In this document: in pieces, positions 1 through 62,617 of the stretch
Layout: every line of letters begins with the position of its first letter
Numbering within the stretch: the first letter of the stretch is position 1
Assembly: GCF_030540835.1 (NCBI RefSeq)
Contig: NZ_JAUOEK010000152.1
Location: forward strand, 1 to 62,617
Source of the DNA: Flavivirga aquimarina
GTDB taxonomy: Bacteria; Bacteroidota; Bacteroidia; Flavobacteriales; Flavobacteriaceae
DNA length: 62,617 bases
Direction of reading: 5' to 3'
Notes under the pieces: model-generated
Seen by the model: the letters and a program-made list of their open reading frames with translations, nothing else
Database searches by the model: none
Told to the model about the DNA's origin: nothing
Program-made: the position numbers and the translations under genes

Positions 1-195
1 CTACGAAGAATTCTGTAATTTTATCTCTAAGCATAAAGGTTGTTTTTTGAGGTTAAACTAAAATTTGACACTTTAATTTACTCAAAATCAGCCTTTTTTG
101 CTAATAAATCTTGCATTAATTCTTATCCAAGATTCACGTTATATTAAGGTCTAAATGTATTTGATGCGTATTAATTCAAAAAAGACAATTACATG
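1..195. other. Left-edge intergenic stretch
   Basis: No full gene is visible. On the plus strand a reading frame enters from the window edge and stops at 59-61, giving about 19 residues ending in LRLN. This could be the tail of a gene lying outside the window, but it is too short to identify. The rest is AT-rich and lies downstream of the esterase gene stop. I see no convincing terminator hairpin here. Confidence 0.3.
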
Positions 196-1008
196 TTACT
201 TAGTAATTCGCAGCATTAATTTTCCCATTTTTTTTCCAAGCCATATTTGTGCTTCACTATTAAAATGAGTATTATCTTTTAATGTTTTTAGCTTGTTTGT
301 ATTTATTATAAACACATTTTTATCTGCTTTTGCTACTTTATCTTGAGCTTCTTGAACAACCTCTGTAAAATCAAAATTCCAAGGTGTTTTTTTTAAAAGA
401 GACTTGGAAATCCGCCCCATAACAATTGGTAAATCTTCTTTTTTTGTTTGTTTCCTCACATCTGCAAAAAGTAATTTCAAATTCTTTTCATAAGCACTAG
501 CCCATTCTATAGTTTCTGCATCAGATTCTCCTTGCATCCATAGCATACCACAAATCTCATAAGCAATGCCTTTTTCTTTTAAATTTTTAACTGCACGATC
601 TAAATTTTTAAGCAATCTGGAATACATAGGTTGCTCTGGCAGCCAATGTTTCCATAGCTTAGTGCCACCTCCTGATGTTTTTACTACTGCAATTGTGTGG
701 TTAGGATTTTTTTTTGAAAGTAAATGGGTGAAAGCTATTTCTGGTCCGAATTTATATTTTCTTCTTTCGGCAAAAGAATCGGTTCCTAAAACCACCCATT
801 TTTCTTTTTTATTATCCCAAGTTATAATATTTTCAGGGTGTGTTTGGTATTCCAGCGGAAGCTCTTCAGACAAACCACAACCATCCATATTAGATTGACC
901 TCCTAATAGAAATATTTTTACCGGTCTGGAAATTTCGATTTGCGAGATACCTGTACTTGTTACGCAAACAAGTACTAGGAATATAAGCCATTGCTTTTTA
1001 ATTTTCAT
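196..1008 (-). CDS. Sialate O-acetylesterase-like SGNH carbohydrate esterase
   Basis: The 270-residue protein begins with a cleavable signal peptide (residues 1-22, ending TGISQ), so it is probably periplasmic or exported. The block-I motif GGQSNMDG carries the likely nucleophile Ser39. A WMQGESDAET block lies mid-protein, and the DNTH near the C-terminus gives the Asp245/His248 pair. This is the layout of the SASA/DUF303 family, which removes O-acetyl groups from sialic acids or, more often in Bacteroidota PULs, from plant and algal polysaccharides. It is the last gene of the minus-strand PUL block, 32 bp after a sulfatase, and fits a de-acetylation step before depolymerisation. The substrate cannot be told from sequence. 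The length is typical for a single-domain member, and all catalytic blocks are intact. Confidence 0.85.
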   Translation of the reverse strand: MKIKKQWLIFLVLVCVTSTGISQIEISRPVKIFLLGGQSNMDGCGLSEELPLEYQTHPENIITWDNKKEKWVVLGTDSFAERRKYKFGPEIAFTHLLSKKNPNHTIAVVKTSGGGTKLWKHWLPEQPMYSRLLKNLDRAVKNLKEKGIAYEICGMLWMQGESDAETIEWASAYEKNLKLLFADVRKQTKKEDLPIVMGRISKSLLKKTPWNFDFTEVVQEAQDKVAKADKNVFIINTNKLKTLKDNTHFNSEAQIWLGKKMGKLMLRITK

Positions 1009-1040
1009 ACTTAAAACTCTAGTAACAGAATTATATTTGT

Positions 1041-2603
1041 TTAGTTCAACCTAACATCTACAACTGTGGTATCATTATATTTTTTTTGTAATTCCAACAA
1101 TTGTGCATACATGGTTTGAGTAATCCCTCCATACCCCTTTTTTCCATATAAATTATTGATTTCACCTGGGTCTTCTTCCAAATCGTATAGTTCCCACTGG
1201 TCTATATTATTATAAAAGTGAACCAATTTATGTTTATCTGTTCTAACACCGTAGTGTCTTTTAACATCATGAGGTCCGGGATATTCATAATAATGATAAT
1301 ACAAAGCATCTCGCCATGCACTACCCTTTTCTTCTTTTAATAAAGGCAGTAATGATTTTCCTTGCATATCTTGAGGAATCTTAGCACCAGCTAATTCTAA
1401 AATAGTAGGTGCATAATCTATATTTTGTACTAATTTATTAACAGTTCCTTTTTTAATTTTAGACGGCAACTTCATTACTAAAGGTGTACGAAATGACTCT
1501 TCATATATAAAACGTTTGTCGAACCAACCATGTTCCCCTAAATAGAAGCCTTGATCTGATGTATAAACTACTAAGGTGTTTTCTGCCAGCCCATTTTCTT
1601 CTAAATAATCTAAAACCTCCCCTACACTATCATCTACAGAGGCTATACATCTTAAATAATCTTCTAAATAACGTTGATAACTCCATTCTAATAATTCTTT
1701 TCCTGTAAGCTTAGCCTCTTTATAGGCATCTATTTCTTTTTTGTATGCTTTGTCCCAGGCAGCTCTTTGCTCCGGATTCATACGATTCATTTGATTCTCA
1801 AAGTATTTTCGCAAAGGCCCTTCTATCTCGCCTTCTTTATCAAGCATCTTTAAATCATTTACAGGGCAAAAGTCTTTCATGTGCATTCTTTGACTTGCAG
1901 CTGCTGTACGCCCCTCATAGTCATCATAAAAACTATCAGGAATTGGAAACTTTACATCATTGTATTTATCTAAATATTTTATATCGGGCATCCAACATCT
2001 ATGAGGTGCTTTATGATGCATTAAAAGTGCAAAAGGTTTTGTTGTATCTCTCTTTTTCAACCAGTCTAAACTATAATCAGTAATCAAACTAGTAACATAT
2101 CCTTCTTTTCTTGATTTCTGCCCCATTTCAATAAAATCTGGATTATAGTAATCTCCCTGTCCTGGTAAAATATTCCAATAATCAAAACCTGTAGGGTCGC
2201 TCCCCAAATGCCATTTCCCTATCATAGCTGTTTGGTAGCCTACTTGTCGCAACATCTTAGGAAAGGTTGGTTGGCTTCCATCAAATTGCTCTCCATTGTT
2301 ACGCTGTCCATTAAGATGTGAAAACTTACCTGTAAGCATAACTGCTCTACTTGGTGAACAGATAGAATTGGTTACAAAGCTTCTTGTAAACTTGACACCT
2401 TCGTTTGCTATTCTATCGATATTAGGTGTTTGGTTCAACTTACCATTGTAACAGCTCATGGCTTGGTAACCATGATCATCCGTCATGATATAAATTATAT
2501 TGGGTTGCTGTGCTTTCTTTTCTTTCTCAGGCTGCTTACATGACGTAAAGAAACCTGCAAACAATACTGCGATGTATATGGAAAATAGTCTTTTTTTATT
2601 CAT
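1041..2603 (-). CDS. S1-family sulfatase (lipoprotein)
   Basis: The 520-residue formylglycine-dependent sulfatase has a lipoprotein signal with lipobox FTSC (Cys22), placing it at a membrane, probably the periplasmic or outer face. The metal-binding TDD lies at residues 41-43. The sulfatase signature SICSPSRAVMLTG has Cys82, the residue converted to formylglycine. A GKWHLG block follows, and the C-terminal WELYDLEEDPGEINNLYG stretch matches the usual sulfatase tail (DUF4976-like). Long, full-length members of this type act on sulfated sugars. It sits between the esterase and the DUF1080 gene, all on one strand with short gaps, so it probably belongs to the PUL transcript. No formylglycine-generating enzyme is in the window, so maturation must depend on a gene elsewhere. 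Confidence 0.93.
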   Translation of the reverse strand: MNKKRLFSIYIAVLFAGFFTSCKQPEKEKKAQQPNIIYIMTDDHGYQAMSCYNGKLNQTPNIDRIANEGVKFTRSFVTNSICSPSRAVMLTGKFSHLNGQRNNGEQFDGSQPTFPKMLRQVGYQTAMIGKWHLGSDPTGFDYWNILPGQGDYYNPDFIEMGQKSRKEGYVTSLITDYSLDWLKKRDTTKPFALLMHHKAPHRCWMPDIKYLDKYNDVKFPIPDSFYDDYEGRTAAASQRMHMKDFCPVNDLKMLDKEGEIEGPLRKYFENQMNRMNPEQRAAWDKAYKKEIDAYKEAKLTGKELLEWSYQRYLEDYLRCIASVDDSVGEVLDYLEENGLAENTLVVYTSDQGFYLGEHGWFDKRFIYEESFRTPLVMKLPSKIKKGTVNKLVQNIDYAPTILELAGAKIPQDMQGKSLLPLLKEEKGSAWRDALYYHYYEYPGPHDVKRHYGVRTDKHKLVHFYNNIDQWELYDLEEDPGEINNLYGKKGYGGITQTMYAQLLELQKKYNDTTVVDVRLN

Positions 2604-2664
2604 TATAAAAAGGTGAATGTTAGTTACTAAGTACGCAAACAGAAATGCGGGTTAAAGACTTTTT

Positions 2665-3402
2665 CTACAACTCTTTAATCTTAATATTTTTGAACCATAT
2701 TTTACTCCCATGGTCTTGCAATCCAATAAATCCTGTTTTTGATTTTCCATAAGCTGGAAAGTTCTTCCATTTACCTTTTGCGACTTTAGAGTCCCATTCA
2801 TCATTCCAAGCTGTAAACTCTACAATCTTTTTTCCGTTAAGGTAATGGGTTACTTTACCTTTATTAAAGACTATTCTCGAACTATTCCAAGTATTAATTG
2901 GGTTTAGATTTTTTTGAGTAGAATCTGCTGGTGTCATGGCATAATCTGCTCCTGTTGAATTGTACGGTGTTACCCCGCCTGGAAACCCCAAATCATCAAT
3001 AATTTGGTATTCAGGACCCGAAAAATACGTAGCCTCCAACTCCGGAGCTTCAACTATGTGATATAATATCCCACTGTTTCCTTCTGGTGCTAATTTCCAT
3101 TCTAACTTAAGATCAAAATTATCATATTTATCGGTTGTTATAATATCTCCCATTATATCGCCTCCAGCTCCAATAGTCATTAAAGTTCCTTCTTCTACTT
3201 TCCAGGCTACAGGCATATCATTAGTTTTATAACCTCTCCAACCATTAGTTGTTTTTCCATCAAATAATAATTTCCAGCCGTCTTCTTTTTCCTGTTTAGT
3301 TAAAACATTGTCTTGAGCGGTATTTGTATTACATCCCATTAGAAAAATACAGCTTATGATTAATAGAATTAAAAAATTACGGTTTTTGATTAAATTTTTC
3401 AT
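2665..3402 (-). CDS. DUF1080 (3-keto-disaccharide hydrolase family) lipoprotein
   Basis: The 245-residue protein has a lipobox LMGC (Cys24), followed by a single DUF1080 domain (about residues 40-245) of concanavalin-like beta-sandwich type. Visible family marks are GWKLLFDGKTTNGWRG, the GGDIMGDI stretch, LEWKLAPEGNSGILY, PEYQIIDD and the C-terminal GFIGLQDHGSKIWFKNIKIKEL. The family has been named 3-keto-disaccharide hydrolase because characterised members cleave glycosides whose sugar was first oxidised at C3. The same gene block holds a GMC oxidoreductase with a gluconate-dehydrogenase-3-like partner, the expected oxidising half of such a pathway. The link is inferred from family membership and gene neighbourhood, not shown directly. 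The length is normal for a single-domain member. Confidence 0.88.
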   Translation of the reverse strand: MKNLIKNRNFLILLIISCIFLMGCNTNTAQDNVLTKQEKEDGWKLLFDGKTTNGWRGYKTNDMPVAWKVEEGTLMTIGAGGDIMGDIITTDKYDNFDLKLEWKLAPEGNSGILYHIVEAPELEATYFSGPEYQIIDDLGFPGGVTPYNSTGADYAMTPADSTQKNLNPINTWNSSRIVFNKGKVTHYLNGKKIVEFTAWNDEWDSKVAKGKWKNFPAYGKSKTGFIGLQDHGSKIWFKNIKIKEL

Positions 3403-3420
3403 TAGATTTTTATTAAAAGT

Positions 3421-6400
3421 TTATTCGAATTTTAGGTCAACTGAAGAAAGCCATTTTCGTCGAAGATACTCTTCAATTCCTTTTCTTTCCCAATTTGTAA
3501 GTGCTCTATTTATAAATATCATTTCGGCTACAGATGCTTCCCATAAACCCTCTACTCTACTGAAAGGTATATTGGATTTCGATTCTAATTCTACAGTAAG
3601 AATACAATAATCCATAGGGTTAGCTGTTGTAAAAGGATCTATTTTCTTACCATTAAGATACACCTTGCCATTTTTGGTTTTTTCATCAATTGTATCTTCA
3701 TCAAAAATCGCTTTTTTAGAGTCCTTGCTTTTTCCTATAATACCGTTCAACGCTCTATATGGACTTGCTCCGGGAAAAGACATAGAGCTTTCTTTATAAA
3801 CTAATATGATGGTTTGATAATCTACAACCTTTTCTTTCATCACAGACACCCATACATGATCTAAAGCCGCAACTCCTTTACCATTTATTTTATTAGGTTC
3901 GTACTTAACAAATATGCTATTGGGCGTGTTACGCGATTTATCTTTCCATGTTTTAACTGGGCCTCTTTCGGGCGCAATCACATCTGTTTTTCTATCTCCA
4001 TTTATGTCGCTGGCATCAAACCAAAGGAGCATACTTTCTCTTTCTAATTCTAATGGGTTTATGGCAACTTTTCTTTTATCTGCAATGTCACCTACCGCAA
4101 AACCAATTCTATTTACACTCTCTGCTTTTGTTAAATTATTTTTTGCAGATACATAGTAATTACCTTTAGTTTTAGGAGAAAATGTATTACCGGTATGTAT
4201 TGGGAATTCATAGGCTTCTCCTTTATAGGCATTAGCATCTTCTGTATACCATTTGTAAATATAATCTTTTAAGGGGTTTACTATTTTCAATGTCTGTGCA
4301 TCAACTGTATCTAATTCTATATTGTTTATTTCAAATGGATAAACTTCTGGAATGGCAACCATACCCTGTCTCACATTTTTATTAGCATCAGTAACCACAA
4401 AACTATAATTATCTGGCGATAGGTTTATCCTTTCTTTTTTACTAACTGGCACTGTCTTAACTGTTGAGGGTACTCTAATGTAATCTATATTGGGTAATGA
4501 CTGACCGTTAGAAACTAGTGTTATCTTGTTATAACCTTCTTTTAAATAAACATTAATGACTGATGAATCCCAACCCGTATATAAGGGACGTGTTTGATTA
4601 AAGCGCATAGATTCGTTTTCCAGCACCTCATTGATTGAAATTTGTGCATAAGAACCTTTCATTAAAATACCTCCATAAATAACTTCTACCGGATATATTC
4701 CGCTGTTTGCTACCTCAACATTCCATGAAACTTTGCCTTCTTGATTTTTAAAATGTACAAATGAATTATTACTGGCACTTAGAATGGTTTTTATTTCATA
4801 ATCTGATATTTCGAATGTAGCATTTTCGGCTTCGTAAATTTGATTAGCTCCATAGTTAAATTTAGCATTTTTCCATTGTACATGGTAAGGTGGAGTTCCT
4901 CCTGTAAATTGCAACGCTACTGCTCCATTATTCTTCTTAATTTCTGAAGCTTTAATAGTTGTTATAATTTCTATTGCTTCATCTTTTTTCTTAGCTTTAG
5001 TGGTCTTATTTTTTTCTAAACGACTCTTATAGATCGTATAATGGGCTTTTGCTTTTCTATATTCACTATCAATCACTGTTAAATCGTATATACCTACCCC
5101 GGCATCTTTCAATATGTCATCGGTACCCCCGGTAGACCACATATAATTATAGGGAGGCTTCCCTCCTGTAATAGTTGGTTTAATTGTATTAGACGTCTCT
5201 GATTTTTTATCTTTTTGTTTTGCGTCTAATGTTACTACCAACTTTTTAGCATTAGATGTCGGTGATGTATTTGAAATATTCCAAGTAACTTCAAATTTAG
5301 GAAACTTGGCATACGGTGGATCGGGTCTTATATAACTTGTTTCATCTGTAATGGAACAAGTTAATTTATATTGGGATATCGCTCCAAATTCAACATCTAT
5401 TTCGTCTATATTGGTTGCTATTATTTTTCCATTTAAAATCCATCTAACTACCTGCGTATTTGGTTGTGGTGTAATATGATCTACTGCAAAATGTAATTTG
5501 GTCTTTCCATCTATATTAATCGAAGTATTGCTAGGACTTATATGATTAATAGGGTTTACCAAATCGTATACTCTCATAGACACTCGCTGGTCGCATACTG
5601 GGCACATTTCTTCGGTATTATCAAACACCCCTGCCCCCATAATACAACCTTGTGCTGTTGGCCGGAAATAATTAATTAAATGGTATTGATTTCCTTCAAA
5701 AGCACCCACTTTGTCTAAATATTCTTGTTCGTATGGTGTTGGTAGTGGTGTTGTTGGTTCTATCCACTTTTTCCATTTTATTTTATCGCGTTCATGCTCA
5801 ATATCGGAAGCATATGTAGGAAACGCACTTGTCCCAGTGGCTACTGCTGTGTATTCATCGCCAAGGCTCATACATGTATGTGAGATTTCATGTAGCATTT
5901 TCCCTATTCCATTACCTGCTATAACAGCTGTTCCATATCTTTTTTCCAGGTTTCTGGCAGCTCCACCGCCTCCTTTATCTCTATTAGGCATCACTAAAAA
6001 AGTAACCCATCCTTTGTGTTCATCTTTCCAAGGTAAAAACAACTTATCGCGAATTGCATCTACTGCTTGAACATCTATACCTTTTTTCCATTCTGGAACA
6101 TCTGGAACCCATAGTCCGTATACATTAAAAAACTCTTTATAGTTTGCATAGGCTGTTTTTGCTCGCTCATCTCCATAAGTTAAAGCTGCTACTAATGAAT
6201 TATTGATATCTTTAATAAATTCATCTCTCATAGCCGGTGAATTATAAGGCTCACTCTCAGATGATGTCCATTGGTTCATAATAACCACATTGATTCTGTT
6301 ATCCTTATCCCCTGTTATTTGAATAGGTATTAACTCAGATTTTTCAATTAATGCATCAATCTCCTTTTCACTCCATATTTTTTTGGGATATTTTCGATTT

Positions 6401-6462
6401 TGAGAAAACATTAAAGACACTATTCCCAGAAATAGAAAACATACTACAAACCGCTTACTCAT
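3421..6462 (-). CDS. Multidomain M64-type metallopeptidase with SprB-like repeats, CBM and LamG-like domains
   Basis: The 1013-residue secreted protein has a signal peptide of about 1-20. The N-terminal third contains the zinc motif HEISH (His191, Glu192, His195) followed by GDEY (202-204), and later a CPVC pair. This matches peptidase family M64 (IgA peptidase type), whose zinc site reads HExxH then DEY. Residues around 405-545 hold two segments with GGKPPYNYMWS and GGTPPYHVQW, resembling SprB-type surface repeats. The next region (about 545-665) starts YEAENATFE and looks like a CBM6/35-type carbohydrate-binding module. The C-terminal ~180 residues (LLWFDASDINGD up to EYLRRKW) look like a LamG-type beta-sandwich. 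Lying between sulfatases and a DUF1080 gene, it may cut a glycoprotein or the protein part of a sulfated matrix. No type IX C-terminal sorting domain is obvious. Confidence 0.8.
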   Translation of the reverse strand: MSKRFVVCFLFLGIVSLMFSQNRKYPKKIWSEKEIDALIEKSELIPIQITGDKDNRINVVIMNQWTSSESEPYNSPAMRDEFIKDINNSLVAALTYGDERAKTAYANYKEFFNVYGLWVPDVPEWKKGIDVQAVDAIRDKLFLPWKDEHKGWVTFLVMPNRDKGGGGAARNLEKRYGTAVIAGNGIGKMLHEISHTCMSLGDEYTAVATGTSAFPTYASDIEHERDKIKWKKWIEPTTPLPTPYEQEYLDKVGAFEGNQYHLINYFRPTAQGCIMGAGVFDNTEEMCPVCDQRVSMRVYDLVNPINHISPSNTSINIDGKTKLHFAVDHITPQPNTQVVRWILNGKIIATNIDEIDVEFGAISQYKLTCSITDETSYIRPDPPYAKFPKFEVTWNISNTSPTSNAKKLVVTLDAKQKDKKSETSNTIKPTITGGKPPYNYMWSTGGTDDILKDAGVGIYDLTVIDSEYRKAKAHYTIYKSRLEKNKTTKAKKKDEAIEIITTIKASEIKKNNGAVALQFTGGTPPYHVQWKNAKFNYGANQIYEAENATFEISDYEIKTILSASNNSFVHFKNQEGKVSWNVEVANSGIYPVEVIYGGILMKGSYAQISINEVLENESMRFNQTRPLYTGWDSSVINVYLKEGYNKITLVSNGQSLPNIDYIRVPSTVKTVPVSKKERINLSPDNYSFVVTDANKNVRQGMVAIPEVYPFEINNIELDTVDAQTLKIVNPLKDYIYKWYTEDANAYKGEAYEFPIHTGNTFSPKTKGNYYVSAKNNLTKAESVNRIGFAVGDIADKRKVAINPLELERESMLLWFDASDINGDRKTDVIAPERGPVKTWKDKSRNTPNSIFVKYEPNKINGKGVAALDHVWVSVMKEKVVDYQTIILVYKESSMSFPGASPYRALNGIIGKSKDSKKAIFDEDTIDEKTKNGKVYLNGKKIDPFTTANPMDYCILTVELESKSNIPFSRVEGLWEASVAEMIFINRALTNWERKGIEEYLRRKWLSSVDLKFE

Positions 6463-6607
6463 TGTATTAATATTTTGTATTAAAACACTTTCTTAATATT
6501 GATAATTCCTAATTTTTAGGACAAAAACAGTTGATAAAAATACGTTTTAAAAGGCTTTTATAGAATACAAAATTATCTATGTAGTATAGTATATTTACAA
6601 ATTACTA

Positions 6608-8005
6608 TTATTCTATAATTCTTTGCGTCATTAGTTTATTTATCACCGAATCACATTTATGAGCATAGGATACTATTTTATCTGCATACTTTTTATCTAA
6701 TGCCAGGTTATTCGTTTCATAAAAATCTTCTTTATGATTATATAATTCTACATATTCTGGATTAGCTTCGTACCTTATGTATTTCCATGTTTCATCTCTA
6801 AAACACTCTGTCTTTGGCAATAAAGAAACGCCTTCTCTTTGATGTTCGAAAAAAGCTGACTGACGCCAATCTTCAATATCTTTATTATAAAAAGTTGCAA
6901 GACTTTCTCCTTGATAAACTTTTGGGATGTCTATCCCTGCATATTCCAATATAGTTGGTGCGATATCAAGATTTAGCACCATCTCATCAAAAGTTTTCGC
7001 CTTTGATGGTTCAGACTCTCTTGGGTCATAAATTACTAACGGCACACGTAGCGATTGTTCGTGCATTAACCATTTGCCAGAAAACCCTCTTTCTCCAATA
7101 TAATAACCATTATCACCCATAAAAATAATTACTGTGTTATCTGCTAAGCCTTCTTCTTTTAATGTCTTTCTTATTCTTCCTATAACACTGTCTACCGTAC
7201 TAATCATCCTATAATATCCTTTCACCATTTTTTGGTATTTGTCGGGTGTATCATAACGCCAATACCATCTTTTCCTGTTCATAGTTTGCTTCATAAATTC
7301 GGGCAAGGCATCAAAAAAAGCTGGATCTGCAGTAAGGGGGGTAGGAATTTCATCGTCAACATAAAGACTGTCTACATATTTAGGCCAAAAGTATTGCTCC
7401 TCGGCACTATCGTCTGCATGGGGAGACCAAAATGATAGTGATAGACAAAAGGGTTTATCATTATCAGATTTTATAAAGTCTATAGCATGATTTCCATGAA
7501 TATCTGCAAGATGTACTTCTTTTCCATCTTCTTCTATTAAATATGGCCAACGTGTTTTTATACAAGTATCAAATAAAGAATCTTCAATGCCTTTATTCAC
7601 TTTTACTCCAAATTTACCTATCATACCTGTTCTATAACCTGATTTTTTTAGTAAATATGGATAACTTTTATACATATAGCCATTATTTAAACTTGGCTTT
7701 CCGAAATTAAAGTCATGTGTTCTTTCGTATAACCCTGTAAATATGGTAGCTCTACTTGCTGTACATATGGGTGTTGTTACGAAAGCGTTTTTAAAATACA
7801 GACCGGTACTGGCAAGTTCATCCATATTGGGAGTTTTAATTATGGTATTACCTGCATACCCTAAAGCATCCCATCGTTGATCGTCTGTGAGAATAAAAAT
7901 TATATTTGGTCTTTCTTTTTCTTTAATCTCCTTTTCTTGATAGCTTTTATTTTTACACGCTAATACAAGTCCTGCCAATAGAAAAAAAACTATTATATTT
8001 TTCAT
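6608..8005 (-). CDS. S1-family sulfatase (lipoprotein, CTASR signature)
   Basis: The 465-residue sulfatase has a lipobox VLAC (Cys17). The metal-binding DD lies at 41-42 in the motif FILTDDQRWDALGY. The active-site signature is ICTASRATIFTGLY with Cys81 as the formylglycine precursor. The third signature residue is Ala instead of the common Pro; this C-x-A-S-R form occurs in part of the S1 family and is still modified by aerobic maturases. A GKFGV stretch takes the place of the usual GKWHLG. It lies 41 bp downstream of the next sulfatase in the transcription direction and is 145 bp from the M64-type gene, where a separate promoter could fit. It is intact, with the usual C-terminal VELYNHKEDFYETNNLA tail. 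Confidence 0.92.
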   Translation of the reverse strand: MKNIIVFFLLAGLVLACKNKSYQEKEIKEKERPNIIFILTDDQRWDALGYAGNTIIKTPNMDELASTGLYFKNAFVTTPICTASRATIFTGLYERTHDFNFGKPSLNNGYMYKSYPYLLKKSGYRTGMIGKFGVKVNKGIEDSLFDTCIKTRWPYLIEEDGKEVHLADIHGNHAIDFIKSDNDKPFCLSLSFWSPHADDSAEEQYFWPKYVDSLYVDDEIPTPLTADPAFFDALPEFMKQTMNRKRWYWRYDTPDKYQKMVKGYYRMISTVDSVIGRIRKTLKEEGLADNTVIIFMGDNGYYIGERGFSGKWLMHEQSLRVPLVIYDPRESEPSKAKTFDEMVLNLDIAPTILEYAGIDIPKVYQGESLATFYNKDIEDWRQSAFFEHQREGVSLLPKTECFRDETWKYIRYEANPEYVELYNHKEDFYETNNLALDKKYADKIVSYAHKCDSVINKLMTQRIIE

Positions 8006-8045
8006 AATTTTATTTATTTAAACCTGAGTATTTATTGAAAATATA

Positions 8046-9896
8046 TTAATCAAAGAGTATCACTTTTTGTTTATAATTGTCTTTTAACAGCCTGTCGGGT
8101 ACAGATGCTACATAATCTTTTATTTTTGGTTCTTCTCCTTTTCCTATATAATTTACATATATACATTCTGTACTAAAGGTTTTGCTACTTCCTTTTAATT
8201 TAAAATAGGTTTCAAAACATGTCGTACCTGCTTTTAGATTAAGCTCAAACTTTACTGTTTTCATATCATTAGTTACGGTAGCTGTTTTGTAAATATTCCC
8301 AACATTTAAATGAACATTTTCAATGTCTACTTCTTGGTCACCACGCCTGTTTTCTACTATCCTTTTTTCCGATTCCTGAGGCCAACGATTCAAATTCACT
8401 TCATATTTTCCATCTCGTGCCACATTAACGACCCATATTTTTTTTCCATTGCGAGTATGGGCATCGTGAGCATATAGGCTTACTGGGTTTTCGTATGGTG
8501 TTCCAATATATATTTTGGCATATTTATCAAAATCTACAGAAACATCTTCCCACCAGTTCTCATACCTATGATATAAATCCTTAACGATATTTGGATGTTG
8601 TTTAACGACATTTGTTTTTTGTTCTGGATCGGTTTTTATATTATACAATTCGTCTGTTTCCCTTTTAACAAGTCGCCATTGCTCTGTTAAAACTTGATAT
8701 TCTTTATCTTTTACAGGGTATTCAACACGTTGGTTATGTATAAACAACGTCCTGTCATCCAACCATTCTTTATTTGATCCATCTAGAAGCGGCGTTAAAT
8801 TTCTGCCATCTATTTTAAGTGTGTCATCAATATTTAACTTGCATAAATCAATTAAGGTTGGCATAACATCAATGTGTGCTGTTAGTACATCTATATCTTT
8901 ACCTCCTTTTATATTACCCTTAGGCCAACGAATAAAAAACGGTACATGTTGCGCATTTTCATATCCCCATATTTTACCTCCTCGCATACCACTACTATAC
9001 CCTTCTTTAACTAAACCTGTTTCAAAATCAATAACGATACCCCCAAACCATGGACAAGGCCCATTATCCGTCATAAAAATGACAATGGTATTTTCCTCTA
9101 ATCCCATATTCTTAACTTCTTTAAACAAAACTCCTATATCTTCATCAATCTTACTTATCATTCCATAATAGCTAGCTAGACGCCCAGAAACCTGTTTTTT
9201 ATAAGGCTCTATATACTTTTCATCTACTAAAAGTGGTGCATGTGGTAAATTTGTAGATATGTAACAAAAAAATGGTTTGTCTTTGTTTTTTTTGATATAA
9301 TTTATTGCTTCACCAAACCATACTGTATTGCAATACCCATCGTACTTTTTAAATACTCCTTTATGTTTATAAGTATCGTCATCATAATTATTCCCCCAAT
9401 AGTCGGGGTTCTGCCCAATACCGCCACCACCATGTACAATAGCTTCTTTAAAACCGCGATCTATGGGCCGAAAGGGATAATTTTCCCCTAAGTGCCATTT
9501 TCCAAATACTGCTGTTTCGTAACCATTATCCTTAAATAGTTCTGGCATGGTTACCATGCCTTCTTTTAATAAAGATCGACCTCCTATAGTATGCCAAACA
9601 CCTGCACGGGCAGAATAATTTCCTGTTAGTAAAGCAGATCTGGTAGGTGAACATGATGGATCTACATGAAAGTCTGTAAAACGAATACTCTTTCTGTAAA
9701 ACTCATCTATTATTGGTGTTTTTACATACGGGTTTCCGTGACAACTAAGGTCTCCGTACCCTTGATCGTCAGTCATAATAATAATGACATTAGGCTTCTT
9801 GGTATCTACATTTGATACAGTTGTTTTATGTTCTTCCTTACAACTAAAAAAGACAAAACATAAAGCCACTATTACTTTAAGGTTTGTCTTTTTCAT
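8046..9896 (-). CDS. Arylsulfatase A-like sulfatase with extra C-terminal domain (lipoprotein)
   Basis: The 616-residue sulfatase has a lipobox FFSC (Cys19). The metal-binding DD sits in IIMTDDQGYGDL (43-44). The signature SCSPTRSALLTGNY has Cys82, giving the arylsulfatase A type C-S-P-T-R variant. GKWHLG follows at about residue 126. The sulfatase core ends near residue 450 with LYNIKTDPEQKTNVV. A further ~150 residues (WWEDVSVDF onward) look like a beta-rich appended domain found in some PUL arylsulfatases; its role is unknown. It is the first of the sulfatases to be transcribed after the ROK regulator, 78 bp away. Three sulfatases with three signature variants in one locus suggest several sulfate positions on the target glycan. 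Confidence 0.92.
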   Translation of the reverse strand: MKKTNLKVIVALCFVFFSCKEEHKTTVSNVDTKKPNVIIIMTDDQGYGDLSCHGNPYVKTPIIDEFYRKSIRFTDFHVDPSCSPTRSALLTGNYSARAGVWHTIGGRSLLKEGMVTMPELFKDNGYETAVFGKWHLGENYPFRPIDRGFKEAIVHGGGGIGQNPDYWGNNYDDDTYKHKGVFKKYDGYCNTVWFGEAINYIKKNKDKPFFCYISTNLPHAPLLVDEKYIEPYKKQVSGRLASYYGMISKIDEDIGVLFKEVKNMGLEENTIVIFMTDNGPCPWFGGIVIDFETGLVKEGYSSGMRGGKIWGYENAQHVPFFIRWPKGNIKGGKDIDVLTAHIDVMPTLIDLCKLNIDDTLKIDGRNLTPLLDGSNKEWLDDRTLFIHNQRVEYPVKDKEYQVLTEQWRLVKRETDELYNIKTDPEQKTNVVKQHPNIVKDLYHRYENWWEDVSVDFDKYAKIYIGTPYENPVSLYAHDAHTRNGKKIWVVNVARDGKYEVNLNRWPQESEKRIVENRRGDQEVDIENVHLNVGNIYKTATVTNDMKTVKFELNLKAGTTCFETYFKLKGSSKTFSTECIYVNYIGKGEEPKIKDYVASVPDRLLKDNYKQKVILFD

Positions 9897-9974
9897 TTGC
9901 TATTAATAAATTTAATTAAACCAATATTACATTGATAGGATACTTGAGGTTAAGCTAACCTTTTACTTAGAAAA

Positions 9975-11195
9975 TTATCTTAATTCTAAATTCATGATTT
10001 TATTTAAAATTAATGCAACTGCACCTATGGATGTCGCTTGATCACCATGTGTTGCTGGTAAAATTTGCACTTTTAAGTTTGACTGGAGCAAATATTTCTT
10101 CTTCTTTTCTTCTATTAATTTAAACAATAAACCTTCATTTAAAGAAATTCCTCCTCCAATATAAACTGTTTCCGGATTTAATAAATTAGCTATAACACCA
10201 ATACCTTTACACAAATACTCAGCAATTTTATCAAAAATTTCAAGAGATGTTTTATCTCCTTTTAATGCTGCATTGGCTACAAGCTCTGCCGTAATCAAGT
10301 CTTTATTTCCTCCCGACAGTTCTTTTAACATTTCTGACCTGTTATTTTCTAATTCCTGAATTCCTAATGATGCAATTCTGTGTCCAGACGCCAAAGCTTC
10401 TAAACATCCATACATACCACATTTACATTGAACATCGCTATCGGGATCGACAGAAATATGACCAAATTCTCCAGCAAACCCATTATATCCTTTTAACAAA
10501 TTACCTTCTGCTACAATACCTGATGCAATTCCATAGCCAATATTTATAACCACAAAATTTTTCTGATTTTCACGTATTCCCATTTTCAATTCACCCAAAG
10601 CCATTAAACGTGTTGAATTGTCATAGAAAAACGGTAAATCCAATCGTTTATCTAACTCTTTTCTTAAATCTATGTTCGACCAACCAAAATCGGGTGAAGA
10701 TTCAATAATTCCTGTTTCACTATTCACAAGACCCGCAACGCCTATACCTATACCCCAAATTTTCTCATCAGGTCCTTTTCTTTTTCGAAGCTTAGCTACA
10801 ATTGCCACTATTTTTTCAACAATACTTTCAAAGCCTTTTTCCAGTTCGGTTGGTACTTGTATCTCTGAAATAAAATTGGCGTTTAAATCAACCAAACAGC
10901 CTCTTATGTAAGTAGCTCCTAAATCGATACCTATAACATGATTGCTTGTGTTTTTAAACTTAACGATTAACGGAGGCCTCCCACCGCTTGAATCACCTAA
11001 TCCTAGTCTTTCGACCAGTTTATCATTAAGAATTAAATCATTTACTATTCTTGTAATGGTTGGTGGTGTTAATCCGGATTTCTTGGCTATGGCAGATCGG
11101 CTAATTTCATTTTCATGCTTTATAAGCTTTAAAATAACTTTTTTATTTTCAAGATGTAAAAGCCCAATATCCATCTTATCATATTCTTTTCTCAT
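9975..11195 (-). CDS. ROK-family transcriptional regulator (NagC/XylR type)
   Basis: The 406-residue protein has an N-terminal winged helix-turn-helix (about 15-75; KVILKLIKHENEISRSAIAKKSGLTPPTITRIV), which separates regulators from plain ROK sugar kinases. The kinase-like core has the phosphate-binding IGIDLGATYIRG. The ROK zinc site is clear: GHISVDPD followed by CKCGMYGCLEALASG, giving the His and three Cys ligands. Such proteins are usually repressors released by a sugar or sugar phosphate. It sits inside the PUL, directly upstream of the sulfatase block and divergent from nothing, so it is probably co-transcribed. No hybrid two-component sensor or ECF/anti-sigma pair is found in the PUL part of the window, so this is the best candidate local regulator. 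The ligand is unknown. Confidence 0.9.
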   Translation of the reverse strand: MRKEYDKMDIGLLHLENKKVILKLIKHENEISRSAIAKKSGLTPPTITRIVNDLILNDKLVERLGLGDSSGGRPPLIVKFKNTSNHVIGIDLGATYIRGCLVDLNANFISEIQVPTELEKGFESIVEKIVAIVAKLRKRKGPDEKIWGIGIGVAGLVNSETGIIESSPDFGWSNIDLRKELDKRLDLPFFYDNSTRLMALGELKMGIRENQKNFVVINIGYGIASGIVAEGNLLKGYNGFAGEFGHISVDPDSDVQCKCGMYGCLEALASGHRIASLGIQELENNRSEMLKELSGGNKDLITAELVANAALKGDKTSLEIFDKIAEYLCKGIGVIANLLNPETVYIGGGISLNEGLLFKLIEEKKKKYLLQSNLKVQILPATHGDQATSIGAVALILNKIMNLELR

Positions 11196-11382
11196 AATCC
11201 ATTATTACTTTTTAAATATATTAAAATAACTTTCATAAAGCAACACAATTTTAAAAATTATAAATTGACTAATGATAGTTTTATTAATTATATTAAAAAC
11301 ACATATTTAACTATTATTTATTGAGATATTATATTTTCATTTAATACATAAACAGAAAAATTATTTTACAACTATTTTTCCG

Positions 11383-11946
11383 CTATGAAAGTAAGCTTTT
11401 TTCTGTTTTTATTATGATTTCTGATGTAAAATATCCTAAAAAACTAAATTCACGCACAGTAGTTAAGAACCTATAAAGCAAACATTTACTCTTCGAGTGC
11501 TTAGACAAACTACTATAATCTGACTCTAAAAGCTTAAACACTTCTACTTCTTTTTCTTTCGAAATATTTAAACAAATATCTAACAAAATTTCACATGTAT
11601 CAACTGAAACTTCGGAAGCTTCTTTGTTAAATTTTTGCTCAAATTTCTTTAAAAATTCATTCAAACCCAGTTTAATTTCTTTTTGCTTTTGAATTGTTAA
11701 AACATTAGCACACATTTTATCTACAAATTGGGTAAGGTTTAAATCTTTACCCCCTACTATTGATGTTCTTGGCAAAAAGACATCCACCAAACAATCAATT
11801 AAGTATATTTCTGTTTTATCAAAAAAAACGGAAACCTCAGCAACCTTATTATCAGAACAAGATTCAAGAAAGCCTATTATTGTTGATGTAGACACGGTTA
11901 ATCCGAGTGTTGCTAGTATATTTTTAATTGCTATTCTTCTGTCCAT
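11383..11946 (-). CDS. Gluconate 2-dehydrogenase subunit 3-like small subunit
   Basis: The 187-residue protein starts MDRRIAIKNILATLGL, a twin-arginine-like leader with a hydrophobic stretch and SCS at about 30. This resembles the Tat-exported small subunit of gluconate 2-dehydrogenase and of FAD glucoside 3-dehydrogenases. The body is helical, with LIDCLVDVFLPRT near residue 50, a position conserved in the family. It lies 2 bp downstream of the GMC oxidoreductase stop-to-start boundary, as the family pairs usually do; the small subunit acts as a hitchhiker and assembly partner that carries the folded FAD subunit across the membrane. No cytochrome c partner is seen in the window. Sequence conservation is weak, so the family call rests partly on the neighbour and the leader. 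Confidence 0.72.
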   Translation of the reverse strand: MDRRIAIKNILATLGLTVSTSTIIGFLESCSDNKVAEVSVFFDKTEIYLIDCLVDVFLPRTSIVGGKDLNLTQFVDKMCANVLTIQKQKEIKLGLNEFLKKFEQKFNKEASEVSVDTCEILLDICLNISKEKEVEVFKLLESDYSSLSKHSKSKCLLYRFLTTVREFSFLGYFTSEIIIKTEKSLLS

Positions 11947-11948
11947 AA

Positions 11949-13655
11949 CTATATTGTTTTAGACTTCATTTGATTAACTGCATGATCAACAGCCCTCGCT
12001 GTTAAAGCCATATATGTTAATGATGGGTTTTGATTTCCGGATGATGTCATACAGGCACCATCTGTAACATAAACATTTGGCACAGCATGAATTTGATTGT
12101 ATTTATTCAACACAGATGTTTTTGGATCGTGCCCCATACGAGCTGTACCCATTTCATGAATGGCATGCCCTGGATAAAATGACGCTACATCATCATAACC
12201 TTTTACATTCTCAAAACCTGCCAACGTTAACATCTTTATAGCTTCTTGCTTTATATCCTTTCTCATTTGTATTTCATTTTCTTTGAAATCTGCATCAAAA
12301 GTAATCGTAGGCAAGCCCCATTCATCTGTGTTTTTATAGTCAAGGGTCATTTTATTTTCGTGATATGGCAAGCACTCACCAAAACCTGTCATTCCTACCC
12401 GCCAAGACCCCTGCTTTAAAAGATCGTCTTTAATAGCTCCTCCATAACTCAGCTCTTTAATTGCTCTTCTCCAATCTGTCCTACTAGCACTTCCCTGAAA
12501 CGAATAGCCTCTTAAAAATTTAGACTTATTGTTTTCTTCCAGATTTCTAAATCTTGGAATATGGAAGCTTGCAGGCCTGTTCCCTATATAGTCTTTATCT
12601 TTAAACTTATTAGTTGTTCCTGTTGCTCCAACCCTGAAATGATGATCCATTAGGTTATGTCCTAATTCACCGCTATCATTCCCTAGTCCGTTAGGGAACC
12701 TGTCTGATTTTGACTGTAATAAAATACTGGTGGTAGCAATTGCCGAGGCACAACAAAAAATTACATTTGCTGAATATTCGACCTTTTCCTTTGTTATTGC
12801 ATCTATTATTTTAACCCCTGTTGCTTTTTTACTGTAATCATCATATACTATTTCATAGACTATTGAATTTGTCCTTAAGGTCATATTCCCTGTTCTCTCT
12901 GCTGCTGGTAAAGTAGAAGAATTACTGCTAAAATAAGCCCCTAAAGGACACCCTCTCATACATCTATTTCTGTTTATACAATTTGCTCTCCCCAAATGAT
13001 TCGCATCTCCAGTTAAATTAGCAAACCTACCAATTGTTAAATAACGGTTTTTATAATGTTTAGAAATTTCACTACGAAAATATTTTTCTACCGGGTTTAA
13101 TTCCATAGGAGGAGAAAAATAACCATCTGGCAAATGTGACAACCCTAAGTTTTCACCGCAAACTCCTATGAATTTTTCAACTTTTGTATACCAATCTGCA
13201 ATATCTGCATATCGAATTGGCCAATCAACACCAACGCCTTCTTTTTTATTAGCCTCAAAGTCTAAATCACTCATTCTCAAAGCTTGTCTTCCCCATGTTA
13301 TAGACTTACCTCCTAAATGATATCCCCTAATCCAATCAAAACGCTTGGTTTCGTTATATGGATGCTTCAAGTCGTCTACAAACCAGTGCTTTGTGATTTT
13401 TGAAGTAACAAAACCTGTTCTGTTTTGTTTTTTTTGCCGTTGTATTTCATTGTTACTGGCTTTTCCTCTATACTCAAACTCCCAAATATCCTTATTAGCG
13501 GTTGGATAGTCCTCTACATGTTTAACCATTCTACCCCGTTCTAAAACCAGTGTTTTTAATCCTTTTTCACATAATTCTTTAGCTGCCCATCCTCCGGAAA
13601 TTCCAGTTCCAATAACTATGGCATCATATTTTTTGTTTAAACTGCTAACAATCAT
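11949..13655 (-). CDS. GMC-family FAD oxidoreductase (candidate glucoside 3-dehydrogenase large subunit)
   Basis: The 568-residue flavoprotein has the Rossmann motif IGTGISGGWAAKEL near residues 16-29 and LVLERG after it. A Cys-containing patch NCINRNRCMRGCPLGA lies near 225-240. The C-terminal GMC signature region contains HEMGTARMG and the catalytic-type stretch GNQNPSLTYMALTARA. There is no signal peptide, consistent with export by hitchhiking on the adjacent small subunit, whose gene begins 2 bp away. Family members of this pair oxidise sugars, often at C3 of a glycoside, passing electrons to a cytochrome or quinone. Together with the DUF1080 lipoprotein about 9 kb downstream it could form an oxidation-then-cleavage route. 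The substrate is not known from sequence, and other polyol or gluconate oxidations remain possible. Confidence 0.85.
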   Translation of the reverse strand: MIVSSLNKKYDAIVIGTGISGGWAAKELCEKGLKTLVLERGRMVKHVEDYPTANKDIWEFEYRGKASNNEIQRQKKQNRTGFVTSKITKHWFVDDLKHPYNETKRFDWIRGYHLGGKSITWGRQALRMSDLDFEANKKEGVGVDWPIRYADIADWYTKVEKFIGVCGENLGLSHLPDGYFSPPMELNPVEKYFRSEISKHYKNRYLTIGRFANLTGDANHLGRANCINRNRCMRGCPLGAYFSSNSSTLPAAERTGNMTLRTNSIVYEIVYDDYSKKATGVKIIDAITKEKVEYSANVIFCCASAIATTSILLQSKSDRFPNGLGNDSGELGHNLMDHHFRVGATGTTNKFKDKDYIGNRPASFHIPRFRNLEENNKSKFLRGYSFQGSASRTDWRRAIKELSYGGAIKDDLLKQGSWRVGMTGFGECLPYHENKMTLDYKNTDEWGLPTITFDADFKENEIQMRKDIKQEAIKMLTLAGFENVKGYDDVASFYPGHAIHEMGTARMGHDPKTSVLNKYNQIHAVPNVYVTDGACMTSSGNQNPSLTYMALTARAVDHAVNQMKSKTI

Positions 13656-14140
13656 TTCAATATTTATAGTTAAATACTAAACAAGCAAAACTAACTTTGT
13701 AATACTTATTTAAAAACAAATCTAAAGAAATATTACTTTAATAAGGATGTTTTTTTATAATAAAAACACCTTCTCTTTAAAAAGTTATTGGGTCTAAAAA
13801 TAATTAGGTTGATTTGCTATTACTCTTCTTACTTTTTAAGTACCGAAAGGTTTGTTAGCCGAGATTAGTTGTGAATTCTGTTTTTATAAAGATTTAAGCA
13901 CATAAAACCTTTCGAATTATATAGTTCACAAGGTTTTTTAGTTCTCTTTTTTTTAAATATCTCTATAATCCAATATTCCGCAACAACTCTAAAATATCTA
14001 GATGGGTAAGAAAAAAATAATTGTACTTGCACAAATTGCGGCTCTGTCTCATTAATTCTTTCTCTTAGAATACCTTTAGTTTAGCCTAAGATAAAAATCA
14101 ATGTTAACGCAACATTTTTGTTTAATCTAAAAGTAAAAAC
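13656..14140. other. Non-coding stretch upstream of the GMC gene
   Basis: About 485 bp without a supportable gene. It should contain the promoter of the minus-strand GMC transcript, but I cannot point to a perfect TAnnTTTG box. The part just before 14141 (about 14,030-14,140) probably belongs to the left non-coding end of the decayed IS110-type element that follows. Confidence 0.4.
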
Positions 14141-14290
14141 ATGAAATTTAGAGAAGTCTTAGGGATAGATGTTAATAAAAAGACATTGGACATTTATTTG
14201 CATTGTTCGTCCAAACACAAGGTTTTCGCCAATGACTGTCAAGGTTATCTTTTATTATATGATAATCACATTTATAGACAACATGACTAA
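14141..14290 (+). pseudogene. IS110-family transposase remnant (N-terminal fragment)
   Basis: A 49-codon frame from ATG to TAA reads MKFREVLGIDVNKKTLDIYL and then diverges. The GIDVNKKTLD motif is the start of the DEDD (RuvC-like) catalytic domain of IS110 transposases, where the first Asp is catalytic. A complete protein would be 300-400 residues, so nearly all of it is missing. It is on the plus strand, opposite to all PUL genes around it, and lies in the gap between the SusD gene and the GMC gene. It marks an old insertion inside the locus. The identification rests on one short motif. Confidence 0.7.
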
Positions 14291-14297
14291 GTTTCTT

Positions 14298-14366
14298 ATA
14301 TTTGTTTATAATACAAATATAGGCATAGCCTTAAGAACATGACCACCTGCATAGCAGGTGGTTTTT
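14298..14366 (+). repeat. Pair of hairpins after the IS110 relic, second one terminator-like
   Basis: ATATTTGT (14298-14305) is repeated inverted as ACAAATAT (14313-14320). Then CCACCTGC (14343-14350) and GCAGGTGG (14354-14361) form an 8-bp GC-rich stem with a 3-nt loop and a run of five T on the plus strand. The second hairpin can act as a plus-strand terminator. It also resembles the terminal palindromes recognised by Y1 transposases. It lies downstream of the SusD stop in the minus direction but lacks a U-run on that strand. Confidence 0.55.
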
Positions 14367-14422
14367 CAAGGAAAAAATAAATTCGCAGCTTAATTATTTG
14401 GTTTTATCTTAGAATACGTTAT

Positions 14423-16060
14423 TTAATCTGTTGTAACAAAATTGTCTGGAATAGTTAATGGTAAATACCAGTTTTCCGGATTCATTAATTTTACTTGAAC
14501 AGCATTAGCTCCAGCGTCATCACCCGCATTTTCAAATTTGCTTGCTACAGCATCTGCAATAATGCTAGGATCGTTACTTCTTCTAGCAAAACGAAGTAAG
14601 TCTTCCCACCTGTTACCTTCAAATGCAAGCTCTAAAGCATTTTCATCAAGAATTAACCTATTTACTGCTTGAATAGAATCTGTTAAGGTTATATTTTCAG
14701 GAACATTTACGGCTGCCATATCAACTCTTCCTCTAATGCCTCGGTTTCCAGAAATAGGCTCATCACTAGTGTTAACTGTATAATATTGACCGATTGGGAA
14801 GTTTAAAAAGTTCTCTAGGTTGCCAAATAAAGGTGCATCTACTGGTGCATCTGTTGTATTGAAAATACCATTTACAATAGCTAGTGCCTGTCTGGGGTGT
14901 CCTGCATAATTGATCGCTTCTGCATATCTAAGATAAATTTTAGCGGCTCTATTCCACATAAAATAGTCATATTGGTATTTATAAATTTTTGCTGTCTCTT
15001 CAGTATAAGGAGTAATATCTCCTATGGTACCAGTTACAGATCCTACAGTTCTTATATCTCCTAATTGATTATAAGCTTCACCATTGTAAGACCTGTATTG
15101 TGACGCCCAATTTTGTAAAATTAGAACGGAAGGTTTTAATTGATTAGTAATAACTTCAAAACTGTTATTTTGCTGTCTGTACTGATCGCTAAAAGCGGTG
15201 TAATTAATTATTTCTTGAGGTGCGAGGTTTTCATCAAAAATACTTGGCCAAGCAGTTACCACAGTATAGTTGCCACCATTAAGGGTTGTCGTTGTACCGT
15301 AAGCTGATAAGTTATAGAAATTACCACCTCCAGAAACGTGATTATCAAGAAATTGTTTATAGCGTGTTGCAGCAGTAATAAAATCTCCTTTCCATAAATT
15401 TAAATCACCCAAAAGAATATCTTGATCTGGAATCATACTAAATATATTGTACCCTAATGAGTTTGCATATTTAGTAACATTTTCGACACCTTCTATAGAT
15501 GCTAAATTTTGAATTAATGTATCTAAAGCTGCATTAAAAGAAAGTAAAGGGTAATTTTCTTCTAAATTCTCATCGCTAGCAATAGGTTTGGTTATGTATG
15601 GTAACTCACCAAAGTTTATTAATATTTGTAATTGCGCCCATGTTCTAATTCGTAAAATTGAAGCGTAGTCTTCTAGCAAAACACCATCGTATGCCTCGGT
15701 ATCAATGCCATGTAATGCAAAATTGCAATTGTTAATTATGGCGAATAATGTTGTTGGATTTATATAGCTATTATCAGGATTAATTTCATGCCTGCTAATT
15801 TGTCTAATTTCATCGCTTGTGTTATCGGTAACATCTACTAAATCTGCTCTCATTTCTCCTAACACAATATACTGTCCTGTAATGTCTTGCATTAGTGCGA
15901 GGACACCGAATAGGGCCGACCTTGCATCAAGTTTATCATCTCCAAGGTAATCTTCTGTTAATAATACCTCTTCTGGAGAAACCTCTAAAAAGCTTTCGCA
16001 AGATGTAAGCAGGGTTGAAGCGAAAAGTAAGCTGAAAAATATACTTATATAATGTTTCAT
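14423..16060 (-). CDS. SusD/RagB-family glycan-binding outer-membrane lipoprotein
   Basis: The start is placed at the ATG at 16058-16060, giving MKHYISIFFSLLFASTLLTSC with the lipobox LTSC (Cys21). An in-frame ATG 33 bp upstream would add a charged leader that suits a lipoprotein less well. The ~545-residue protein has the SusD plan: N-terminal ESFLEVSPEEVLLTEDYLG, a helical TPR-like core (YLRYAEAINYAG), and the C-terminal ELAFEGNRWEDLLRFARR motif shared by the family. It binds glycan at the cell surface as the lid of the SusC channel encoded 37 bp upstream. It closes the SusC/SusD half of the PUL. It is less similar to the second SusD in the window, so the two pairs probably handle different oligosaccharides. 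Confidence 0.93.
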   Translation of the reverse strand: MKHYISIFFSLLFASTLLTSCESFLEVSPEEVLLTEDYLGDDKLDARSALFGVLALMQDITGQYIVLGEMRADLVDVTDNTSDEIRQISRHEINPDNSYINPTTLFAIINNCNFALHGIDTEAYDGVLLEDYASILRIRTWAQLQILINFGELPYITKPIASDENLEENYPLLSFNAALDTLIQNLASIEGVENVTKYANSLGYNIFSMIPDQDILLGDLNLWKGDFITAATRYKQFLDNHVSGGGNFYNLSAYGTTTTLNGGNYTVVTAWPSIFDENLAPQEIINYTAFSDQYRQQNNSFEVITNQLKPSVLILQNWASQYRSYNGEAYNQLGDIRTVGSVTGTIGDITPYTEETAKIYKYQYDYFMWNRAAKIYLRYAEAINYAGHPRQALAIVNGIFNTTDAPVDAPLFGNLENFLNFPIGQYYTVNTSDEPISGNRGIRGRVDMAAVNVPENITLTDSIQAVNRLILDENALELAFEGNRWEDLLRFARRSNDPSIIADAVASKFENAGDDAGANAVQVKLMNPENWYLPLTIPDNFVTTD

Positions 16061-16097
16061 TTGTTTTTTTTTAATTATTTCAATCTTTTTCAAAAAA

Positions 16098-19000
16098 TTA
16101 TAATCCGACCCTTATACCTACCAGTATAGAGCTGTATTGCGGTGTAAAACCTGCATCTATACCTTGTAAATAACTTGCTTGAGAAGCACTTACTTCTGGG
16201 TCGTAACCTAAATAATCTGTTATTGTAAACAAGTTGTTTGCTGTTACATAGAATGTCGTATTAAAGGCCTCTGAACTGTATGATAATGATAATGTTTTAA
16301 GACGAATATAAGATCCATCTTCTATCCACCTATCTGAAAATCTGGAGTTCCCAACGTCGTCACCATATACAGCACGCGGTATATTTGTGTTTTGGTTATC
16401 AATTCTCCAACGATTGGCTACTGCTAAACTTTGATTAGCAAAACCCGACATAGATTCTGTGTTTCTTCTTAACGCGTTATAGATATCATTTCCTTGGCTA
16501 AAGGTAAATATCGCTGATAGTGTAATTTTTTTATATGTAAATGTGTTTTGAAACATTCCCGTAAAGTCGGGATTAGGATCTCCTATAACAACTCTATCGT
16601 CTTCATTAATAACATTATCTGAAGCATTTGTGTTTACAAATCGTACATCTCCTGCAACAAATGGTTCTTCGAAACCTCTAAAATCTGTCCAATTTAAACC
16701 AGCAGAAGAGGCCTCGGCGGCATTGTTATAAATACCATCGGTTTTATAGCCGTAGAACAATCCTAATGGACTCCCTACCTGATTTAGTATTGTTGCATTT
16801 ACACCATCTATATTTATAACCTGAGTTTGTCCCGGCAGTGAAGTAATTTCATTTTTATATTGCGATATATTACCACCTATATCCCAACTGAAATTAGGGG
16901 TGTTAAATAAACGTGCATTAAAACTCAACTCAATACCTTGGTTACTAAGTTTACCATCGTTTGTAATATAGCTGTCATAGCCATAAACAGGGCTTATGTC
17001 TCTGGTATTAAGCAGGCCATCTGTAACGTTGTTAAAATAGTCGAAGCTAAATGATAAGCGTTCGTCAAATAAACCCACATCTAATCCTAAGTTTGCTTTA
17101 GCTGTTTCTTCCCATCTTATAGAGCTATTCGCTAAATTACCACTAACAAGGCTTGTTCCTTCTAAAAATCTTTTAGATACAAAGTAGGATTCAGCATTGT
17201 AATTGCCAATACCATCATTTCCTGTTAAACCATAGCTAGCACGCAATTTAAGTTGATCGATGCTTGTGTTATTAGCCATAAAATTTTCGGAAGAGATTAA
17301 CCAACCCGCACTAACAGCAGGAAATATACCAACAGATTTATCATTTCCAAAACGAGAAGAGGCATCGGCTGATATATTACAACTTACAAAGTATTTGTTT
17401 AAAAAAGCATAGTTTGCATTACCATAAATAGATACCTGTCTCCAATTTCCTATACTACCCGAAGTAACAAAGGTTAACCTATCACCGCTATCTAAAGATG
17501 TAAATTGATCGTCTGCAGAGTTACCACTTGTAGAAAATGAGTTTTCGTAATTATTTATATTTAAACGTAAACCCAGATTAAATGAAAAATCATGTATACC
17601 TCTTGCATTATGTAAATAGTTAAATCTACTGTCATTATATATAGCAAATAAACTTTCTGCATTTACTTTTGATGTTCTAAAAAGCGCATCACCGTAGTCA
17701 TTAAACTCTGTAGATAGCCCTAAATCTGGTAAGAAAACATTTTGCCTGTTCTTTATATAATTAACTCCAATTAAAGAATTAAAGGTTGTTTTCTTAGATA
17801 TTTTGTATCCAAAATCCAGATGACCGTATAAATTGTAATCCTTGGCTTCAAAAATAGCATTATCTGTTATTGCAACAGGGTTACTAAAGCCTCCTATATT
17901 GTCTACGTCTTCATATATATCTGTTACAATACCGTCTGCATTAGGAACATAAGGTGATAGGAACGGTGATTTATTTAATGCAGAGAAAATAGGCGATGTG
18001 CTAAATAACCCATCGTCGAATAAATCACGTTTTGTGTAACTAACACTTAAGTTAGTTTTTAACGATAATCTTTCAGTAATATTAGTTTCGGCATTAAATC
18101 GTGTTGCAAATCTATCAAACCCGCCATTAGAAACAACCCCATTGTTAGATGAATAGCCTATAGATAGTCCATATTTAGCAACTTCATCTCCCCCTGTAAC
18201 TCTAAAATAATACTCATTTACATAATCGTCACTAAATATTTGTTTTTGCCAATCTGTTGCATTGTGATATTTTTCATAATCCTCAAATGAACGGTTTTCA
18301 TTAAAGAAAGGCAAATTACTAATTTGGTTATCATCTGTATAAAGTTCAGAGTTGTTTATTTGATCGGACAGATAAGATCTAAATTGATTCTCATTCATCA
18401 TAGGAATATTGTTAGGGGCAATATTTAAACCTCCTTGAACATAAAAATCTATTTTAGTAGTGACCTCATTGGTCTTATTTGTTTCAATTAAAATAACACC
18501 ATTGGCTCCTCTTGAACCATACATAGAGGCAGCGTCTTTTATAACAGTAATATTAGCAACATCTTTTGGGTTTATATCCGATAAAGGATCATAACTGTAG
18601 CCATTTATCAGGGTGTTATTGGTAAATGTATTGGTTTCAAGCATCATTCCATCAACAATAACTAAGGGTTGTGTTGAAGCATTTAATGTATTGTACCCTC
18701 TAATAAATATATTAGCTCCAATTCCGGGAACACCAGAACGCATAATTGCTCTCATACCACTTACTTCACCATTTAATATATTGGCAACAGACTCTCGGGG
18801 AGTGGATATGGTCCCTTCTTTAGTTTCTATGGCACTAGCAATGGAGGCATTTGATTGTTTACCAAGTGGCATATCGACATCTTTATAATACGATTTAAAA
18901 CCGTTGTTATAAATTATAATGTCGACACTATTACGACCTTTTAACGCAACTTCCTTAGTTTGATAGTTAGAACTAGTAACTATAAGTGTTACTCTTGCAT

Positions 19001-19232
19001 CTGGTACTATTAGAGAAAACTTACCATTTTCGTCGGTTAATACAGATGCATATTCTTTTACTTGTACGCTTATTCCTACTAAAGGTTCTTTGTTAGTGGC
19101 ATCTAACACTGTTCCAGTTACCACAGTACTAGATTTTACCTGCGCTTGCAATGCAAATGTGATTCCTAAAAATAAAATGCAAAAGAGGATATAAGTATTT
19201 TTTATTTTCATCATGGTCAGATAATAATTCAT
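16098..19232 (-). CDS. SusC/RagA-family TonB-linked outer-membrane transporter
   Basis: The 1044-residue TonB-dependent transporter has a signal peptide ending FALQAQ. Start codons at 19212-19214 or 19209-19211 would give a shorter, more typical leader (MMKIKNTYILF). A carboxypeptidase-regulatory-like domain (about 37-110; TGTVLDATNKEPLVGISV) is followed by the plug (about 140-255) with PLVIVDGMM and the SusC signature DAASMYGSRGANGVILIETN. The rest is a 22-strand-type beta barrel ending in an aromatic-poor GIRVGL. It imports glycan oligomers using TonB energy together with the SusD lipoprotein downstream. The preceding gene, 18 bp away, is a FAS1 lipoprotein, which suggests an accessory surface-binding role for that protein. 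The gene is intact. Confidence 0.95.
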   Translation of the reverse strand: MNYYLTMMKIKNTYILFCILFLGITFALQAQVKSSTVVTGTVLDATNKEPLVGISVQVKEYASVLTDENGKFSLIVPDARVTLIVTSSNYQTKEVALKGRNSVDIIIYNNGFKSYYKDVDMPLGKQSNASIASAIETKEGTISTPRESVANILNGEVSGMRAIMRSGVPGIGANIFIRGYNTLNASTQPLVIVDGMMLETNTFTNNTLINGYSYDPLSDINPKDVANITVIKDAASMYGSRGANGVILIETNKTNEVTTKIDFYVQGGLNIAPNNIPMMNENQFRSYLSDQINNSELYTDDNQISNLPFFNENRSFEDYEKYHNATDWQKQIFSDDYVNEYYFRVTGGDEVAKYGLSIGYSSNNGVVSNGGFDRFATRFNAETNITERLSLKTNLSVSYTKRDLFDDGLFSTSPIFSALNKSPFLSPYVPNADGIVTDIYEDVDNIGGFSNPVAITDNAIFEAKDYNLYGHLDFGYKISKKTTFNSLIGVNYIKNRQNVFLPDLGLSTEFNDYGDALFRTSKVNAESLFAIYNDSRFNYLHNARGIHDFSFNLGLRLNINNYENSFSTSGNSADDQFTSLDSGDRLTFVTSGSIGNWRQVSIYGNANYAFLNKYFVSCNISADASSRFGNDKSVGIFPAVSAGWLISSENFMANNTSIDQLKLRASYGLTGNDGIGNYNAESYFVSKRFLEGTSLVSGNLANSSIRWEETAKANLGLDVGLFDERLSFSFDYFNNVTDGLLNTRDISPVYGYDSYITNDGKLSNQGIELSFNARLFNTPNFSWDIGGNISQYKNEITSLPGQTQVINIDGVNATILNQVGSPLGLFYGYKTDGIYNNAAEASSAGLNWTDFRGFEEPFVAGDVRFVNTNASDNVINEDDRVVIGDPNPDFTGMFQNTFTYKKITLSAIFTFSQGNDIYNALRRNTESMSGFANQSLAVANRWRIDNQNTNIPRAVYGDDVGNSRFSDRWIEDGSYIRLKTLSLSYSSEAFNTTFYVTANNLFTITDYLGYDPEVSASQASYLQGIDAGFTPQYSSILVGIRVGL

Positions 19233-19250
19233 ATTTAATTTTTAGTTGTC

Positions 19251-20768
19251 TTATTCTATTGGAATTAGTTCTGCATAATCAATACCGAATCTTCGATCAT
19301 ATAGTATTAGTTCTGATTCACTAACATCAACAAAAACTTTTAGTTTCACATAATAGTTATTGTCATTCTCTTGGTTTATATATACAGGAAAAGTATAGGT
19401 ATCTCCAATTTGTATGAGGTTTTCTTCTAAATTATTGACTATAATTGGCGGAATCTGATTAACAATTATGTCATTATTTTCATCAACGTAACTTAGCTCA
19501 AATTTTAACTTGGTCTGTTGTGATGCTCCTATTGGGGCAAATTTTAAATGCAGGGTGTAACTGGCAGATAGGACATTGCTAAAGGCTATTTCAAAATAGT
19601 TGTTACTTTCACTTGCATCTGGGTTTACAGCTAGATTCACATCATTAATAAATCGACCAGAAGCTGTAATGTTAAACTTTTTTTGGATTGTCAAATCCGA
19701 TAGATTACCAATAGTCCTTCTTTCCGAGTCTTCTATTTCATATTTTACCGGTTTATAGATGACATCTTTGGGGTTGTAATCTAATGTGTTTACTACAAAT
19801 ATGTTACCGTTACTTAAAGCAACATCTTCTGCAATAGTGTTATCTAGTATAACTTCATTACCTGTTGTGGTACTAATAGGTGTGCCATCTAAATCATTTA
19901 GATCTACAGCAAGGAAATTTAAATTACTAAATATGGTTCTGTCTGTATTTACCTGAATAGTATCTGCTATAGGGTGTTGGTAATAATCTTTAAAAACATC
20001 GTAAATTCCTGTGTAGGCTGGTTCTGTTAAACCAATAAAAGAATAACGTTTTTCTTCAGAGTTTAAGTCTCCTATAACTTTAAAGTAAGTGTTTGATAAC
20101 TTAAAAATAGAGTCGTAAACTGTTTGTCCTAAGGAGTTTGTTCCTGTTTTTATACTATTTTCTTCATCGAAAACAATTTCATTAAATTGGGATAAAAAAG
20201 TCATTAATGATGGGAACTGGGCGCTGTTATTGTTAAGGTATTCCCAAATGTTCTGGTTAACTTCTAAAACATCATCAATAGTATGTATGATCCCATTAGA
20301 TGCTAATATATCTTTTTCTACAAGGTCAACGTCTCCAAAACTTGAATCATCATTTGTATTAATGAATTCAACATATTTATTGTTGAACATTTTTACAAAA
20401 GTTTGTTCATTACTTGTTGTATTATAGGAAAATAGACTAATATGGTTTCCTATTAGATTTTTTAACAAATCTGGATCGTTTAGTATATTGTCAGATACTT
20501 GTTCTAAAGCAGCATTACTGGGTGCCCAAACGGTAAAAGCTTGTGATGTTTCTAACTGACTTTTGTATCCTGTTTGCTCAAGTAATTGAACAAATGTGGT
20601 ATACTCAGGATCTTCAGATAGTATGCTAATGATATTGTTTTCCAGTCTGGAATCAAGTTGTTCGTAATGGTCATCCCAAGCCTCTTCTTTACAGCTAAAG
20701 CAAAGAATTAAGCAAGCTATTACCAATAACCGACTGAAATTAAGTATGCAATTATTTCTGTTTTTCAT
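19251..20768 (-). CDS. FAS1 (fasciclin)-domain lipoprotein
   Basis: The 505-residue lipoprotein has lipobox CFSC (Cys26). A clear FAS1 domain spans about 47-170, with FVQLLEQTGYKSQL, FTVWAPSNAALEQ and the closing NGIIHTIDDVLEV. A second, more degenerate FAS1-like segment spans about 172-330 and ends NGNIFVVNTLDY. The last ~170 residues are beta-rich and may form a separate binding domain. FAS1 domains are adhesion modules. In this operon three such lipoproteins accompany two SusC/SusD pairs, taking the place usually held by SusE/SusF-type surface glycan-binding proteins. That role is inferred from position only. Confidence 0.87.
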   Translation of the reverse strand: MKNRNNCILNFSRLLVIACLILCFSCKEEAWDDHYEQLDSRLENNIISILSEDPEYTTFVQLLEQTGYKSQLETSQAFTVWAPSNAALEQVSDNILNDPDLLKNLIGNHISLFSYNTTSNEQTFVKMFNNKYVEFINTNDDSSFGDVDLVEKDILASNGIIHTIDDVLEVNQNIWEYLNNNSAQFPSLMTFLSQFNEIVFDEENSIKTGTNSLGQTVYDSIFKLSNTYFKVIGDLNSEEKRYSFIGLTEPAYTGIYDVFKDYYQHPIADTIQVNTDRTIFSNLNFLAVDLNDLDGTPISTTTGNEVILDNTIAEDVALSNGNIFVVNTLDYNPKDVIYKPVKYEIEDSERRTIGNLSDLTIQKKFNITASGRFINDVNLAVNPDASESNNYFEIAFSNVLSASYTLHLKFAPIGASQQTKLKFELSYVDENNDIIVNQIPPIIVNNLEENLIQIGDTYTFPVYINQENDNNYYVKLKVFVDVSESELILYDRRFGIDYAELIPIE

Positions 20769-20854
20769 TATAAAATCTTTAGTTATCTATTTTTTGGTCT
20801 ACTGGAGGTATTCGTTTTAAAAAATCAAATCTTAATACTCAGCTTTAACAGTTT

Positions 20855-22519
20855 TTAATCATTATAACATTCCGAATCATCTGGTCCAGAATTATCATCT
20901 ACAGGTATCCACTCTATATAATCTATTGGAGTACCTCCCGCTTTAACAACTTCCATTCGAAAAACGTGTCTTTTTTGCTCTGGACAAAGTAGCTCTTTGG
21001 TTATAATAAATCTGCTTGCACCAGCAACATCATATTGACTAGTACCAGCGTTATTAGTAATACACCTGTAACCATGTCTCCAACCTCTAGACTCCATAAG
21101 GGCTTCATCTGGATATCCTTTACCAGAATTACCTAATGTTAAATCGTAAACAGAACCAATAGGCTCGCCATCCCAATAAATTTGAGTAATGGCTCTGGCT
21201 CTATTACCGCCATTACTAGATATTAACATTTCATATTTCCCTTTGGGTAACACAGGTGTGTCAAATTCAATCCAAGCATAACCACCAACATCTAATATGT
21301 TGTTATTTAAATTTACTCTATTGGATTGTTGTAAATAGCGTTTATTCCCTTCAGGAAACCATCTAATAAATTCCCAAGCTGTGCTTGGCACGTTTTGATT
21401 TCGTCTAATTAACCTTGATTGGTATTCAGGCTGATCGCTTACAACATCAAAAATAATATGCTTAGGCTTTGGTGTAAATATGGTAAATAGTTTATTTACA
21501 GTATGGTAAACCCCATTTTTAGCTGGATAGTTACTGTCTTCTATAATTAAAGATGTCCATGTATCATTTTCTCCTGTTTCTGTTTCGTTTATTCTTAGTT
21601 CAGTATCTGTTTTAAACGATTTCCATGCATTTCTTGGTAAAACAGTATTTACAAATGCATCGTCTGGAAAATTTCTGGAATACAGGAAATTTTGTGTCGC
21701 ATGATACCCTACAAATCTATTTAGTTCATTATCTGGATTGGCGTAATCTGTATCTCCTGGAGACAATAAATTAGCCAAATCTTCAAAAGAATTAATGCCT
21801 TCTTGGCTATAAACTTCATCAGACTCTGCTAAAATGGTAAAATTATTTTTTGAACCGAATTCGTTAAAAACAACCGAGAATACCTCATAGTATCCTGTTT
21901 GTTTCAAAGCCTCAACAAAAATGGTATGTTTACCTGCTTTTTCCATAACTACGGGAACCGGGTCTACAAAAGGTGATAATACGCCATCTAGAGCATGTAT
22001 AATACCATTACTAGAGCGAATGTCATACTCGTCCAACCCTACGCCCCGATTAATTTCTACATTGGCAATACCGCCTCCTTTTAGGAATGATGTTGTAAGG
22101 TAATCTCCTGTATATGTTGTATCTGCAAGGCGTCCTTCAACAAAGCCACTTGTTAATCTACCTGTTGGTATGGTATGAAATTTTACAATTAATTTTAAAA
22201 ATTCAATATCCTCTGGATTGGTTATCTCACTTACAGATGCTACGTTCCATTTTTCTTTAATATAGGCTTTAACAGCTTCGTTGGTTGGCGTGAAACATGT
22301 ATAGTTACCATAACTCTTCAGAGAATTATAAAATTCTGTTTTTTCAAGAATTTCAATATAGGATGAAAATATCTCCGGATTAGCTTCTAAAGTTTCAATA
22401 ATCGTCATTTCATCTGTAGTAAAGAATGTCGCTCTGTCAAGGTCGTCGTTGCAACTAATTATGCTAAGTATAATTACTACAAGTCCGGTTATCCAAACAA
22501 TATTTTTTTTAGTTTTCAT
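20855..22519 (-). CDS. Two-domain FAS1 lipoprotein with C-terminal binding-like domain
   Basis: The 554-residue lipoprotein has a lipobox ISC (Cys23). FAS1 domain 1 is at about 44-180 (FSSYIEILEKTEFYNSL, CFTPTNEAVKAY, SNGIIHALDGVL) and domain 2 at about 190-345 (FVEALKQTGYYEV, NGVYHTVNKLF). The C-terminal ~200 residues include GKYEMLISSNGGNRARAITQ and IDYIEWIPVDD, a pattern resembling galactose-binding-type beta sandwiches and the DUF5108 region often found after FAS1 in Bacteroidota. It follows the SusD gene by 12 bp and precedes another FAS1 gene, so it is part of the same transcript. A role as a surface glycan- or protein-binding lipoprotein is likely but not proven. Confidence 0.87.
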   Translation of the reverse strand: MKTKKNIVWITGLVVIILSIISCNDDLDRATFFTTDEMTIIETLEANPEIFSSYIEILEKTEFYNSLKSYGNYTCFTPTNEAVKAYIKEKWNVASVSEITNPEDIEFLKLIVKFHTIPTGRLTSGFVEGRLADTTYTGDYLTTSFLKGGGIANVEINRGVGLDEYDIRSSNGIIHALDGVLSPFVDPVPVVMEKAGKHTIFVEALKQTGYYEVFSVVFNEFGSKNNFTILAESDEVYSQEGINSFEDLANLLSPGDTDYANPDNELNRFVGYHATQNFLYSRNFPDDAFVNTVLPRNAWKSFKTDTELRINETETGENDTWTSLIIEDSNYPAKNGVYHTVNKLFTIFTPKPKHIIFDVVSDQPEYQSRLIRRNQNVPSTAWEFIRWFPEGNKRYLQQSNRVNLNNNILDVGGYAWIEFDTPVLPKGKYEMLISSNGGNRARAITQIYWDGEPIGSVYDLTLGNSGKGYPDEALMESRGWRHGYRCITNNAGTSQYDVAGASRFIITKELLCPEQKRHVFRMEVVKAGGTPIDYIEWIPVDDNSGPDDSECYND

Positions 22520-22531
22520 AATCTATAATTT

Positions 22532-23992
22532 TTAATTTTCATAATAAGGGTTTTGACGTAGATTAGGATTTAAATTAATCTCATTTTGATAAATAGGTAA
22601 ATAATAAGATTCTGTATCTGAGTAATAACTTAAAATTTGTTCTAAATCATCTGGACCAGCTTTTACTTCAGCTAAGATTAATATAAGGTCTTGGTTTTCG
22701 AAGTTATTACGTTTTGCAAAACGGAGCACATCATACCATCTTTTACCTTCAAAAGCAAACTCCTTTTGACGCTCTAATAGTAAGGCATTAAGTAATTCGT
22801 TCTCTAAAACAGGAACGTTCAGGGGGACTCCTGTAGCACGTTGGTGTATTTGATTTATAAGATCGTATGCTTTATTTAGATCTTTGTTATTAGATGATAG
22901 TATATATGCTTCTGCCTGCATGAGTAAAACATCGGCATACCTATAAAATATGAATGTATTGTAAAACTCGTCTTGTGCTCTATATCTTCCTGTTTCATCT
23001 ACACCTGCATATTTAAATACGGAGTTTTCAGGACTCCCAAAAGTTGCATAATTTGCCCTTATATCGTCTGGGAATTCTTGATATAAATCTATTATTCCAT
23101 CAAAGGGAGCATAAACAGGGTTTCCTACGTAGAATGAACTGTTTATTGTTGCAAAAATATCATCAAATTGAAGTTCAAAAATACCTTCGTTTGAGTTGCC
23201 TTCGAAAAATATTTGATTAAACCATTCTGAACCATCAACTAAATTGTATTTACCCAGGTTTACAAGACGGTTAGAAGCATCAATACTTTCGTCATACTGC
23301 TCGTTCCATAAATAAACATCTGTTAGTATAGATAGAGCTGCTCCTTTTGTCATTTTACCTTTATCGTGTGCGGCAGATTGTGAGAAGCCTAAATTAAGGT
23401 CATCTACAGCAAACTCAAGGTCTGAAATGATTTGAGTTATAATTTCAGATTCGGTACTTTTAGCTGGATAAAAATCTACTTGATTATTAGACGTTGAAGT
23501 TAGTATTAATGGTACTTCTTTAAAGTTTTTAACAAGTATAAAGTAAGCTAAAGAACGAATGGTTAAAGCTTCTGCTTTAATTCTATTAAGTTCTTGTTCT
23601 GTAAACGATAAATCTTGTGCCTGAGCTTGGTCTGCAAACGTTAGTACCAGATTACAATGGTTAATTGTTTTGTAAAAACTACTCCAGCTAACTAATGCAT
23701 TGCTGGGGAACATGTAGTTTTTCATCATGTTTAATTGATTACCACCTGCTCTTACAGAAACCAACATTTCGGCTCTTAATTCTCCCCATAGTAATACTTT
23801 ATCTGTAAATGCTGCTTGGTTCATTGAACCGTAACATCCTGCAAGTGCAGCAGAGACTTGTTCTTTGTTTTTCCAAAACTCTTGTTGTGTAAGATTGTCT
23901 TTAGGTTCTAGTTCTAAATAACCAGTGCATGAAGATAATGTCATCAAGATTACTGGAATGATTGTGAATATTTTAAATATATTTTGTTTCAT
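22532..23992 (-). CDS. SusD/RagB-family glycan-binding outer-membrane lipoprotein
   Basis: The 486-residue protein has lipobox LSSC (Cys22), followed by TGYLELEPKDNLTQQEFWKN, the typical SusD N-terminus. The helical core includes YADVLLMQAEAYIL, and ELAFEGKRWYDVLRFAKR-like residues (KEFAFEGKRWYDVLRFAKR) mark the family C-terminal region, ending QNPYYEN. It is the partner of the SusC gene 22 bp upstream. The protein is about 60 residues shorter than the other SusD in the window, but within the family range. It is intact. Confidence 0.95.
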   Translation of the reverse strand: MKQNIFKIFTIIPVILMTLSSCTGYLELEPKDNLTQQEFWKNKEQVSAALAGCYGSMNQAAFTDKVLLWGELRAEMLVSVRAGGNQLNMMKNYMFPSNALVSWSSFYKTINHCNLVLTFADQAQAQDLSFTEQELNRIKAEALTIRSLAYFILVKNFKEVPLILTSTSNNQVDFYPAKSTESEIITQIISDLEFAVDDLNLGFSQSAAHDKGKMTKGAALSILTDVYLWNEQYDESIDASNRLVNLGKYNLVDGSEWFNQIFFEGNSNEGIFELQFDDIFATINSSFYVGNPVYAPFDGIIDLYQEFPDDIRANYATFGSPENSVFKYAGVDETGRYRAQDEFYNTFIFYRYADVLLMQAEAYILSSNNKDLNKAYDLINQIHQRATGVPLNVPVLENELLNALLLERQKEFAFEGKRWYDVLRFAKRNNFENQDLILILAEVKAGPDDLEQILSYYSDTESYYLPIYQNEINLNPNLRQNPYYEN

Positions 23993-24014
23993 AATATTTT
24001 TTAAATTTTACCAT

Positions 24015-27000
24015 TTAGAATGACAGGTTTACTCCTAATGTTATTTGCTTAGATCTTGGGGTTTGATTATTATCATAACCAAGTTCTTTCCAGTTAGCAC
24101 TATTTCCTGTTTCTGGATCAGCACCTGAGTATTTTGTAAAGGTTAGTAGGTTGGTTCCTGTTACAAAAAGTGATGCATTTGTAAAGTTTATTTTTTCTAT
24201 AAATGTCTTAGGTAGATTATACTTAAGAGTAATGAATCTCATTCTTATAAATGAAGCATCTTCAAGAAAGCGATCAGATCCAAGTGTATTAACCGGGCTA
24301 TTAAAAACAGCTCTCGGAATGTCGGTAACATCGCCTTCAAACCTCCATCGGCGTAATGTAGCTGTGCTTTGGTTGTCATAGCTATCCATACTTTCAGTAT
24401 TCATTCTTGCCAAGTTTATAACCTTTTGGTTATACCTGAAATTGAAGAATGTATTTAACTGAAGGTTTTTATACCTTATCGTTGATCCAAAACCACCATA
24501 CAGTAATGGGTTAGCATTACCTAGGTAAACAACATCTAATCGATCTATACTACCATCTTTATTAATGTCTTCATATTTAGCTTCACCGGCATTAAATAGT
24601 CTACTTTCATTAAATACCATATTTTTTGGATCACCATTTAAATCATAAATAATATCACCATTGGCATCGCGTGCTATTAATTCGTCACTGGTGCTATACA
24701 CGCCTAAGTACCTGTAACCATAGAATGATCCAATAGGATTATCTTCTTGTATTCTTTTTAAGTAACCATCAGGTCCCGTTGCTAAAGGGTTTCCGTCTTC
24801 AACATCTTGAGCTTCAGATATTTTTGTTATTATATTGGTGTTACGTGCGATATTGAAGTTTAAGTCTAAAGAAAAGTCTTTATTTTGAATGATTTTAGTT
24901 CTTACACTTAATTCAAACCCTTGATTATCTATGTTTCCTAAATTAAGAAACGGAACATTTGAAAAGCCTGATGTAGAAGGGATAGCAGTATCTTTGGTTA
25001 ATAAGTCTTTGGTTTGCTTTTTGTAAAATTCTAAATCGCCACTTATACGATTATCTAAAAAGGAATAGGTAAGTCCTAAGTTTTTTTGTATCACAGTTTC
25101 CCATCTTAAATCTGTTAATTCCATATTGTCTGGTAATACTGGGCGCTCTCCGAGGTAATTGTAATTATATGTAGAATAGGTGTTATATTGTCCATAGTTA
25201 AAGTTTGGTGAGTTACCATTAACACCATAACTGGCTCTTAAACCTAATTCATCTATAAAATTTAAAGACTCCATAAAAGGTTCGTCTGAAATGATCCATT
25301 TTCCGGCAATACTAGGGAATGTACCGTACCTATAACTACTACCGAATTTGGAGTTGCCTTCGGACCGGATACCACCATTTAGAATGTACCGATCTGAAAA
25401 TTGATAGTTAAACATAAAGTTATAAGCTACCGATCTATTTTGTGTGAAACTTGATACTAAGGTGTTATCAGAACCTTCAATTCTTGTCTGGGCAATGGGA
25501 GTTTGTATTAAACTACTGGGAGAGTTACTTGTTGTAACCGCATACCCTTCACTTGTTTTTTCAAAGGTTTGAAGTGCTACACTTGTAAAAAGAGAGTGCT
25601 TATCTCCTAAGTAAGGTTTCCAAATAAGTCTATTATCGGTACGCATTACAAAAAATTCAGCGTCAGAAAAAATAGCTCTATTTGCTGAAGAATTCGTCCA
25701 TGCAGCTCCTAATGCAGCTTCGGGAGTAAACCTAGACGTCTTATCCACATTAATATCAAACGAGATAATTGAAGTATAGTTTAATTGTTTAATGGGCTTA
25801 TAATTAAATCTAAATATGGGAGAAATTCTATTGTTTTCTACATTAAACTTAGATAGCCTAGCCATGGCTACAGGGTTATAATAAGCAGCTCCATTACCTT
25901 GAAAAGCATCGACTGGTGTGAAATATACATCTGTAGGGTTACCAGAATCATCTATTTCATAAATAGATTGATTGGGCATTTTAATAAGTGCTAATGCTCT
26001 AATGCCTTGGTTTCCTAACCTGAAAGATCTATCTAACGACCCATGACTATATGATAACTCTGATGCAATTGAAATTTTATCAGAAATATTATAATCGAGA
26101 ATGGCTCTGGTAGTAAATAGCTTAAATCCTGTGCCAACAGTAGTACCTACTTGATTTTTATAACTCGCAGAAATACGGTATGTTGATTTTTCTCCACCAC
26201 CGGAAACACCTAAAAAGTTTTCATGTATTGATCCTGTTTGTGTTATTTCATCTATCCAATTCACATTTTTATTATAAAGCTCGTAAAACTCATAATCTGG
26301 ATTGTATTCAATTTGTGGATAACTGATAGTATTGTTTACTGCTATATTTTCATCTTTAATTAGGGTAGAATATTGATCTCCATTTAGCATAGGAATCCCT
26401 TCTGGCTGCCAACCAACACTACCTCTATAACTGTATGAAAACCTAGCTTTTCCTTTAGCGCCTCGTTTTGTTTTAATAAGTAAAACACCATTTGCAGCAC
26501 GTGAGCCAAATTGAGCGGTTGCTGCGGCATCTTTTAGTACCGAAATCTCTTCAATATCATCCGGCGATACACCAATCATGGCTGCATACTGTTGTTCGTC
26601 GGCAGAACTAAAATCAAAAAGTGCATCAATTTCTGTTTCAAATGGTACACCATTAATAACAATTAGCGGCTCTGAAGATGCGTTTAATGATGAGGTTCCT
26701 CGAATTCTAATGGACATCCCTGCTCCTGGTTCTCCAGAATTAGCAACAATGTCAACACCACTTAATCGGCCTTGTAATTGATCCACAATACCAGTGGAAA
26801 CTGTTTGGCTAATTTCTTTAAGTGAGATCGTTTCTATTGCTGTTGCAATGCGACGTTTATCGATATCGAATTCTCCGGTGAAAACCCTTTTATTTGCGCG
26901 TAATACGATGGCATCTAATTCTGATATATCTTCTTTTAATTCAATATTTATTTCTCTTTGATTGCCGGGTACGAGTTCTTGTGTAATAAACCCGATATAA

Positions 27001-27257
27001 GAAAATGTTAAAATATTATTAGGGTCGGTAACTTCTATAGAAAAGCGTCCGTTAAAATTGGCCACGGCCCCACTAATAAGACGGTTATTTTTATCTTTTT
27101 CTGCAACAGTTGCCCCGGCTAGTGGCCCACCGTCTGAATCTGCAGTAATAGTCCCTGTAATAATAAATTTATTGGATTGAGCAGTCATGGTATACACAGA
27201 GAACAATGCGAATACTATTATAAAGATATATGAATATGACTTGTGTTTATACTTCAT
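24015..27257 (-). CDS. SusC/RagA-family TonB-linked outer-membrane transporter
   Basis: The start is set at the ATG at 27255-27257, because the frame upstream of it begins only with TTG. The ~1080-residue protein has a signal peptide ending YTMTAQ. A carboxypeptidase-regulatory-like domain (about 30-115; GTITADSDGGPLAGATV) is followed by a plug (about 140-270) with PLIVINGVPF and DAAATAQFGSRAANGVLLIKT, and then the beta barrel ending in LGVNLSF with a terminal aromatic. It pairs with the SusD gene 22 bp downstream and follows a FAS1 lipoprotein gene. It probably imports an oligosaccharide different from that of the second SusC, since the two differ along the barrel. The gene is intact. Confidence 0.95.
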   Translation of the reverse strand: MKYKHKSYSYIFIIVFALFSVYTMTAQSNKFIITGTITADSDGGPLAGATVAEKDKNNRLISGAVANFNGRFSIEVTDPNNILTFSYIGFITQELVPGNQREINIELKEDISELDAIVLRANKRVFTGEFDIDKRRIATAIETISLKEISQTVSTGIVDQLQGRLSGVDIVANSGEPGAGMSIRIRGTSSLNASSEPLIVINGVPFETEIDALFDFSSADEQQYAAMIGVSPDDIEEISVLKDAAATAQFGSRAANGVLLIKTKRGAKGKARFSYSYRGSVGWQPEGIPMLNGDQYSTLIKDENIAVNNTISYPQIEYNPDYEFYELYNKNVNWIDEITQTGSIHENFLGVSGGGEKSTYRISASYKNQVGTTVGTGFKLFTTRAILDYNISDKISIASELSYSHGSLDRSFRLGNQGIRALALIKMPNQSIYEIDDSGNPTDVYFTPVDAFQGNGAAYYNPVAMARLSKFNVENNRISPIFRFNYKPIKQLNYTSIISFDINVDKTSRFTPEAALGAAWTNSSANRAIFSDAEFFVMRTDNRLIWKPYLGDKHSLFTSVALQTFEKTSEGYAVTTSNSPSSLIQTPIAQTRIEGSDNTLVSSFTQNRSVAYNFMFNYQFSDRYILNGGIRSEGNSKFGSSYRYGTFPSIAGKWIISDEPFMESLNFIDELGLRASYGVNGNSPNFNYGQYNTYSTYNYNYLGERPVLPDNMELTDLRWETVIQKNLGLTYSFLDNRISGDLEFYKKQTKDLLTKDTAIPSTSGFSNVPFLNLGNIDNQGFELSVRTKIIQNKDFSLDLNFNIARNTNIITKISEAQDVEDGNPLATGPDGYLKRIQEDNPIGSFYGYRYLGVYSTSDELIARDANGDIIYDLNGDPKNMVFNESRLFNAGEAKYEDINKDGSIDRLDVVYLGNANPLLYGGFGSTIRYKNLQLNTFFNFRYNQKVINLARMNTESMDSYDNQSTATLRRWRFEGDVTDIPRAVFNSPVNTLGSDRFLEDASFIRMRFITLKYNLPKTFIEKINFTNASLFVTGTNLLTFTKYSGADPETGNSANWKELGYDNNQTPRSKQITLGVNLSF

Positions 27258-27280
27258 ACTTATCAAGCTTTTGTTTTTTA

Positions 27281-29590
27281 CTAGTTTAAATAATTGTCGA
27301 TTTCGTGAATGACTACTCTTTTTGAAAATAAGTTTGTTACGCTAGCTGTTTCTGTTATAACATCTCCAGTAGTTGGATTTTTTATTGTTAAAGTTGATGT
27401 CGCATAGTTATTTTCAAATGTGTAAGTATCGTAAACGGGTACAAAATCAATCACTTTACTGAAATACATAGAATCAAAATCTCCTGCTGTATTACCATCA
27501 GTAGTTATAGCTTGCTGTATAAAATGCTTTTTAACAAAATTTAAAAGATCTTGTTTGGCGATTGCAAATTCAAGGGGGGATAAAGAACCTAATGTACTTG
27601 GTTCTACGATGATACCATCACTAATAGCTTGGTTTACAGCATTATTGTTTGGAGCAAGTAAGGTGAATGTTCTTAATAAATTAAGGAAAGTAACCAGTTT
27701 GTCACCTGTATAATTAGGTATATTAACTAATGCATCTGCTGCCTCAAGAACTTCAATAAATCTAGAGAATCTAACTGGGTCTTCCATGAGCATTCCGTAA
27801 GTGAATTTTAATGGTCTTTCAACTGAGCGACTCATCTCATAGAATTTACCATTATCTGTATCTTGTATAGAAATTACTTGAGCAGGTTCATTTAATGCTA
27901 TATTGCCGCCTCCAGACACTTTATTTCCTTCATAGGCGTAAATAAATTCACCACTTTTAGTTGGATAATAATTATTACTACTAAGATCTACAGTTTCTTC
28001 TACAATTTGATTCAGTACAATATCTTTTAAAGTGGTTGTAACATAATCTACATCTGTTGAATTTGGAGTAGAATCATTTGGGTCTGGATATGTGCGATTG
28101 TTTGCCGTAACAGGATCGCCGTCTACTTGCATATATATTACAGATAAATCTTCTGGAGTCTCATCTAATAATACTGTTATTGTTCTTGTTGCACTGTTAG
28201 GGTCTGCAATATTAACAAATTGATCATTTTTAATTCCAAATACAGAGAATTGCGACCCTTTACTTAGTAAGGCGTTATCTATGCCTAAATCTTGTACAGC
28301 CTTTAACATAATGGTATACTCTGAATCTAATAATAAAGGCCCCATAATGGTAGAGAAATTATCGTTAGTATACACTTCATCAATTCCCACAAAGAAACCA
28401 TTGCTGCAAAATTTTTGATCAACGACATCTTCGAGTTTATAATCAACTAAATCTAAAGCTACATTTAAAGATTGACCAATATTTGTTGGGCAGATACTCC
28501 AAAAGTCTCTAAAGAAAAAAGTGCTAAGAAATTTACCTAGAACATCTAATGGCATAGCATCGTATGAATCATAAAATTGACCAAGAATACTGTTTCCGTT
28601 TAAGTATTGTTCTAAAGCATCATTAGTAGGGACTAATAAACCAGTAGCATTGGCTAAAGTTCTATCTACATTATTAAGTAATCTTGGGTAACTTTCATCG
28701 TAAGGACTAAATGGTAATAAGTTATCTACAATTCCTGTTTCGAATAATAAGTAATAAAGTTGTTCTGGTTCTCCCACATCATTAATAACCTCACCTCGGT
28801 CACTAAAAATGGCAAAGCGATCTAGTAAGCTCTTAAAAAGTGTATACTTATTTCCATATTCTTCAGAAGTAAGGTTTTGATATAGGTTTTTTCTTGGTTC
28901 AATTACCTTGTCTAAGGCATAAATCATTCCGTTTTCAGCTATTATATTGGCTTGAGATACATTTGCTTCAAATACTTTCATGTCTCCTGGGTTATATGTT
29001 TCTCCAGGGAACATAAATGCATAATCGGTCGTTTCAAAACCCGCTTTTGCTTCAATATAATCATCAAGAAAGTAGACTGTGGGCTTGTTTCTTCCGTAAC
29101 TTGGGTCAACCCTATACTGTCCTGGTTCCCATTTCATAATATTGGGGTAATCATCAGCATTTAACACTTCAATGGAGTCTTTATATTGTGTAAAGCGTTT
29201 AAAACTATTTCCAGCATAAAACCCTCTATTGAAGTATGTTAATGTTGTTGTATTCCAAGCATCAATAATAATTGAGTATTGAATAATGTCTAGTATTTTA
29301 TCCGATGGGATAGCGTCTATTGATGTATAGCCTTCTGCGGTCATATATGCTTCAAAGGCTTCATCAGTAGGAGCAAATATGGTCCAAGACCCTCCTTTTT
29401 CTAAAGGCTCTTTATACTCCGTTTGATCTATTAATTGTAAGTAATAATTGAAGTTTCCCATTGACTCAAGTTGTGTATAAACTGTACCAGCCAAATTTTC
29501 GGGACGTGCAAATTCAAGCGAGTCAGGTTTGCAGCCAAAAGCGGAGATAATTATAAATACTATTATAATTAAACTATTTATATGCTTCAT
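27281..29590 (-). CDS. Multi-FAS1-domain lipoprotein, first gene of the SusC/D operon
   Basis: The 769-residue lipoprotein has lipobox AFGC (Cys20). Four FAS1-like segments can be traced: about 33-235 (NYYLQLIDQTEYKEPL, WTIFAPTDEAFEAY, NGMIYALDKVI), 240-400, 405-540 (YTIMLKAVQDLGIDNAL) and 600-769 (FSRFIEVLEAADAL, FTLLAPNNNAVNQA). The outer two are the best preserved. It is the first gene of the minus-strand block, preceded by 0.8 kb without genes, so a promoter should lie in 29,591-30,300. Leading a SusC/SusD operon with a FAS1 lipoprotein is unusual and suggests that the protein binds the substrate or its protein carrier at the surface. This role is inferred. Confidence 0.87.
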   Translation of the reverse strand: MKHINSLIIIVFIIISAFGCKPDSLEFARPENLAGTVYTQLESMGNFNYYLQLIDQTEYKEPLEKGGSWTIFAPTDEAFEAYMTAEGYTSIDAIPSDKILDIIQYSIIIDAWNTTTLTYFNRGFYAGNSFKRFTQYKDSIEVLNADDYPNIMKWEPGQYRVDPSYGRNKPTVYFLDDYIEAKAGFETTDYAFMFPGETYNPGDMKVFEANVSQANIIAENGMIYALDKVIEPRKNLYQNLTSEEYGNKYTLFKSLLDRFAIFSDRGEVINDVGEPEQLYYLLFETGIVDNLLPFSPYDESYPRLLNNVDRTLANATGLLVPTNDALEQYLNGNSILGQFYDSYDAMPLDVLGKFLSTFFFRDFWSICPTNIGQSLNVALDLVDYKLEDVVDQKFCSNGFFVGIDEVYTNDNFSTIMGPLLLDSEYTIMLKAVQDLGIDNALLSKGSQFSVFGIKNDQFVNIADPNSATRTITVLLDETPEDLSVIYMQVDGDPVTANNRTYPDPNDSTPNSTDVDYVTTTLKDIVLNQIVEETVDLSSNNYYPTKSGEFIYAYEGNKVSGGGNIALNEPAQVISIQDTDNGKFYEMSRSVERPLKFTYGMLMEDPVRFSRFIEVLEAADALVNIPNYTGDKLVTFLNLLRTFTLLAPNNNAVNQAISDGIIVEPSTLGSLSPLEFAIAKQDLLNFVKKHFIQQAITTDGNTAGDFDSMYFSKVIDFVPVYDTYTFENNYATSTLTIKNPTTGDVITETASVTNLFSKRVVIHEIDNYLN

Positions 29591-30322
29591 TTTTTTATCA
29601 TATTTAAAGTTAGTTGTGTTTAATAAGGATATTTAGTTTAATTCAGTTTTTAAAGGTTAATTGGTGATTTATCATGATTTTACGTTACTAGTAATAAAAG
29701 TTTATTAAGTAATTGTTTTTTTAATCAAACCAATATCAAATTGCTTATGTTGATATTAATATGATTCATTACAAGTAGCTTTAATATTTAAAACCAAGCA
29801 TGGATTTAGTCTGTATTTTTTCAACTAAAAACAATGCTTATAAAAAGCAACCTAAAAATGTAGTAGAGATAACTAAGGTTTTAAGTTTTAGAATATTGTT
29901 GGTGCAGCTTCATGAAGATTAGTTAATTGAATCGAGAAATAACAAATAAATTGTTTTCATGATGTCATAACTCTTATGCATTTTTTCTAATTCATAATCT
30001 TTCTATGGGTAATTTGATTGTGTTAACATGGTTTTTTTGTTTAGTTTTTTTTAAGTGAAGTTAGATGATTAATTAAATGTTAATTTGAAATTACTATTTA
30101 ACAACATCTATAAAATAGGTTTTTAGTTTGTTATTACAAATTAATGATTAATCAACATTTTTAGATGTAAATTATGACTCATTATATGTAAATTATTATC
30201 CATTTTATACGAAATTGGACACAATATTGATTTTTATTAAATAGTTAATATTATTATTTGAACAAATAATCAAAACAACAACCATTACTCCAAAAAAAAG
30301 TGTTGTTTATGACTTAATCAGG
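29591..30322. other. Leader region upstream of the PUL operon
   Basis: About 730 bp of very AT-rich DNA with no supportable gene on either strand. It must hold the promoter of the minus-strand SusC/D operon. I see no exact TAnnTTTG box. One notable element is a direct repeat of ATGTAAATTAT at 30165-30175 and 30186-30196, which are 21 bp (two helix turns) apart. Confidence 0.4.
30165..30196. promoter_or_regulatory. Tandem direct repeat, possible regulator site
   Basis: ATGTAAATTAT occurs twice with starts 21 bp apart. This spacing would place two protein units on the same DNA face. It is about 575 bp upstream of the first PUL gene, so a link to PUL control is uncertain, and chance in AT-rich DNA is possible. 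Confidence 0.25.
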
Positions 30323-30434
30323 GAAGAACTATGTGTTTTTTGGGATTTATAAGATTCAGTATGCCGTGTTCAGTGGGCAGTAATCAGTCATCGGTAAACA
30401 GTGTTCAGAAAATCCAAAAAACACATAGTTCTTC
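30323..30434. repeat. Long inverted repeat around a 70-bp spacer, next to the integrase relic
   Basis: The left arm at 30323-30343 and the right arm at 30414-30434 are exact inverted copies over 21 bp (core AACTATGTGTTTTTTGG). The spacer contains CAGT-rich short tandem-like sequence (30370-30408). The right arm ends exactly where the integrase fragment stops, so the element may have broken that gene. It could be a small non-autonomous mobile element or a strong transcription-stopping hairpin. Confidence 0.65.
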
Positions 30435-30789
30435 ACAGTTTAAGTTTAACTCGTCCCTTTGTAAAAAACTTCAAAAACTGTTCAAAATCAATAATGAAGC
30501 TATAGGATAGCTGTTTTAAAAAAATATCGTTTACCTTGATTTTTGTGGTCAAGAATTTTTTCAGATATCTTTCTGTAGTATAATAATTTTTAAGGGTTCC
30601 GAATTTAAGAACAGACTTCATACTGGTATTATGGTAGTCCACTAATTCCATAAGAGTCTTATGCTGTTCGTCTTCTCCCAAAAAACGAGCCTTGATGTTA
30701 TAGGCAGTAATCAACTTGAACTCATCTATCAACTGTTTGTGGCAGGCCAATAAATTGGCACAAATATCGTCTAAATAGGTATTGAGCAT
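30433..30789 (-). pseudogene. Tyrosine recombinase (integrase) fragment, SAM-like core-binding region only
   Basis: The 118 residues match the middle of Bacteroidota phage/ICE-type integrases: YLDDICANLLACHKQLI, then ITAYNIKARFLG, TLMELVDYHNTSM, GTLKNYYTTERYLKKFL, and LKQLSYSFIIDFEQFLKFF. This is the end of the arm-binding region plus the SAM-like core-binding domain. The N-terminal arm domain and the whole catalytic domain (R..HxxR..Y) are missing, so it cannot be active. The frame ends inside a long inverted repeat. It lies just downstream of the tRNA-Pro gene, the usual place of integrases of elements that insert into tRNA 3' ends. Confidence 0.75.
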
Positions 30790-30820
30790 TTTTTATGCTT
30801 CTCTGATATCTCTAAAAATG

Positions 30821-30855
30821 AAAAAACCTGTTAATCATACGATTAACAGGTTTTT
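30821..30855 (-). terminator. Terminator of the tRNA-Ser/tRNA-Pro transcript
   Basis: AAAAACCTGTTAATC and GATTAACAGGTTTTT form a 15-bp perfect stem with a 4-nt ATAC loop and T-runs on both strands. It lies 25 bp after the tRNA-Pro 3' end. Confidence 0.8.
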
Positions 30856-30879
30856 GGTATAGATTGATACTCTATTTTG

Positions 30880-30954
30880 TCGGGGCGGCAGGATTCGAAC
30901 CTGCGACCTCCGCGTCCCAAACGCGGCGCGATAACCGGGCTACGCTACGCCCCG
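30880..30954 (-). tRNA. tRNA-Pro (anticodon UGG)
   Basis: The minus strand folds as a cloverleaf: acceptor CGGGGCG with CGCCCCG, anticodon arm CCGCG-TTTGGGA-CGCGG giving anticodon TGG, and T arm GCAGG-TTCGAAT-CCTGC. The discriminator is A and the terminal CCA is not encoded. It is transcribed after tRNA-Ser with a 28-bp spacer and ends at a shared terminator. An integrase fragment lies downstream of its 3' end. Confidence 0.96.
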
Positions 30955-30982
30955 AAACAGTTATCTTATTTAAGAAAATTTG

Positions 30983-31066
30983 CGGAGAGACCGGGATTCG
31001 AACCCGGGCAACACTTACGCGTTGACAGATTAGCAATCTGCTCCATTACCACTCTGGCACCTCTCC
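30983..31066 (-). tRNA. tRNA-Ser (anticodon GCU)
   Basis: The minus strand folds into a class II tRNA: acceptor GGAGAGG with TCTCTCC, anticodon loop TTGCTAA giving GCT, a long variable arm (CAACGCGTAAGTGTTG) and T arm CCGGG-TTCGAAT-CCCGG. The discriminator is G. It is the first gene of a two-tRNA unit with tRNA-Pro. Confidence 0.96.
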
Positions 31067-31162
31067 TAAATTTTATTAAGAACTACTGCAATAAAATTGC
31101 GGTTGCAAATGTAATTCATACATTATAAGAACGCAACTATTTTATTTAATTTTTTGTAATTT

Positions 31163-33211
31163 TTATTCAGGATATTCAATACGCAAATGATAAATATTTG
31201 CAAGCTTGCGCTTTAACACCTTTTTTATTGATTCAATCTCTTTAAAAGTAATATTGGCATTTAAAAATTGACCTTCCTCTATTTGTTTATTTATTATATT
31301 TTCTACAAAAGCATCAATCTTTGTAGAGGTGGGTTCTTTTAAACTTTTTGAAGCGGCTTCAATACTATCACACATCATTAAAATAGCAGTTTCTTTACTA
31401 AATGGCTTTGGTCCCGCATAGCTAAAATCCAACTTGTCAACGTCTTCAAACCCTTTTTTTTCTTGCATATAGAAATAATAAACAATACTGGTACCATGAT
31501 GCGTACGTATAAAATCGATAACTCTATCTGGTAAATTATTTTTTCTGGCTATCTCAATACCATTTATAACATGATCTGTAATTATTCGGGCACTTTCCTT
31601 TGGTAGCAATTCATCATGTGGGTTGATTCCCGTTGATTGATTTTCGGTAAAATAAGTTGGGTTTTTCATTTTACCAATGTCATGATACAAAGCCCCCACT
31701 CTTACTAACATTGCATTGGCTCTAATTTCATTTGCAGAAGCCTCAGCAAGATTTGCGACATTCAAAGAATGATGAAATGTTCCTGGTGCTTTGTTAGACA
31801 GTTCTTTAAGTAATTTAGAGTTTGTATCCGATAGTTCTAAAAGTGATACATCTGAAACCAAACCAAAAATTTTCTCATAGGCATATATTAAAGGCTGTAC
31901 AAACAAAGTTGCCAATCCACTCAAAATAAACCATATAAATGTTTGCCATTTTATAGTTTCTACACTAGCTTCATGAATGACAAAAAAAGCAAAATAAGCT
32001 ATAATATAAATGAATGTAATTTGTCCTACTGAAATAAACAAATTGGCTCTTTTATATAATTCTGAAACAGTTAGTATCGTTACAATTCCAGCAATAATTT
32101 GAAGAAACATATACTCATAACTATTGGGAACAATAAATCCTATTAATAAAACCGTAATAACATGAGCAAACATGCCTAATCTAGCATCAAAAAATGCTTT
32201 AAGTACTAGAGGTAAAATACAAATAGGAACAATATAAATATACTTCGAATCGTAATTTACAACCATAGTAGTTATAAATATCAACAAGGAAATATTAAAA
32301 AAAATAAATGTGACTTTTGTGTTATTTTCAAAGACACTTATTCTATATTTTCGTAAGAATAAAAGCAACATTAACAGAGCTAAAGCTACCAATAATGTAT
32401 AAGCGAACAGCACCCAAATATAATTAGATTTATTCCAAACTTGCGACTCGTACTCAGATTGTAATGACTTTAAAATTTGATACTTATCACCTTCAACAAC
32501 TTCTCCTTTAGAAACTATTAGGGTTTCTTTTGCAACACTCCCTCTGGTATAAGCTATTTTATCTAACTCTTCTTGTAATGCCTTATCTGTAAAAGATTTG
32601 TCGTAAGTTAAATTAGGCTCAATTAAATCAAAAAACAAAGAAGTAAAACTTGTTTTGTAATGGATTAACCCCTGTTTACTTAAAACATCATCAATCACTT
32701 TTGAAACAGCATCTTGTTTAATTAAATGAGAAAAGAATCCATCTTGTTTTTTAACTCTTCCATCAAGTACAACTATAGCCCTTTCATCCGGAAAATTATA
32801 GCTCTCACTTAAAATTCCAAATAAATACAACTCAGAAATAATGGTTTCTCCAGCTTTGTATAACTTTCTCGATGTCGTTCTCCTAATAGAATCTGAAAAT
32901 GTATTTTTAAACTGGTTTTTATACGAAGATTTAATTTTAGCTTCTATAGTATTATCTAAATTAAAATACAATACCGAGTTATTAACCAATGCTTCTTTTT
33001 CAGAAGTTATTTCTGCATCTGTTTTCTTTATAGCAAAATCAAAAGGAGCATATAAATTTTCCGATTGCCAAGGTTTTCCATTTTCAAAATTGTACTTAAA
33101 TTTTCCACTTTTAGGGAATAAGTACACTATAAAAAAAGTGGTAGAGATAAATAACAACCCTTTATAAATCAAGGAATGATTTCTATACAGTTTATTTATA
33201 AAATCTTTCAT
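31163..33211 (-). CDS. 7TM-HD family (PgpH-like) membrane phosphohydrolase
   Basis: The start is set at the ATG at 33209-33211 (MKDFINKLYRNHSLIYK), which leads into the first membrane helix; an ATG 69 bp upstream would add an unlikely leader. The ~682-residue protein has one N-terminal membrane helix, a large extracytoplasmic 7TM-HDED domain (about 40-250), seven membrane helices (about 255-460), and a cytoplasmic HD domain with FHHSLNVANLAE, LYHDIGKMKNP and HGTSIVYYFY. Members such as Listeria PgpH degrade cyclic di-AMP; whether this one does is an inference. It lies alone on the minus strand, divergent from the thiolase gene. It is complete and typical of Bacteroidota. Confidence 0.9.
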   Translation of the reverse strand: MKDFINKLYRNHSLIYKGLLFISTTFFIVYLFPKSGKFKYNFENGKPWQSENLYAPFDFAIKKTDAEITSEKEALVNNSVLYFNLDNTIEAKIKSSYKNQFKNTFSDSIRRTTSRKLYKAGETIISELYLFGILSESYNFPDERAIVVLDGRVKKQDGFFSHLIKQDAVSKVIDDVLSKQGLIHYKTSFTSLFFDLIEPNLTYDKSFTDKALQEELDKIAYTRGSVAKETLIVSKGEVVEGDKYQILKSLQSEYESQVWNKSNYIWVLFAYTLLVALALLMLLLFLRKYRISVFENNTKVTFIFFNISLLIFITTMVVNYDSKYIYIVPICILPLVLKAFFDARLGMFAHVITVLLIGFIVPNSYEYMFLQIIAGIVTILTVSELYKRANLFISVGQITFIYIIAYFAFFVIHEASVETIKWQTFIWFILSGLATLFVQPLIYAYEKIFGLVSDVSLLELSDTNSKLLKELSNKAPGTFHHSLNVANLAEASANEIRANAMLVRVGALYHDIGKMKNPTYFTENQSTGINPHDELLPKESARIITDHVINGIEIARKNNLPDRVIDFIRTHHGTSIVYYFYMQEKKGFEDVDKLDFSYAGPKPFSKETAILMMCDSIEAASKSLKEPTSTKIDAFVENIINKQIEEGQFLNANITFKEIESIKKVLKRKLANIYHLRIEYPE

Positions 33212-33360
33212 AGAAAAGCTTAACAGTTTCAAATGTAATAAAATTATAAGCTTTCTCCATTTTAGTAATAAATGAATCATTCATATTTCTACTAAATAAT
33301 CATTGATATTTCTATTAAAAAATCATTATTTTCGCAAGTATAAACTAAAGCATCAAATTA

Positions 33361-34536
33361 ATGAATAAAGAAGTAGTTATTGTATCTGCAGCAAGAACTC
33401 CCATAGGTAGTTTTTTAGGCGCCCTATCCACTGTAGCAGCCCCAAAACTTGGAGCTATTGCGATTAAAGGAGCCTTAGATAAAATAAATTTAAATCCAGA
33501 ACTTGTTGAAGAGGTATTAATGGGGCATGTAGTACAAGCTGGAGCGGGACAAGCCCCAGCTAGACAGGCTGCTATTTATGCAGGCATTCCAAATACTGTT
33601 CCATGTACTACAATAAATAAAGTATGTGCATCTGGCATGAAAGCTGTTATGCAAGCTGCCCAAACTGTTGCTCTTGGTGATGCTGATATTGTTGTTGCCG
33701 GTGGTATGGAAAACATGAGCTTAATTCCTCATTATTTACAGGCTCGAACTGGTACTAAATTTGGACCAGCTTCATTAATTGACGGTATGCAAAAAGATGG
33801 TCTGGTAGATGCTTACGATCAAAATGCTATGGGTGTTTGTGCAGATGCCTGTGCTACAGAGTATAAATTCTCAAGAGAAGAACAGGATGCTTTTGCTATA
33901 CAATCCTATAATCGTTCTGCCGCTGCGTGGGATGCCGGAAAATTTGATAATGAAGTAGTTCCTGTTGAAGTGCCTCAACGTCGTGGAGAACCAATTATAG
34001 TTAGTAAAGATGAAGAATTTACGAATGTAAAAATGGATAAGATTCCACAATTACGTGCTGCATTCACAAAAGACGGGACTGTTACCGCTGCTAATGCCTC
34101 AACTATAAATGATGGGGCTGGTGCTATGATTTTAATGAGTAAAGAAAAAGCTAACGAATTAGGTTTAACACCATTGGCAACCATTAAAAGTTATGCTGAT
34201 GCTGCTCATGAACCTGAATGGTTTACAACTGCACCAGCAAAGGCATTACCTAAAGCTATAAATAAAGCTGGAATTAAAATTAGTGATATAGAATATTTCG
34301 AATTTAACGAAGCTTTTTCTGTAGTTGGCCTAGCCAATATGAAAATTCTCGGGCTGAATGACAGCAATGTAAATGTTAATGGTGGTGCTGTATCATTGGG
34401 TCATCCATTGGGCTGCTCTGGTGTTAGAATTATAATCACATTATTAAATGTTTTAGAACAAAACAATGCTAAAATTGGTGCAGCTGCTATTTGTAATGGA
34501 GGTGGCGGTGCATCAGCAATTATTATAGAACGCTAA
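33361..34536 (+). CDS. Acetyl-CoA C-acyltransferase (thiolase)
   Basis: The 391-residue protein is a full-length thiolase II type enzyme that condenses or cleaves acyl-CoA and acetyl-CoA in fatty-acid or ketone metabolism. The nucleophile is Cys89 in INKVCASGMKA. The base region has His348 in GHPLGCSG, and the second catalytic Cys378 lies in CNGGGGASA. An N-terminal SAARTPIGSFLGAL is also typical. The ATG start follows a TATTTTCG sequence 29-36 bp upstream that resembles a flavobacterial -7 box. It stands alone between a divergent HD phosphohydrolase and a co-directional NlpC gene. Sequence alone does not separate the biosynthetic from the degradative type. Confidence 0.95.
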   Translation: MNKEVVIVSAARTPIGSFLGALSTVAAPKLGAIAIKGALDKINLNPELVEEVLMGHVVQAGAGQAPARQAAIYAGIPNTVPCTTINKVCASGMKAVMQAAQTVALGDADIVVAGGMENMSLIPHYLQARTGTKFGPASLIDGMQKDGLVDAYDQNAMGVCADACATEYKFSREEQDAFAIQSYNRSAAAWDAGKFDNEVVPVEVPQRRGEPIIVSKDEEFTNVKMDKIPQLRAAFTKDGTVTAANASTINDGAGAMILMSKEKANELGLTPLATIKSYADAAHEPEWFTTAPAKALPKAINKAGIKISDIEYFEFNEAFSVVGLANMKILGLNDSNVNVNGGAVSLGHPLGCSGVRIIITLLNVLEQNNAKIGAAAICNGGGGASAIIIER

Positions 34537-34662
34537 GTATAAAATATTTTTATTGCTAATATTTATTATGAAATATTTTTTAAATTTTTATTCAGCAATC
34601 TCATTTTTCACCAGTTAATTGCATAAAATAATTAATAGTAATAGCCAATAGATAATAACTTT

Positions 34663-35412
34663 ATGCAATACGGAATTTGTAATTTAAGCATTGTTCCTCT
34701 TAGAGATGAGCCTACTGATACAAGTGAACTTGTATCGCAACTAATCTATGGTGACATTTTTAAAATATTAGAACAACGTAAAAACTGGATTAAAATTCGT
34801 TTGGCATTTGATTCTTATGAGGGTTGGATAGATAATAAACAATACCTCAATATATCAGGAGACATTTATAAATCTTTAAATAAAGAAACTCCTAAACTTT
34901 CTGTAGATTTAGTAGAATTTATTGAAGACAACAATAACCAGTTACATCCTATCTTATTAGGGTCTGCCTTAAATGGACTATCAAACTTAAACCATAAATA
35001 TGAAGGTCATTGTGTTGAAGGCAAAAAAGAAAAAAACAACATTATTAAAACGGCATTTTTATATTTAAACACGCCATATCTTTGGGGTGGGAAAACACCT
35101 TTTGGTATAGATTGTTCTGGACTTACTCAAATGGTTTATAAGCTAAATGGCTATAAGTTATTACGAGATGCTTCACAACAAGCAACTCAAGGTGAAGCCT
35201 TGAGTTTTATTGAAGAAAGCGAACCTGGTGATTTAGCTTTTTTTGATAATAATGAAGGCATTATAACCCATGTTGGCATTATCATGAAAGATAATTATAT
35301 AATACATGCCCATGGTAAAGTTAGAATTGATAGATTAGACCACTCTGGTATTTATAATGTTGACAAAAAAACACATACACATAAATTACGAGTCATTAAA
35401 AAAGTAATCTAA
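34663..35412 (+). CDS. NlpC/P60 (C40) peptidoglycan peptidase with N-terminal SH3 domain
   Basis: The 249-residue protein has an SH3-like domain (about 1-65; VPLRDEPTDTSELVSQLIYGD) and a C-terminal NlpC/P60 domain (about 125-249). The catalytic Cys151 is in PFGIDCSGLTQMVYK, His203 in ITHVGIIM, and a third polar residue is in IIHAHGK (215-217). Such enzymes cut the D-Glu to diamino-acid bond in peptidoglycan stem peptides during wall turnover. No signal peptide is visible at the chosen ATG, which is common in this flavobacterial group and leaves the location unclear. The gene ends at a strong shared terminator. Confidence 0.9.
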   Translation: MQYGICNLSIVPLRDEPTDTSELVSQLIYGDIFKILEQRKNWIKIRLAFDSYEGWIDNKQYLNISGDIYKSLNKETPKLSVDLVEFIEDNNNQLHPILLGSALNGLSNLNHKYEGHCVEGKKEKNNIIKTAFLYLNTPYLWGGKTPFGIDCSGLTQMVYKLNGYKLLRDASQQATQGEALSFIEESEPGDLAFFDNNEGIITHVGIIMKDNYIIHAHGKVRIDRLDHSGIYNVDKKTHTHKLRVIKKVI

Positions 35413-35414
35413 CT

Positions 35415-35448
35415 AAAAAAGGAGCAAATTAAATTTGCTCCTTTTTTT
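35415..35448. terminator. Bidirectional terminator between convergent genes
   Basis: AAAAAAGGAGCAAATT and its inverse AATTTGCTCCTTTTTT form a ~16-bp stem with runs of A and T at both ends. It serves the NlpC gene on the plus strand and the TPR gene on the minus strand. Confidence 0.9.
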
Positions 35449-35469
35449 ATCAATGTAAGTATATCCGAA

Positions 35470-36729
35470 TTAGTTAGCGCCTTCTGCTTCCAGAGTTGCA
35501 ACTGTTTCTTTCAGACTTTTATGTTTATCTGTTTCTCCAAGAATACTATAAATATTCATCAACGTTTTTGCTGCACTCAAATTTTTAGAATCAATTTCAA
35601 GTGCTTTAGTCAAATAAGGAACAGCTTCTTTATAAAGTGCTTGACGCTGATCTCTTAATTCATCGTAGCGTTTATTATCAGCTTTAGAAGTCCCTAAATT
35701 ATTCATTTCTTCAATCATAGCTTCTTCTTTGCTTAAAACTAAAGAAGCTAAATTTATATACGCATTTATGTAGTTTGGATCTAACTCTACTGCTTTTTCA
35801 TAATAGCCTTTTGCTTCTTCATTTTGATTAGATTCTGTTGCTATTACCCCTAAATTGTATTGTAACTCCGGGTTTTTAGGATCCATTTGAGTCGCTTGTT
35901 CTAATAATTTTTTAAACTCATCTGTATTACCCATTTTATAGTGAACATTAGCTTCTGACAATAATAAATTAATATCATTAGGACTTTCTGCTCTAGCTTC
36001 TTTCATAGCAGCAATTGCTTTTTCATTATCTCCCTTATTAACATATATAAGGGCAATGTTTTTTACAATTTCTGGTTTCTTCGATTCTAATACGCGTTCA
36101 CTCGGTTTAATATGCGTCTTAGTTTTAACAGAAAGATCACGCATATTTTTATTACTAAAAACCTCTTCTTCTTGTTTTTCAACATTAAAGGCTACATATT
36201 GTGTCGCAATACCAGTATACCCTACTTTTTTAAGTTCTTCATAGAGACTTAAAGCTCTATCAAGCTCACTAACATTAACTGCTGTTGCAGCTGCATAATA
36301 AAGAAATACCGTATCTCTTTCTGTAACTCTATAAGATTTTTCAAAAAATACGGAAGCTTTTGAAAAATCTTTTTTCTCATAAGCCTTATTTCCTTTTAAT
36401 AATAAAGCATTTGCTATTTCTTGCTTTAATAAATTAACTTCGGCGGAATACCCAATTTTAACTTTATCTAAATTAACTAAAGCAGCATCTGTATCAGCTA
36501 TTGAGCCTGTTCCTCCTGCATTCAGCACTTGGGCACTTAAGTAATAAAATTTAGATTTAGTCTTATCATCCATACTAGACATTAAAGCTTCCGCTTGTTT
36601 CAAAGCTGCTTTTGCCTCTGTGTATTTTTCCCCTTTAATAGCTTTCTCTACTGTTTTCAGTTCTTTTTTTTGCGCAAACACAAATGCACTTATTGAAAAG
36701 ATTAAAGCTACAACTAACTGTTTTCTCAT
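35470..36729 (-). CDS. Secreted tetratricopeptide-repeat protein
   Basis: The 419-residue protein has a signal peptide ending SAFVFAQ (about 1-19). The body is helical with TPR repeats, clearest at NIALIYVNKGDNEKAIAAMKEA, INLLLSEANVHYKMGNTDEFKKLLEQA, PELQYNLGVIATESNQNEEAKGYYEKA and NYINAYINLASLV. TPRs are protein-binding scaffolds; no enzymatic motif is seen. It lies 18 bp downstream of gyrA on the same strand, a pairing seen in other Flavobacteriaceae, so it is probably co-transcribed. The partner protein is unknown. Confidence 0.85.
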   Translation of the reverse strand: MRKQLVVALIFSISAFVFAQKKELKTVEKAIKGEKYTEAKAALKQAEALMSSMDDKTKSKFYYLSAQVLNAGGTGSIADTDAALVNLDKVKIGYSAEVNLLKQEIANALLLKGNKAYEKKDFSKASVFFEKSYRVTERDTVFLYYAAATAVNVSELDRALSLYEELKKVGYTGIATQYVAFNVEKQEEEVFSNKNMRDLSVKTKTHIKPSERVLESKKPEIVKNIALIYVNKGDNEKAIAAMKEARAESPNDINLLLSEANVHYKMGNTDEFKKLLEQATQMDPKNPELQYNLGVIATESNQNEEAKGYYEKAVELDPNYINAYINLASLVLSKEEAMIEEMNNLGTSKADNKRYDELRDQRQALYKEAVPYLTKALEIDSKNLSAAKTLMNIYSILGETDKHKSLKETVATLEAEGAN

Positions 36730-36747
36730 TTTTATAAAATATTTTAA

Positions 36748-39309
36748 TTAATTTTCGGTACTCTCACCATCGGCATTATTATCAAGAGTTGTGCCATCCT
36801 CTATATCATTAGTGTTTTCAATAGTTTCAATATCTTCAACGTCGTCGTCTTCATGCATTACTTTAGCAACTGCTGCTATAGAATCATTTCCTTTCAAATT
36901 GATTAATTTAACGCCTTGAGTAGCTCTACCCATAACTCTTAAATTTTCCACGACCATACGTATAGCAATACCAGATTTATTAATAATCATTAAATCATCA
37001 TGATCTGTTACGCTTTTTATAGCTACTAAGTTTCCTGTTTTTTCTGTAATAGAAATGGTTTTCACTCCCTTTCCGCCTCTATTGGTAATTCTATATACTG
37101 GTTCTCCATCTTCAGGATCGTCAATATAAGTACGCTTACCATAACCATTCTCTGAAACTACAAGCACAGACTCTTCTTTTGAGTTTTCTATGGTTACCAT
37201 GCCTATAACTTCATCTTTATCATGAGCAAGCCTAATACCTCTAACACCAGAAGCACCACGTCCCATCGGTCTTGTTTTAGCTTCTTCGAAACGAATTGCT
37301 TTTCCTGATTTTAGTGCTAACATAACTTGGCTGCTACCTGTTGTTAATTTAGCTTCTAAAAGTACATCATCTTCTTTTATGGTAATGGCATTAATACCAT
37401 TAGTTCTAGGTCTCGAATATTGCTCTAAGCAAGTTTTCTTAACCTGTCCATTTTTAGTAGCCATAATGACATAATGACTATTAATATAGTCTTCATCTTT
37501 TAGATCTTGAGTACAAATGAAAGCCATTACCTTATCATCCTGTTCTATATTTATAAGGTTTTGAATAGCTCTTCCTTTTGATGTTTTACTACCTTCCGGA
37601 ATTTCATAAACACGCATCCAGAAACATTTTCCTTTTTGAGTAAAGAACAACATATATTGGTGGTTAGTCCCTACAAATAAATGTTCTAAGAAATCTTCAT
37701 TTCGAGTGGTTGATGCTTTTTGACCAACCCCTCCTCTATTTTGCGTTTTATATTCTGTAAGCGATGTACGTTTTATATAACCTGCATGCGAAATGGTAAT
37801 CACCACTTTTTCATCAGGAATCATATCTTCAATACTTAAATCACCTCCTGCATACTCTATAGTAGAACGACGCTCGTCACCATATTTATCTCTAATAACT
37901 TCCAGTTCTTCCTTAATAATATCCATTCTACGCTCTTTTTTAGCTAAGATATCTTTTAAGTCTTCAATGGTTTTCATAATCTCTTCATACTCCGAACGCA
38001 GTTTATCTTGTTCTAATCCTGTTAGTTGACGCAAACGCATTTCAACTATAGCCTTAGCCTGAATCTCGGAAAGCTCAAAACGTTTTATTAAATTCGCTCT
38101 GGCTTCATCTGCATTAGAAGATGCTCTAATAATAGCAATAACTTCATCAATATTGTCTGATGCAATAATTAAACCTTCTAAAATATGGGCACGTTCTTCC
38201 GCTTTGCGTAACTCATAAGTTGTTCGTCTTACAACAACATCATGTCTATGCTCAACAAAATAATGAATAAGCTCTTTTAGGTTTAACAATTGCGGACGTC
38301 CATCAACCAGCGCAATATTATTGACACTAAATGAGGATTGTAAAGCTGTGTATTTAAACAATTTGTTTAATACAATATTTGGAATGGCATCACGTTTTAA
38401 AACATACACAATACGCATACCATTTCTATCAGACTCATCACGAATAGTCGAAATACCTTCCAATTTCTTATCGTTTACCAAATCAGCAGTCTTTTTAATC
38501 ATGTCTGCTTTGTTAACCTGATAAGGTATCTCTTCAACTATAATACACTCACGTCCGTTTACTTCCTCTATATTTGCTTTTCCTCTCATAACAACACGAC
38601 CACGTCCTGTATGAAATGCTTCCTTAACACCATCATATCCATAAATAGTTCCACCGGTTGGAAAATCAGGCGCTTTAACATGTGTAATTAACTCGTCGAT
38701 TTCGATATCATTATTCTCAATGTAAGCAATGGTACCATTAACCACTTCGGTTAAATTATGTGGAGGCATGTTAGTAGCCATACCTACGGCAATACCCGAT
38801 GCACCATTAACTAAAAGCCCTGGAATACGCGTTGGTAAAACAGTTGGTTCATTTAAAGTATCGTCAAAATTTAATTTATGGTCTACAGTTTCTTTCTCTA
38901 TATCTGCTAACATATCTTCAGATATCTTACGCATACGTGCTTCCGTATAACGCATTGCTGCAGGACTATCTCCATCTATAGAACCAAAGTTTCCCTGACC
39001 GTCAATAAGCATATAACGTAAACTCCATTCTTGAGCCATACGTACCATAGCATCATAAACAGACGTATCGCCATGCGGGTGATACTTACCTAAAACCTCT
39101 CCAACTATTCTTGCGGATTTCTTATGCGCCGTATTGGCTCTAACTCCTAACTCGTGCATACCATAAAGTACACGTCTATGAACTGGCTTCAAACCGTCTC
39201 TTACATCCGGTAAAGCACGTGACACAATGACCGACATTGAATAATCAATGTACGCCGATTTCATCTCATCTTCAATATTAATAGGAATCAATTTCTCTCC
39301 TTCTGCCAT
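36748..39309 (-). CDS. gyrA: DNA gyrase subunit A
   Basis: The 853-residue protein is full-length GyrA, the DNA-cutting subunit of gyrase. The catalytic tyrosine is Tyr121 in [10 protein letters not shown]. The quinolone region reads [17 protein letters not shown], with Thr82 and Asp86 at the positions of E. coli Ser83 and Asp87. The C-terminal beta-pinwheel includes [10 protein letters not shown], matching the GyrA box, and ends in an acidic Asp/Glu/Asn-rich tail ([19 protein letters not shown]) usual in this group. It is divergent from clpC with 259 bp between them and precedes the TPR gene. The call is secure. Confidence 0.98.
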
Positions 39310-39568
39310 AAATATTTTAATTAAGTTTTATGTGTATTTCACAACATGCTAATATAACCATTCCTATAGTTATGCTGTGTGTTTCTGCTCTGTTTTTTCG
39401 TATTTTTTATTAACAATTTCACATGCTTTTTTAGTTAATAAGTATGTTTTAAAAAATTTTGATTTTATAAAGATTTTTTCGTCAATTAGCAACTTACTGA
39501 CAATTTAAGGTATAGTTTTTGCCTTTAGTAAAATGTTTTAGTATTTTTAATGCAGAAAGAACAGGATT

Positions 39569-42118
39569 ATGGATGATAATTTTTCACCAAGAGTAAAAGA
39601 TGTAATTGCTTATAGCAAAGAAGAAGCACTAAGGTTAGGTCATGATTTTATTGGTACCGAACATTTAATGCTCGGGCTCTTACGCGATGGTAGTGGCAAA
39701 GCTATTAATATATTAAATGCTTTAGATATTGATTTAAATCATCTAAGACGCAAAGTAGAAATTTTAAGTCCTGCAAACCCCAATATTACTGTAACTTCAA
39801 ATCAAAAAAAGAACTTACATCTTACAAGGCAAGCAGAACGTGCTTTAAAAACGACATTTTTAGAAGCCAAGCTATTTCAAAGTACTTCTATAAATACAGC
39901 ACATTTATTACTTTGTATACTAAGGAATGAAAATGACCCTACTACAAAGCTTTTAAATAAACTAAAAGTTAATTACGACAATGTTAAAGAACAATTTAAA
40001 CTTATGATTACTAACGATAATGACTATATAGAGCCCAAATCTGAATCTTTTCAAGATGACGATATGAATCCGGAAGAAGGCGCTTCAAAAGACAATATTT
40101 TCAATACCCCGGCAGGGAAAACAAACAAGAAGTCTAAAACACCTGTTTTAGATAATTTTGGACGCGATTTAACCGTTTTAGCAGAAGAAGGCAAACTAGA
40201 CCCAGTTGTTGGTCGCGAAAAGGAAATACAGCGTGTCTCACAAATTTTAAGTAGACGTAAAAAAAACAACCCGCTTTTAATTGGAGAGCCCGGTGTTGGT
40301 AAATCTGCCATTGCTGAAGGTTTGGCACTTAGAATTGTAAAGCGAAAGGTATCACGTATTTTGTTTAATAAGCGTGTGGTAACTTTAGATTTAGCAAGTT
40401 TGGTAGCGGGGACAAAATATCGCGGACAGTTTGAAGAACGTATGAAGGCTGTTATGAATGAGCTCGAAAAGAATGATGACGTTATTCTTTTTATTGATGA
40501 AATACATACTATTGTTGGTGCTGGTGGAGCGACAGGTAGTTTAGATGCTTCCAATATGTTTAAACCGGCTTTAGCTCGTGGTGAAATTCAATGTATAGGT
40601 GCCACAACTTTAGATGAGTATAGACAATATATTGAAAAAGATGGTGCTTTAGAACGTCGTTTTCAAAAAGTAATCGTTGAACCTACTTCGGTAGAAGAGA
40701 CTATTGAAATCCTTAATAATATAAAAGGGAAATACGAAGAACATCATAATGTTGATTATACACCTGAAGCTATTGAAGCTTGTGTTAAATTGACAAACAG
40801 ATATATGACCGAACGTTTTTTACCGGACAAAGCTATTGATGCTTTAGATGAAGCTGGGTCTCGTGTACACATAACTAATATTGATGTTCCTAAACAAATT
40901 TTAGAACTCGAAAAGGAACTCGAAGGCATTAAAGAAACCAAAAATGCTGTTGTTAGAAAACAAAAGTATGAAGAAGCCGCTAAACTTAGAGATGACGAAA
41001 AACGCATTGAAAAAGAGTTAGTTGTTGCCCAAGAAAAATGGGAAGAAGACACAAAACAACATAGAGAAGTTGTAACCGAAGATAATGTTGCCGATGTGGT
41101 TTCTATGATGACTGGCGTACCGGTAAACAGAATTGCGCAAACAGAAATTAATAAACTTGCCGAATTACCAAACCTTATAAAAGGAAAAGTAATTGGCCAA
41201 GATGAAGCAGTTGCTAAAGTAGTAAAAGCGATTCAGCGTAACCGTTCCGGACTTAAAGATCCTAATAAACCAATTGGTTCATTTATATTTTTAGGACAAA
41301 CAGGTGTTGGTAAAACACAGTTGGCAAAAGTATTATCCAAAGAATTATTTGATAGTGAAGACTCTCTTGTTAGAGTTGACATGAGCGAATACATGGAGAA
41401 ATTTGCTATTTCAAGATTAATAGGAGCACCTCCAGGATATGTTGGTTACGAAGAAGGCGGCCAATTAACCGAAAAAGTTAGACGTAAACCATACGCTGTT
41501 ATATTATTAGATGAGATCGAGAAAGCTCATCCAGATGTCTTTAATATGTTACTTCAAGTACTTGATGATGGATTCTTAACGGATAGCTTAGGAAGAAAAA
41601 TTGACTTTAAAAACACAATCATAATTATGACATCTAATATTGGTGCTAGAAAACTTAAAGATTTTGGTACCGGTATAGGTTTTGGAACAGCATCACAAAA
41701 AGCTCAAGAAGATGCTAATGCCAAAAGTGTTATTGAAAACGCATTAAAAAAATCGTTTGCTCCCGAGTTTTTAAATAGAATTGATGATGTTGTTGTATTT
41801 AATGCTTTAGAGAAAGAAGATATCAATAAAATTATAGATATCGAGCTAGAAAAACTTTTAGAAAGAATTAAAGGTTTAGGTTATATCTTAAAACTTAGTA
41901 ATAGTGCTAAAGATTATATTGCCGAAAAAGGTTTCGATAAACAATACGGCGCAAGGCCTTTAAAAAGAGCTATTCAAAAATATATTGAAGATGCTTTAGC
42001 CGAAGAAATTGTAGCCTCTAATGTAGAAGAAGGAGACAAAATAAGTATTGATTTAGATAAGAAATCTCAGGAATTAAACATCAGTATTGAAAAAGCTGAA
42101 AAGCCTGCAGAGTCTTAA
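39569..42118 (+). CDS. clpC: ATP-dependent Clp protease ATP-binding subunit ClpC
   Basis: The 849-residue AAA+ unfoldase feeds proteins to ClpP. The N-terminal Clp double repeat (about 1-145; FSPRVKDVIAYSKEEALRLG) is followed by two ATPase domains. Walker A motifs lie at about residues 239-247 (GEPGVGKSA) and 576-584 (GQTGVGKTQ), with Walker B sequences VILFIDEIHT and VILLDEIEKAH. A UVR-type motif (KQKYEEAAKLRDDEKRIEKEL) in the middle region separates ClpC from ClpB. The C-terminal D2-small domain contains YGARPLKRAIQKYIED. The gene stands alone and ends at a shared bidirectional terminator-repeat. The call is secure. Confidence 0.97.
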   Translation: MDDNFSPRVKDVIAYSKEEALRLGHDFIGTEHLMLGLLRDGSGKAINILNALDIDLNHLRRKVEILSPANPNITVTSNQKKNLHLTRQAERALKTTFLEAKLFQSTSINTAHLLLCILRNENDPTTKLLNKLKVNYDNVKEQFKLMITNDNDYIEPKSESFQDDDMNPEEGASKDNIFNTPAGKTNKKSKTPVLDNFGRDLTVLAEEGKLDPVVGREKEIQRVSQILSRRKKNNPLLIGEPGVGKSAIAEGLALRIVKRKVSRILFNKRVVTLDLASLVAGTKYRGQFEERMKAVMNELEKNDDVILFIDEIHTIVGAGGATGSLDASNMFKPALARGEIQCIGATTLDEYRQYIEKDGALERRFQKVIVEPTSVEETIEILNNIKGKYEEHHNVDYTPEAIEACVKLTNRYMTERFLPDKAIDALDEAGSRVHITNIDVPKQILELEKELEGIKETKNAVVRKQKYEEAAKLRDDEKRIEKELVVAQEKWEEDTKQHREVVTEDNVADVVSMMTGVPVNRIAQTEINKLAELPNLIKGKVIGQDEAVAKVVKAIQRNRSGLKDPNKPIGSFIFLGQTGVGKTQLAKVLSKELFDSEDSLVRVDMSEYMEKFAISRLIGAPPGYVGYEEGGQLTEKVRRKPYAVILLDEIEKAHPDVFNMLLQVLDDGFLTDSLGRKIDFKNTIIIMTSNIGARKLKDFGTGIGFGTASQKAQEDANAKSVIENALKKSFAPEFLNRIDDVVVFNALEKEDINKIIDIELEKLLERIKGLGYILKLSNSAKDYIAEKGFDKQYGARPLKRAIQKYIEDALAEEIVASNVEEGDKISIDLDKKSQELNISIEKAEKPAES

Positions 42119-42133
42119 AAAAATCAAAAACAT

Positions 42134-42284
42134 AAAAAAGGAATCTAAAAAGTTTAAATCAGTGTCATTGTGAGACTTTGAAAAAGTCGTAACAATCTGT
42201 TTAATTTTTAATTCAATTAGAAAGATTACCACGTCGATTCTCTCCTCGTAATGACGGTATTTTTTAACTTTTTAGATTCCTTTT
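42134..42284. repeat. Palindromic dispersed repeat forming a bidirectional terminator (family A, copy 1)
   Basis: AAAAGGAATCTAAAAAGTT at 42136-42154 and its exact inverse at 42266-42284 form a 19-bp stem around a ~110-bp insert. The insert part at 42162-42199 (GACTTTGAAAAAGTCGT core) closely matches, in inverse, 48460-48498 in another convergent gap. It lies between clpC and the convergent Lrp gene. Confidence 0.8.
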
Positions 42285-42293
42285 CATTTTCAA

Positions 42294-42752
42294 TCAAATA
42301 GGAACCAAATAAGAATTCTTAATTTCTCCCATTACAAAAGCACTGTGAGCACTTCCTATATTTCGAATTTCTCCTAAATGATTTAATACAAAATTCTGGT
42401 AATGTTTCATATCCCTTACTAAAACCTTCATTAAAAAATCATAATCACCAGAAATATTATAACATTCAACAACTTCGTCTAAAGAGAGAATATCTTTTAC
42501 AAACTGATTGCCTATTTTGCGAGTATGCTCCTTAAGGGTTATATTACAAAACACCATAAGTCCCCTATCTAACTTTTCGGAATCTAAAATGGCTTTGTAT
42601 TTTTTTATATAACCTTCCTTTTCTAATTTTTTCACCCTTTCAAAAACAGGTGTAGTAGACAAATTTACCTTAGCGGCTAATTCCTTAGTAGTTAAATTAG
42701 AGTTGTTTTGAAGGATATTTAAGATGCGTAAATCTATTTTATCTAATAGCAT
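42294..42752 (-). CDS. Lrp/AsnC-family transcriptional regulator
   Basis: The 152-residue protein has an N-terminal helix-turn-helix (about 5-62; LRILNILQNNSNLTTKELAAKVNLSTTPVFERVKKLEKEGYI) and a C-terminal RAM ligand-binding domain (about 70-150; VVECYNISGDYDFLMKVLVRD). These proteins bind amino acids and control amino-acid metabolism. The gene is divergent from metE with a 161-bp shared upstream region, so control of metE and methionine synthesis is a reasonable inference. The ligand is unknown. The length is normal. Confidence 0.93.
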   Translation of the reverse strand: MLLDKIDLRILNILQNNSNLTTKELAAKVNLSTTPVFERVKKLEKEGYIKKYKAILDSEKLDRGLMVFCNITLKEHTRKIGNQFVKDILSLDEVVECYNISGDYDFLMKVLVRDMKHYQNFVLNHLGEIRNIGSAHSAFVMGEIKNSYLVPI

Positions 42753-42852
42753 GGTAGAATTATTTTCTGTTTAACTTACTTCTTAACGTCAAAAAAAGAT
42801 TAAAAATCTTTTAAAATACCCAAAAATAGGCTTTAATACCAAATAATACACA

Positions 42853-42887
42853 TTTAACGATATAAATAATCTGTAAAACTAATTTTG
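42853..42887 (+). promoter_or_regulatory. Candidate promoter of metE
   Basis: TAATTTTG at 42880-42887 fits the Bacteroidota -7 consensus TAnnTTTG exactly. A weak TTTA at 42853-42856 stands near the -33 position with a long spacing. Transcription would start about 20-25 bp before the ATG at 42914. No riboswitch-like leader fits in this short space. Confidence 0.5.
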
Positions 42888-42913
42888 TACAGATATATAA
42901 ATAATGTGATTTT

Positions 42914-45223
42914 ATGAAAACTACAATTTTAGGATACCCAAGAATTGGTAAACAAAGAGAACTTAAAAAAGTAAGCGAGGCTTACTGGGCTGGTAAAACA
43001 GGTAAAAATGAACTTTTAAGAATTGGTCGCCAAATTAGAGAAGAAAACTGGCTGCTTCAAAAAAATATGGGAATAGACAGTATTCCTTCTAATGACTTTT
43101 CTTTTTACGATCAAGTACTCGACACTTGTTTAACAGTTGGATGTATTCCAAAACGCTACAGCAAACTAAAAAATAAAACGCCATTAGATTTATACTTTGC
43201 AATGGCAAGAGGTATACAGAATAAAGATATAGATTGTACCGCCATGGAAATGACCAAATGGTTCGATACAAACTACCATTACATAGTGCCCGAATTTGAA
43301 AAAGATCAAACCTTTGAGTTCTTCTCAACTAAAATAATTGACGAATACAAAGAAGCATTAGAATTAGGTATTAAAACCAAACCTGTATTAATTGGGCCGG
43401 TCACATTTCTATTACTAGGTAAAGAAAAAGAAGCAGGTTTTCATAGATTAAGTTTATTAGAAAAACTTTTACCAGTCTATTTCGAAATTATTTCTCAATT
43501 AACTTTATTAGATGTAGAATATATTCAATTTGACGAACCTTGCTTAGCCTTAGATTTAAACGAACAAGAAAGAGAAGCTATTAAATCTACTTATGAAAAA
43601 ATAAATATCAAATTCCCAAATTTAAAAGTCTTTTTAGCTAATTATTTCGATTGCTATGGTGATAACTTAAATATGGTCTTACAGCTGCCTATTGACACCT
43701 TACATTTAGATTTAGTAAGATGCCAATTACAATTAAACGATATTTTAAAATCTAAATATTATAAAAATACAAAACTATCTTTAGGTTTGGTAGACGGAAG
43801 AAATATTTGGAAAAACAATTTCGATGACTCTCTGCAAACCATTGAATTAGTGATTTCAAAAATTGGAGAAGAAAACATCTGGATAGCTTCGTCATGCTCT
43901 TTATTACATGTTCCTTATGATTTAGATTTAGAAACCAATGAAAAAGCCTTAACCTCAGAAATAAAACAATGGTTGGCATTTGCCAAGCAAAAATTACAAG
44001 AAATTAGAACCTTAAAAGGTTTAGCCTCCTCAGACTATAATGAGTTTGAAAAAGAATTTAAATACAATAAAATCGCTCATATAAACAGAAAAGAGTCTAC
44101 ATTAATACATAATGAAAACATAAAAAAGAGAGTTCTTTCATTAACTGAAGATGATAGTAAGAGAAAAAGCACCTTTAAAAACAGACAGGCCAAACAGAGA
44201 TTAGCACTAAACTTACCCTTATTCCCTACGACCACTATTGGTTCATTTCCACAAACCAAAGAAGTAAGAAGCTGGCGATCTAAATTTAAAAAGGGGCAGT
44301 TAACCCAACCTGAATACGATGCCTTAATTGCAAAAGAAACAAAAGCGTCTATCCGTTTTCAAGAAGAAACAGGTATTGATGTTTTAGTTCATGGAGAGTT
44401 TGAGCGTAATGATATGGTTGAATATTTTGGAGAAAGGTTAAACGGGTTTGCATTTAGTAGTTATGGCTGGGTGCAAAGTTATGGTAGCAGATGTGTAAAA
44501 CCACCTATCCTATTTGGAGATGTCTCTCGCGAAAATGCAATGACTGTTAAATGGTCTGCTTATGCACAATCCTTAACAGATTTACCAGTAAAAGGGATGC
44601 TCACCGGGCCAGTTACAATTTTACAATGGTCTTTTGTTAGAAACGACCAACCTCGGCAAATAACATGCAATCAAATAGCATTAGCTATTAGAGACGAAGT
44701 CGTAGACTTAGAGAACAACGGAATAAAGGTTATCCAAATTGACGAACCTGCTATTCGAGAAGGTTTGCCATTAAGACAAGAAGCATGGAAAACATATTTA
44801 AATTGGGCCGTAAAAGCATTCCGAATTTCTGCAAGTGGTGTAAAAGATGAAACACAAATTCATACTCATATGTGCTATTCCGAATTCAATGATATCATTA
44901 ATGATATTGCAGCCATGGATGCCGACGTTATTACCATTGAAACCTCGAGATCTGAAATGGAATTATTAGATGCTTTTGTGAATTTTAAATATCCAAATGA
45001 AATTGGCCCCGGAGTTTATGACATCCATTCACCCAGAGTACCATCGATAAAAGAAATTGAATACCTACTAATAAAAGCAAAGCATGTATTACCTAAAGAA
45101 CATATCTGGGTAAATCCAGACTGTGGATTAAAAACCAGAGACTGGCCGGAAACGAAAACAGCTTTAAAAAATTTGGTACAAGCAGCTAAACAACTAAGAG
45201 AGAAAGAAATGGAAACCGCTTAA
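42914..45223 (+). CDS. metE: Cobalamin-independent methionine synthase MetE
   Basis: The 769-residue enzyme transfers a methyl group from 5-methyltetrahydropteroyl-triglutamate to homocysteine, making methionine. The duplicated N- and C-terminal barrels are both present. The N-terminal half starts TTILGYPRIGKQRELKK, and the C-terminal half begins near TTTIGSFPQTKEVR. The zinc site is visible in IHTHMCYSEF (His and Cys) and in the late Cys of NPDCGLKTRDW. The length matches the family. It is divergent from an Lrp regulator and ends at a strong terminator. The call is secure. Confidence 0.98.
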   Translation: MKTTILGYPRIGKQRELKKVSEAYWAGKTGKNELLRIGRQIREENWLLQKNMGIDSIPSNDFSFYDQVLDTCLTVGCIPKRYSKLKNKTPLDLYFAMARGIQNKDIDCTAMEMTKWFDTNYHYIVPEFEKDQTFEFFSTKIIDEYKEALELGIKTKPVLIGPVTFLLLGKEKEAGFHRLSLLEKLLPVYFEIISQLTLLDVEYIQFDEPCLALDLNEQEREAIKSTYEKINIKFPNLKVFLANYFDCYGDNLNMVLQLPIDTLHLDLVRCQLQLNDILKSKYYKNTKLSLGLVDGRNIWKNNFDDSLQTIELVISKIGEENIWIASSCSLLHVPYDLDLETNEKALTSEIKQWLAFAKQKLQEIRTLKGLASSDYNEFEKEFKYNKIAHINRKESTLIHNENIKKRVLSLTEDDSKRKSTFKNRQAKQRLALNLPLFPTTTIGSFPQTKEVRSWRSKFKKGQLTQPEYDALIAKETKASIRFQEETGIDVLVHGEFERNDMVEYFGERLNGFAFSSYGWVQSYGSRCVKPPILFGDVSRENAMTVKWSAYAQSLTDLPVKGMLTGPVTILQWSFVRNDQPRQITCNQIALAIRDEVVDLENNGIKVIQIDEPAIREGLPLRQEAWKTYLNWAVKAFRISASGVKDETQIHTHMCYSEFNDIINDIAAMDADVITIETSRSEMELLDAFVNFKYPNEIGPGVYDIHSPRVPSIKEIEYLLIKAKHVLPKEHIWVNPDCGLKTRDWPETKTALKNLVQAAKQLREKEMETA

Positions 45224-45272
45224 TTTTATTTATTTACTAATGGAATTTTAAAAAATGATTCCTTTTAGTCAT

Positions 45273-45352
45273 GAACTCGTTTAATCTTTTTGGATTTAAG
45301 CGAAAATTAAAAACAGCAATTTTTTAGCAAATTGAAAAAGTTTAAACGAGTT
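45273..45352. repeat. MITE-like palindromic repeat, short form (family B, copy 1)
   Basis: The ends are inverted (GAACTCGTTTAATCTTTTTG and GAAAAAGTTTAAACGAGTTC, 18 of 20 pairing). The right part, CAGCAATTTTTTAGCAAATTG and following (45313-45352), is almost identical to 55990-56029. The copy is 80 bp, while the other is 160 bp, so the two differ by an internal deletion or insertion. Confidence 0.8.
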
Positions 45353-45361
45353 CCATATTAA

Positions 45362-45398
45362 AATCCTATATTCTACGAGAGTATAGGATTTTTTTTTT
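45362..45398 (+). terminator. Rho-independent terminator after metE
   Basis: AATCCTATA and TATAGGATT form a 9-bp stem around an 11-nt loop and are followed by a run of eight T. It lies between metE and the sigma-factor gene. Confidence 0.9.
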
Positions 45399-45453
45399 GA
45401 ATAACTGTAACAAAATGAAATAACATAAATCTATATTATAACAATTTGTTTTT

Positions 45454-46014
45454 TTGACGCCAACCGAATTAAATATCGAACAGCTTGTTGAGCTTTGTAA
45501 ATCTGGGAACCAATCCTCGCAATTGGAAATATACAACAGATACTATAAAGCCATGTACAATGTTTCTTTTAGAATTGTAAAAGACAGTTTTGAAGCAGAA
45601 GACATAATGCAAGATTCATTTTTAATGGCTTTTACAAAACTAAATAGCCTTAAAGAAGCAAAAATATTTGGAGCATGGTTAAAGCGAATTGTTATAAATA
45701 ATAGTATTTATCATTATAAAAAGAATAACAAAAACAAAGAAGTTCCTTTAGATGATATGCTATATAAAATAGAAGATGATAATAATGGTATAGATAGCAA
45801 TTGCGAATTTGAAAATATAAAAGTGAAGCAAATTTTAGACACTATGAAGTCATTAAAAGATAATTATAGAATTGCTTTAACCTTGAATTTAATTGAAGGT
45901 TACGATTATGAAGAAATAAGCGATATTTTAAATATCACCAATGCAAATTGCAGAACAACAATTTCCAGAGCAAAAGAAAGCTTAAGAACAAAATTACAAA
46001 CGGTTTATGAATAA
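45454..46014 (+). CDS. ECF-type RNA polymerase sigma factor
   Basis: The 186-residue protein has sigma region 2 (about 20-90; YNRYYKAMYNVSFRIVKDSFEAEDIMQDSFLMAF) and region 4 (about 125-180; YRIALTLNLIEGYDYEEISDILNITNANCRTTISRAKESL). The only start that keeps region 2 whole is a TTG at 45454; an in-frame stop lies 15 bp before it, and the first internal ATG would cut into region 2. It overlaps the next gene by 8 bp, and that gene encodes a single-pass membrane protein that looks like its anti-sigma factor. Together with two downstream surface proteins it probably forms one envelope-response operon. Its target promoters are unknown. Confidence 0.9.
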   Translation: MTPTELNIEQLVELCKSGNQSSQLEIYNRYYKAMYNVSFRIVKDSFEAEDIMQDSFLMAFTKLNSLKEAKIFGAWLKRIVINNSIYHYKKNNKNKEVPLDDMLYKIEDDNNGIDSNCEFENIKVKQILDTMKSLKDNYRIALTLNLIEGYDYEEISDILNITNANCRTTISRAKESLRTKLQTVYE

Positions 46015-46576
46015 GGAAGATAACATAGAAGCGCTATTTAAAAAGCATGTTAATGATTTCGATATTGAAAACCCAGAATCAAATCATACAGAACGTTTTT
46101 TAAACAAACTAAACAAACAAGGCGAGCTACAACTAGTTAAAGTTGATAAACAAAGGCGTCGTTTATGGAAACCTTTAATTGGTGTAGCCGCTTCTATTAT
46201 GCTACTAATGGCCTTTTTTATAGGAAATCAACAAGACTCAGATTACGGGAGTTTAGCCAGTGTTTCTCCTAAAATGGCAGAAACTGAAGATTTTTTCACA
46301 TTAACTATCGCCGAAGAATTAAGTAAAATAGAAAAAGAAAACTCTCCTAAAGTCCAAGTTATAATCCAAGATGCTATGAAGCGTATCAAGAAATTGGAAG
46401 AAGATTACGAATCTTTAAAAAAGGATTTAACCGAAAGTGGAGACGATAAGCGGGTTATCTACGCTATGATTTCCAATTTTCAAAATAGAATAGACATATT
46501 ACAAAATACCCTAGAACAAATAGAAAATATCAAACAATTAAACAACACGTTACATGAAACGAGCACTACAATCTAA
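46007..46576 (+). CDS. Single-pass membrane protein, probable anti-sigma factor
   Basis: The 189-residue protein has a ~53-residue cytoplasmic part with TERFLNKL-type helix, one membrane helix at about 54-73 (WKPLIGVAASIMLLMAFFIG), and an extracytoplasmic coiled-coil-like tail (MKRIKKLEEDYESLKKDL). The gene overlaps the sigma gene start-to-stop and the next gene by 23 bp, so translation is probably coupled. Position and topology suggest it holds the ECF sigma factor at the membrane. It has no zinc-finger HxxxCxxC motif, so it is not a ZAS-type anti-sigma factor. No enzymatic motif is seen. Confidence 0.7.
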   Translation: MNKEDNIEALFKKHVNDFDIENPESNHTERFLNKLNKQGELQLVKVDKQRRRLWKPLIGVAASIMLLMAFFIGNQQDSDYGSLASVSPKMAETEDFFTLTIAEELSKIEKENSPKVQVIIQDAMKRIKKLEEDYESLKKDLTESGDDKRVIYAMISNFQNRIDILQNTLEQIENIKQLNNTLHETSTTI

Positions 46577-47642
46577 AATATTAATCTTACTCTTAATGTT
46601 GCCTTTGTTTGCTACTGCATCAATAACAGGCCCCAAAGGTAAGTACACAAAAAAGAAAACAATAAACAAAACGTTCTCTGTAGTACCGGATGCTGTGCTA
46701 AATATAAATAACAGCTACGGTAATATAGATATTATTACCTGGAATGAAAACAAAGTAGTTTTTGAAATTACTATTACCACCTCGGGCAATGATGAAGAAA
46801 AAGTCCAACAGAAACTAGATGATATTACAGTTAATTTTGAAGCATCATCAAGTTATGTTTCAGCAAAAACGAAATTTGGAGATAGCAAATCAAATTCCTG
46901 GTGGAGTTGGAAAAAAAGCAACAAAGTTAGTATGAAAATTAACTACATTGTTAAAATCCCTGTTACCAATAATATCGATTTAAATAATGACTACGGAAGC
47001 ATTAATGTAGATAAGCTAGATGGGCATGCAAAAATAAATTGTGACTACGGCAAAATTACTACTAAAGAATTAATGGCCGATAACAATAGTATCAATTTCG
47101 ATTATACCAAAAACTGTTATTTTGAATATATAAAAAGTGGAAAAATAAATGCTGATTATAGTGATTTCACTGTATCTAAAACGAATAAATTAAATATCAA
47201 TGCAGACTATACAAACTCTAAAGTTGAAGTAGCCGAAAACGTTAATTATAATTGTGATTATGGTAACATAAGCATTGATAAAGCTAACAATGTGATTGGG
47301 AATGGTGACTATTTAACTACCATTATTGGCGATGTATATAAAAACATAGACCTTAGGGCCGATTATGGTTCCATAAAGATTAAAAGAATGAATAAAAATG
47401 CTGGAAATGTAACTATAAAATCTGATTATGTTGGTATTAAAATAGGTTACGCACCTGCATATAATTTCAATTTTAATATTGATTTAGAATACGGGTCTTT
47501 AAAAGCTGACGAATTAGAGTTTACAAAAAAAATTATAAAAACTACAGACAAACTCTATCTGGGATATTATGGCAAAAAAACTTCCAACAATACGATTAAC
47601 ATAGAATCTGATTACGGAAGCATCTCCTTTTTTAAAAATTAA
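46554..47642 (+). CDS. DUF4097-like repetitive secreted protein
   Basis: The 362-residue protein has a signal peptide (about 1-23, ending FATAS). The body is a run of short beta strands with repeated DYG and (N/D)(A/C)DY units, for example NNSYGNIDI, NNDYGSINV, NCDYGKITT, NADYSDF, DYGNISI, RADYGSIKI, DYGSISF. This is the pattern of DUF4097-type beta-helix adhesin-like proteins. The start overlaps the putative anti-sigma gene by 23 bp, so they are in one operon. It is probably exported and surface or periplasm associated; its function is unknown. Confidence 0.78.
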   Translation: MKRALQSKILILLLMLPLFATASITGPKGKYTKKKTINKTFSVVPDAVLNINNSYGNIDIITWNENKVVFEITITTSGNDEEKVQQKLDDITVNFEASSSYVSAKTKFGDSKSNSWWSWKKSNKVSMKINYIVKIPVTNNIDLNNDYGSINVDKLDGHAKINCDYGKITTKELMADNNSINFDYTKNCYFEYIKSGKINADYSDFTVSKTNKLNINADYTNSKVEVAENVNYNCDYGNISIDKANNVIGNGDYLTTIIGDVYKNIDLRADYGSIKIKRMNKNAGNVTIKSDYVGIKIGYAPAYNFNFNIDLEYGSLKADELEFTKKIIKTTDKLYLGYYGKKTSNNTINIESDYGSISFFKN

Positions 47643-47668
47643 TTCATCAATAATAAATCATTAATCAC

Positions 47669-48406
47669 ATGAAAAAATTAATCAAAAAACAAACAGTTTC
47701 AATTATAGCTACATTAGTCCTAGTTTTTACATCGTGTGCCCAATCGGGAAAATACATCAAAGGGAATGGTGATACAAAAACCATAACCAGAACAACCACT
47801 GAATATGATGGTATAAAATGTGCCGGAAGTATGGATTTTGTTATAGTAAGCGGTTCTGAAGGTCATATTACAATTGAAGGAGAAGAAAACCTGTTAGAAT
47901 ACATTATTACCGAGGTTAAAAACAATAATTTAATTGTAAAAACAAGAAAAGGTATTAACTTAAAATCCAGTAAAAATAAAACCATAAAAATCACTATTCC
48001 GTTTGAAGACATTAGTCATGTTTCGCTTGCCGGATCTGGTGATTTATGGAATGAGGATACTATAACCGCAACAAAATTAAATATTTCTTTAGCTGGGTCT
48101 GGAGATGTTGCTCTTGATATCAAAACATCATCTACCAAAGCATCTATAGCAGGTTCTGGCGACCTCAAATTAAAAGGTGACACCAATAATCTGGAGGCTA
48201 AAGTAGCTGGGTCTGGTGATTTTCATGGTTTTAATTTACAAGCTAATAATACAGAAGTTTCAGTTGCAGGATCCGGAGATGCCAAAGTTGTTAGCAACAA
48301 AACTTTAAAAGCAAGAGTAGCTGGATCTGGTGATATTGCTTATAGAGGGAATGATCCTATAGTAGACAGCAAAGTTTCAGGTTCTGGAAGTATTTCCACC
48401 AATTAA
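47669..48406 (+). CDS. GIN-domain (DUF2807) lipoprotein
   Basis: The 245-residue lipoprotein has lipobox FTSC (Cys23). The domain is a right-handed beta-helix-like GIN/DUF2807 domain. It contains the repeated motif (A/S)GSGD at six places (for example SLAGSGDLW, SLAGSGDVAL, SIAGSGDLKL, KVAGSGDFH, SVAGSGDAKV, RVAGSGDIAY). It is the last gene of the sigma/anti-sigma/DUF4097 operon, 26 bp after the previous one. Both of the last two products are repetitive extracytoplasmic beta proteins, perhaps the outputs or the sensors of the sigma circuit. The function is unknown. Confidence 0.88.
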   Translation: MKKLIKKQTVSIIATLVLVFTSCAQSGKYIKGNGDTKTITRTTTEYDGIKCAGSMDFVIVSGSEGHITIEGEENLLEYIITEVKNNNLIVKTRKGINLKSSKNKTIKITIPFEDISHVSLAGSGDLWNEDTITATKLNISLAGSGDVALDIKTSSTKASIAGSGDLKLKGDTNNLEAKVAGSGDFHGFNLQANNTEVSVAGSGDAKVVSNKTLKARVAGSGDIAYRGNDPIVDSKVSGSGSISTN

Positions 48407-48437
48407 TAACTTAAATTTTCATCAATCATCAATTATC

Positions 48438-48523
48438 AAAAAAGGGGCAAAAAATTAAACAGATTGTCACGACTTTTACAAAGTCATGAAATGATCACTA
48501 AACTAATTTTTTGCTCTCTTTTT
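48438..48523. repeat. Palindromic dispersed repeat with terminator ends (family A, copy 2)
   Basis: GCAAAAAATTA (48447-48457 region) and its inverse TAATTTTTTGC (48504-48514), with A- and T-rich flanks, close a hairpin. The core at 48460-48498 read on the minus strand matches 42162-42199. As in that copy, it lies between convergent genes. Confidence 0.75.
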
Positions 48524-48526
48524 CGT

Positions 48527-49852
48527 TTAATCTTTCTTTGACAATTTAGAAACTCTAAAAAGTAGAATAATCCCTACTAAAAAGAATATAAATAAAAACA
48601 AGGTGGCATTACGCATACTACCCGTAATTTGAGCTATAAAACCATAAAGAAAAGTACCGATTACTATACCTATTTTTTCTGCAACGTCATAAAAACTAAA
48701 AAATGAAGTCGTATCGGTGGTTTCCGGTAAAAATTTAGAATATGTAGACCTTGATAACGCTTGAATACCTCCCATAACAATTCCAACCAAACCAGCCGCG
48801 ATATAAAAATCCATAGGCGTAATTAAAAAGTAAGCATACACACAAATACATGCCCAAAATATATTAATAACTATCAATGTTTTTATATTACCAAACACTT
48901 TTGAAGCTCTGGCAGTAACTAGTGCTCCAATGACCGCCACAACTTGAATGACCAGAATGCTAACTATTAACCCTATGGTTCTTTGCTCATCAGTCCCCCA
49001 ATCAATCTCTTCTTCCCCAAAATAGGTTGCGATAAGCATGACTGTTTGTACTGCCATACTATACACAAAAAAGGCCAGTAAATAACGCTTTAATTTTGCT
49101 TCATTTTTTAACTGCCCCCACACCAATTTTAATTCTTTAAAGCCATTAAATATTATGTTTTGTTTTGGGCTTTCTTTTTTATTTCCTTTAGGCAAATTGA
49201 AGAACGTATATTGACTAAAGAGAATCCACCAAATCCCTACTGAAAGGAAAGAATATTTCATTGCTTTAATTTCTGCTGCTTCATTTGCATCTGAAGTAAT
49301 TCCAAAAAAATCTGGTTTCATTACCATTGCTAGATTAATGAGTAAAAGAATAACACTACCAATGTATCCTAATGAAAACCCTTTAGCACTAATCTTGTCC
49401 TGCTGCTCAGGGAAAGCAATATCCGGCAAATATGAATTATTAATGGCAAAACTTACCCAAAACCCTACTAGACCAAAAAAGTAGCAAAGCAAACTAAAGT
49501 AGATATGCTCTAAGGAAAACCAATATAGTCCAATGCAAGAAACACCTCCCAAATAACAGAAAAACTTCATAAAAAGGCGTTTGTTACCTAAATAATCTGC
49601 AATGCCTGAAATCAAAGGTGTTATTAAAGCAATAAATACAAATGCCAAAGATGTTGTATAACTTATCAAAGGGGCTCTGGCTATTTCGCCACCAAAAACT
49701 TCAACCTTTTCTACTTCGGCTACCCTAAAAAGAGCGCCATAAAAAATGGGGAATATTGCTGATGCTATTACTAAACTATAAACTGAATTTGCCCAATCGT
49801 AAAATGCCCAGGCGTTTAAGAGTTTTTTACTCCCTTTTTTAAGTTGTTCCAT
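48527..49852 (-). CDS. MFS transporter, UMF1/Atg22-like
   Basis: The 441-residue integral membrane protein has about 11-12 hydrophobic helices. The N-terminal KLLNAWAFYDWANSVYSLVI, with its AFYDWANS, is the mark of the UMF1 (Atg22-like) branch of the major facilitator superfamily. GLVGFWVSFAINNSYLPDIA and GIVMGGIQALSRSTYSKFLPE are further family stretches. These proteins are thought to export small molecules such as amino acids; the substrate is unknown. The gene is convergent with the GIN-domain gene. It is intact. Confidence 0.9.
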   Translation of the reverse strand: MEQLKKGSKKLLNAWAFYDWANSVYSLVIASAIFPIFYGALFRVAEVEKVEVFGGEIARAPLISYTTSLAFVFIALITPLISGIADYLGNKRLFMKFFCYLGGVSCIGLYWFSLEHIYFSLLCYFFGLVGFWVSFAINNSYLPDIAFPEQQDKISAKGFSLGYIGSVILLLINLAMVMKPDFFGITSDANEAAEIKAMKYSFLSVGIWWILFSQYTFFNLPKGNKKESPKQNIIFNGFKELKLVWGQLKNEAKLKRYLLAFFVYSMAVQTVMLIATYFGEEEIDWGTDEQRTIGLIVSILVIQVVAVIGALVTARASKVFGNIKTLIVINIFWACICVYAYFLITPMDFYIAAGLVGIVMGGIQALSRSTYSKFLPETTDTTSFFSFYDVAEKIGIVIGTFLYGFIAQITGSMRNATLFLFIFFLVGIILLFRVSKLSKKD

Positions 49853-49879
49853 ATAAATATTTAAATATACCTTTATCTC

Positions 49880-50092
49880 AATAAATAATGAGATCCCAAC
49901 CTACGCTGGGATTGTTAAAACAAGAAATGAATAATTTCTTGTTTTAACAAAAAAGCTGCCCTTGTATGAGCAGCTCACTAAAATAATCAAATATTTTTAT
50001 ATCTACATTAAAAAATTATTATCTACCTATTATGCATTTTGATTTATAATGGTTTTATAATATCCGTTCAGATACCCTGAAACAAGTTCAGG
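49880..50092. repeat. Cluster of four hairpins in one intergenic gap
   Basis: Within the gap between the M48 and MFS genes: ATCCCA/TGGGAT (49892-49912 region); a 17-bp perfect stem TTGTTAAAACAAGAAAT (49912-49928) with its inverse at 49934-49950; an AGCTGC/GCAGCT stem (49954-49975); and CCTGAA/TTCAGG (50076-50092). The third is a terminator; the others look like short dispersed palindromes. Confidence 0.7.
49949..49975 (-). terminator. Terminator of the M48 peptidase gene
   Basis: On the minus strand AGCTGC, a 10-nt loop and GCAGCT are followed by six T. It lies about 130 bp after the stop of the M48 gene. Confidence 0.8.
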
Positions 50093-50105
50093 ATGTATCG
50101 AGAAC

Positions 50106-50921
50106 TTATCTAAATGTAGTAACTCCAAACTTTTTAGCTTCTGCTTTAGCTGTGGGTGCTAAAGCTGCAAGATTTGCAATACGTGAATCGTTAGATGGGT
50201 GTGTACTTAATATTTCTGGTGGTGCTTGTCCACCGCTATTAGCTTTCATACGTTTCCACAATTCTGATGCTTCATCTGGGTTATAACCGGCTATCGCCAT
50301 TAAATATAAACCAATTTTATCTGCTTCGGTCTCATGACTTCTACTAAAAGGTAACATCACCCCTACTTGTGTACCAACACCATAGTATTGATTAAATGCA
50401 TTTCTGGATTTTTCATCTTTAATCGCGACATTTCCAGCTACCGCCAAACCTTGTTGTACATAAGCGGCACTCATACGTTGTTGCCCATGATTTGCTAATG
50501 CATGTGCTACCTCATGGCCCATAATAGCAGCCACACCTGTTTCGCCATTGGCAATTGGTAAAATACCAGTATAAAACACAATTTTACCTCCTGGCATACA
50601 CCAGGCATTTACTGTTTTATCATCAACTAAATTGTATTCCCATTTATAATCGTTTAAATAGCCCTCATGCCCATTAGCGTTTAACCAACGCTCTGCTGCT
50701 ACTGCAATACGTTGCCCTACTCTGGTTATCATAGCCGCATCTTTTGTTCCAGTAACGACTTTGTTTTCTGTTAAAAACTGGTCGTATTGAGCAAAAGATG
50801 TTGGGAATAATTGAGAATTAGGCACTAAAGCCATGGTCTTTTTTCCTGTAAATGGATTCGTAGCACACGATAATATAAATACTACTACTCCTAATATTAA
50901 AAGTGCCTTTTTTAATTTCAT
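50106..50921 (-). CDS. M48-family metallopeptidase lipoprotein
   Basis: The start is set at the ATG at 50919-50921 (MKLKKALLILGVVVFILSC), which gives a clean lipoprotein signal with lipobox LSC; the frame opens 63 bp earlier. The ~271-residue protein carries the zinc motif GHEVAHALANHG and the downstream ETEADKIGLYLMA that gives the third zinc ligand. It matches the LoiP/YcaL type of periplasmic M48 peptidase that removes misfolded outer-membrane proteins. The GSHPSNDSRIANLA-like end (STHPSNDSRIANL) is also typical. It stands alone and ends at a terminator. Confidence 0.92.
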   Translation of the reverse strand: MKLKKALLILGVVVFILSCATNPFTGKKTMALVPNSQLFPTSFAQYDQFLTENKVVTGTKDAAMITRVGQRIAVAAERWLNANGHEGYLNDYKWEYNLVDDKTVNAWCMPGGKIVFYTGILPIANGETGVAAIMGHEVAHALANHGQQRMSAAYVQQGLAVAGNVAIKDEKSRNAFNQYYGVGTQVGVMLPFSRSHETEADKIGLYLMAIAGYNPDEASELWKRMKANSGGQAPPEILSTHPSNDSRIANLAALAPTAKAEAKKFGVTTFR

Positions 50922-51085
50922 CATATAAAGTTTATAATATTGCATAAAAATACAAAATTTGTATCTTAATAGTTTAGACACCATCTATTTTATTTGGTCA
51001 CAAAAATAGAGTAAAAAAATATTTAAATAGAAATGTCATGTATACTTAACGCATACGACATATTTAAAACTAGAACTCAAACAAC

Positions 51086-51559
51086 ATGAAAAAGCTAATC
51101 TTATTATTTTTGTCAATTATAATGTTTAATTGCAACAGCAATGCTCAGAAAACTGAACAAAAAACATATAAAGTTTCTAAAACAAATGCTGAATGGAAAT
51201 CACAATTGTCTCCCATAGCATATCATGTTTTAAGAGAAGCGGGCACAGAACGTCCTTTTTCAAGTCCTTTAAATAAAAATTACAAAGCAGGCATTTATAC
51301 TTGTGCAGGATGCGATACCCCTTTATTTAAAAGTGAACATAAATTTGATTCTGGCACTGGATGGCCGAGTTTTGACAGAGAAATTGAAGGTAATGTTGCT
51401 TTTGGTTCTGATAATAAACTGGGATACTCGCGTGACGAAGAGCATTGTGCTACTTGTGGCGGACATTTGGGACATGTTTTTAATGATGGCCCAAAAGACA
51501 CTACCGGGAAACGTCATTGTATCAATGGGGCAGCTTTAAAATTTATTCCGAATAAATAG
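51086..51559 (+). CDS. msrB: Peptide-methionine (R)-S-oxide reductase
   Basis: The 157-residue protein repairs oxidised methionine (R-sulfoxide) in proteins. Two CxxC zinc pairs are visible (YTCAGCD and CATCGGH). The substrate motif SGTGWPSF and the catalytic Cys145 in GKRHCINGAALKF are intact. An N-terminal hydrophobic leader with NC (Cys16) suggests export, perhaps as a lipoprotein, which fits periplasmic MsrB forms. It is 101 bp from a divergent M48 gene. The call is secure. Confidence 0.96.
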   Translation: MKKLILLFLSIIMFNCNSNAQKTEQKTYKVSKTNAEWKSQLSPIAYHVLREAGTERPFSSPLNKNYKAGIYTCAGCDTPLFKSEHKFDSGTGWPSFDREIEGNVAFGSDNKLGYSRDEEHCATCGGHLGHVFNDGPKDTTGKRHCINGAALKFIPNK

Positions 51560-51642
51560 AAATCTCAAAAAACAAGTTTCAAACTCCAATAGCTTCATAT
51601 TCAAAATTTGGAATTTCATAACAAGTGCGTTACTTTTAATAC

Positions 51643-52194
51643 ATGGAAAGCTATTTAACCAGTATTATAAAACAGTTTGAATATTATAAAAGCTTAGGCG
51701 ATAAAACTTTTAAACAACTTGACTTCGAAGCACTCCAAAAAGAATTTGCTGAAGATTCTAATTCAATTTCTATTATTGTAAAACACCTTGTTGGTAATAT
51801 GCTAAGCAGATGGACCCATTTTTTAACTGAAGATGGTGAAAAAACATGGCGACAACGCGATTTAGAATTTGAAGATACTTACACTACAAAAGATGCACTT
51901 ATTACTGATTGGAATAAAGGTTGGAACTGTTTATTTAATGCCATTACACCTTTAGCGGAAACCGATTTAGAGCGCATTATTTATATTCGAAATCAAGGAC
52001 ATACGGTTACCGAAGCTATTAACAGACAATTAGCGCATTACTCCTATCATGTTGGACAAATTGTTTTTCTTGGAAAATTGGTAAAAAGTAAGAACTGGGA
52101 ATCGTTATCTATTCCAAAAGGTGATTCTAAAAAGTACAATGCAGAAAAATTTAGTAAAGAAAAAGAACGCCGTCATTTTACTGATGATTTATAA
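51643..52194 (+). CDS. DUF1572 / DinB-like protein
   Basis: The 183-residue protein is a four-helix-bundle type. Family marks are ISIIVKHLVGNMLSRWTHFLTEDGEKTWRQRD and INRQLAHYSYHVGQIVFLGKL. The His residues in KHLVGN and HYSYHVGQ fit the metal-binding triad of the DinB/DUF1572 fold. It follows msrB by 83 bp in the same direction. A role in thiol chemistry or detoxification is known for some DinB-like enzymes (bacillithiol-type transferases), but nothing here shows which. Confidence 0.82.
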   Translation: MESYLTSIIKQFEYYKSLGDKTFKQLDFEALQKEFAEDSNSISIIVKHLVGNMLSRWTHFLTEDGEKTWRQRDLEFEDTYTTKDALITDWNKGWNCLFNAITPLAETDLERIIYIRNQGHTVTEAINRQLAHYSYHVGQIVFLGKLVKSKNWESLSIPKGDSKKYNAEKFSKEKERRHFTDDL

Positions 52195-52201
52195 TCTACA
52201 A

Positions 52202-52298
52202 GTCATTTCGAACGCTAGAGAGAAATCACATAATTTGATTGAAGAAACTATACACTTTTTATGATGTGATATCTCAATCGTGCCTCATTCGATATGAC
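52202..52298. repeat. Imperfect palindromic repeat (family C)
   Basis: GTCATTTCGAACG with AGAAATCACAT on the left is mirrored by ATGTGATATCTC and CATTCGATATGAC on the right. The whole 97 bp could fold into one long imperfect stem. Sequences beginning GTCATTTCGA are familiar as dispersed intergenic repeats in Bacteroidota. It lies between convergent genes. Confidence 0.6.
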
Positions 52299-52369
52299 TA
52301 ACAAATTAGCAACTACCGAAAGCCTATTTACCATTTTTCATAGTAACTCGCCAAATAAAAATGACTTGG

Positions 52370-53644
52370 TTACCTTCTTTTAAAAGGCCTAATAATTAAG
52401 CGAGCTTCCCTATCAAACCGTACATAATTATACACCCAATTTACAAAAACAACCATCCTGTTTCTAAAACCTATTAGAAAAAAGAGGTGGACAAACATCC
52501 AAACATACCAGGCAAAAACACCTTGAAACTTAAACCGTTTTAAATCAACCACCGCTTTGTTTCTTCCTATAGTTGCCATAGTTCCTTTGTCTGTGTATAC
52601 AAATGGTTTCATGGGGCGTTCTTCTATTAATCGAAGCATATTATCGCCTAACTGATCTCCCTGTTGTATGGCAGGTTGGGCCATCATGGGTAAACCATTG
52701 GGGTATTCCTCACTTGTCATACAAGCGACATCACCTATTGCAAAAATGTGATTGAATTCTCTAACCTGATTAAATTCGTTTACTAAAAGCCTATTCCCCC
52801 TAGTTATAAATTTTTCTGCATCCAACCCTTTTATATTGGCTCCTTTTACACCCGCTGCCCAAATTAAAGTAGCCGTTTCAAATGTTATATCTGTATTAGT
52901 GGTTACTGTTTTTCCGTCATAGTTAACCACTCTAACATTTTTCCAAACATTAACGCCTAGCTTTTCTAAAAAATCCTCGGCCTTTTGAGATGCCTTAGCA
53001 CTCATCCCTTTTAAAATATTATCCCCCGACTGAACCACATGAATTTGCGCCAATCTGGTATCTAAATCAGGGTAGTCCTTTGGTAAAATACCTTTTTTAA
53101 TTTCTGCCAAAGCACCAGCCAACTCAACACCTGTAGGGCCTCCTCCAACAATCACAAAATTCATAAGAGCATTACGTTCGTTTAAATCTGAAGTTAACAA
53201 AGCATCTTCAAAATTCTCCAAAATCAAGCTTCTTAAATTAAGAGATTGGGGTATGGTTTTCATAGCCATACTATATTTTTCTATATTGGTATTTCCAAAA
53301 TAATTAGTTTCAGAACCCGAAGCCACGACCAAATAGTCAAATTTAAGTTTACCTATATTAGTAATTACTTTGTTTTTTATAGGGTCAATTTCCTCAACAT
53401 CAGCCAATCTAAAATGGAAGTTAGGAAAGTCCTTTAATATTTTTCTAATGGGATAGGCAATAGAATCCGGCTCTAATCCGCCAGTAGATACTTGATATAA
53501 TAAAGGTTGAAATGTATGGTAGTTATTCTTGTCTAATAAAACAACTTGAAGGTCCTGTTTGGATAGCTTTTTTGCTAAAGCAACTCCTGCAAAACCACCC
53601 CCTACAATAACAATACGAGGGAAACTTGTTTTTTTTATGTTCAT
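52370..53644 (-). CDS. ndh: Type II NADH dehydrogenase-like FAD oxidoreductase
   Basis: The start is set at the ATG at 53642-53644, because the frame further upstream begins with TTG. The ~424-residue flavoprotein has a FAD motif RIVIVGGGFAGVALAKKL at the N-terminus and an NADH motif FVIVGGGPTGVELAGAL near 165-185. The FAD-closing stretch HIFAIGDVACM lies at about 300. The C-terminal hydrophobic segment (VFAWYVWMFVHLFFLIGFRNRMVVF) attaches it to the membrane. It passes electrons from NADH to quinone without pumping protons. It is divergent from lpdA with 172 bp between. Confidence 0.92.
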   Translation of the reverse strand: MNIKKTSFPRIVIVGGGFAGVALAKKLSKQDLQVVLLDKNNYHTFQPLLYQVSTGGLEPDSIAYPIRKILKDFPNFHFRLADVEEIDPIKNKVITNIGKLKFDYLVVASGSETNYFGNTNIEKYSMAMKTIPQSLNLRSLILENFEDALLTSDLNERNALMNFVIVGGGPTGVELAGALAEIKKGILPKDYPDLDTRLAQIHVVQSGDNILKGMSAKASQKAEDFLEKLGVNVWKNVRVVNYDGKTVTTNTDITFETATLIWAAGVKGANIKGLDAEKFITRGNRLLVNEFNQVREFNHIFAIGDVACMTSEEYPNGLPMMAQPAIQQGDQLGDNMLRLIEERPMKPFVYTDKGTMATIGRNKAVVDLKRFKFQGVFAWYVWMFVHLFFLIGFRNRMVVFVNWVYNYVRFDREARLIIRPFKRR

Positions 53645-53816
53645 AAGCAAGTTTTTATTTTTTTAACAGATTTTATATGATTTACATAATTTTAGTTATG
53701 CTTATTTAACATATAAATACTTGCAAGGCAAAGGTAACATAAAGATGCAAATTTAAAGCCTTGTATATTCTTTATTCAAATTCGATTTCGTAAATTCGTA
53801 CCCTAAATTTTAACAC

Positions 53817-55193
53817 ATGAGTAAATACGATATTATAGTTCTTGGAAGTGGTCCCGGTGGTTATGTTGCTGCCATTAGAGCATCGCAATTGGGTTTTAAA
53901 ACTGCTGTTATTGAAAAAGAAAATCTTGGAGGCATCTGTTTAAATTGGGGATGTATCCCAACAAAAGCGTTGTTAAAATCTGCCCAGGTATTTGAATATC
54001 TTAAACATGCGGGAGACTATGGTCTATCGGTTGAAAATTTCGATAAAGATTTTAACGCAGTAGTTAAGCGTAGTCGTGGGGTTGCTGATGGTATGAGTAA
54101 AGGTGTTCAGTTTTTAATGAAGAAGAATAAAATTGACGTTATTGATGGTTTTGGAAAACTTAAACCTGGTAAAAAGATTGATGTAGACGGAACAGAATAT
54201 AGTGCAGACAATATCATTATTGCAACTGGTGCACGATCTCGCGAATTACCAAGTTTACCACAAGACGGAAAAAAGGTGATTGGTTATAGAGAGGCTATGA
54301 ACTTACCAAAACAACCAAAGAAAATGATTGTTGTTGGTTCTGGTGCGATTGGTGTTGAGTTTGCATATTTTTACAATTCTATGGGAACGGAAGTAACCAT
54401 TGTTGAATATTTACCTAATATAGTTCCTGTTGAAGATGAAGATGTTTCTAAACAATTAGAACGTTCTTTTAAGAAAAGTGGTATAAAAATTATGACTTCT
54501 GCCGAAGTGACATCTGTTGATACTTCTGGAAAAGGAGTAAAAGCAACGGTAAAAACTAAAAAAGGAGAAGAAGTTCTTGAAGCTGATATTATTCTGTCTG
54601 CTGTAGGTATTAAATCAAATATTGAAAATATTGGATTAGAAGATGTTGGTATTGTTGTAGACAGAGATAAGATTATTGTTAACGATTTTTATCAAACAAA
54701 TATTCCTGGTTACTATGCTATTGGAGATGTTACTCCTGGTCAAGCTTTGGCACATGTCGCTTCTGCCGAAGGAATACTGTGTGTAGAAAAATTAGCTGGT
54801 CAACATGTTGAAGCTTTAGATTACGGAAACATTCCTGGTTGTACTTATTGTTCGCCAGAAATTGCGAGTGTAGGTTTAACTGAAAAACAAGCTAAAGAAA
54901 AAGGCTTAGATATTAAAGTTGGTAAATTTCCATTCTCTGCTTCTGGTAAAGCAAGTGCAGGTGGAAACAAAGACGGTTTTGTAAAAGTTATTTTTGATGC
55001 TAAATATGGCGAATGGCTAGGTTGCCACATGATTGGTGCTGGTGTTACCGATATGATTGCAGAAGCTGTTTTAGGTAGAAAACTGGAAACTACCGGACAT
55101 GAAGTATTAAAAGCAGTACATCCGCATCCAACGATGAGTGAAGCGGTTATGGAAGCTGTTGCTGATGCTTATGATGAAGTGATTCATTTGTAA
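53817..55193 (+). CDS. lpdA: Dihydrolipoyl dehydrogenase
   Basis: The 458-residue E3 subunit re-oxidises lipoamide in 2-oxo-acid dehydrogenase complexes and the glycine cleavage system. The redox disulfide is Cys41/Cys46 in GGICLNWGCIPTKALL. FAD and NAD Rossmann motifs are IIVLGSGPGGYVAAI and MIVVGSGAIGVEFAYF. The C-terminal HPHPTMSEAVMEA contains the catalytic His. It is a stand-alone copy, not next to E1 or E2 genes, and ends at a strong terminator. The call is secure. Confidence 0.97.
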   Translation: MSKYDIIVLGSGPGGYVAAIRASQLGFKTAVIEKENLGGICLNWGCIPTKALLKSAQVFEYLKHAGDYGLSVENFDKDFNAVVKRSRGVADGMSKGVQFLMKKNKIDVIDGFGKLKPGKKIDVDGTEYSADNIIIATGARSRELPSLPQDGKKVIGYREAMNLPKQPKKMIVVGSGAIGVEFAYFYNSMGTEVTIVEYLPNIVPVEDEDVSKQLERSFKKSGIKIMTSAEVTSVDTSGKGVKATVKTKKGEEVLEADIILSAVGIKSNIENIGLEDVGIVVDRDKIIVNDFYQTNIPGYYAIGDVTPGQALAHVASAEGILCVEKLAGQHVEALDYGNIPGCTYCSPEIASVGLTEKQAKEKGLDIKVGKFPFSASGKASAGGNKDGFVKVIFDAKYGEWLGCHMIGAGVTDMIAEAVLGRKLETTGHEVLKAVHPHPTMSEAVMEAVADAYDEVIHL

Positions 55194-55206
55194 AAGCCCC
55201 ACCTAG

Positions 55207-55223
55207 CCTCCCCAAAGGGGAGG
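55207..55223. repeat. Short GC-rich hairpin repeat
   Basis: CCTCCCC-AAA-GGGGAGG is a perfect 7-bp stem with a 3-nt loop, a rare GC-rich island in this DNA. Similar AGCCTCCCCAAAGGGGAGG sequences are common between genes of Flavobacteriia. Confidence 0.6.
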
Positions 55224-55244
55224 AATTCTTACTCAAAATTATAA

Positions 55245-55282
55245 AAAATGGCGATTCTTATATGTATAAGAATCGCCATTTT
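55245..55282. terminator. Terminator after lpdA
   Basis: AAAATGGCGATTCTTATA and its exact inverse, with only TG between, form an 18-bp stem starting and ending in A/T runs. It works for lpdA on the plus strand and possibly for the convergent membrane-protein gene. Confidence 0.88.
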
Positions 55283-55357
55283 ATTATATCTTACATTATA
55301 ATATAATGCCCTATTCAACCAAGTAAAAGTTTCGATTTCTCGGAACCTTTTTTTATT

Positions 55358-55855
55358 TTAAAATTTAAGACGCGTACCAAATTTATAGATCATATTATTA
55401 CCCACTGAATAGTTAACCGAAGGATCTTTTTTTGTTAATCTAAGATTTACTCCTCCATAAATAGAAAAATCATCTGTTATATCATATTGAAAGCCAAAAG
55501 TTGAAAATAAAGACGTAGCATTTGTCTCTATAGATCCATTCTTTCTTAACAAGCCTACTTTAGGTCCAAACAAAACGCTAAATTTATTACTTATAAAATA
55601 TTTGGTCAGTAGCGGAAATTCTGTAACAGTGTAGCTATTAACAAGATCATTTGTGCTTCTTTCTTCCCTTCCTAGTCTAAAAAACAAATTCTCATTTATT
55701 TTAAATTCAGAAAAATAATTAGAATAAAATATTGGAGTATCATTTATATTAATTTCGTCTGTAATAAGAAAAGAATCCGCTTTTCTTTCCTCTTGAGATA
55801 AAACAGGTTTTAAAACTATAAAAAAGATAATAATAACAAGTAACTTATTTTTCAT
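55358..55855 (-). CDS. Outer-membrane beta-barrel-like protein of unknown function
   Basis: The 165-residue protein has a signal peptide (about 1-20, ending KPVLSQ). The mature part has alternating strand patterns and ends in IYKFGTRLKF, with a terminal Phe typical of beta-barrel outer-membrane proteins. Strands such as FRLGREERS, FSVLFGPKVGLL and FSIYGGVNLRLTK fit a small barrel. I do not recognise a named family. It is preceded by a palindromic repeat and stands alone on the minus strand. Confidence 0.65.
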   Translation of the reverse strand: MKNKLLVIIIFFIVLKPVLSQEERKADSFLITDEININDTPIFYSNYFSEFKINENLFFRLGREERSTNDLVNSYTVTEFPLLTKYFISNKFSVLFGPKVGLLRKNGSIETNATSLFSTFGFQYDITDDFSIYGGVNLRLTKKDPSVNYSVGNNMIYKFGTRLKF

Positions 55856-55869
55856 AACCAGTTTTATTT

Positions 55870-56029
55870 GAACTCATTTAGACTTTTTGAATTTTAGCGA
55901 AAATTAGAAGTTTTTAGCTCTGTTGAAGACTTTTTTAAGTTGCATAGCAGAGTTACGGAAGGAAAAAAAGACAAAAATAGAGTTGAAAACAGCAATTTTT
56001 TAGCAAATTGAAAAAGTTTAAATGAGTTC
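55870..56029. repeat. MITE-like palindromic repeat, long form (family B, copy 2)
   Basis: The ends are inverted (GAACTCATTTAGACTTTTTG and GAAAAAGTTTAAATGAGTTC). The first ~37 and last ~45 bp match the copy at 45273-45352, but ~80 bp of extra sequence lies in the middle (about 55907-55985). It contains no gene. It sits in the gap between the outer-membrane protein and aroQ. Confidence 0.8.
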
Positions 56030-56127
56030 TTTAAATAATAAATACAAATCTATATTTAAATATCAGGTTATTATCATAATCAAGTCATAAAATAAGCCAG
56101 GAAATTGTTAAATATTTATAACAAAAT

Positions 56128-56544
56128 CTAAAGAAAACTTTGAATAGCCAACTCATAACTCTGCAATCCAAAACCAAGAATAACCCCTCGAGCATTTGGA
56201 GATATAAATGATTGATGACGAAACTCTTCTCTATTAAAGGTATTCGAAATATGTACTTCTACAACAGGTGTTTCTATAGCTTTAACAGCATCACCTATTC
56301 CAACAGATGTATGTGTATAGGCTGCAGCGTTTAAAATAATACCATCTAAACTAAAACCTACTTCGTGTAGTTTATCAATGAGTTCTCCTTCTATATTAGA
56401 TTGAAAATAGTCTATCTCTACGTTTGTATACTTTTGTTTAACTTCTTCTAAAAACTCAGTAAACGATAAACTTCCATAAATATTAGGTTCTCTTTTACCC
56501 AAAAGATTAAGGTTAGGACCGTTAATGATGATTAGTTTTTTCAT
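56128..56544 (-). CDS. aroQ: Type II 3-dehydroquinate dehydratase
   Basis: The 138-residue enzyme dehydrates 3-dehydroquinate in the shikimate pathway for aromatic amino acids. The N-terminal INGPNLNLLGKREPNIYG carries the catalytic Tyr23 and Arg18. ILNAAAYTHTSVGIGDA binds the substrate, and VVEVHISN has the catalytic His. The length is at the short end of the family, with all motifs intact. It stands alone on the minus strand. Confidence 0.96.
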   Translation of the reverse strand: MKKLIIINGPNLNLLGKREPNIYGSLSFTEFLEEVKQKYTNVEIDYFQSNIEGELIDKLHEVGFSLDGIILNAAAYTHTSVGIGDAVKAIETPVVEVHISNTFNREEFRHQSFISPNARGVILGFGLQSYELAIQSFL

Positions 56545-56683
56545 GATGGTAAATATATTAAAAATTAGGTAGAAAAATGGTGTCTAAAAAGCAAGGCATA
56601 TATCATAATTAAACCAACCTTGGTTCTAAGTAAAGTTAAAAAACTTGGTTTTACAACCTACTTTTATACATATAAGTAATACT

Positions 56684-57634
56684 TTAAAATGTATTCTTTG
56701 TAAATATTAAGAACATAAAAATACCATAAGCAAAAACTAAAAAGAAACCTTTTGCTCTGCTTATCTGTAATCTTTTTGGCAAAAATATTATCGGGAATAT
56801 AATAAAACTGAAACCTAGCATCCAAAAAATATCATTAGACAGTATTTGAGGTTCTGTAACAGGAATAGGCTTTATAATAGACGTTAACCCCAAAACTGAG
56901 GCGATATTAAAAATATTTGATCCAATTAAATTACCTAAAGAAATGGCTTTTTCTTGCTTTGCTGCTGCAATTACAGATGCAGCTAATTCTGGTACACTTG
57001 TTCCTATGGCAATTAAAGATACTCCAATTACAGCTTCACTAACACCAACTGAACGTGCGATATCTCTTGACCCATCTACTAACCAAACACTTCCATAATA
57101 TAGAGCGACCGCTCCAATAACCAACCAAATAAAGATCTTAAAATTTGAAACTACCGCTAGGGCTTCATCAACTTCTTCAATGTTTGTATTCTTACCAGTT
57201 TTTTTTATTAATATAAATAAAAAGAAAATAAGACCGATAAATAAAATACCGCCTTCTATAGCTGTAAGTTTATTATCATTTTTAAGAAAATAGTATAGAA
57301 CTATTGAGAAAACCATCATAACTGGCCAATTAAGCTTGTAAAATGATTTATCGACTGCTATAGTACCTATTATAGCAGTTATACCTAGTACTAAACCAAT
57401 ATTTGCAATATTGGAACCTACCACATTGTTAATTGCTATAGCTGGTGATCCTGTTAATGCGGCTTGGATACTTACCAATAGTTCTGGTGCCGAAGTAGCA
57501 AAAGATACTACCGTCATACCAATCACCATTTTAGATATACTAAACTTAAATGATAATGCTACAGACGAACGTACCAAAAACTCCCCTCCTACTACCAACA
57601 ATATAAAACCAAGGATCACCCAAAGTATACTCAT
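56684..57634 (-). CDS. Calcium/sodium antiporter of the CaCA family (YrbG type)
   Basis: The 316-residue protein has about ten membrane helices. The two alpha repeats of the CaCA superfamily are clear: SAPELLVSIQAALTGSPAIA with NNVVGSNIANIG in the first half, and SVPELAASVIAAAKQEKA with GNLIGSNIFNIA in the second. The acidic residues in both (SAPE, SVPE) coordinate the exchanged cation. A loop with KKTGKNTNIEEVDEAL separates the halves. It probably exchanges Na+ for Ca2+ across the inner membrane. It is divergent from the BlaI-like gene. Confidence 0.94.
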   Translation of the reverse strand: MSILWVILGFILLVVGGEFLVRSSVALSFKFSISKMVIGMTVVSFATSAPELLVSIQAALTGSPAIAINNVVGSNIANIGLVLGITAIIGTIAVDKSFYKLNWPVMMVFSIVLYYFLKNDNKLTAIEGGILFIGLIFFLFILIKKTGKNTNIEEVDEALAVVSNFKIFIWLVIGAVALYYGSVWLVDGSRDIARSVGVSEAVIGVSLIAIGTSVPELAASVIAAAKQEKAISLGNLIGSNIFNIASVLGLTSIIKPIPVTEPQILSNDIFWMLGFSFIIFPIIFLPKRLQISRAKGFFLVFAYGIFMFLIFTKNTF

Positions 57635-57756
57635 AAATATATTTTTTGCGAAGATAATATAAGAATTAAGATTTTTGATTTTTGATCTACAATTTTTAAG
57701 TTCCTTACTAATTCACAGTATGCAAAACAGCATTAAAACTAAAAGTTTCGTTAAAC

Positions 57757-57772
57757 AACTATAAAAATAGTT
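57757..57772. promoter_or_regulatory. Candidate dyad operator upstream of the BlaI-like gene
   Basis: AACTAT-AAAA-ATAGTT is a perfect 6+6 dyad about 150 bp upstream of the regulator start, in the 289-bp divergent gap with the antiporter gene. BlaI-type repressors bind dyads, but this site does not match the TACA/TGTA form known from Gram-positive bacteria. Confidence 0.25.
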
Positions 57773-57923
57773 ATATATTTGTTTTCTATTAAAAAATTAA
57801 ACAACTTGGTTACCCTTTATAGTTTTTTATTCAGAAGTAAATTGTGAAAGTCCAACCTAAAGGTAATATCAAAATAAATAATTAAGATTTCCTCCTTCAA
57901 GGAAATGAAAAACATATTAATCG

Positions 57924-58283
57924 ATGGAAAAATTAACAAATAAAGAAGAAGAAATCATGCATATTTTATGGAGACTGGAAAAGGCTTTTGTAAAAGATGT
58001 TCTTGCAGAAATAAAAAATGATAAACCCCATTACAATACACTATCTACCATTATAAGAAATTTAGAGGAAAAAGGTTATCTGGCTTATAATGCGTATGGT
58101 AAAACGCATCAATACTACCCTATTATTAAAAAGGAAGATTATAGAAAGCGTTTTATGTCTATGGCCATTAACAATTATTTTAATAATTCTTATAAAAACA
58201 TGGTATCCTTTTTTGCCAAAGAAGAGAAAATTAGTGTAGACGAACTTAAAGAAATTATTGCATTAATTGAAAAAAAGGACTAA
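57924..58283 (+). CDS. BlaI/MecI/CopY-family winged-helix repressor
   Basis: The 119-residue protein begins MEKLTNKEEEIMHILWRLEKAFVKDVL and has a winged helix over residues 1-75, with the recognition helix in HYNTLSTIIRNLEEKGYL. The C-terminal part is a short dimerisation region. In this family the repressor is usually cleaved or released when a partner membrane peptidase of the BlaR1/M56 type is activated. The partner gene starts 2 bp after its stop, so the two form a classical pair. The signal sensed and the targets are unknown; no beta-lactamase gene is nearby. Confidence 0.94.
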   Translation: MEKLTNKEEEIMHILWRLEKAFVKDVLAEIKNDKPHYNTLSTIIRNLEEKGYLAYNAYGKTHQYYPIIKKEDYRKRFMSMAINNYFNNSYKNMVSFFAKEEKISVDELKEIIALIEKKD

Positions 58284-58285
58284 AC

Positions 58286-59581
58286 ATGGAATATTTACTA
58301 AAAGTTAGTGCCTTAATTTCTATTTTTTATTTCATTTACAAGGTGTTTTTACAACATGAAACCTTTTTTGAATCTATTAGAATTTTTCTTTTTTTAGGAT
58401 TAATTAGTTCATTTATAATTCCTTTTTTGGTTATTCCTATTTATATCGAATATACTTCTGCTTTAACTTCAAGTTATGATGGTGTTACAACAGTACAAAA
58501 GATAGAAGAGCCTCTTAGTATTTTAGACTATCTTACTATGGTTTATTTAGCTGGTGTTCTCTTCTTTTTTATCCGTTTTATGATACAATTAGTTTCGTTA
58601 GTTGCAATAATTTTTAAAGGTAAAAGCAAAAAACAGGGAGGATATACATTTGTTAGAATTAATACCAATATGTCACCATTTTCATTTTTTAATTGGATCG
58701 TTTATAATCCCAACTCATTTAATAAAACTGAATTAGATCAGATTATTACGCACGAAAAAGCTCATGCTCAGCAGTATCATTCTATGGATATTTTACTAAC
58801 CCAACTTTCCTGTATTGTTCTTTGGTTTAATCCGTTTATGTGGTTATACAATAAAGATTTAAAGCAGAATTTGGAGTTTTTAGCTGATAATTTGACAATA
58901 AATAATATCAAAAACAAGAAAGGTTACCAATACACTTTGCTTAAAACAGCCTTCTCTATTAATAAATTGGCTTTAAGCAATAATTTTTATACGTCATCAA
59001 TTAAAAAACGAATCGTTATGTTACACAAATCGAAATCAAAAAAAATCAATCAATTTAAATTTGTTATAGCAATACCTCTGTTATCAATATTTTTAATGAG
59101 TTTTAATACAGAAAAAGTTTGTGTTGCTAAAACTCCAAATTCAATAAAACCCATTGAGACAGGTAAAAACCATGGTGTATTGCCCTTTTCTGATCAACAA
59201 ATTGACCCTTTGTATATTCTTGACGGAAAAGAAATTTCAAAAAAGAAATTTGATGCTCTAAATACAGATGATATTGAATCTGTATCTGAACTTAAAGATA
59301 AATCTGAAATAAAAAAATACGGGAAGAAAGGAAAACATGGTGTTATTATTATTACTTCCAAAAAAAATGGAAATAATGGAAAAAGTGTCAACGACAATAT
59401 TGATTTTGGTTACGGGTTACCCTTATATATTCTGGATGGAAAAGAAATTCAAAAAAAACAATTAGTTGAATTAAAAAGCAACAATATTAAATCTGTTGTT
59501 ATTCTGAAAAATAAACCTGAAATAAAAAAATATGGAAAAAAAGGAAAGCATGGTGTTGTTATCATTACTTCCAAAAAATAA
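58286..59581 (+). CDS. BlaR1-type M56 membrane metallopeptidase with two C-terminal plug-like repeats
   Basis: The 431-residue protein has membrane helices at about 3-22, 31-54 and 86-112, then the zinc peptidase domain with HEKAH (His156, Glu157, His160) and Glu197 in NLEFLADN. A fourth helix lies near 255-272. The extracytoplasmic C-terminus holds two 54-residue repeats, 307-360 and 378-431, each starting PLYILDGKEI and ending KYGKKGKHGV(I/V)(I/V)ITSKK. They resemble the plug domain of SusC-type TonB receptors (PLxVIDG..., YGxRGxxGVIxI). It has no penicillin-binding sensor domain. It pairs with the BlaI-like repressor gene just upstream and ends at a strong terminator. What the repeats sense or bind is unknown. 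Confidence 0.9.
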   Translation: MEYLLKVSALISIFYFIYKVFLQHETFFESIRIFLFLGLISSFIIPFLVIPIYIEYTSALTSSYDGVTTVQKIEEPLSILDYLTMVYLAGVLFFFIRFMIQLVSLVAIIFKGKSKKQGGYTFVRINTNMSPFSFFNWIVYNPNSFNKTELDQIITHEKAHAQQYHSMDILLTQLSCIVLWFNPFMWLYNKDLKQNLEFLADNLTINNIKNKKGYQYTLLKTAFSINKLALSNNFYTSSIKKRIVMLHKSKSKKINQFKFVIAIPLLSIFLMSFNTEKVCVAKTPNSIKPIETGKNHGVLPFSDQQIDPLYILDGKEISKKKFDALNTDDIESVSELKDKSEIKKYGKKGKHGVIIITSKKNGNNGKSVNDNIDFGYGLPLYILDGKEIQKKQLVELKSNNIKSVVILKNKPEIKKYGKKGKHGVVIITSKK

Positions 59582-59621
59582 TATAAAGACTCATAATACA
59601 TTACATATTTAAGCTATTTTC

Positions 59622-59650
59622 AAGACACTCTATATAGAGTGTCTTTTTTT
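59622..59650 (+). terminator. Terminator after the M56 gene
   Basis: AAGACACTCTA and TAGAGTGTCTT form a stem with a TA centre, followed by a run of T. It lies 40 bp after the M56 stop. Confidence 0.92.
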
Positions 59651-60083
59651 ATATTTTATTATTAAAAAAGATGAAATTGATAAAAAACACCTTTTTTAAA
59701 GCAAATAGTGCCTTGATAATTAAAAACACACTCGAAATACCCCTATAATTATTTCATTTTAAAATTAAATAGTTGAAAAATAATTACAAAATAAAACTTT
59801 GATAAAGAGAGTCACATAAATATTGTAATCTATTCTGTTTTTTTACTTACAAATTCACATTCAATTTCATCAATTTTCGTAAAAACGTTTGGCAAACATA
59901 TAGGTAAATATATATCTTCAAAAAACATTGATATAAATAACTTATTTAATAACCTTTAAAACTTTAGAAATATGATAACACTTGCCAAACTTATAATTGA
60001 TGTAATATTATTTATTATCGCGATTATATAAATTTAACTAAATGTAAAACTTAGTCTAGAATAAGTTTTATTATTTTTATGAA
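59651..60083. other. Intergenic region with a tiny hydrophobic frame
   Basis: About 430 bp without a clear gene. One frame at 59972-60031 codes for 19 mostly hydrophobic residues (MITLAKLIIDVILFIIAII), one potential membrane helix. It is too short to call with confidence. No promoter with an exact TAnnTTTG box is identified. Confidence 0.35.
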
Positions 60084-60236
60084 ATGCAAAAGCAAGTATT
60101 TAAATTTTTAGCGAAGGTTAATAAAATAGTCCTACCTAGTTATTCCAAACAACAATTAGATCTAGCTAAAGCTAATAAGCTGCAAATGGCTATTATTGGC
60201 TGGAGGTGGTTTGTTACTAAAAATGCTTTGGATTAG
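60084..60236 (+). CDS. Small conserved-looking 50-residue basic protein
   Basis: The frame from ATG to TAG encodes 50 residues: an N-terminal helix (MQKQVFKFLAKVNKIVLPSY), then KQQLDLAKANKLQMAIIGWR and WFVTKNALD. I recall very similar ~50-residue proteins in many Flavobacteriaceae, some carrying the doubtful label SsrA-binding protein. It is not a real SmpB, which is three times longer. The regular helix pattern, a clean stop and codon use support a real gene. It stands alone between terminator-bounded genes. The function is unknown. Confidence 0.65.
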   Translation: MQKQVFKFLAKVNKIVLPSYSKQQLDLAKANKLQMAIIGWRWFVTKNALD

Positions 60237-60318
60237 TTTTTATTTTTTTAAGAATACTTATTAAGCAACTATACAAATACTTACACTCAACAAAATCAAA
60301 TTAACAACATTATGGTAG

Positions 60319-61128
60319 CTATTTTTTCTTTTTAAATAGCGTCTTAAAGAACCCATCGTCCTTTGTATTTGAGTTCGTTTTCTCTTCTACAGATTTGTTT
60401 TTCTTTTTATTTGCCCGTTGTATAGAATCGTTTTGTTTTTTAAGTTTACGATTGTGTTTTGCTGTGACTCTTTTTATAGAGTCTTTTCGCTTTTCATTTT
60501 TCTTTTTAAGCTTGGCTTTTACTTTTCCTATAGAGTCGTTTCTACGTTTTATTACTTTTTCAAGTTTAATTTGTGCTTTTTCTATAGAATCTTTTTTATA
60601 AAGTACTCGTTGTAACAAGTTTTTAGGCTTTTCTTCAAACTTTAAGTCTTTTTTGTAGTAAGAGGTATCTTTAGTCTTATAGTTAATCCAGGTTCCTACT
60701 TTTAAATTATTGTTATACTCGCCTTTTAAAGTTATGCTTCCACTGGAATCATAATTAGCTATTTTGCCATCTAAATAACCATTATTCCAATGTTCCAGAG
60801 TACTTAACTGTCCGTTTTCATACCAGCTTTTCCACAACCCGTTTTTTAATCCGTAATTGTAAGTTCCTTGTTCTGCCAGTTGATTAGACCTGTAGTATTT
60901 TAAATATTCGTTATGCAATACCTCGCCTCCAATATTGGCTACCGATTTATGTATTCCTCCCGACTTATACCAGTAATAGGTCTTATCTACATCAAAATTG
61001 TTTATCTTTTTTAATGCTATGTAACATTTTATATCATAACCGTTTTCACGTATTGTACGCTTTTGTAATTCTACGGTAAAGGCTAAACATAAAGCAACTA
61101 AAACGAAACCTAATACATGCTTTTTCAC
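60319..61128 (-). CDS. YwqK-type MORN-repeat protein with an 18-residue C-terminal repeat
   Basis: The 269-residue protein has an N-terminal hydrophobic leader (about 1-20). Residues ~83-150 hold MORN-2 type repeats (EQGTYNYGLKNGLWKSWYENGQL, HWNNGYLDGKIANYDSSG, KGEYNNNLKVGTWINY), as in YwqK proteins. The C-terminal part (179-247) is a highly charged helix in which (K/N)DSI recurs at Asp180, 198, 216 and 234, exactly every 18 residues. Eighteen residues are five helical turns, so the motif repeats on one helix face. YwqK proteins are sometimes labelled antitoxins, but no toxin gene is adjacent and that label is not supported. The role is unknown. Confidence 0.8.
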   Translation of the reverse strand: MKKHVLGFVLVALCLAFTVELQKRTIRENGYDIKCYIALKKINNFDVDKTYYWYKSGGIHKSVANIGGEVLHNEYLKYYRSNQLAEQGTYNYGLKNGLWKSWYENGQLSTLEHWNNGYLDGKIANYDSSGSITLKGEYNNNLKVGTWINYKTKDTSYYKKDLKFEEKPKNLLQRVLYKKDSIEKAQIKLEKVIKRRNDSIGKVKAKLKKKNEKRKDSIKRVTAKHNRKLKKQNDSIQRANKKKNKSVEEKTNSNTKDDGFFKTLFKKKK

Positions 61129-61406
61129 AAATTTTAATCTTATCTTTTTACTACTAGTAAAATTAATGGTATAGGCATAAATCTCACTAAGGTTTTACCT
61201 TAATAAAACTAAGGTTTATTATATTGTGTTAACAAAAAAATTATATACACTTATACTATAGAAATCGCCCTTCGAAGTAACTGTCAACAATAAATTTTAA
61301 TTATTATTAAACAAAAATATACTTATAAGTAAAATTATTGATATTTAAGTTTACTTTTTTATACTTAACCTTAAAATAGATTTACTGTTTAATCACCTAA
61401 AAACAC

Positions 61407-61436
61407 AAAAGCTACTCTATTTTTAGAATAGCTTTT
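61407..61436. terminator. Bidirectional terminator-like hairpin
   Basis: AAAAGCTACTCTA (61407-61419) and TAGAATAGCTTTT (61424-61436) pair with one mismatch, flanked by A and T runs. It may stop transcription coming from the RAYT gene on the minus strand. Confidence 0.75.
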
Positions 61437-61490
61437 ATTTTCTTACTCATACTTGATACTTTTCACAAACAAGCCCCGCTATTTAGCTCA

Positions 61491-61538
61491 TAAAAAAGCC
61501 TTTACATCCCGATAGTTAACGAGACTGTAAAAGCTTTT
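61491..61538. terminator. Terminator-like hairpin
   Basis: AAAAGCCTTTACA and TGTAAAAGCTTTT pair with one mismatch around an 18-nt loop. A-rich and T-rich flanks make it terminator-like on either strand. Confidence 0.6.
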
Positions 61539-61576
61539 CTGTATTATTTTCTTACTCTTGCGCTTGCCTATCTTTG

Positions 61577-61630
61577 ACGGCGCTCGTTATAAACGAAGCG
61601 CTAGCAGGGGCATACGAGGACTAGAGGAGG
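61577..61630 (+). repeat. REP-like palindrome, copy 1 (left of RAYT)
   Basis: The core GCGCTCGT-TATAA-ACGAAGCGC is a palindrome with one bulged base, followed by GCATACGAGGACTAG and a G-rich foot. It matches 62433-62481 over its full length except a 4-base insertion. It is GC-richer than the surroundings. Confidence 0.85.
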
Positions 61631-61716
61631 AAGTCTAATTCTCTAACTTAAAGACAACTTCAAACAAGGAATCATTTTTAAATTTGTAAAATTGTGGCAT
61701 ATTTCCAATCATATCC

Positions 61717-61758
61717 CTTGCTAGCGCTCGTTTATAACGAGTGCCGAAATGAGTAAGA
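61717..61758 (-). repeat. REP-like palindrome, inverted copy 2
   Basis: Read on the minus strand it gives CTTACTC, then CGGCACTCGTTATAAACGAG and CGCTAGC, the same order as the copy at 62421-62460. It faces the RAYT gene from the downstream side and forms an inverted pair with copy 1. Confidence 0.82.
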
Positions 61759-61813
61759 AAAATATTTAACAAACTACTTTACTTCAGAAATAGAGTAACT
61801 TTTTAAATTAGCC

Positions 61814-62371
61814 TTACCCAAAAAACCCCGTATCATCTATCTCTAATATACTATGGTCTTCTTGAAAATTCTTTGCACTTGAGTATTTCCAATCTATAGC
61901 ACTGGTTACAAAACCACTTTCTACTGGGTTATTATGAATATAGTCTATTTTTTGTTTAATAACCTTCTCACTCCATAGTTCTATAGGCTTATTATGATGC
62001 TGCCAAAACTGATATTTTGTAACATTACCTTGCTTTTTTCCTGCTCTTTCAAACATACATAATAACCATTCTTTTCGGCTTTCTCGTGAGTTATTTCCTA
62101 TGGTTTCTATTACTTTTTTTGCTGTATGCTTTTTAAAATCTCTCAATAATTCCATAGGTCGTTCATCACTGGATCTAAACATTAAATGAATATGACTTGG
62201 CATAAAACAATATGCATATAATTCCATACCTTTTTCTTTTCTGCAGTAGTCTATGCTTTCTGCTAATACATTAAAATATACTTGCCTTATAAATACATCT
62301 AGCCAATAAACGGTTGCGAAACTTACAAAATATAAACCACCTTTGTTATGGAACTTGTATTTTCTGCTCAT
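61814..62371 (-). CDS. REP-associated tyrosine transposase (RAYT, Y1_Tnp)
   Basis: The start is set at the ATG at 62369-62371 (MSRKYKFHNKGGLYFVSF), since the earlier frame start is only a TTG. The ~185-residue HUH nuclease has the HIH metal motif in MPSHIHLMF and the catalytic tyrosine in KIDYIHNNPVESGFV, both intact. This is the domain of IS200/IS605-type transposases in the version called RAYT, which mobilises short REP palindromes. Three REP-like palindromes lie directly beside the gene on both sides. There is no TnpB and no IS-type ends, which agrees with a RAYT rather than an IS. It looks functional. Confidence 0.92.
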   Translation of the reverse strand: MSRKYKFHNKGGLYFVSFATVYWLDVFIRQVYFNVLAESIDYCRKEKGMELYAYCFMPSHIHLMFRSSDERPMELLRDFKKHTAKKVIETIGNNSRESRKEWLLCMFERAGKKQGNVTKYQFWQHHNKPIELWSEKVIKQKIDYIHNNPVESGFVTSAIDWKYSSAKNFQEDHSILEIDDTGFFG

Positions 62372-62384
62372 GGCTCTAAAATAC

Positions 62385-62415
62385 AAAAAACTATACCTTT
62401 ATAGTATAGTTTTTT
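62385..62415. terminator. Perfect hairpin just upstream of the RAYT gene
   Basis: AAAAAACTATAC (62385-62396) and GTATAGTTTTTT (62404-62415) are exact inverses around a 7-nt loop. With A and T runs it can terminate transcription on both strands and would shield the RAYT gene from read-through. Confidence 0.75.
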
Positions 62416-62420
62416 ATTGT

Positions 62421-62481
62421 CTTACTCGGTACGGCACTCGTCATAGACGAAGCGCTAGCGCATACGAGGACTAGCGGGGGC
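62421..62481 (+). repeat. REP-like palindrome, copy 3 (right of RAYT)
   Basis: It reads CTTACTC, CGGCACTCGTCATAGACGAAGCGC and GCATACGAGGACTAGCGGGGG. It is a direct copy of 61577-61630 lacking four bases. Its right edge touches the truncated IS4-type transposase frame. Confidence 0.85.
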
Positions 62482-62617
62482 AAGTTGAAGTTTTAATAAC
62501 CTCCTTGCTTAATAGCAAAGTGTACCCTAGCTCTCTCTTTAAAGAACTTTATGCCAAAAGGTGGGGTGTTGAAACCTTTTATGATGAGTTAAAAAACAAA
62601 CTGAAAATTGAACATTT
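62478..62617 (+). pseudogene. IS4-type DDE transposase fragment, 5'-truncated and running off the window
   Basis: The open frame reads GQVEVLITSLLNSKVYPSSL, then LYAKRWGVETFYDELKNKLK and IEH at the edge. It carries the IS4 signature Y-x2-R-x3-E-x6-K (Tyr, Arg, Glu and Lys of YAKRWGVETFYDELK), so the catalytic Glu region is kept. The N-terminal part with the first two catalytic Asp residues is absent: an in-frame stop lies within the REP palindrome just before it (62472-62474). The junction is exactly at the end of the REP repeat, so the transposase was probably cut by that element. The right part lies outside the window. Confidence 0.75.

Follow-up and report, generated by a model that had tools for sequence, protein, structure and literature searches.

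A sulfatase cassette with a GMC flavoprotein, its small subunit and a DUF1080 lipoprotein beside a fasciclin/SusCD uptake module of Flavivirga aquimarina: a candidate oxidise-and-cleave step

Genetic organization of the locus

The window analyzed here is the entire contig C129 of F. aquimarina with a length of 62,617 bases. Its first 29.6 kb (positions 196 to 29590) contain 16 main frames that form a composite locus, consisting of a seven-gene fasciclin/SusCD uptake module and a sulfatase/peptidase cassette (Table 1). The DUF1080 lipoprotein, the GMC flavoprotein with its Tat-signal PF13618 partner, the three sulfatases and the esterase named by the first-pass annotation were all confirmed by Pfam, and its statement that 29 kb are devoid of a recognizable glycoside hydrolase or lyase was borne out as well, since none of the 16 genes matched a respective Pfam family up to the repeat in which the contig ends. 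Likewise, Pfam detected neither a cytochrome family among the 16 encoded proteins nor a Gfo/Idh/MocA oxidoreductase gene among the 16 genes.

Table 1. Features of the composite locus and the matches by which they were classified
Position	Strand	Feature	Supporting match
1..146	+	End of repeated element, contig break within	99% to C140:1-145; 91-92% to starts of C5 and C4
196..1008	-	SASA-type carbohydrate esterase, last cassette gene before the repeat	PF03629 2.3e-53; 66% in G236, 68% in G162
1041..2603	-	Sulfatase A, near mucin-desulfating / GlcNAc-6-sulfatases	PF00884, PF16347; PDB 7p24 7.9e-190, 5g2v 5.6e-173; CSPSR motif
2665..3402	-	DUF1080 (3-keto-disaccharide hydrolase) lipoprotein, 245 aa	PF06439 6.5e-49; PDB 3u1x 4.1e-55, 3osd/8rr2/8tda ~1e-38
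3421..6462	-	Secreted M64-type metallopeptidase, SprB repeat, CBM35-like region	PF09471 1.6e-13; PDB 3p1v, 4df9
6608..8005	-	Sulfatase B, closest solved relative a rhamnosidase/sulfatase chain	PDB 6hr5 2.9e-122; CTASR motif
8046..9896	-	Sulfatase C, closest solved relatives kappa-carrageenan exo-4S sulfatases	PDB 6prm 2.8e-51; CSPTR motif
9975..11195	-	ROK-family regulator with winged helix, first gene of conserved cassette	PF00480 4.4e-62, PF13412 3.6e-6; 78% in G236 and G162
11383..11946	-	Tat-signal small subunit (Gluconate_2-dh3)	PF13618 4.4e-13
11949..13655	-	GMC flavoprotein, candidate glycoside 3-dehydrogenase	PF05199/PF00732, 6e-20 and 1.3e-11
13656..14422	-	AT-rich gap with 118-base repeat, boundary of cassette and uptake module	118 bases 95% identical at C31:51648-51765; 26.7% G+C
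14423..29590	-	Uptake module Fas1-SusC1-SusD1-Fas2-Fas3-SusC2-SusD2	Pfam

The repeat boundary is located about 50 bases beyond the SASA esterase gene, and the repeated element is probably an insertion sequence with a presumed transposase. Since copies of the first 146 bases also open the contigs C140, C5 and C4, the DNA to the left of position 1 is unreadable, and since the contig ends in this repeat, the absence of hydrolases from the locus cannot be claimed.

The uptake module contributes two SusC/SusD pairs, as expected of a polysaccharide utilization locus (PUL). All seven of its genes were found in the same order in the related genomes G154, G355, G353, G013, G415, G206 and G367 next to varying neighbors, with the Fas2 gene doubled in G154 and G355. 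Behind the module, six of the seven relatives (the six annotated ones, G367 being the seventh) carry GH29, GH97, lyase-like, GH39, GH30, GH3, GH78 or GH92 genes, either directly as in G154, G013 and G415 or as part of a hydrolase-bearing PUL as in G355, G353 and G206; in three of the seven it adjoins a PUL with DUF1080 and Gfo/Idh genes. Because the uptake module and the cassette stand apart in relatives, the view of the 29 kb as a single ancestral PUL was ruled out.

The genes of the cassette (28.9-36.3% G+C) and of the uptake module (31.4-35.0%) gave no compositional sign of foreign origin. An IS110 transposase remnant considered at positions 14141-14290 was dropped, as it had no Pfam match at 1e-3 and only the AT-rich gap with its repeat was retained. 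A promoter scan with a typed consensus yielded one match in 12 gaps, which proves nothing as no shuffled control was included. The contig-end repeat and the composite nature of the locus had been overlooked in the first-pass annotation.

The sulfatase cassette and its DUF1080 lipoprotein

The C-x-[PA]-x-R motif is intact in all three sulfatases. The chain 6hr5, to which sulfatase B is closest among solved structures, is presumably of ulvan origin. The M64-type protein comprises 1013 amino acids with a HEISH motif at position 191 and a CBM35 match that remained under the cut-off; its sole full-length match seen was in G236 (62%), with none in 59 other relatives and none in the examined stretch of G162. 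This peptidase and the ROK regulator, both encoded within positions 2665-13655, had previously gone unnamed.

Within the sulfatase operon, the DUF1080 gene is set off from its neighbors by 18 and 61 bases. The deduced lipoprotein matched the profile PF06439 over the whole domain (166.9 bits, positions 1-187 of 187), and by alignment it shares the motifs [PC]E[YF]Q..D and QDHG...[WY]F.N with 3u1x, domain 2 of 4jqt, 3nmb, 3osd and 8rr2. The genes of its ten nearest relatives have Gfo/Idh neighbors in nine cases and a GMC neighbor in one (G064).

The GMC flavoprotein and its small subunit

The genes of the small subunit and the GMC flavoprotein are separated by two bases. The small subunit starts with M-D-R-R, and neither arginine varies across all 27 aligned rows, which include the window. 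Comparison with the PDB gave neither a sequence match nor a convincing fold match for this protein (best E 0.096; model pLDDT 84.6), although the folds need not differ for that reason. In the GMC flavoprotein, Cys 226, 232 and 236 as well as His500 align with fructose dehydrogenase (FDH) 7w2j and stay unchanged across 25 rows, the window included; we take the three cysteines to be ligands of an iron-sulfur cluster and His500 to be the active-site histidine as in fructose dehydrogenase. The structural model is nearest to FDH and FAD-glucose dehydrogenase (FAD-GDH), followed by pyranose and C-glycoside oxidases.

A survey of 80 named GMC loci revealed a small-subunit homolog adjoining the GMC gene in 80/80 by clustering and 78/80 by BLAST, and a DUF1080 gene nearby in 55/80 by clustering and 43/80 by BLAST. 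These loci also carry genes of TIM-barrel (sugar) isomerases, Gfo/Idh reductases and a permease, and among eight annotated plasmid loci five contain DUF1080 and three do not. Sulfatase homologs were present within 10 kb of the GMC gene in 4/80 named loci, and a sulfatase together with DUF1080 in none of the 80 by BLAST. The eight nearest GMC copies (six loci plus G277 and G024) had no DUF1080 gene close by according to BLAST; seven of them are located beside GH109, GH20, GH2, N-acetylhexosamine or Leloir genes and one beside none of these. A count of 5/6 versus 3/74 for the GMC clade is partly circular, since the labels were drawn from the clade's own members. The interpretation in the first-pass annotation is partly supported: GMC/PF13618 pairs of this kind regularly occur with DUF1080, isomerases and Gfo/Idh proteins, but the eight nearest copies lack a nearby DUF1080 gene in BLAST.

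Comparison with known 3-keto systems

We take LacA and LacC to belong to the families of the GMC-type large subunit and the small subunit, respectively. The Bacteroides 3-keto route reportedly employs BT2157-type DUF1080 proteins with Gfo/Idh oxidoreductases (Kastner 2024; Nasseri 2024). The window shares with this route a DUF1080 lipoprotein homologous to the solved 3osd, 8rr2 and 8tda; however, its candidate oxidant is a flavoprotein instead of a Gfo/Idh protein, and a Gfo/Idh and twin-DUF1080 gene set is located elsewhere in the same genome, on contig C85.

In Caulobacter the lacABC genes are important for lactose, as is a DUF1080 gene; in Pedobacter a LacABC-like dehydrogenase is important for several glycosides, and none of the DUF1080 genes showed a lactose phenotype (PMC9007349). 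By analogy, the window appears to resemble this LacABC and DUF1080 3'-ketolactose hydrolase system (PMC9007349) in the large subunit beside the small one, the nearby DUF1080 gene, the probable periplasmic location and the probable action on glycosides. In contrast, its operon contains no gene for a cytochrome (LacB), an isomerase, a reductase or a permease, its company consists of sulfatases, the M64 peptidase and SusCD, and the likeness described here is one of gene make. Clusters of the LacABC make were detected in Xanthomonas and Palleronia at 53%.

The plasmid locus L117 of Catenovulum adriaticum combines a TonB receptor, a TIM barrel, DUF1080, a GMC protein (59% to that of the window), a PF13618-type subunit and a sulfatase in one run. 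It differs in its sulfatases (27% best match), in a DUF1080 protein and small subunit without match at 1e-5, and in the presence of a GH43 and a large CxxCH protein that might accept the electrons. A literature search that covered few of the subscription journals yielded no paper on the combination of a 3-keto route, DUF1080 and a sulfatase, nor on that of PQQ and DUF1080. The LacABC/DUF1080 kind of system is already known (PMC9007349); the activity and substrate of its counterpart in the sulfatase cassette are putative.

The cassette in related genomes

The cassette core (ROK regulator, sulfatases C, B and A, SASA esterase) is conserved in G236 and G162 at 66-79% identity. Both cassettes differ from the window in that they lack the GMC pair and carry DUF1080 proteins of another make. 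In G236 the window-type DUF1080 gene is missing at its place, the M64 and sulfatase A genes being 38 bases apart, and the cassette includes a 625-aa DUF1080 lipoprotein and a cupredoxin protein; it adjoins Aldolase_II-SDR and FGGY kinase genes. The G162 cassette encodes a ThuA protein and, next to it, a fusion of PQQ dehydrogenase, cytochrome c and DUF1080, a pair that was found again in G236 in one gene run with three other sulfatases. Three versions of one cassette therefore carry three unlike DUF1080 proteins. Moreover, GH78 genes are located within 20 kb of the cassette in both relatives and a GH30 gene in G162.

For comparison, a DUF1080 gene was located within 10 kb for 13 of the 174 other sulfatases of the three genomes (1/35, 4/86 and 8/53). 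The counts were based on all 38 sulfatases of the window's own genome, 56 of 62 in G236, where five matches below the family cut-off and a single second gene piece were omitted, and 89 of 98 in G162, where the omissions comprised six second gene pieces plus three weak matches marked over the cut-off. At these locus rates DUF1080 would occur by chance in both relatives about once in 100 cases, so that its recurrence with the cassette is suggestive and does not constitute proof.

Proposed function of the locus

We favor, at a probability of roughly one half, the reading of a composite locus in which the cassette, located next to the uptake module, has in this copy acquired a glycoside 3-dehydrogenase of the LacA/LacC kind and the DUF1080 lipoprotein, which would act alongside hydrolases. 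From the protein families and their order we infer the following activities, substrate and sequence of steps. The TonB-linked module with its fasciclin proteins and two SusC/SusD pairs would import a sulfated glycan or glycoprotein, and the separate cassette would trim it outside the inner membrane, with the M64 peptidase releasing the protein part, and the sulfatases and the esterase unmasking sugar hydroxyls. The GMC flavoprotein would travel through the Tat pathway by means of its small subunit, oxidize the exposed end sugar, presumably at C3, and pass electrons from FAD, probably over an iron-sulfur cluster, to a cytochrome. Cleavage of the glycosidic bond, through elimination or hydrolysis, would then fall to the DUF1080 enzyme. 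The proposal that a desulfated glycan is broken by oxidation and cleavage is consistent with the position of DUF1080 in the sulfatase operon, the LacABC/DUF1080 arrangement and the other DUF1080 proteins of the two cassette relatives; the idea that this route replaces hydrolysis is not supported in view of the contig end, the GH78 genes near both related cassettes and the hydrolase or lyase genes behind the uptake module in six of seven relatives. The neighbors of the eight nearest GMC copies and of the ten nearest DUF1080 relatives speak against the favored reading, as do the lack of cytochrome and Gfo/Idh genes among the 16 genes, the three plasmid loci devoid of DUF1080, the scarcity of sulfatases near GMC genes and the lactose result from Pedobacter.

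The GMC pair might instead have nothing to do with the cassette, being an independent sugar or polyol dehydrogenase that mobile elements set there, with DUF1080 alone serving the cassette and being fed by the C107 dehydrogenase or the C85 Gfo/Idh enzymes. A stand-alone unit is conceivable because 187 bases separate the pair from the ROK gene and no second genome was seen to combine it with the sulfatase cassette. The boundary repeat just upstream, the two-gene units that G277, G024 and Gaetbulibacter carry outside PULs, the second GMC pair of the own genome at C107:274433, the C85 gene set, the prevailing Gfo/Idh neighbors of the nearest DUF1080 relatives, and fructose and glucose dehydrogenases as the closest solved enzymes point in the same direction. 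However, strand and gene order are shared with the cassette, and most of the closest copies lie beside galactoside or N-acetylhexosamine genes, several of them in glycan loci, so that we regard this alternative as possible, if rather doubtful.

Somewhat unlikely, in our assessment, is an ordinary hydrolytic PUL cut by the contig end, with hydrolases or lyases beyond the repeat and with DUF1080 and GMC proteins as accessories for side chains. The terminal repeat, the hydrolase genes near the cassette in G162 and G236 and those following the uptake module argue for it, but the G236 run from ROK to SASA and onward through DUF1080 and the cupredoxin protein contains no Pfam hydrolase, and the 3-keto genes are present in either case. 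Quite improbable is a DUF1080 protein that acts as plain hydrolase or binding protein on unoxidized glycan: a Thermogutta DUF1080 protein is reported to be an endo-xanthanase/glucanase (PMC10881899; also cited in PMC9007349), whereas the window protein is near to 3osd, 8rr2 and 8tda with the shared motifs kept, and the genetic evidence in PMC9007349 concerns 3-keto glycosides.

Substrate and implications

Two kinds of substrate were considered for the favored composite locus, both from neighboring genes and nearest relatives only. A mucin or keratan-sulfate-like substrate would be consistent with sulfatase A, the M64 peptidase and the GMC clade near GH20, GH109 and Leloir genes, and a rhamnose-rich one with sulfatase B, the Aldolase_II-SDR and FGGY kinase genes of G236 and the GH78 genes of G162 and G236.

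Disaccharides and simple glycosides are the known substrates of the 3-keto route, and the present data suggest that this route, which has received less study than hydrolysis, may also serve sulfated sugars. If this is true for sulfated marine glycans, enzyme inventories restricted to hydrolases and lyases overlook a step, and seemingly enzyme-poor loci become readable. As a tentative generalization that we would not yet rely on, sulfatase cassettes of marine Flavobacteriaceae might be equipped with an exchangeable oxidise-and-cleave module that varies by genus, namely an FAD dehydrogenase with DUF1080, a DUF1080 lipoprotein with a cupredoxin, or the PQQ dehydrogenase-cytochrome c-DUF1080 fusion, which would represent a one-polypeptide oxidative glycosidase; C3 oxidation followed by bond breakage would then be a dedicated step for sulfated, probably rhamnose-containing glycans. 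In that case the three redox/DUF1080 combinations of the three cassette versions would be expected to act on one and the same desulfated substrate and to cleave it.

Gene content and borders of the locus

The window is contig C129 from end to end (62,617 bases), part of the 5.29 Mb genome of Flavivirga aquimarina, and the locus consists of 16 minus-strand genes running from 29590 down to 196 of the window. The gene content described in the first-pass annotation was borne out: the modified-cysteine motif is present in all three sulfatases, the esterase and the GMC/PF13618 and DUF1080 genes are in place, and Pfam detected no glycoside hydrolase or lyase family in any of the 16 genes between 196 and 29590. 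The M64 peptidase with its HEISH motif and the ROK regulator of the same span had gone unnamed. The contig breaks at its left edge in a repeat whose first base lies 49 bases beyond the esterase stop codon and which recurs where three other contigs begin, making four contig starts in all. Consequently, the absence of hydrolases holds for the 16 genes and cannot be claimed for the locus; hydrolases may lie beyond them, and the earlier view that the desulfated glycan is broken by oxidation rather than by standard hydrolysis is not supported. The cassette, comprising the genes from GMC to SASA, is bordered by repeats on both sides, the one in the gap having a further copy of 95% identity on contig C31. 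The integrase SAM-like frame just upstream of the uptake module is perhaps a mobile-element remnant.

Positions of the features of the locus and of related loci
Feature	Location	Strand	Description
Integrase SAM-like frame	window 30433-30789		118 aa, PF13102
Uptake module	window 14423-29590	-	from the 29590 side: fasciclin protein, SusC, SusD, two fasciclin proteins, SusC, SusD
Gap	window 13656-14422		767 bases, with 118-base repeat
Cassette genes after the gap		-	GMC, PF13618, ROK, sulfatase C, sulfatase B, M64, DUF1080, sulfatase A, SASA
GMC flavoprotein	window 11949-13655	-	
Small subunit	window 11383-11946	-	PF13618, Tat signal
DUF1080 gene	window 2665-3402	-	
Left-edge repeat	window 1-146		
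Fusion chain of relative G162	L222:11487-14354		955 aa; PQQ dehydrogenase, cytochrome c (CASCH), DUF1080 domains
Fusion chain of relative G236	L244:14914-17772		952 aa; PQQ dehydrogenase, cytochrome c, DUF1080 domains
Own-genome PUL (L085)	C85:4000-23999		GH78, two Gfo/Idh, twin-DUF1080 protein, SusCD, GH115, GH92, two GH29

Uptake module and cassette as separate units

A search of 397 family genomes with Fas2, the second fasciclin protein of the uptake module, gave matches at an E-value of 1e-20 or better in 13, the own genome among them. We fetched eight loci from seven of these, leaving out five genomes with weaker matches (27-30% identity). The seven uptake genes occur in the same order in seven of these loci (G154, G355, G353, G013, G415, G206 and G367), and the eighth (contig C9 of G355) contains Fas2 alone. 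The genes following SusD2, annotated in six of the seven module relatives (G367 left out), differ: GH29, a transporter, an esterase, sulfatases, GH97 and heparinase-fold proteins in G154; an alginate-lyase-fold protein, SASA, GH39, GH3 or GH30 in G013 and G415; and, directly or one to two genes past SusD2, a PUL holding DUF1080, Gfo/Idh, GH92 and GH29 in G355, G353 and G206, which also has GH78 in G206 and both GH78 and GH115 in G355. The C85 PUL of F. aquimarina is the counterpart of this last type. Since the module order is kept while its downstream neighbours change, the GMC-to-SASA genes represent a second unit. The module combines three fasciclin proteins with two SusCD pairs.

The cassette in two relatives

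Searching 397 genomes with sulfatase C at 1e-130 gave matches in 46, the own genome among them; those of G162 and G236 are close (69%). The G236 cassette runs in the order ROK (78% identity), sulfatase C (69%), sulfatase B (73%), M64 (62%), sulfatase A (79%) and SASA (66%), with only 38 bases and no DUF1080 between M64 and sulfatase A. Next come a 625-aa lipoprotein carrying a DUF1080 domain and a 654-aa protein with a cupredoxin end; ahead of the cassette lie Aldolase_II/SDR, isomerase-like (below the cut-off), FGGY kinase and TIM-barrel genes, which look like L-rhamnose catabolism, a label that we infer. In G162 (ROK 78%, sulfatase C 69%, sulfatase B 75%, sulfatase A 76%, SASA 68%), no M64 homologue was found in the cassette stretch, and an opposite-strand block ending in a 635-aa ThuA protein and the fusion chain splits ROK, sulfatase C and sulfatase B from sulfatase A and SASA. 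The GMC pair is absent from the fetched stretches of both relatives. The DUF1080 domains of the three cassettes are not close kin: that of the window shares 24% with the G162 fusion, and the 625-aa G236 protein gave no significant match in the comparison of the three.

Both fusion chains are preceded by a ThuA protein and adjoined by sulfatases, and the ThuA/fusion pairs of G236 and G162 match at 76% and 84%. The G236 pair, a further case of DUF1080 beside sulfatases, sits in a nine-sulfatase PUL that also holds GH29, directly after two sulfatases, with a third sulfatase and a GHL15 protein just before. Of 276 matching plasmid records, none reaches 80% coverage of the fusion. The observations most worth following are that a single cassette has unlike redox neighbours and that a PQQ-cytochrome-DUF1080 fusion exists.

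The cassette is rare. At 1e-110, ROK was without a match in the 394 other genomes of a class sample evidently lacking G162 and G236, and 59 other relatives, 11 of them congeneric, yielded no full-length M64 match. The cassette may have been acquired by transfer, though its G+C content is ordinary.

DUF1080 and sulfatase matches number 10 and 38 in the own genome, 25 and 98 in G162, and 18 and 62 in G236. Across these genomes, 13 of 174 non-cassette sulfatases have a DUF1080 no more than 10 kb away, as do 3/3 (own), 2/3 (G162) and 3/3 (G236) cassette sulfatases; per locus, with the cassette counted in, both occur together at 2 of 22, 4 of 36 and 2 of 23 loci, respectively. Because the window was picked for its DUF1080, the recurrence was weighed on the two relatives only, each having a chance of about one in ten; an association of DUF1080 with the cassette beyond chance is suggestive, not decisive.

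The GMC pair and the DUF1080 protein

A GMC match at 1e-60 was obtained in 163 of the 299 family genomes, counting the own one; some genomes of the family hold loci identical to named ones of Gaetbulibacter and Hyunsoonleella, which identifies the family as Flavobacteriaceae. Of 258 named relatives, the best 80 were compared: by clustering, GMC has the small subunit next to it at all 80 loci (78 by BLAST) and DUF1080 nearby at 55 (43 by BLAST), other regular neighbours being TIM-barrel isomerases, Gfo/Idh and a nucleoside-type permease; a sulfatase was found by loose match at four of these 80 loci, and sulfatase and DUF1080 together at none. Nine plasmid GMC loci were opened, one of them without annotation. 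DUF1080 is present at five of the eight annotated loci (Catenovulum, Runella, Xanthomonas, Hymenobacter and Palleronia; cytochrome c also in the Xanthomonas and Hymenobacter clusters) and is not shown at three (two Alteromonas, Haliscomenobacter). The neighbourhoods of relatives with GMC, small subunit and DUF1080 resemble the LacABC/DUF1080 cluster of Caulobacter, which matters for lactose; in Pedobacter the dehydrogenase matters, and the DUF1080 genes are without a lactose phenotype (PMC9007349).

The window GMC keeps three cysteines and a histidine when aligned with fructose dehydrogenase (FDH), and in fold its model (pLDDT 75) comes nearest to FDH and FAD-glucose dehydrogenase, with pyranose and C-glycoside oxidases next. 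In a tree built by a quick method without bootstrap, it belongs to a nine-row clade (SH-aLRT 99), and DUF1080 was found by BLAST near none of the eight other members, which counts against a simple GMC-DUF1080 pairing. Four members lie with GH109 plus a hybrid two-component regulator, two with GH20 plus a sulfatase (one of the latter also with GH2) and two with Leloir genes, and the Gaetbulibacter member has none of these nearby. The nearest copies of the pair (loci L121, L122, L124, L133 and L140) occur with GH109, GH20, GH2 or N-acetylhexosamine genes. The neighbours of the closest copies hint at a galactoside or hexosaminide as substrate of the pair.

Judged by its start, the DUF1080 protein of the window is a lipoprotein; it has a full-length PF06439, and its closest matches are 3u1x and 4jqt, with 3osd, 8rr2 and 8tda also related. 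Its nearest family kin (43-54%, in 10 other genomes of 397) have, within the fetched stretches, Gfo/Idh alongside in nine of ten cases, a second DUF1080 in six and GMC in one, so that most of them go with an oxidase of a different kind.

Similar sets in other phyla, namely the gene set of Catenovulum adriaticum and the GMC pair of the Alteromonas sp. 76-1 ulvan plasmid, identify the present set as a variant of an already known arrangement. On the latter plasmid (L116), the GMC/PF13618 pair lies among GH78, GH88 and sulfatases; the plasmid is described for ulvan degradation, and 'GMC' does not occur in that paper as far as its search listing goes.

Proposed route and substrate

The sulfatases and the esterase would most likely unmask an end sugar, which the GMC pair would then oxidise at C3 before the DUF1080 enzyme breaks the glycosidic bond, beside hydrolases. 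Oxidation and cleavage have each been reported for these families elsewhere, and their action on the present glycan is proposed. The core of this oxidise-and-cleave idea from the first-pass annotation stands in part, favoured by the LacABC-like neighbourhoods and disfavoured by the nearest GMC clade.

Sulfatase A is close to mucin-desulfating sulfatases and GlcNAc-6-sulfatases, sulfatase B to a rhamnosidase/sulfatase chain presumably of ulvan origin, and sulfatase C is more distantly related to carrageenan sulfatases. Taken with the peptidase and the rhamnose-type genes that flank the G236 cassette, these kinships suggest a sulfated glycan with rhamnose and 6-sulfated N-acetylhexosamine, perhaps on protein.
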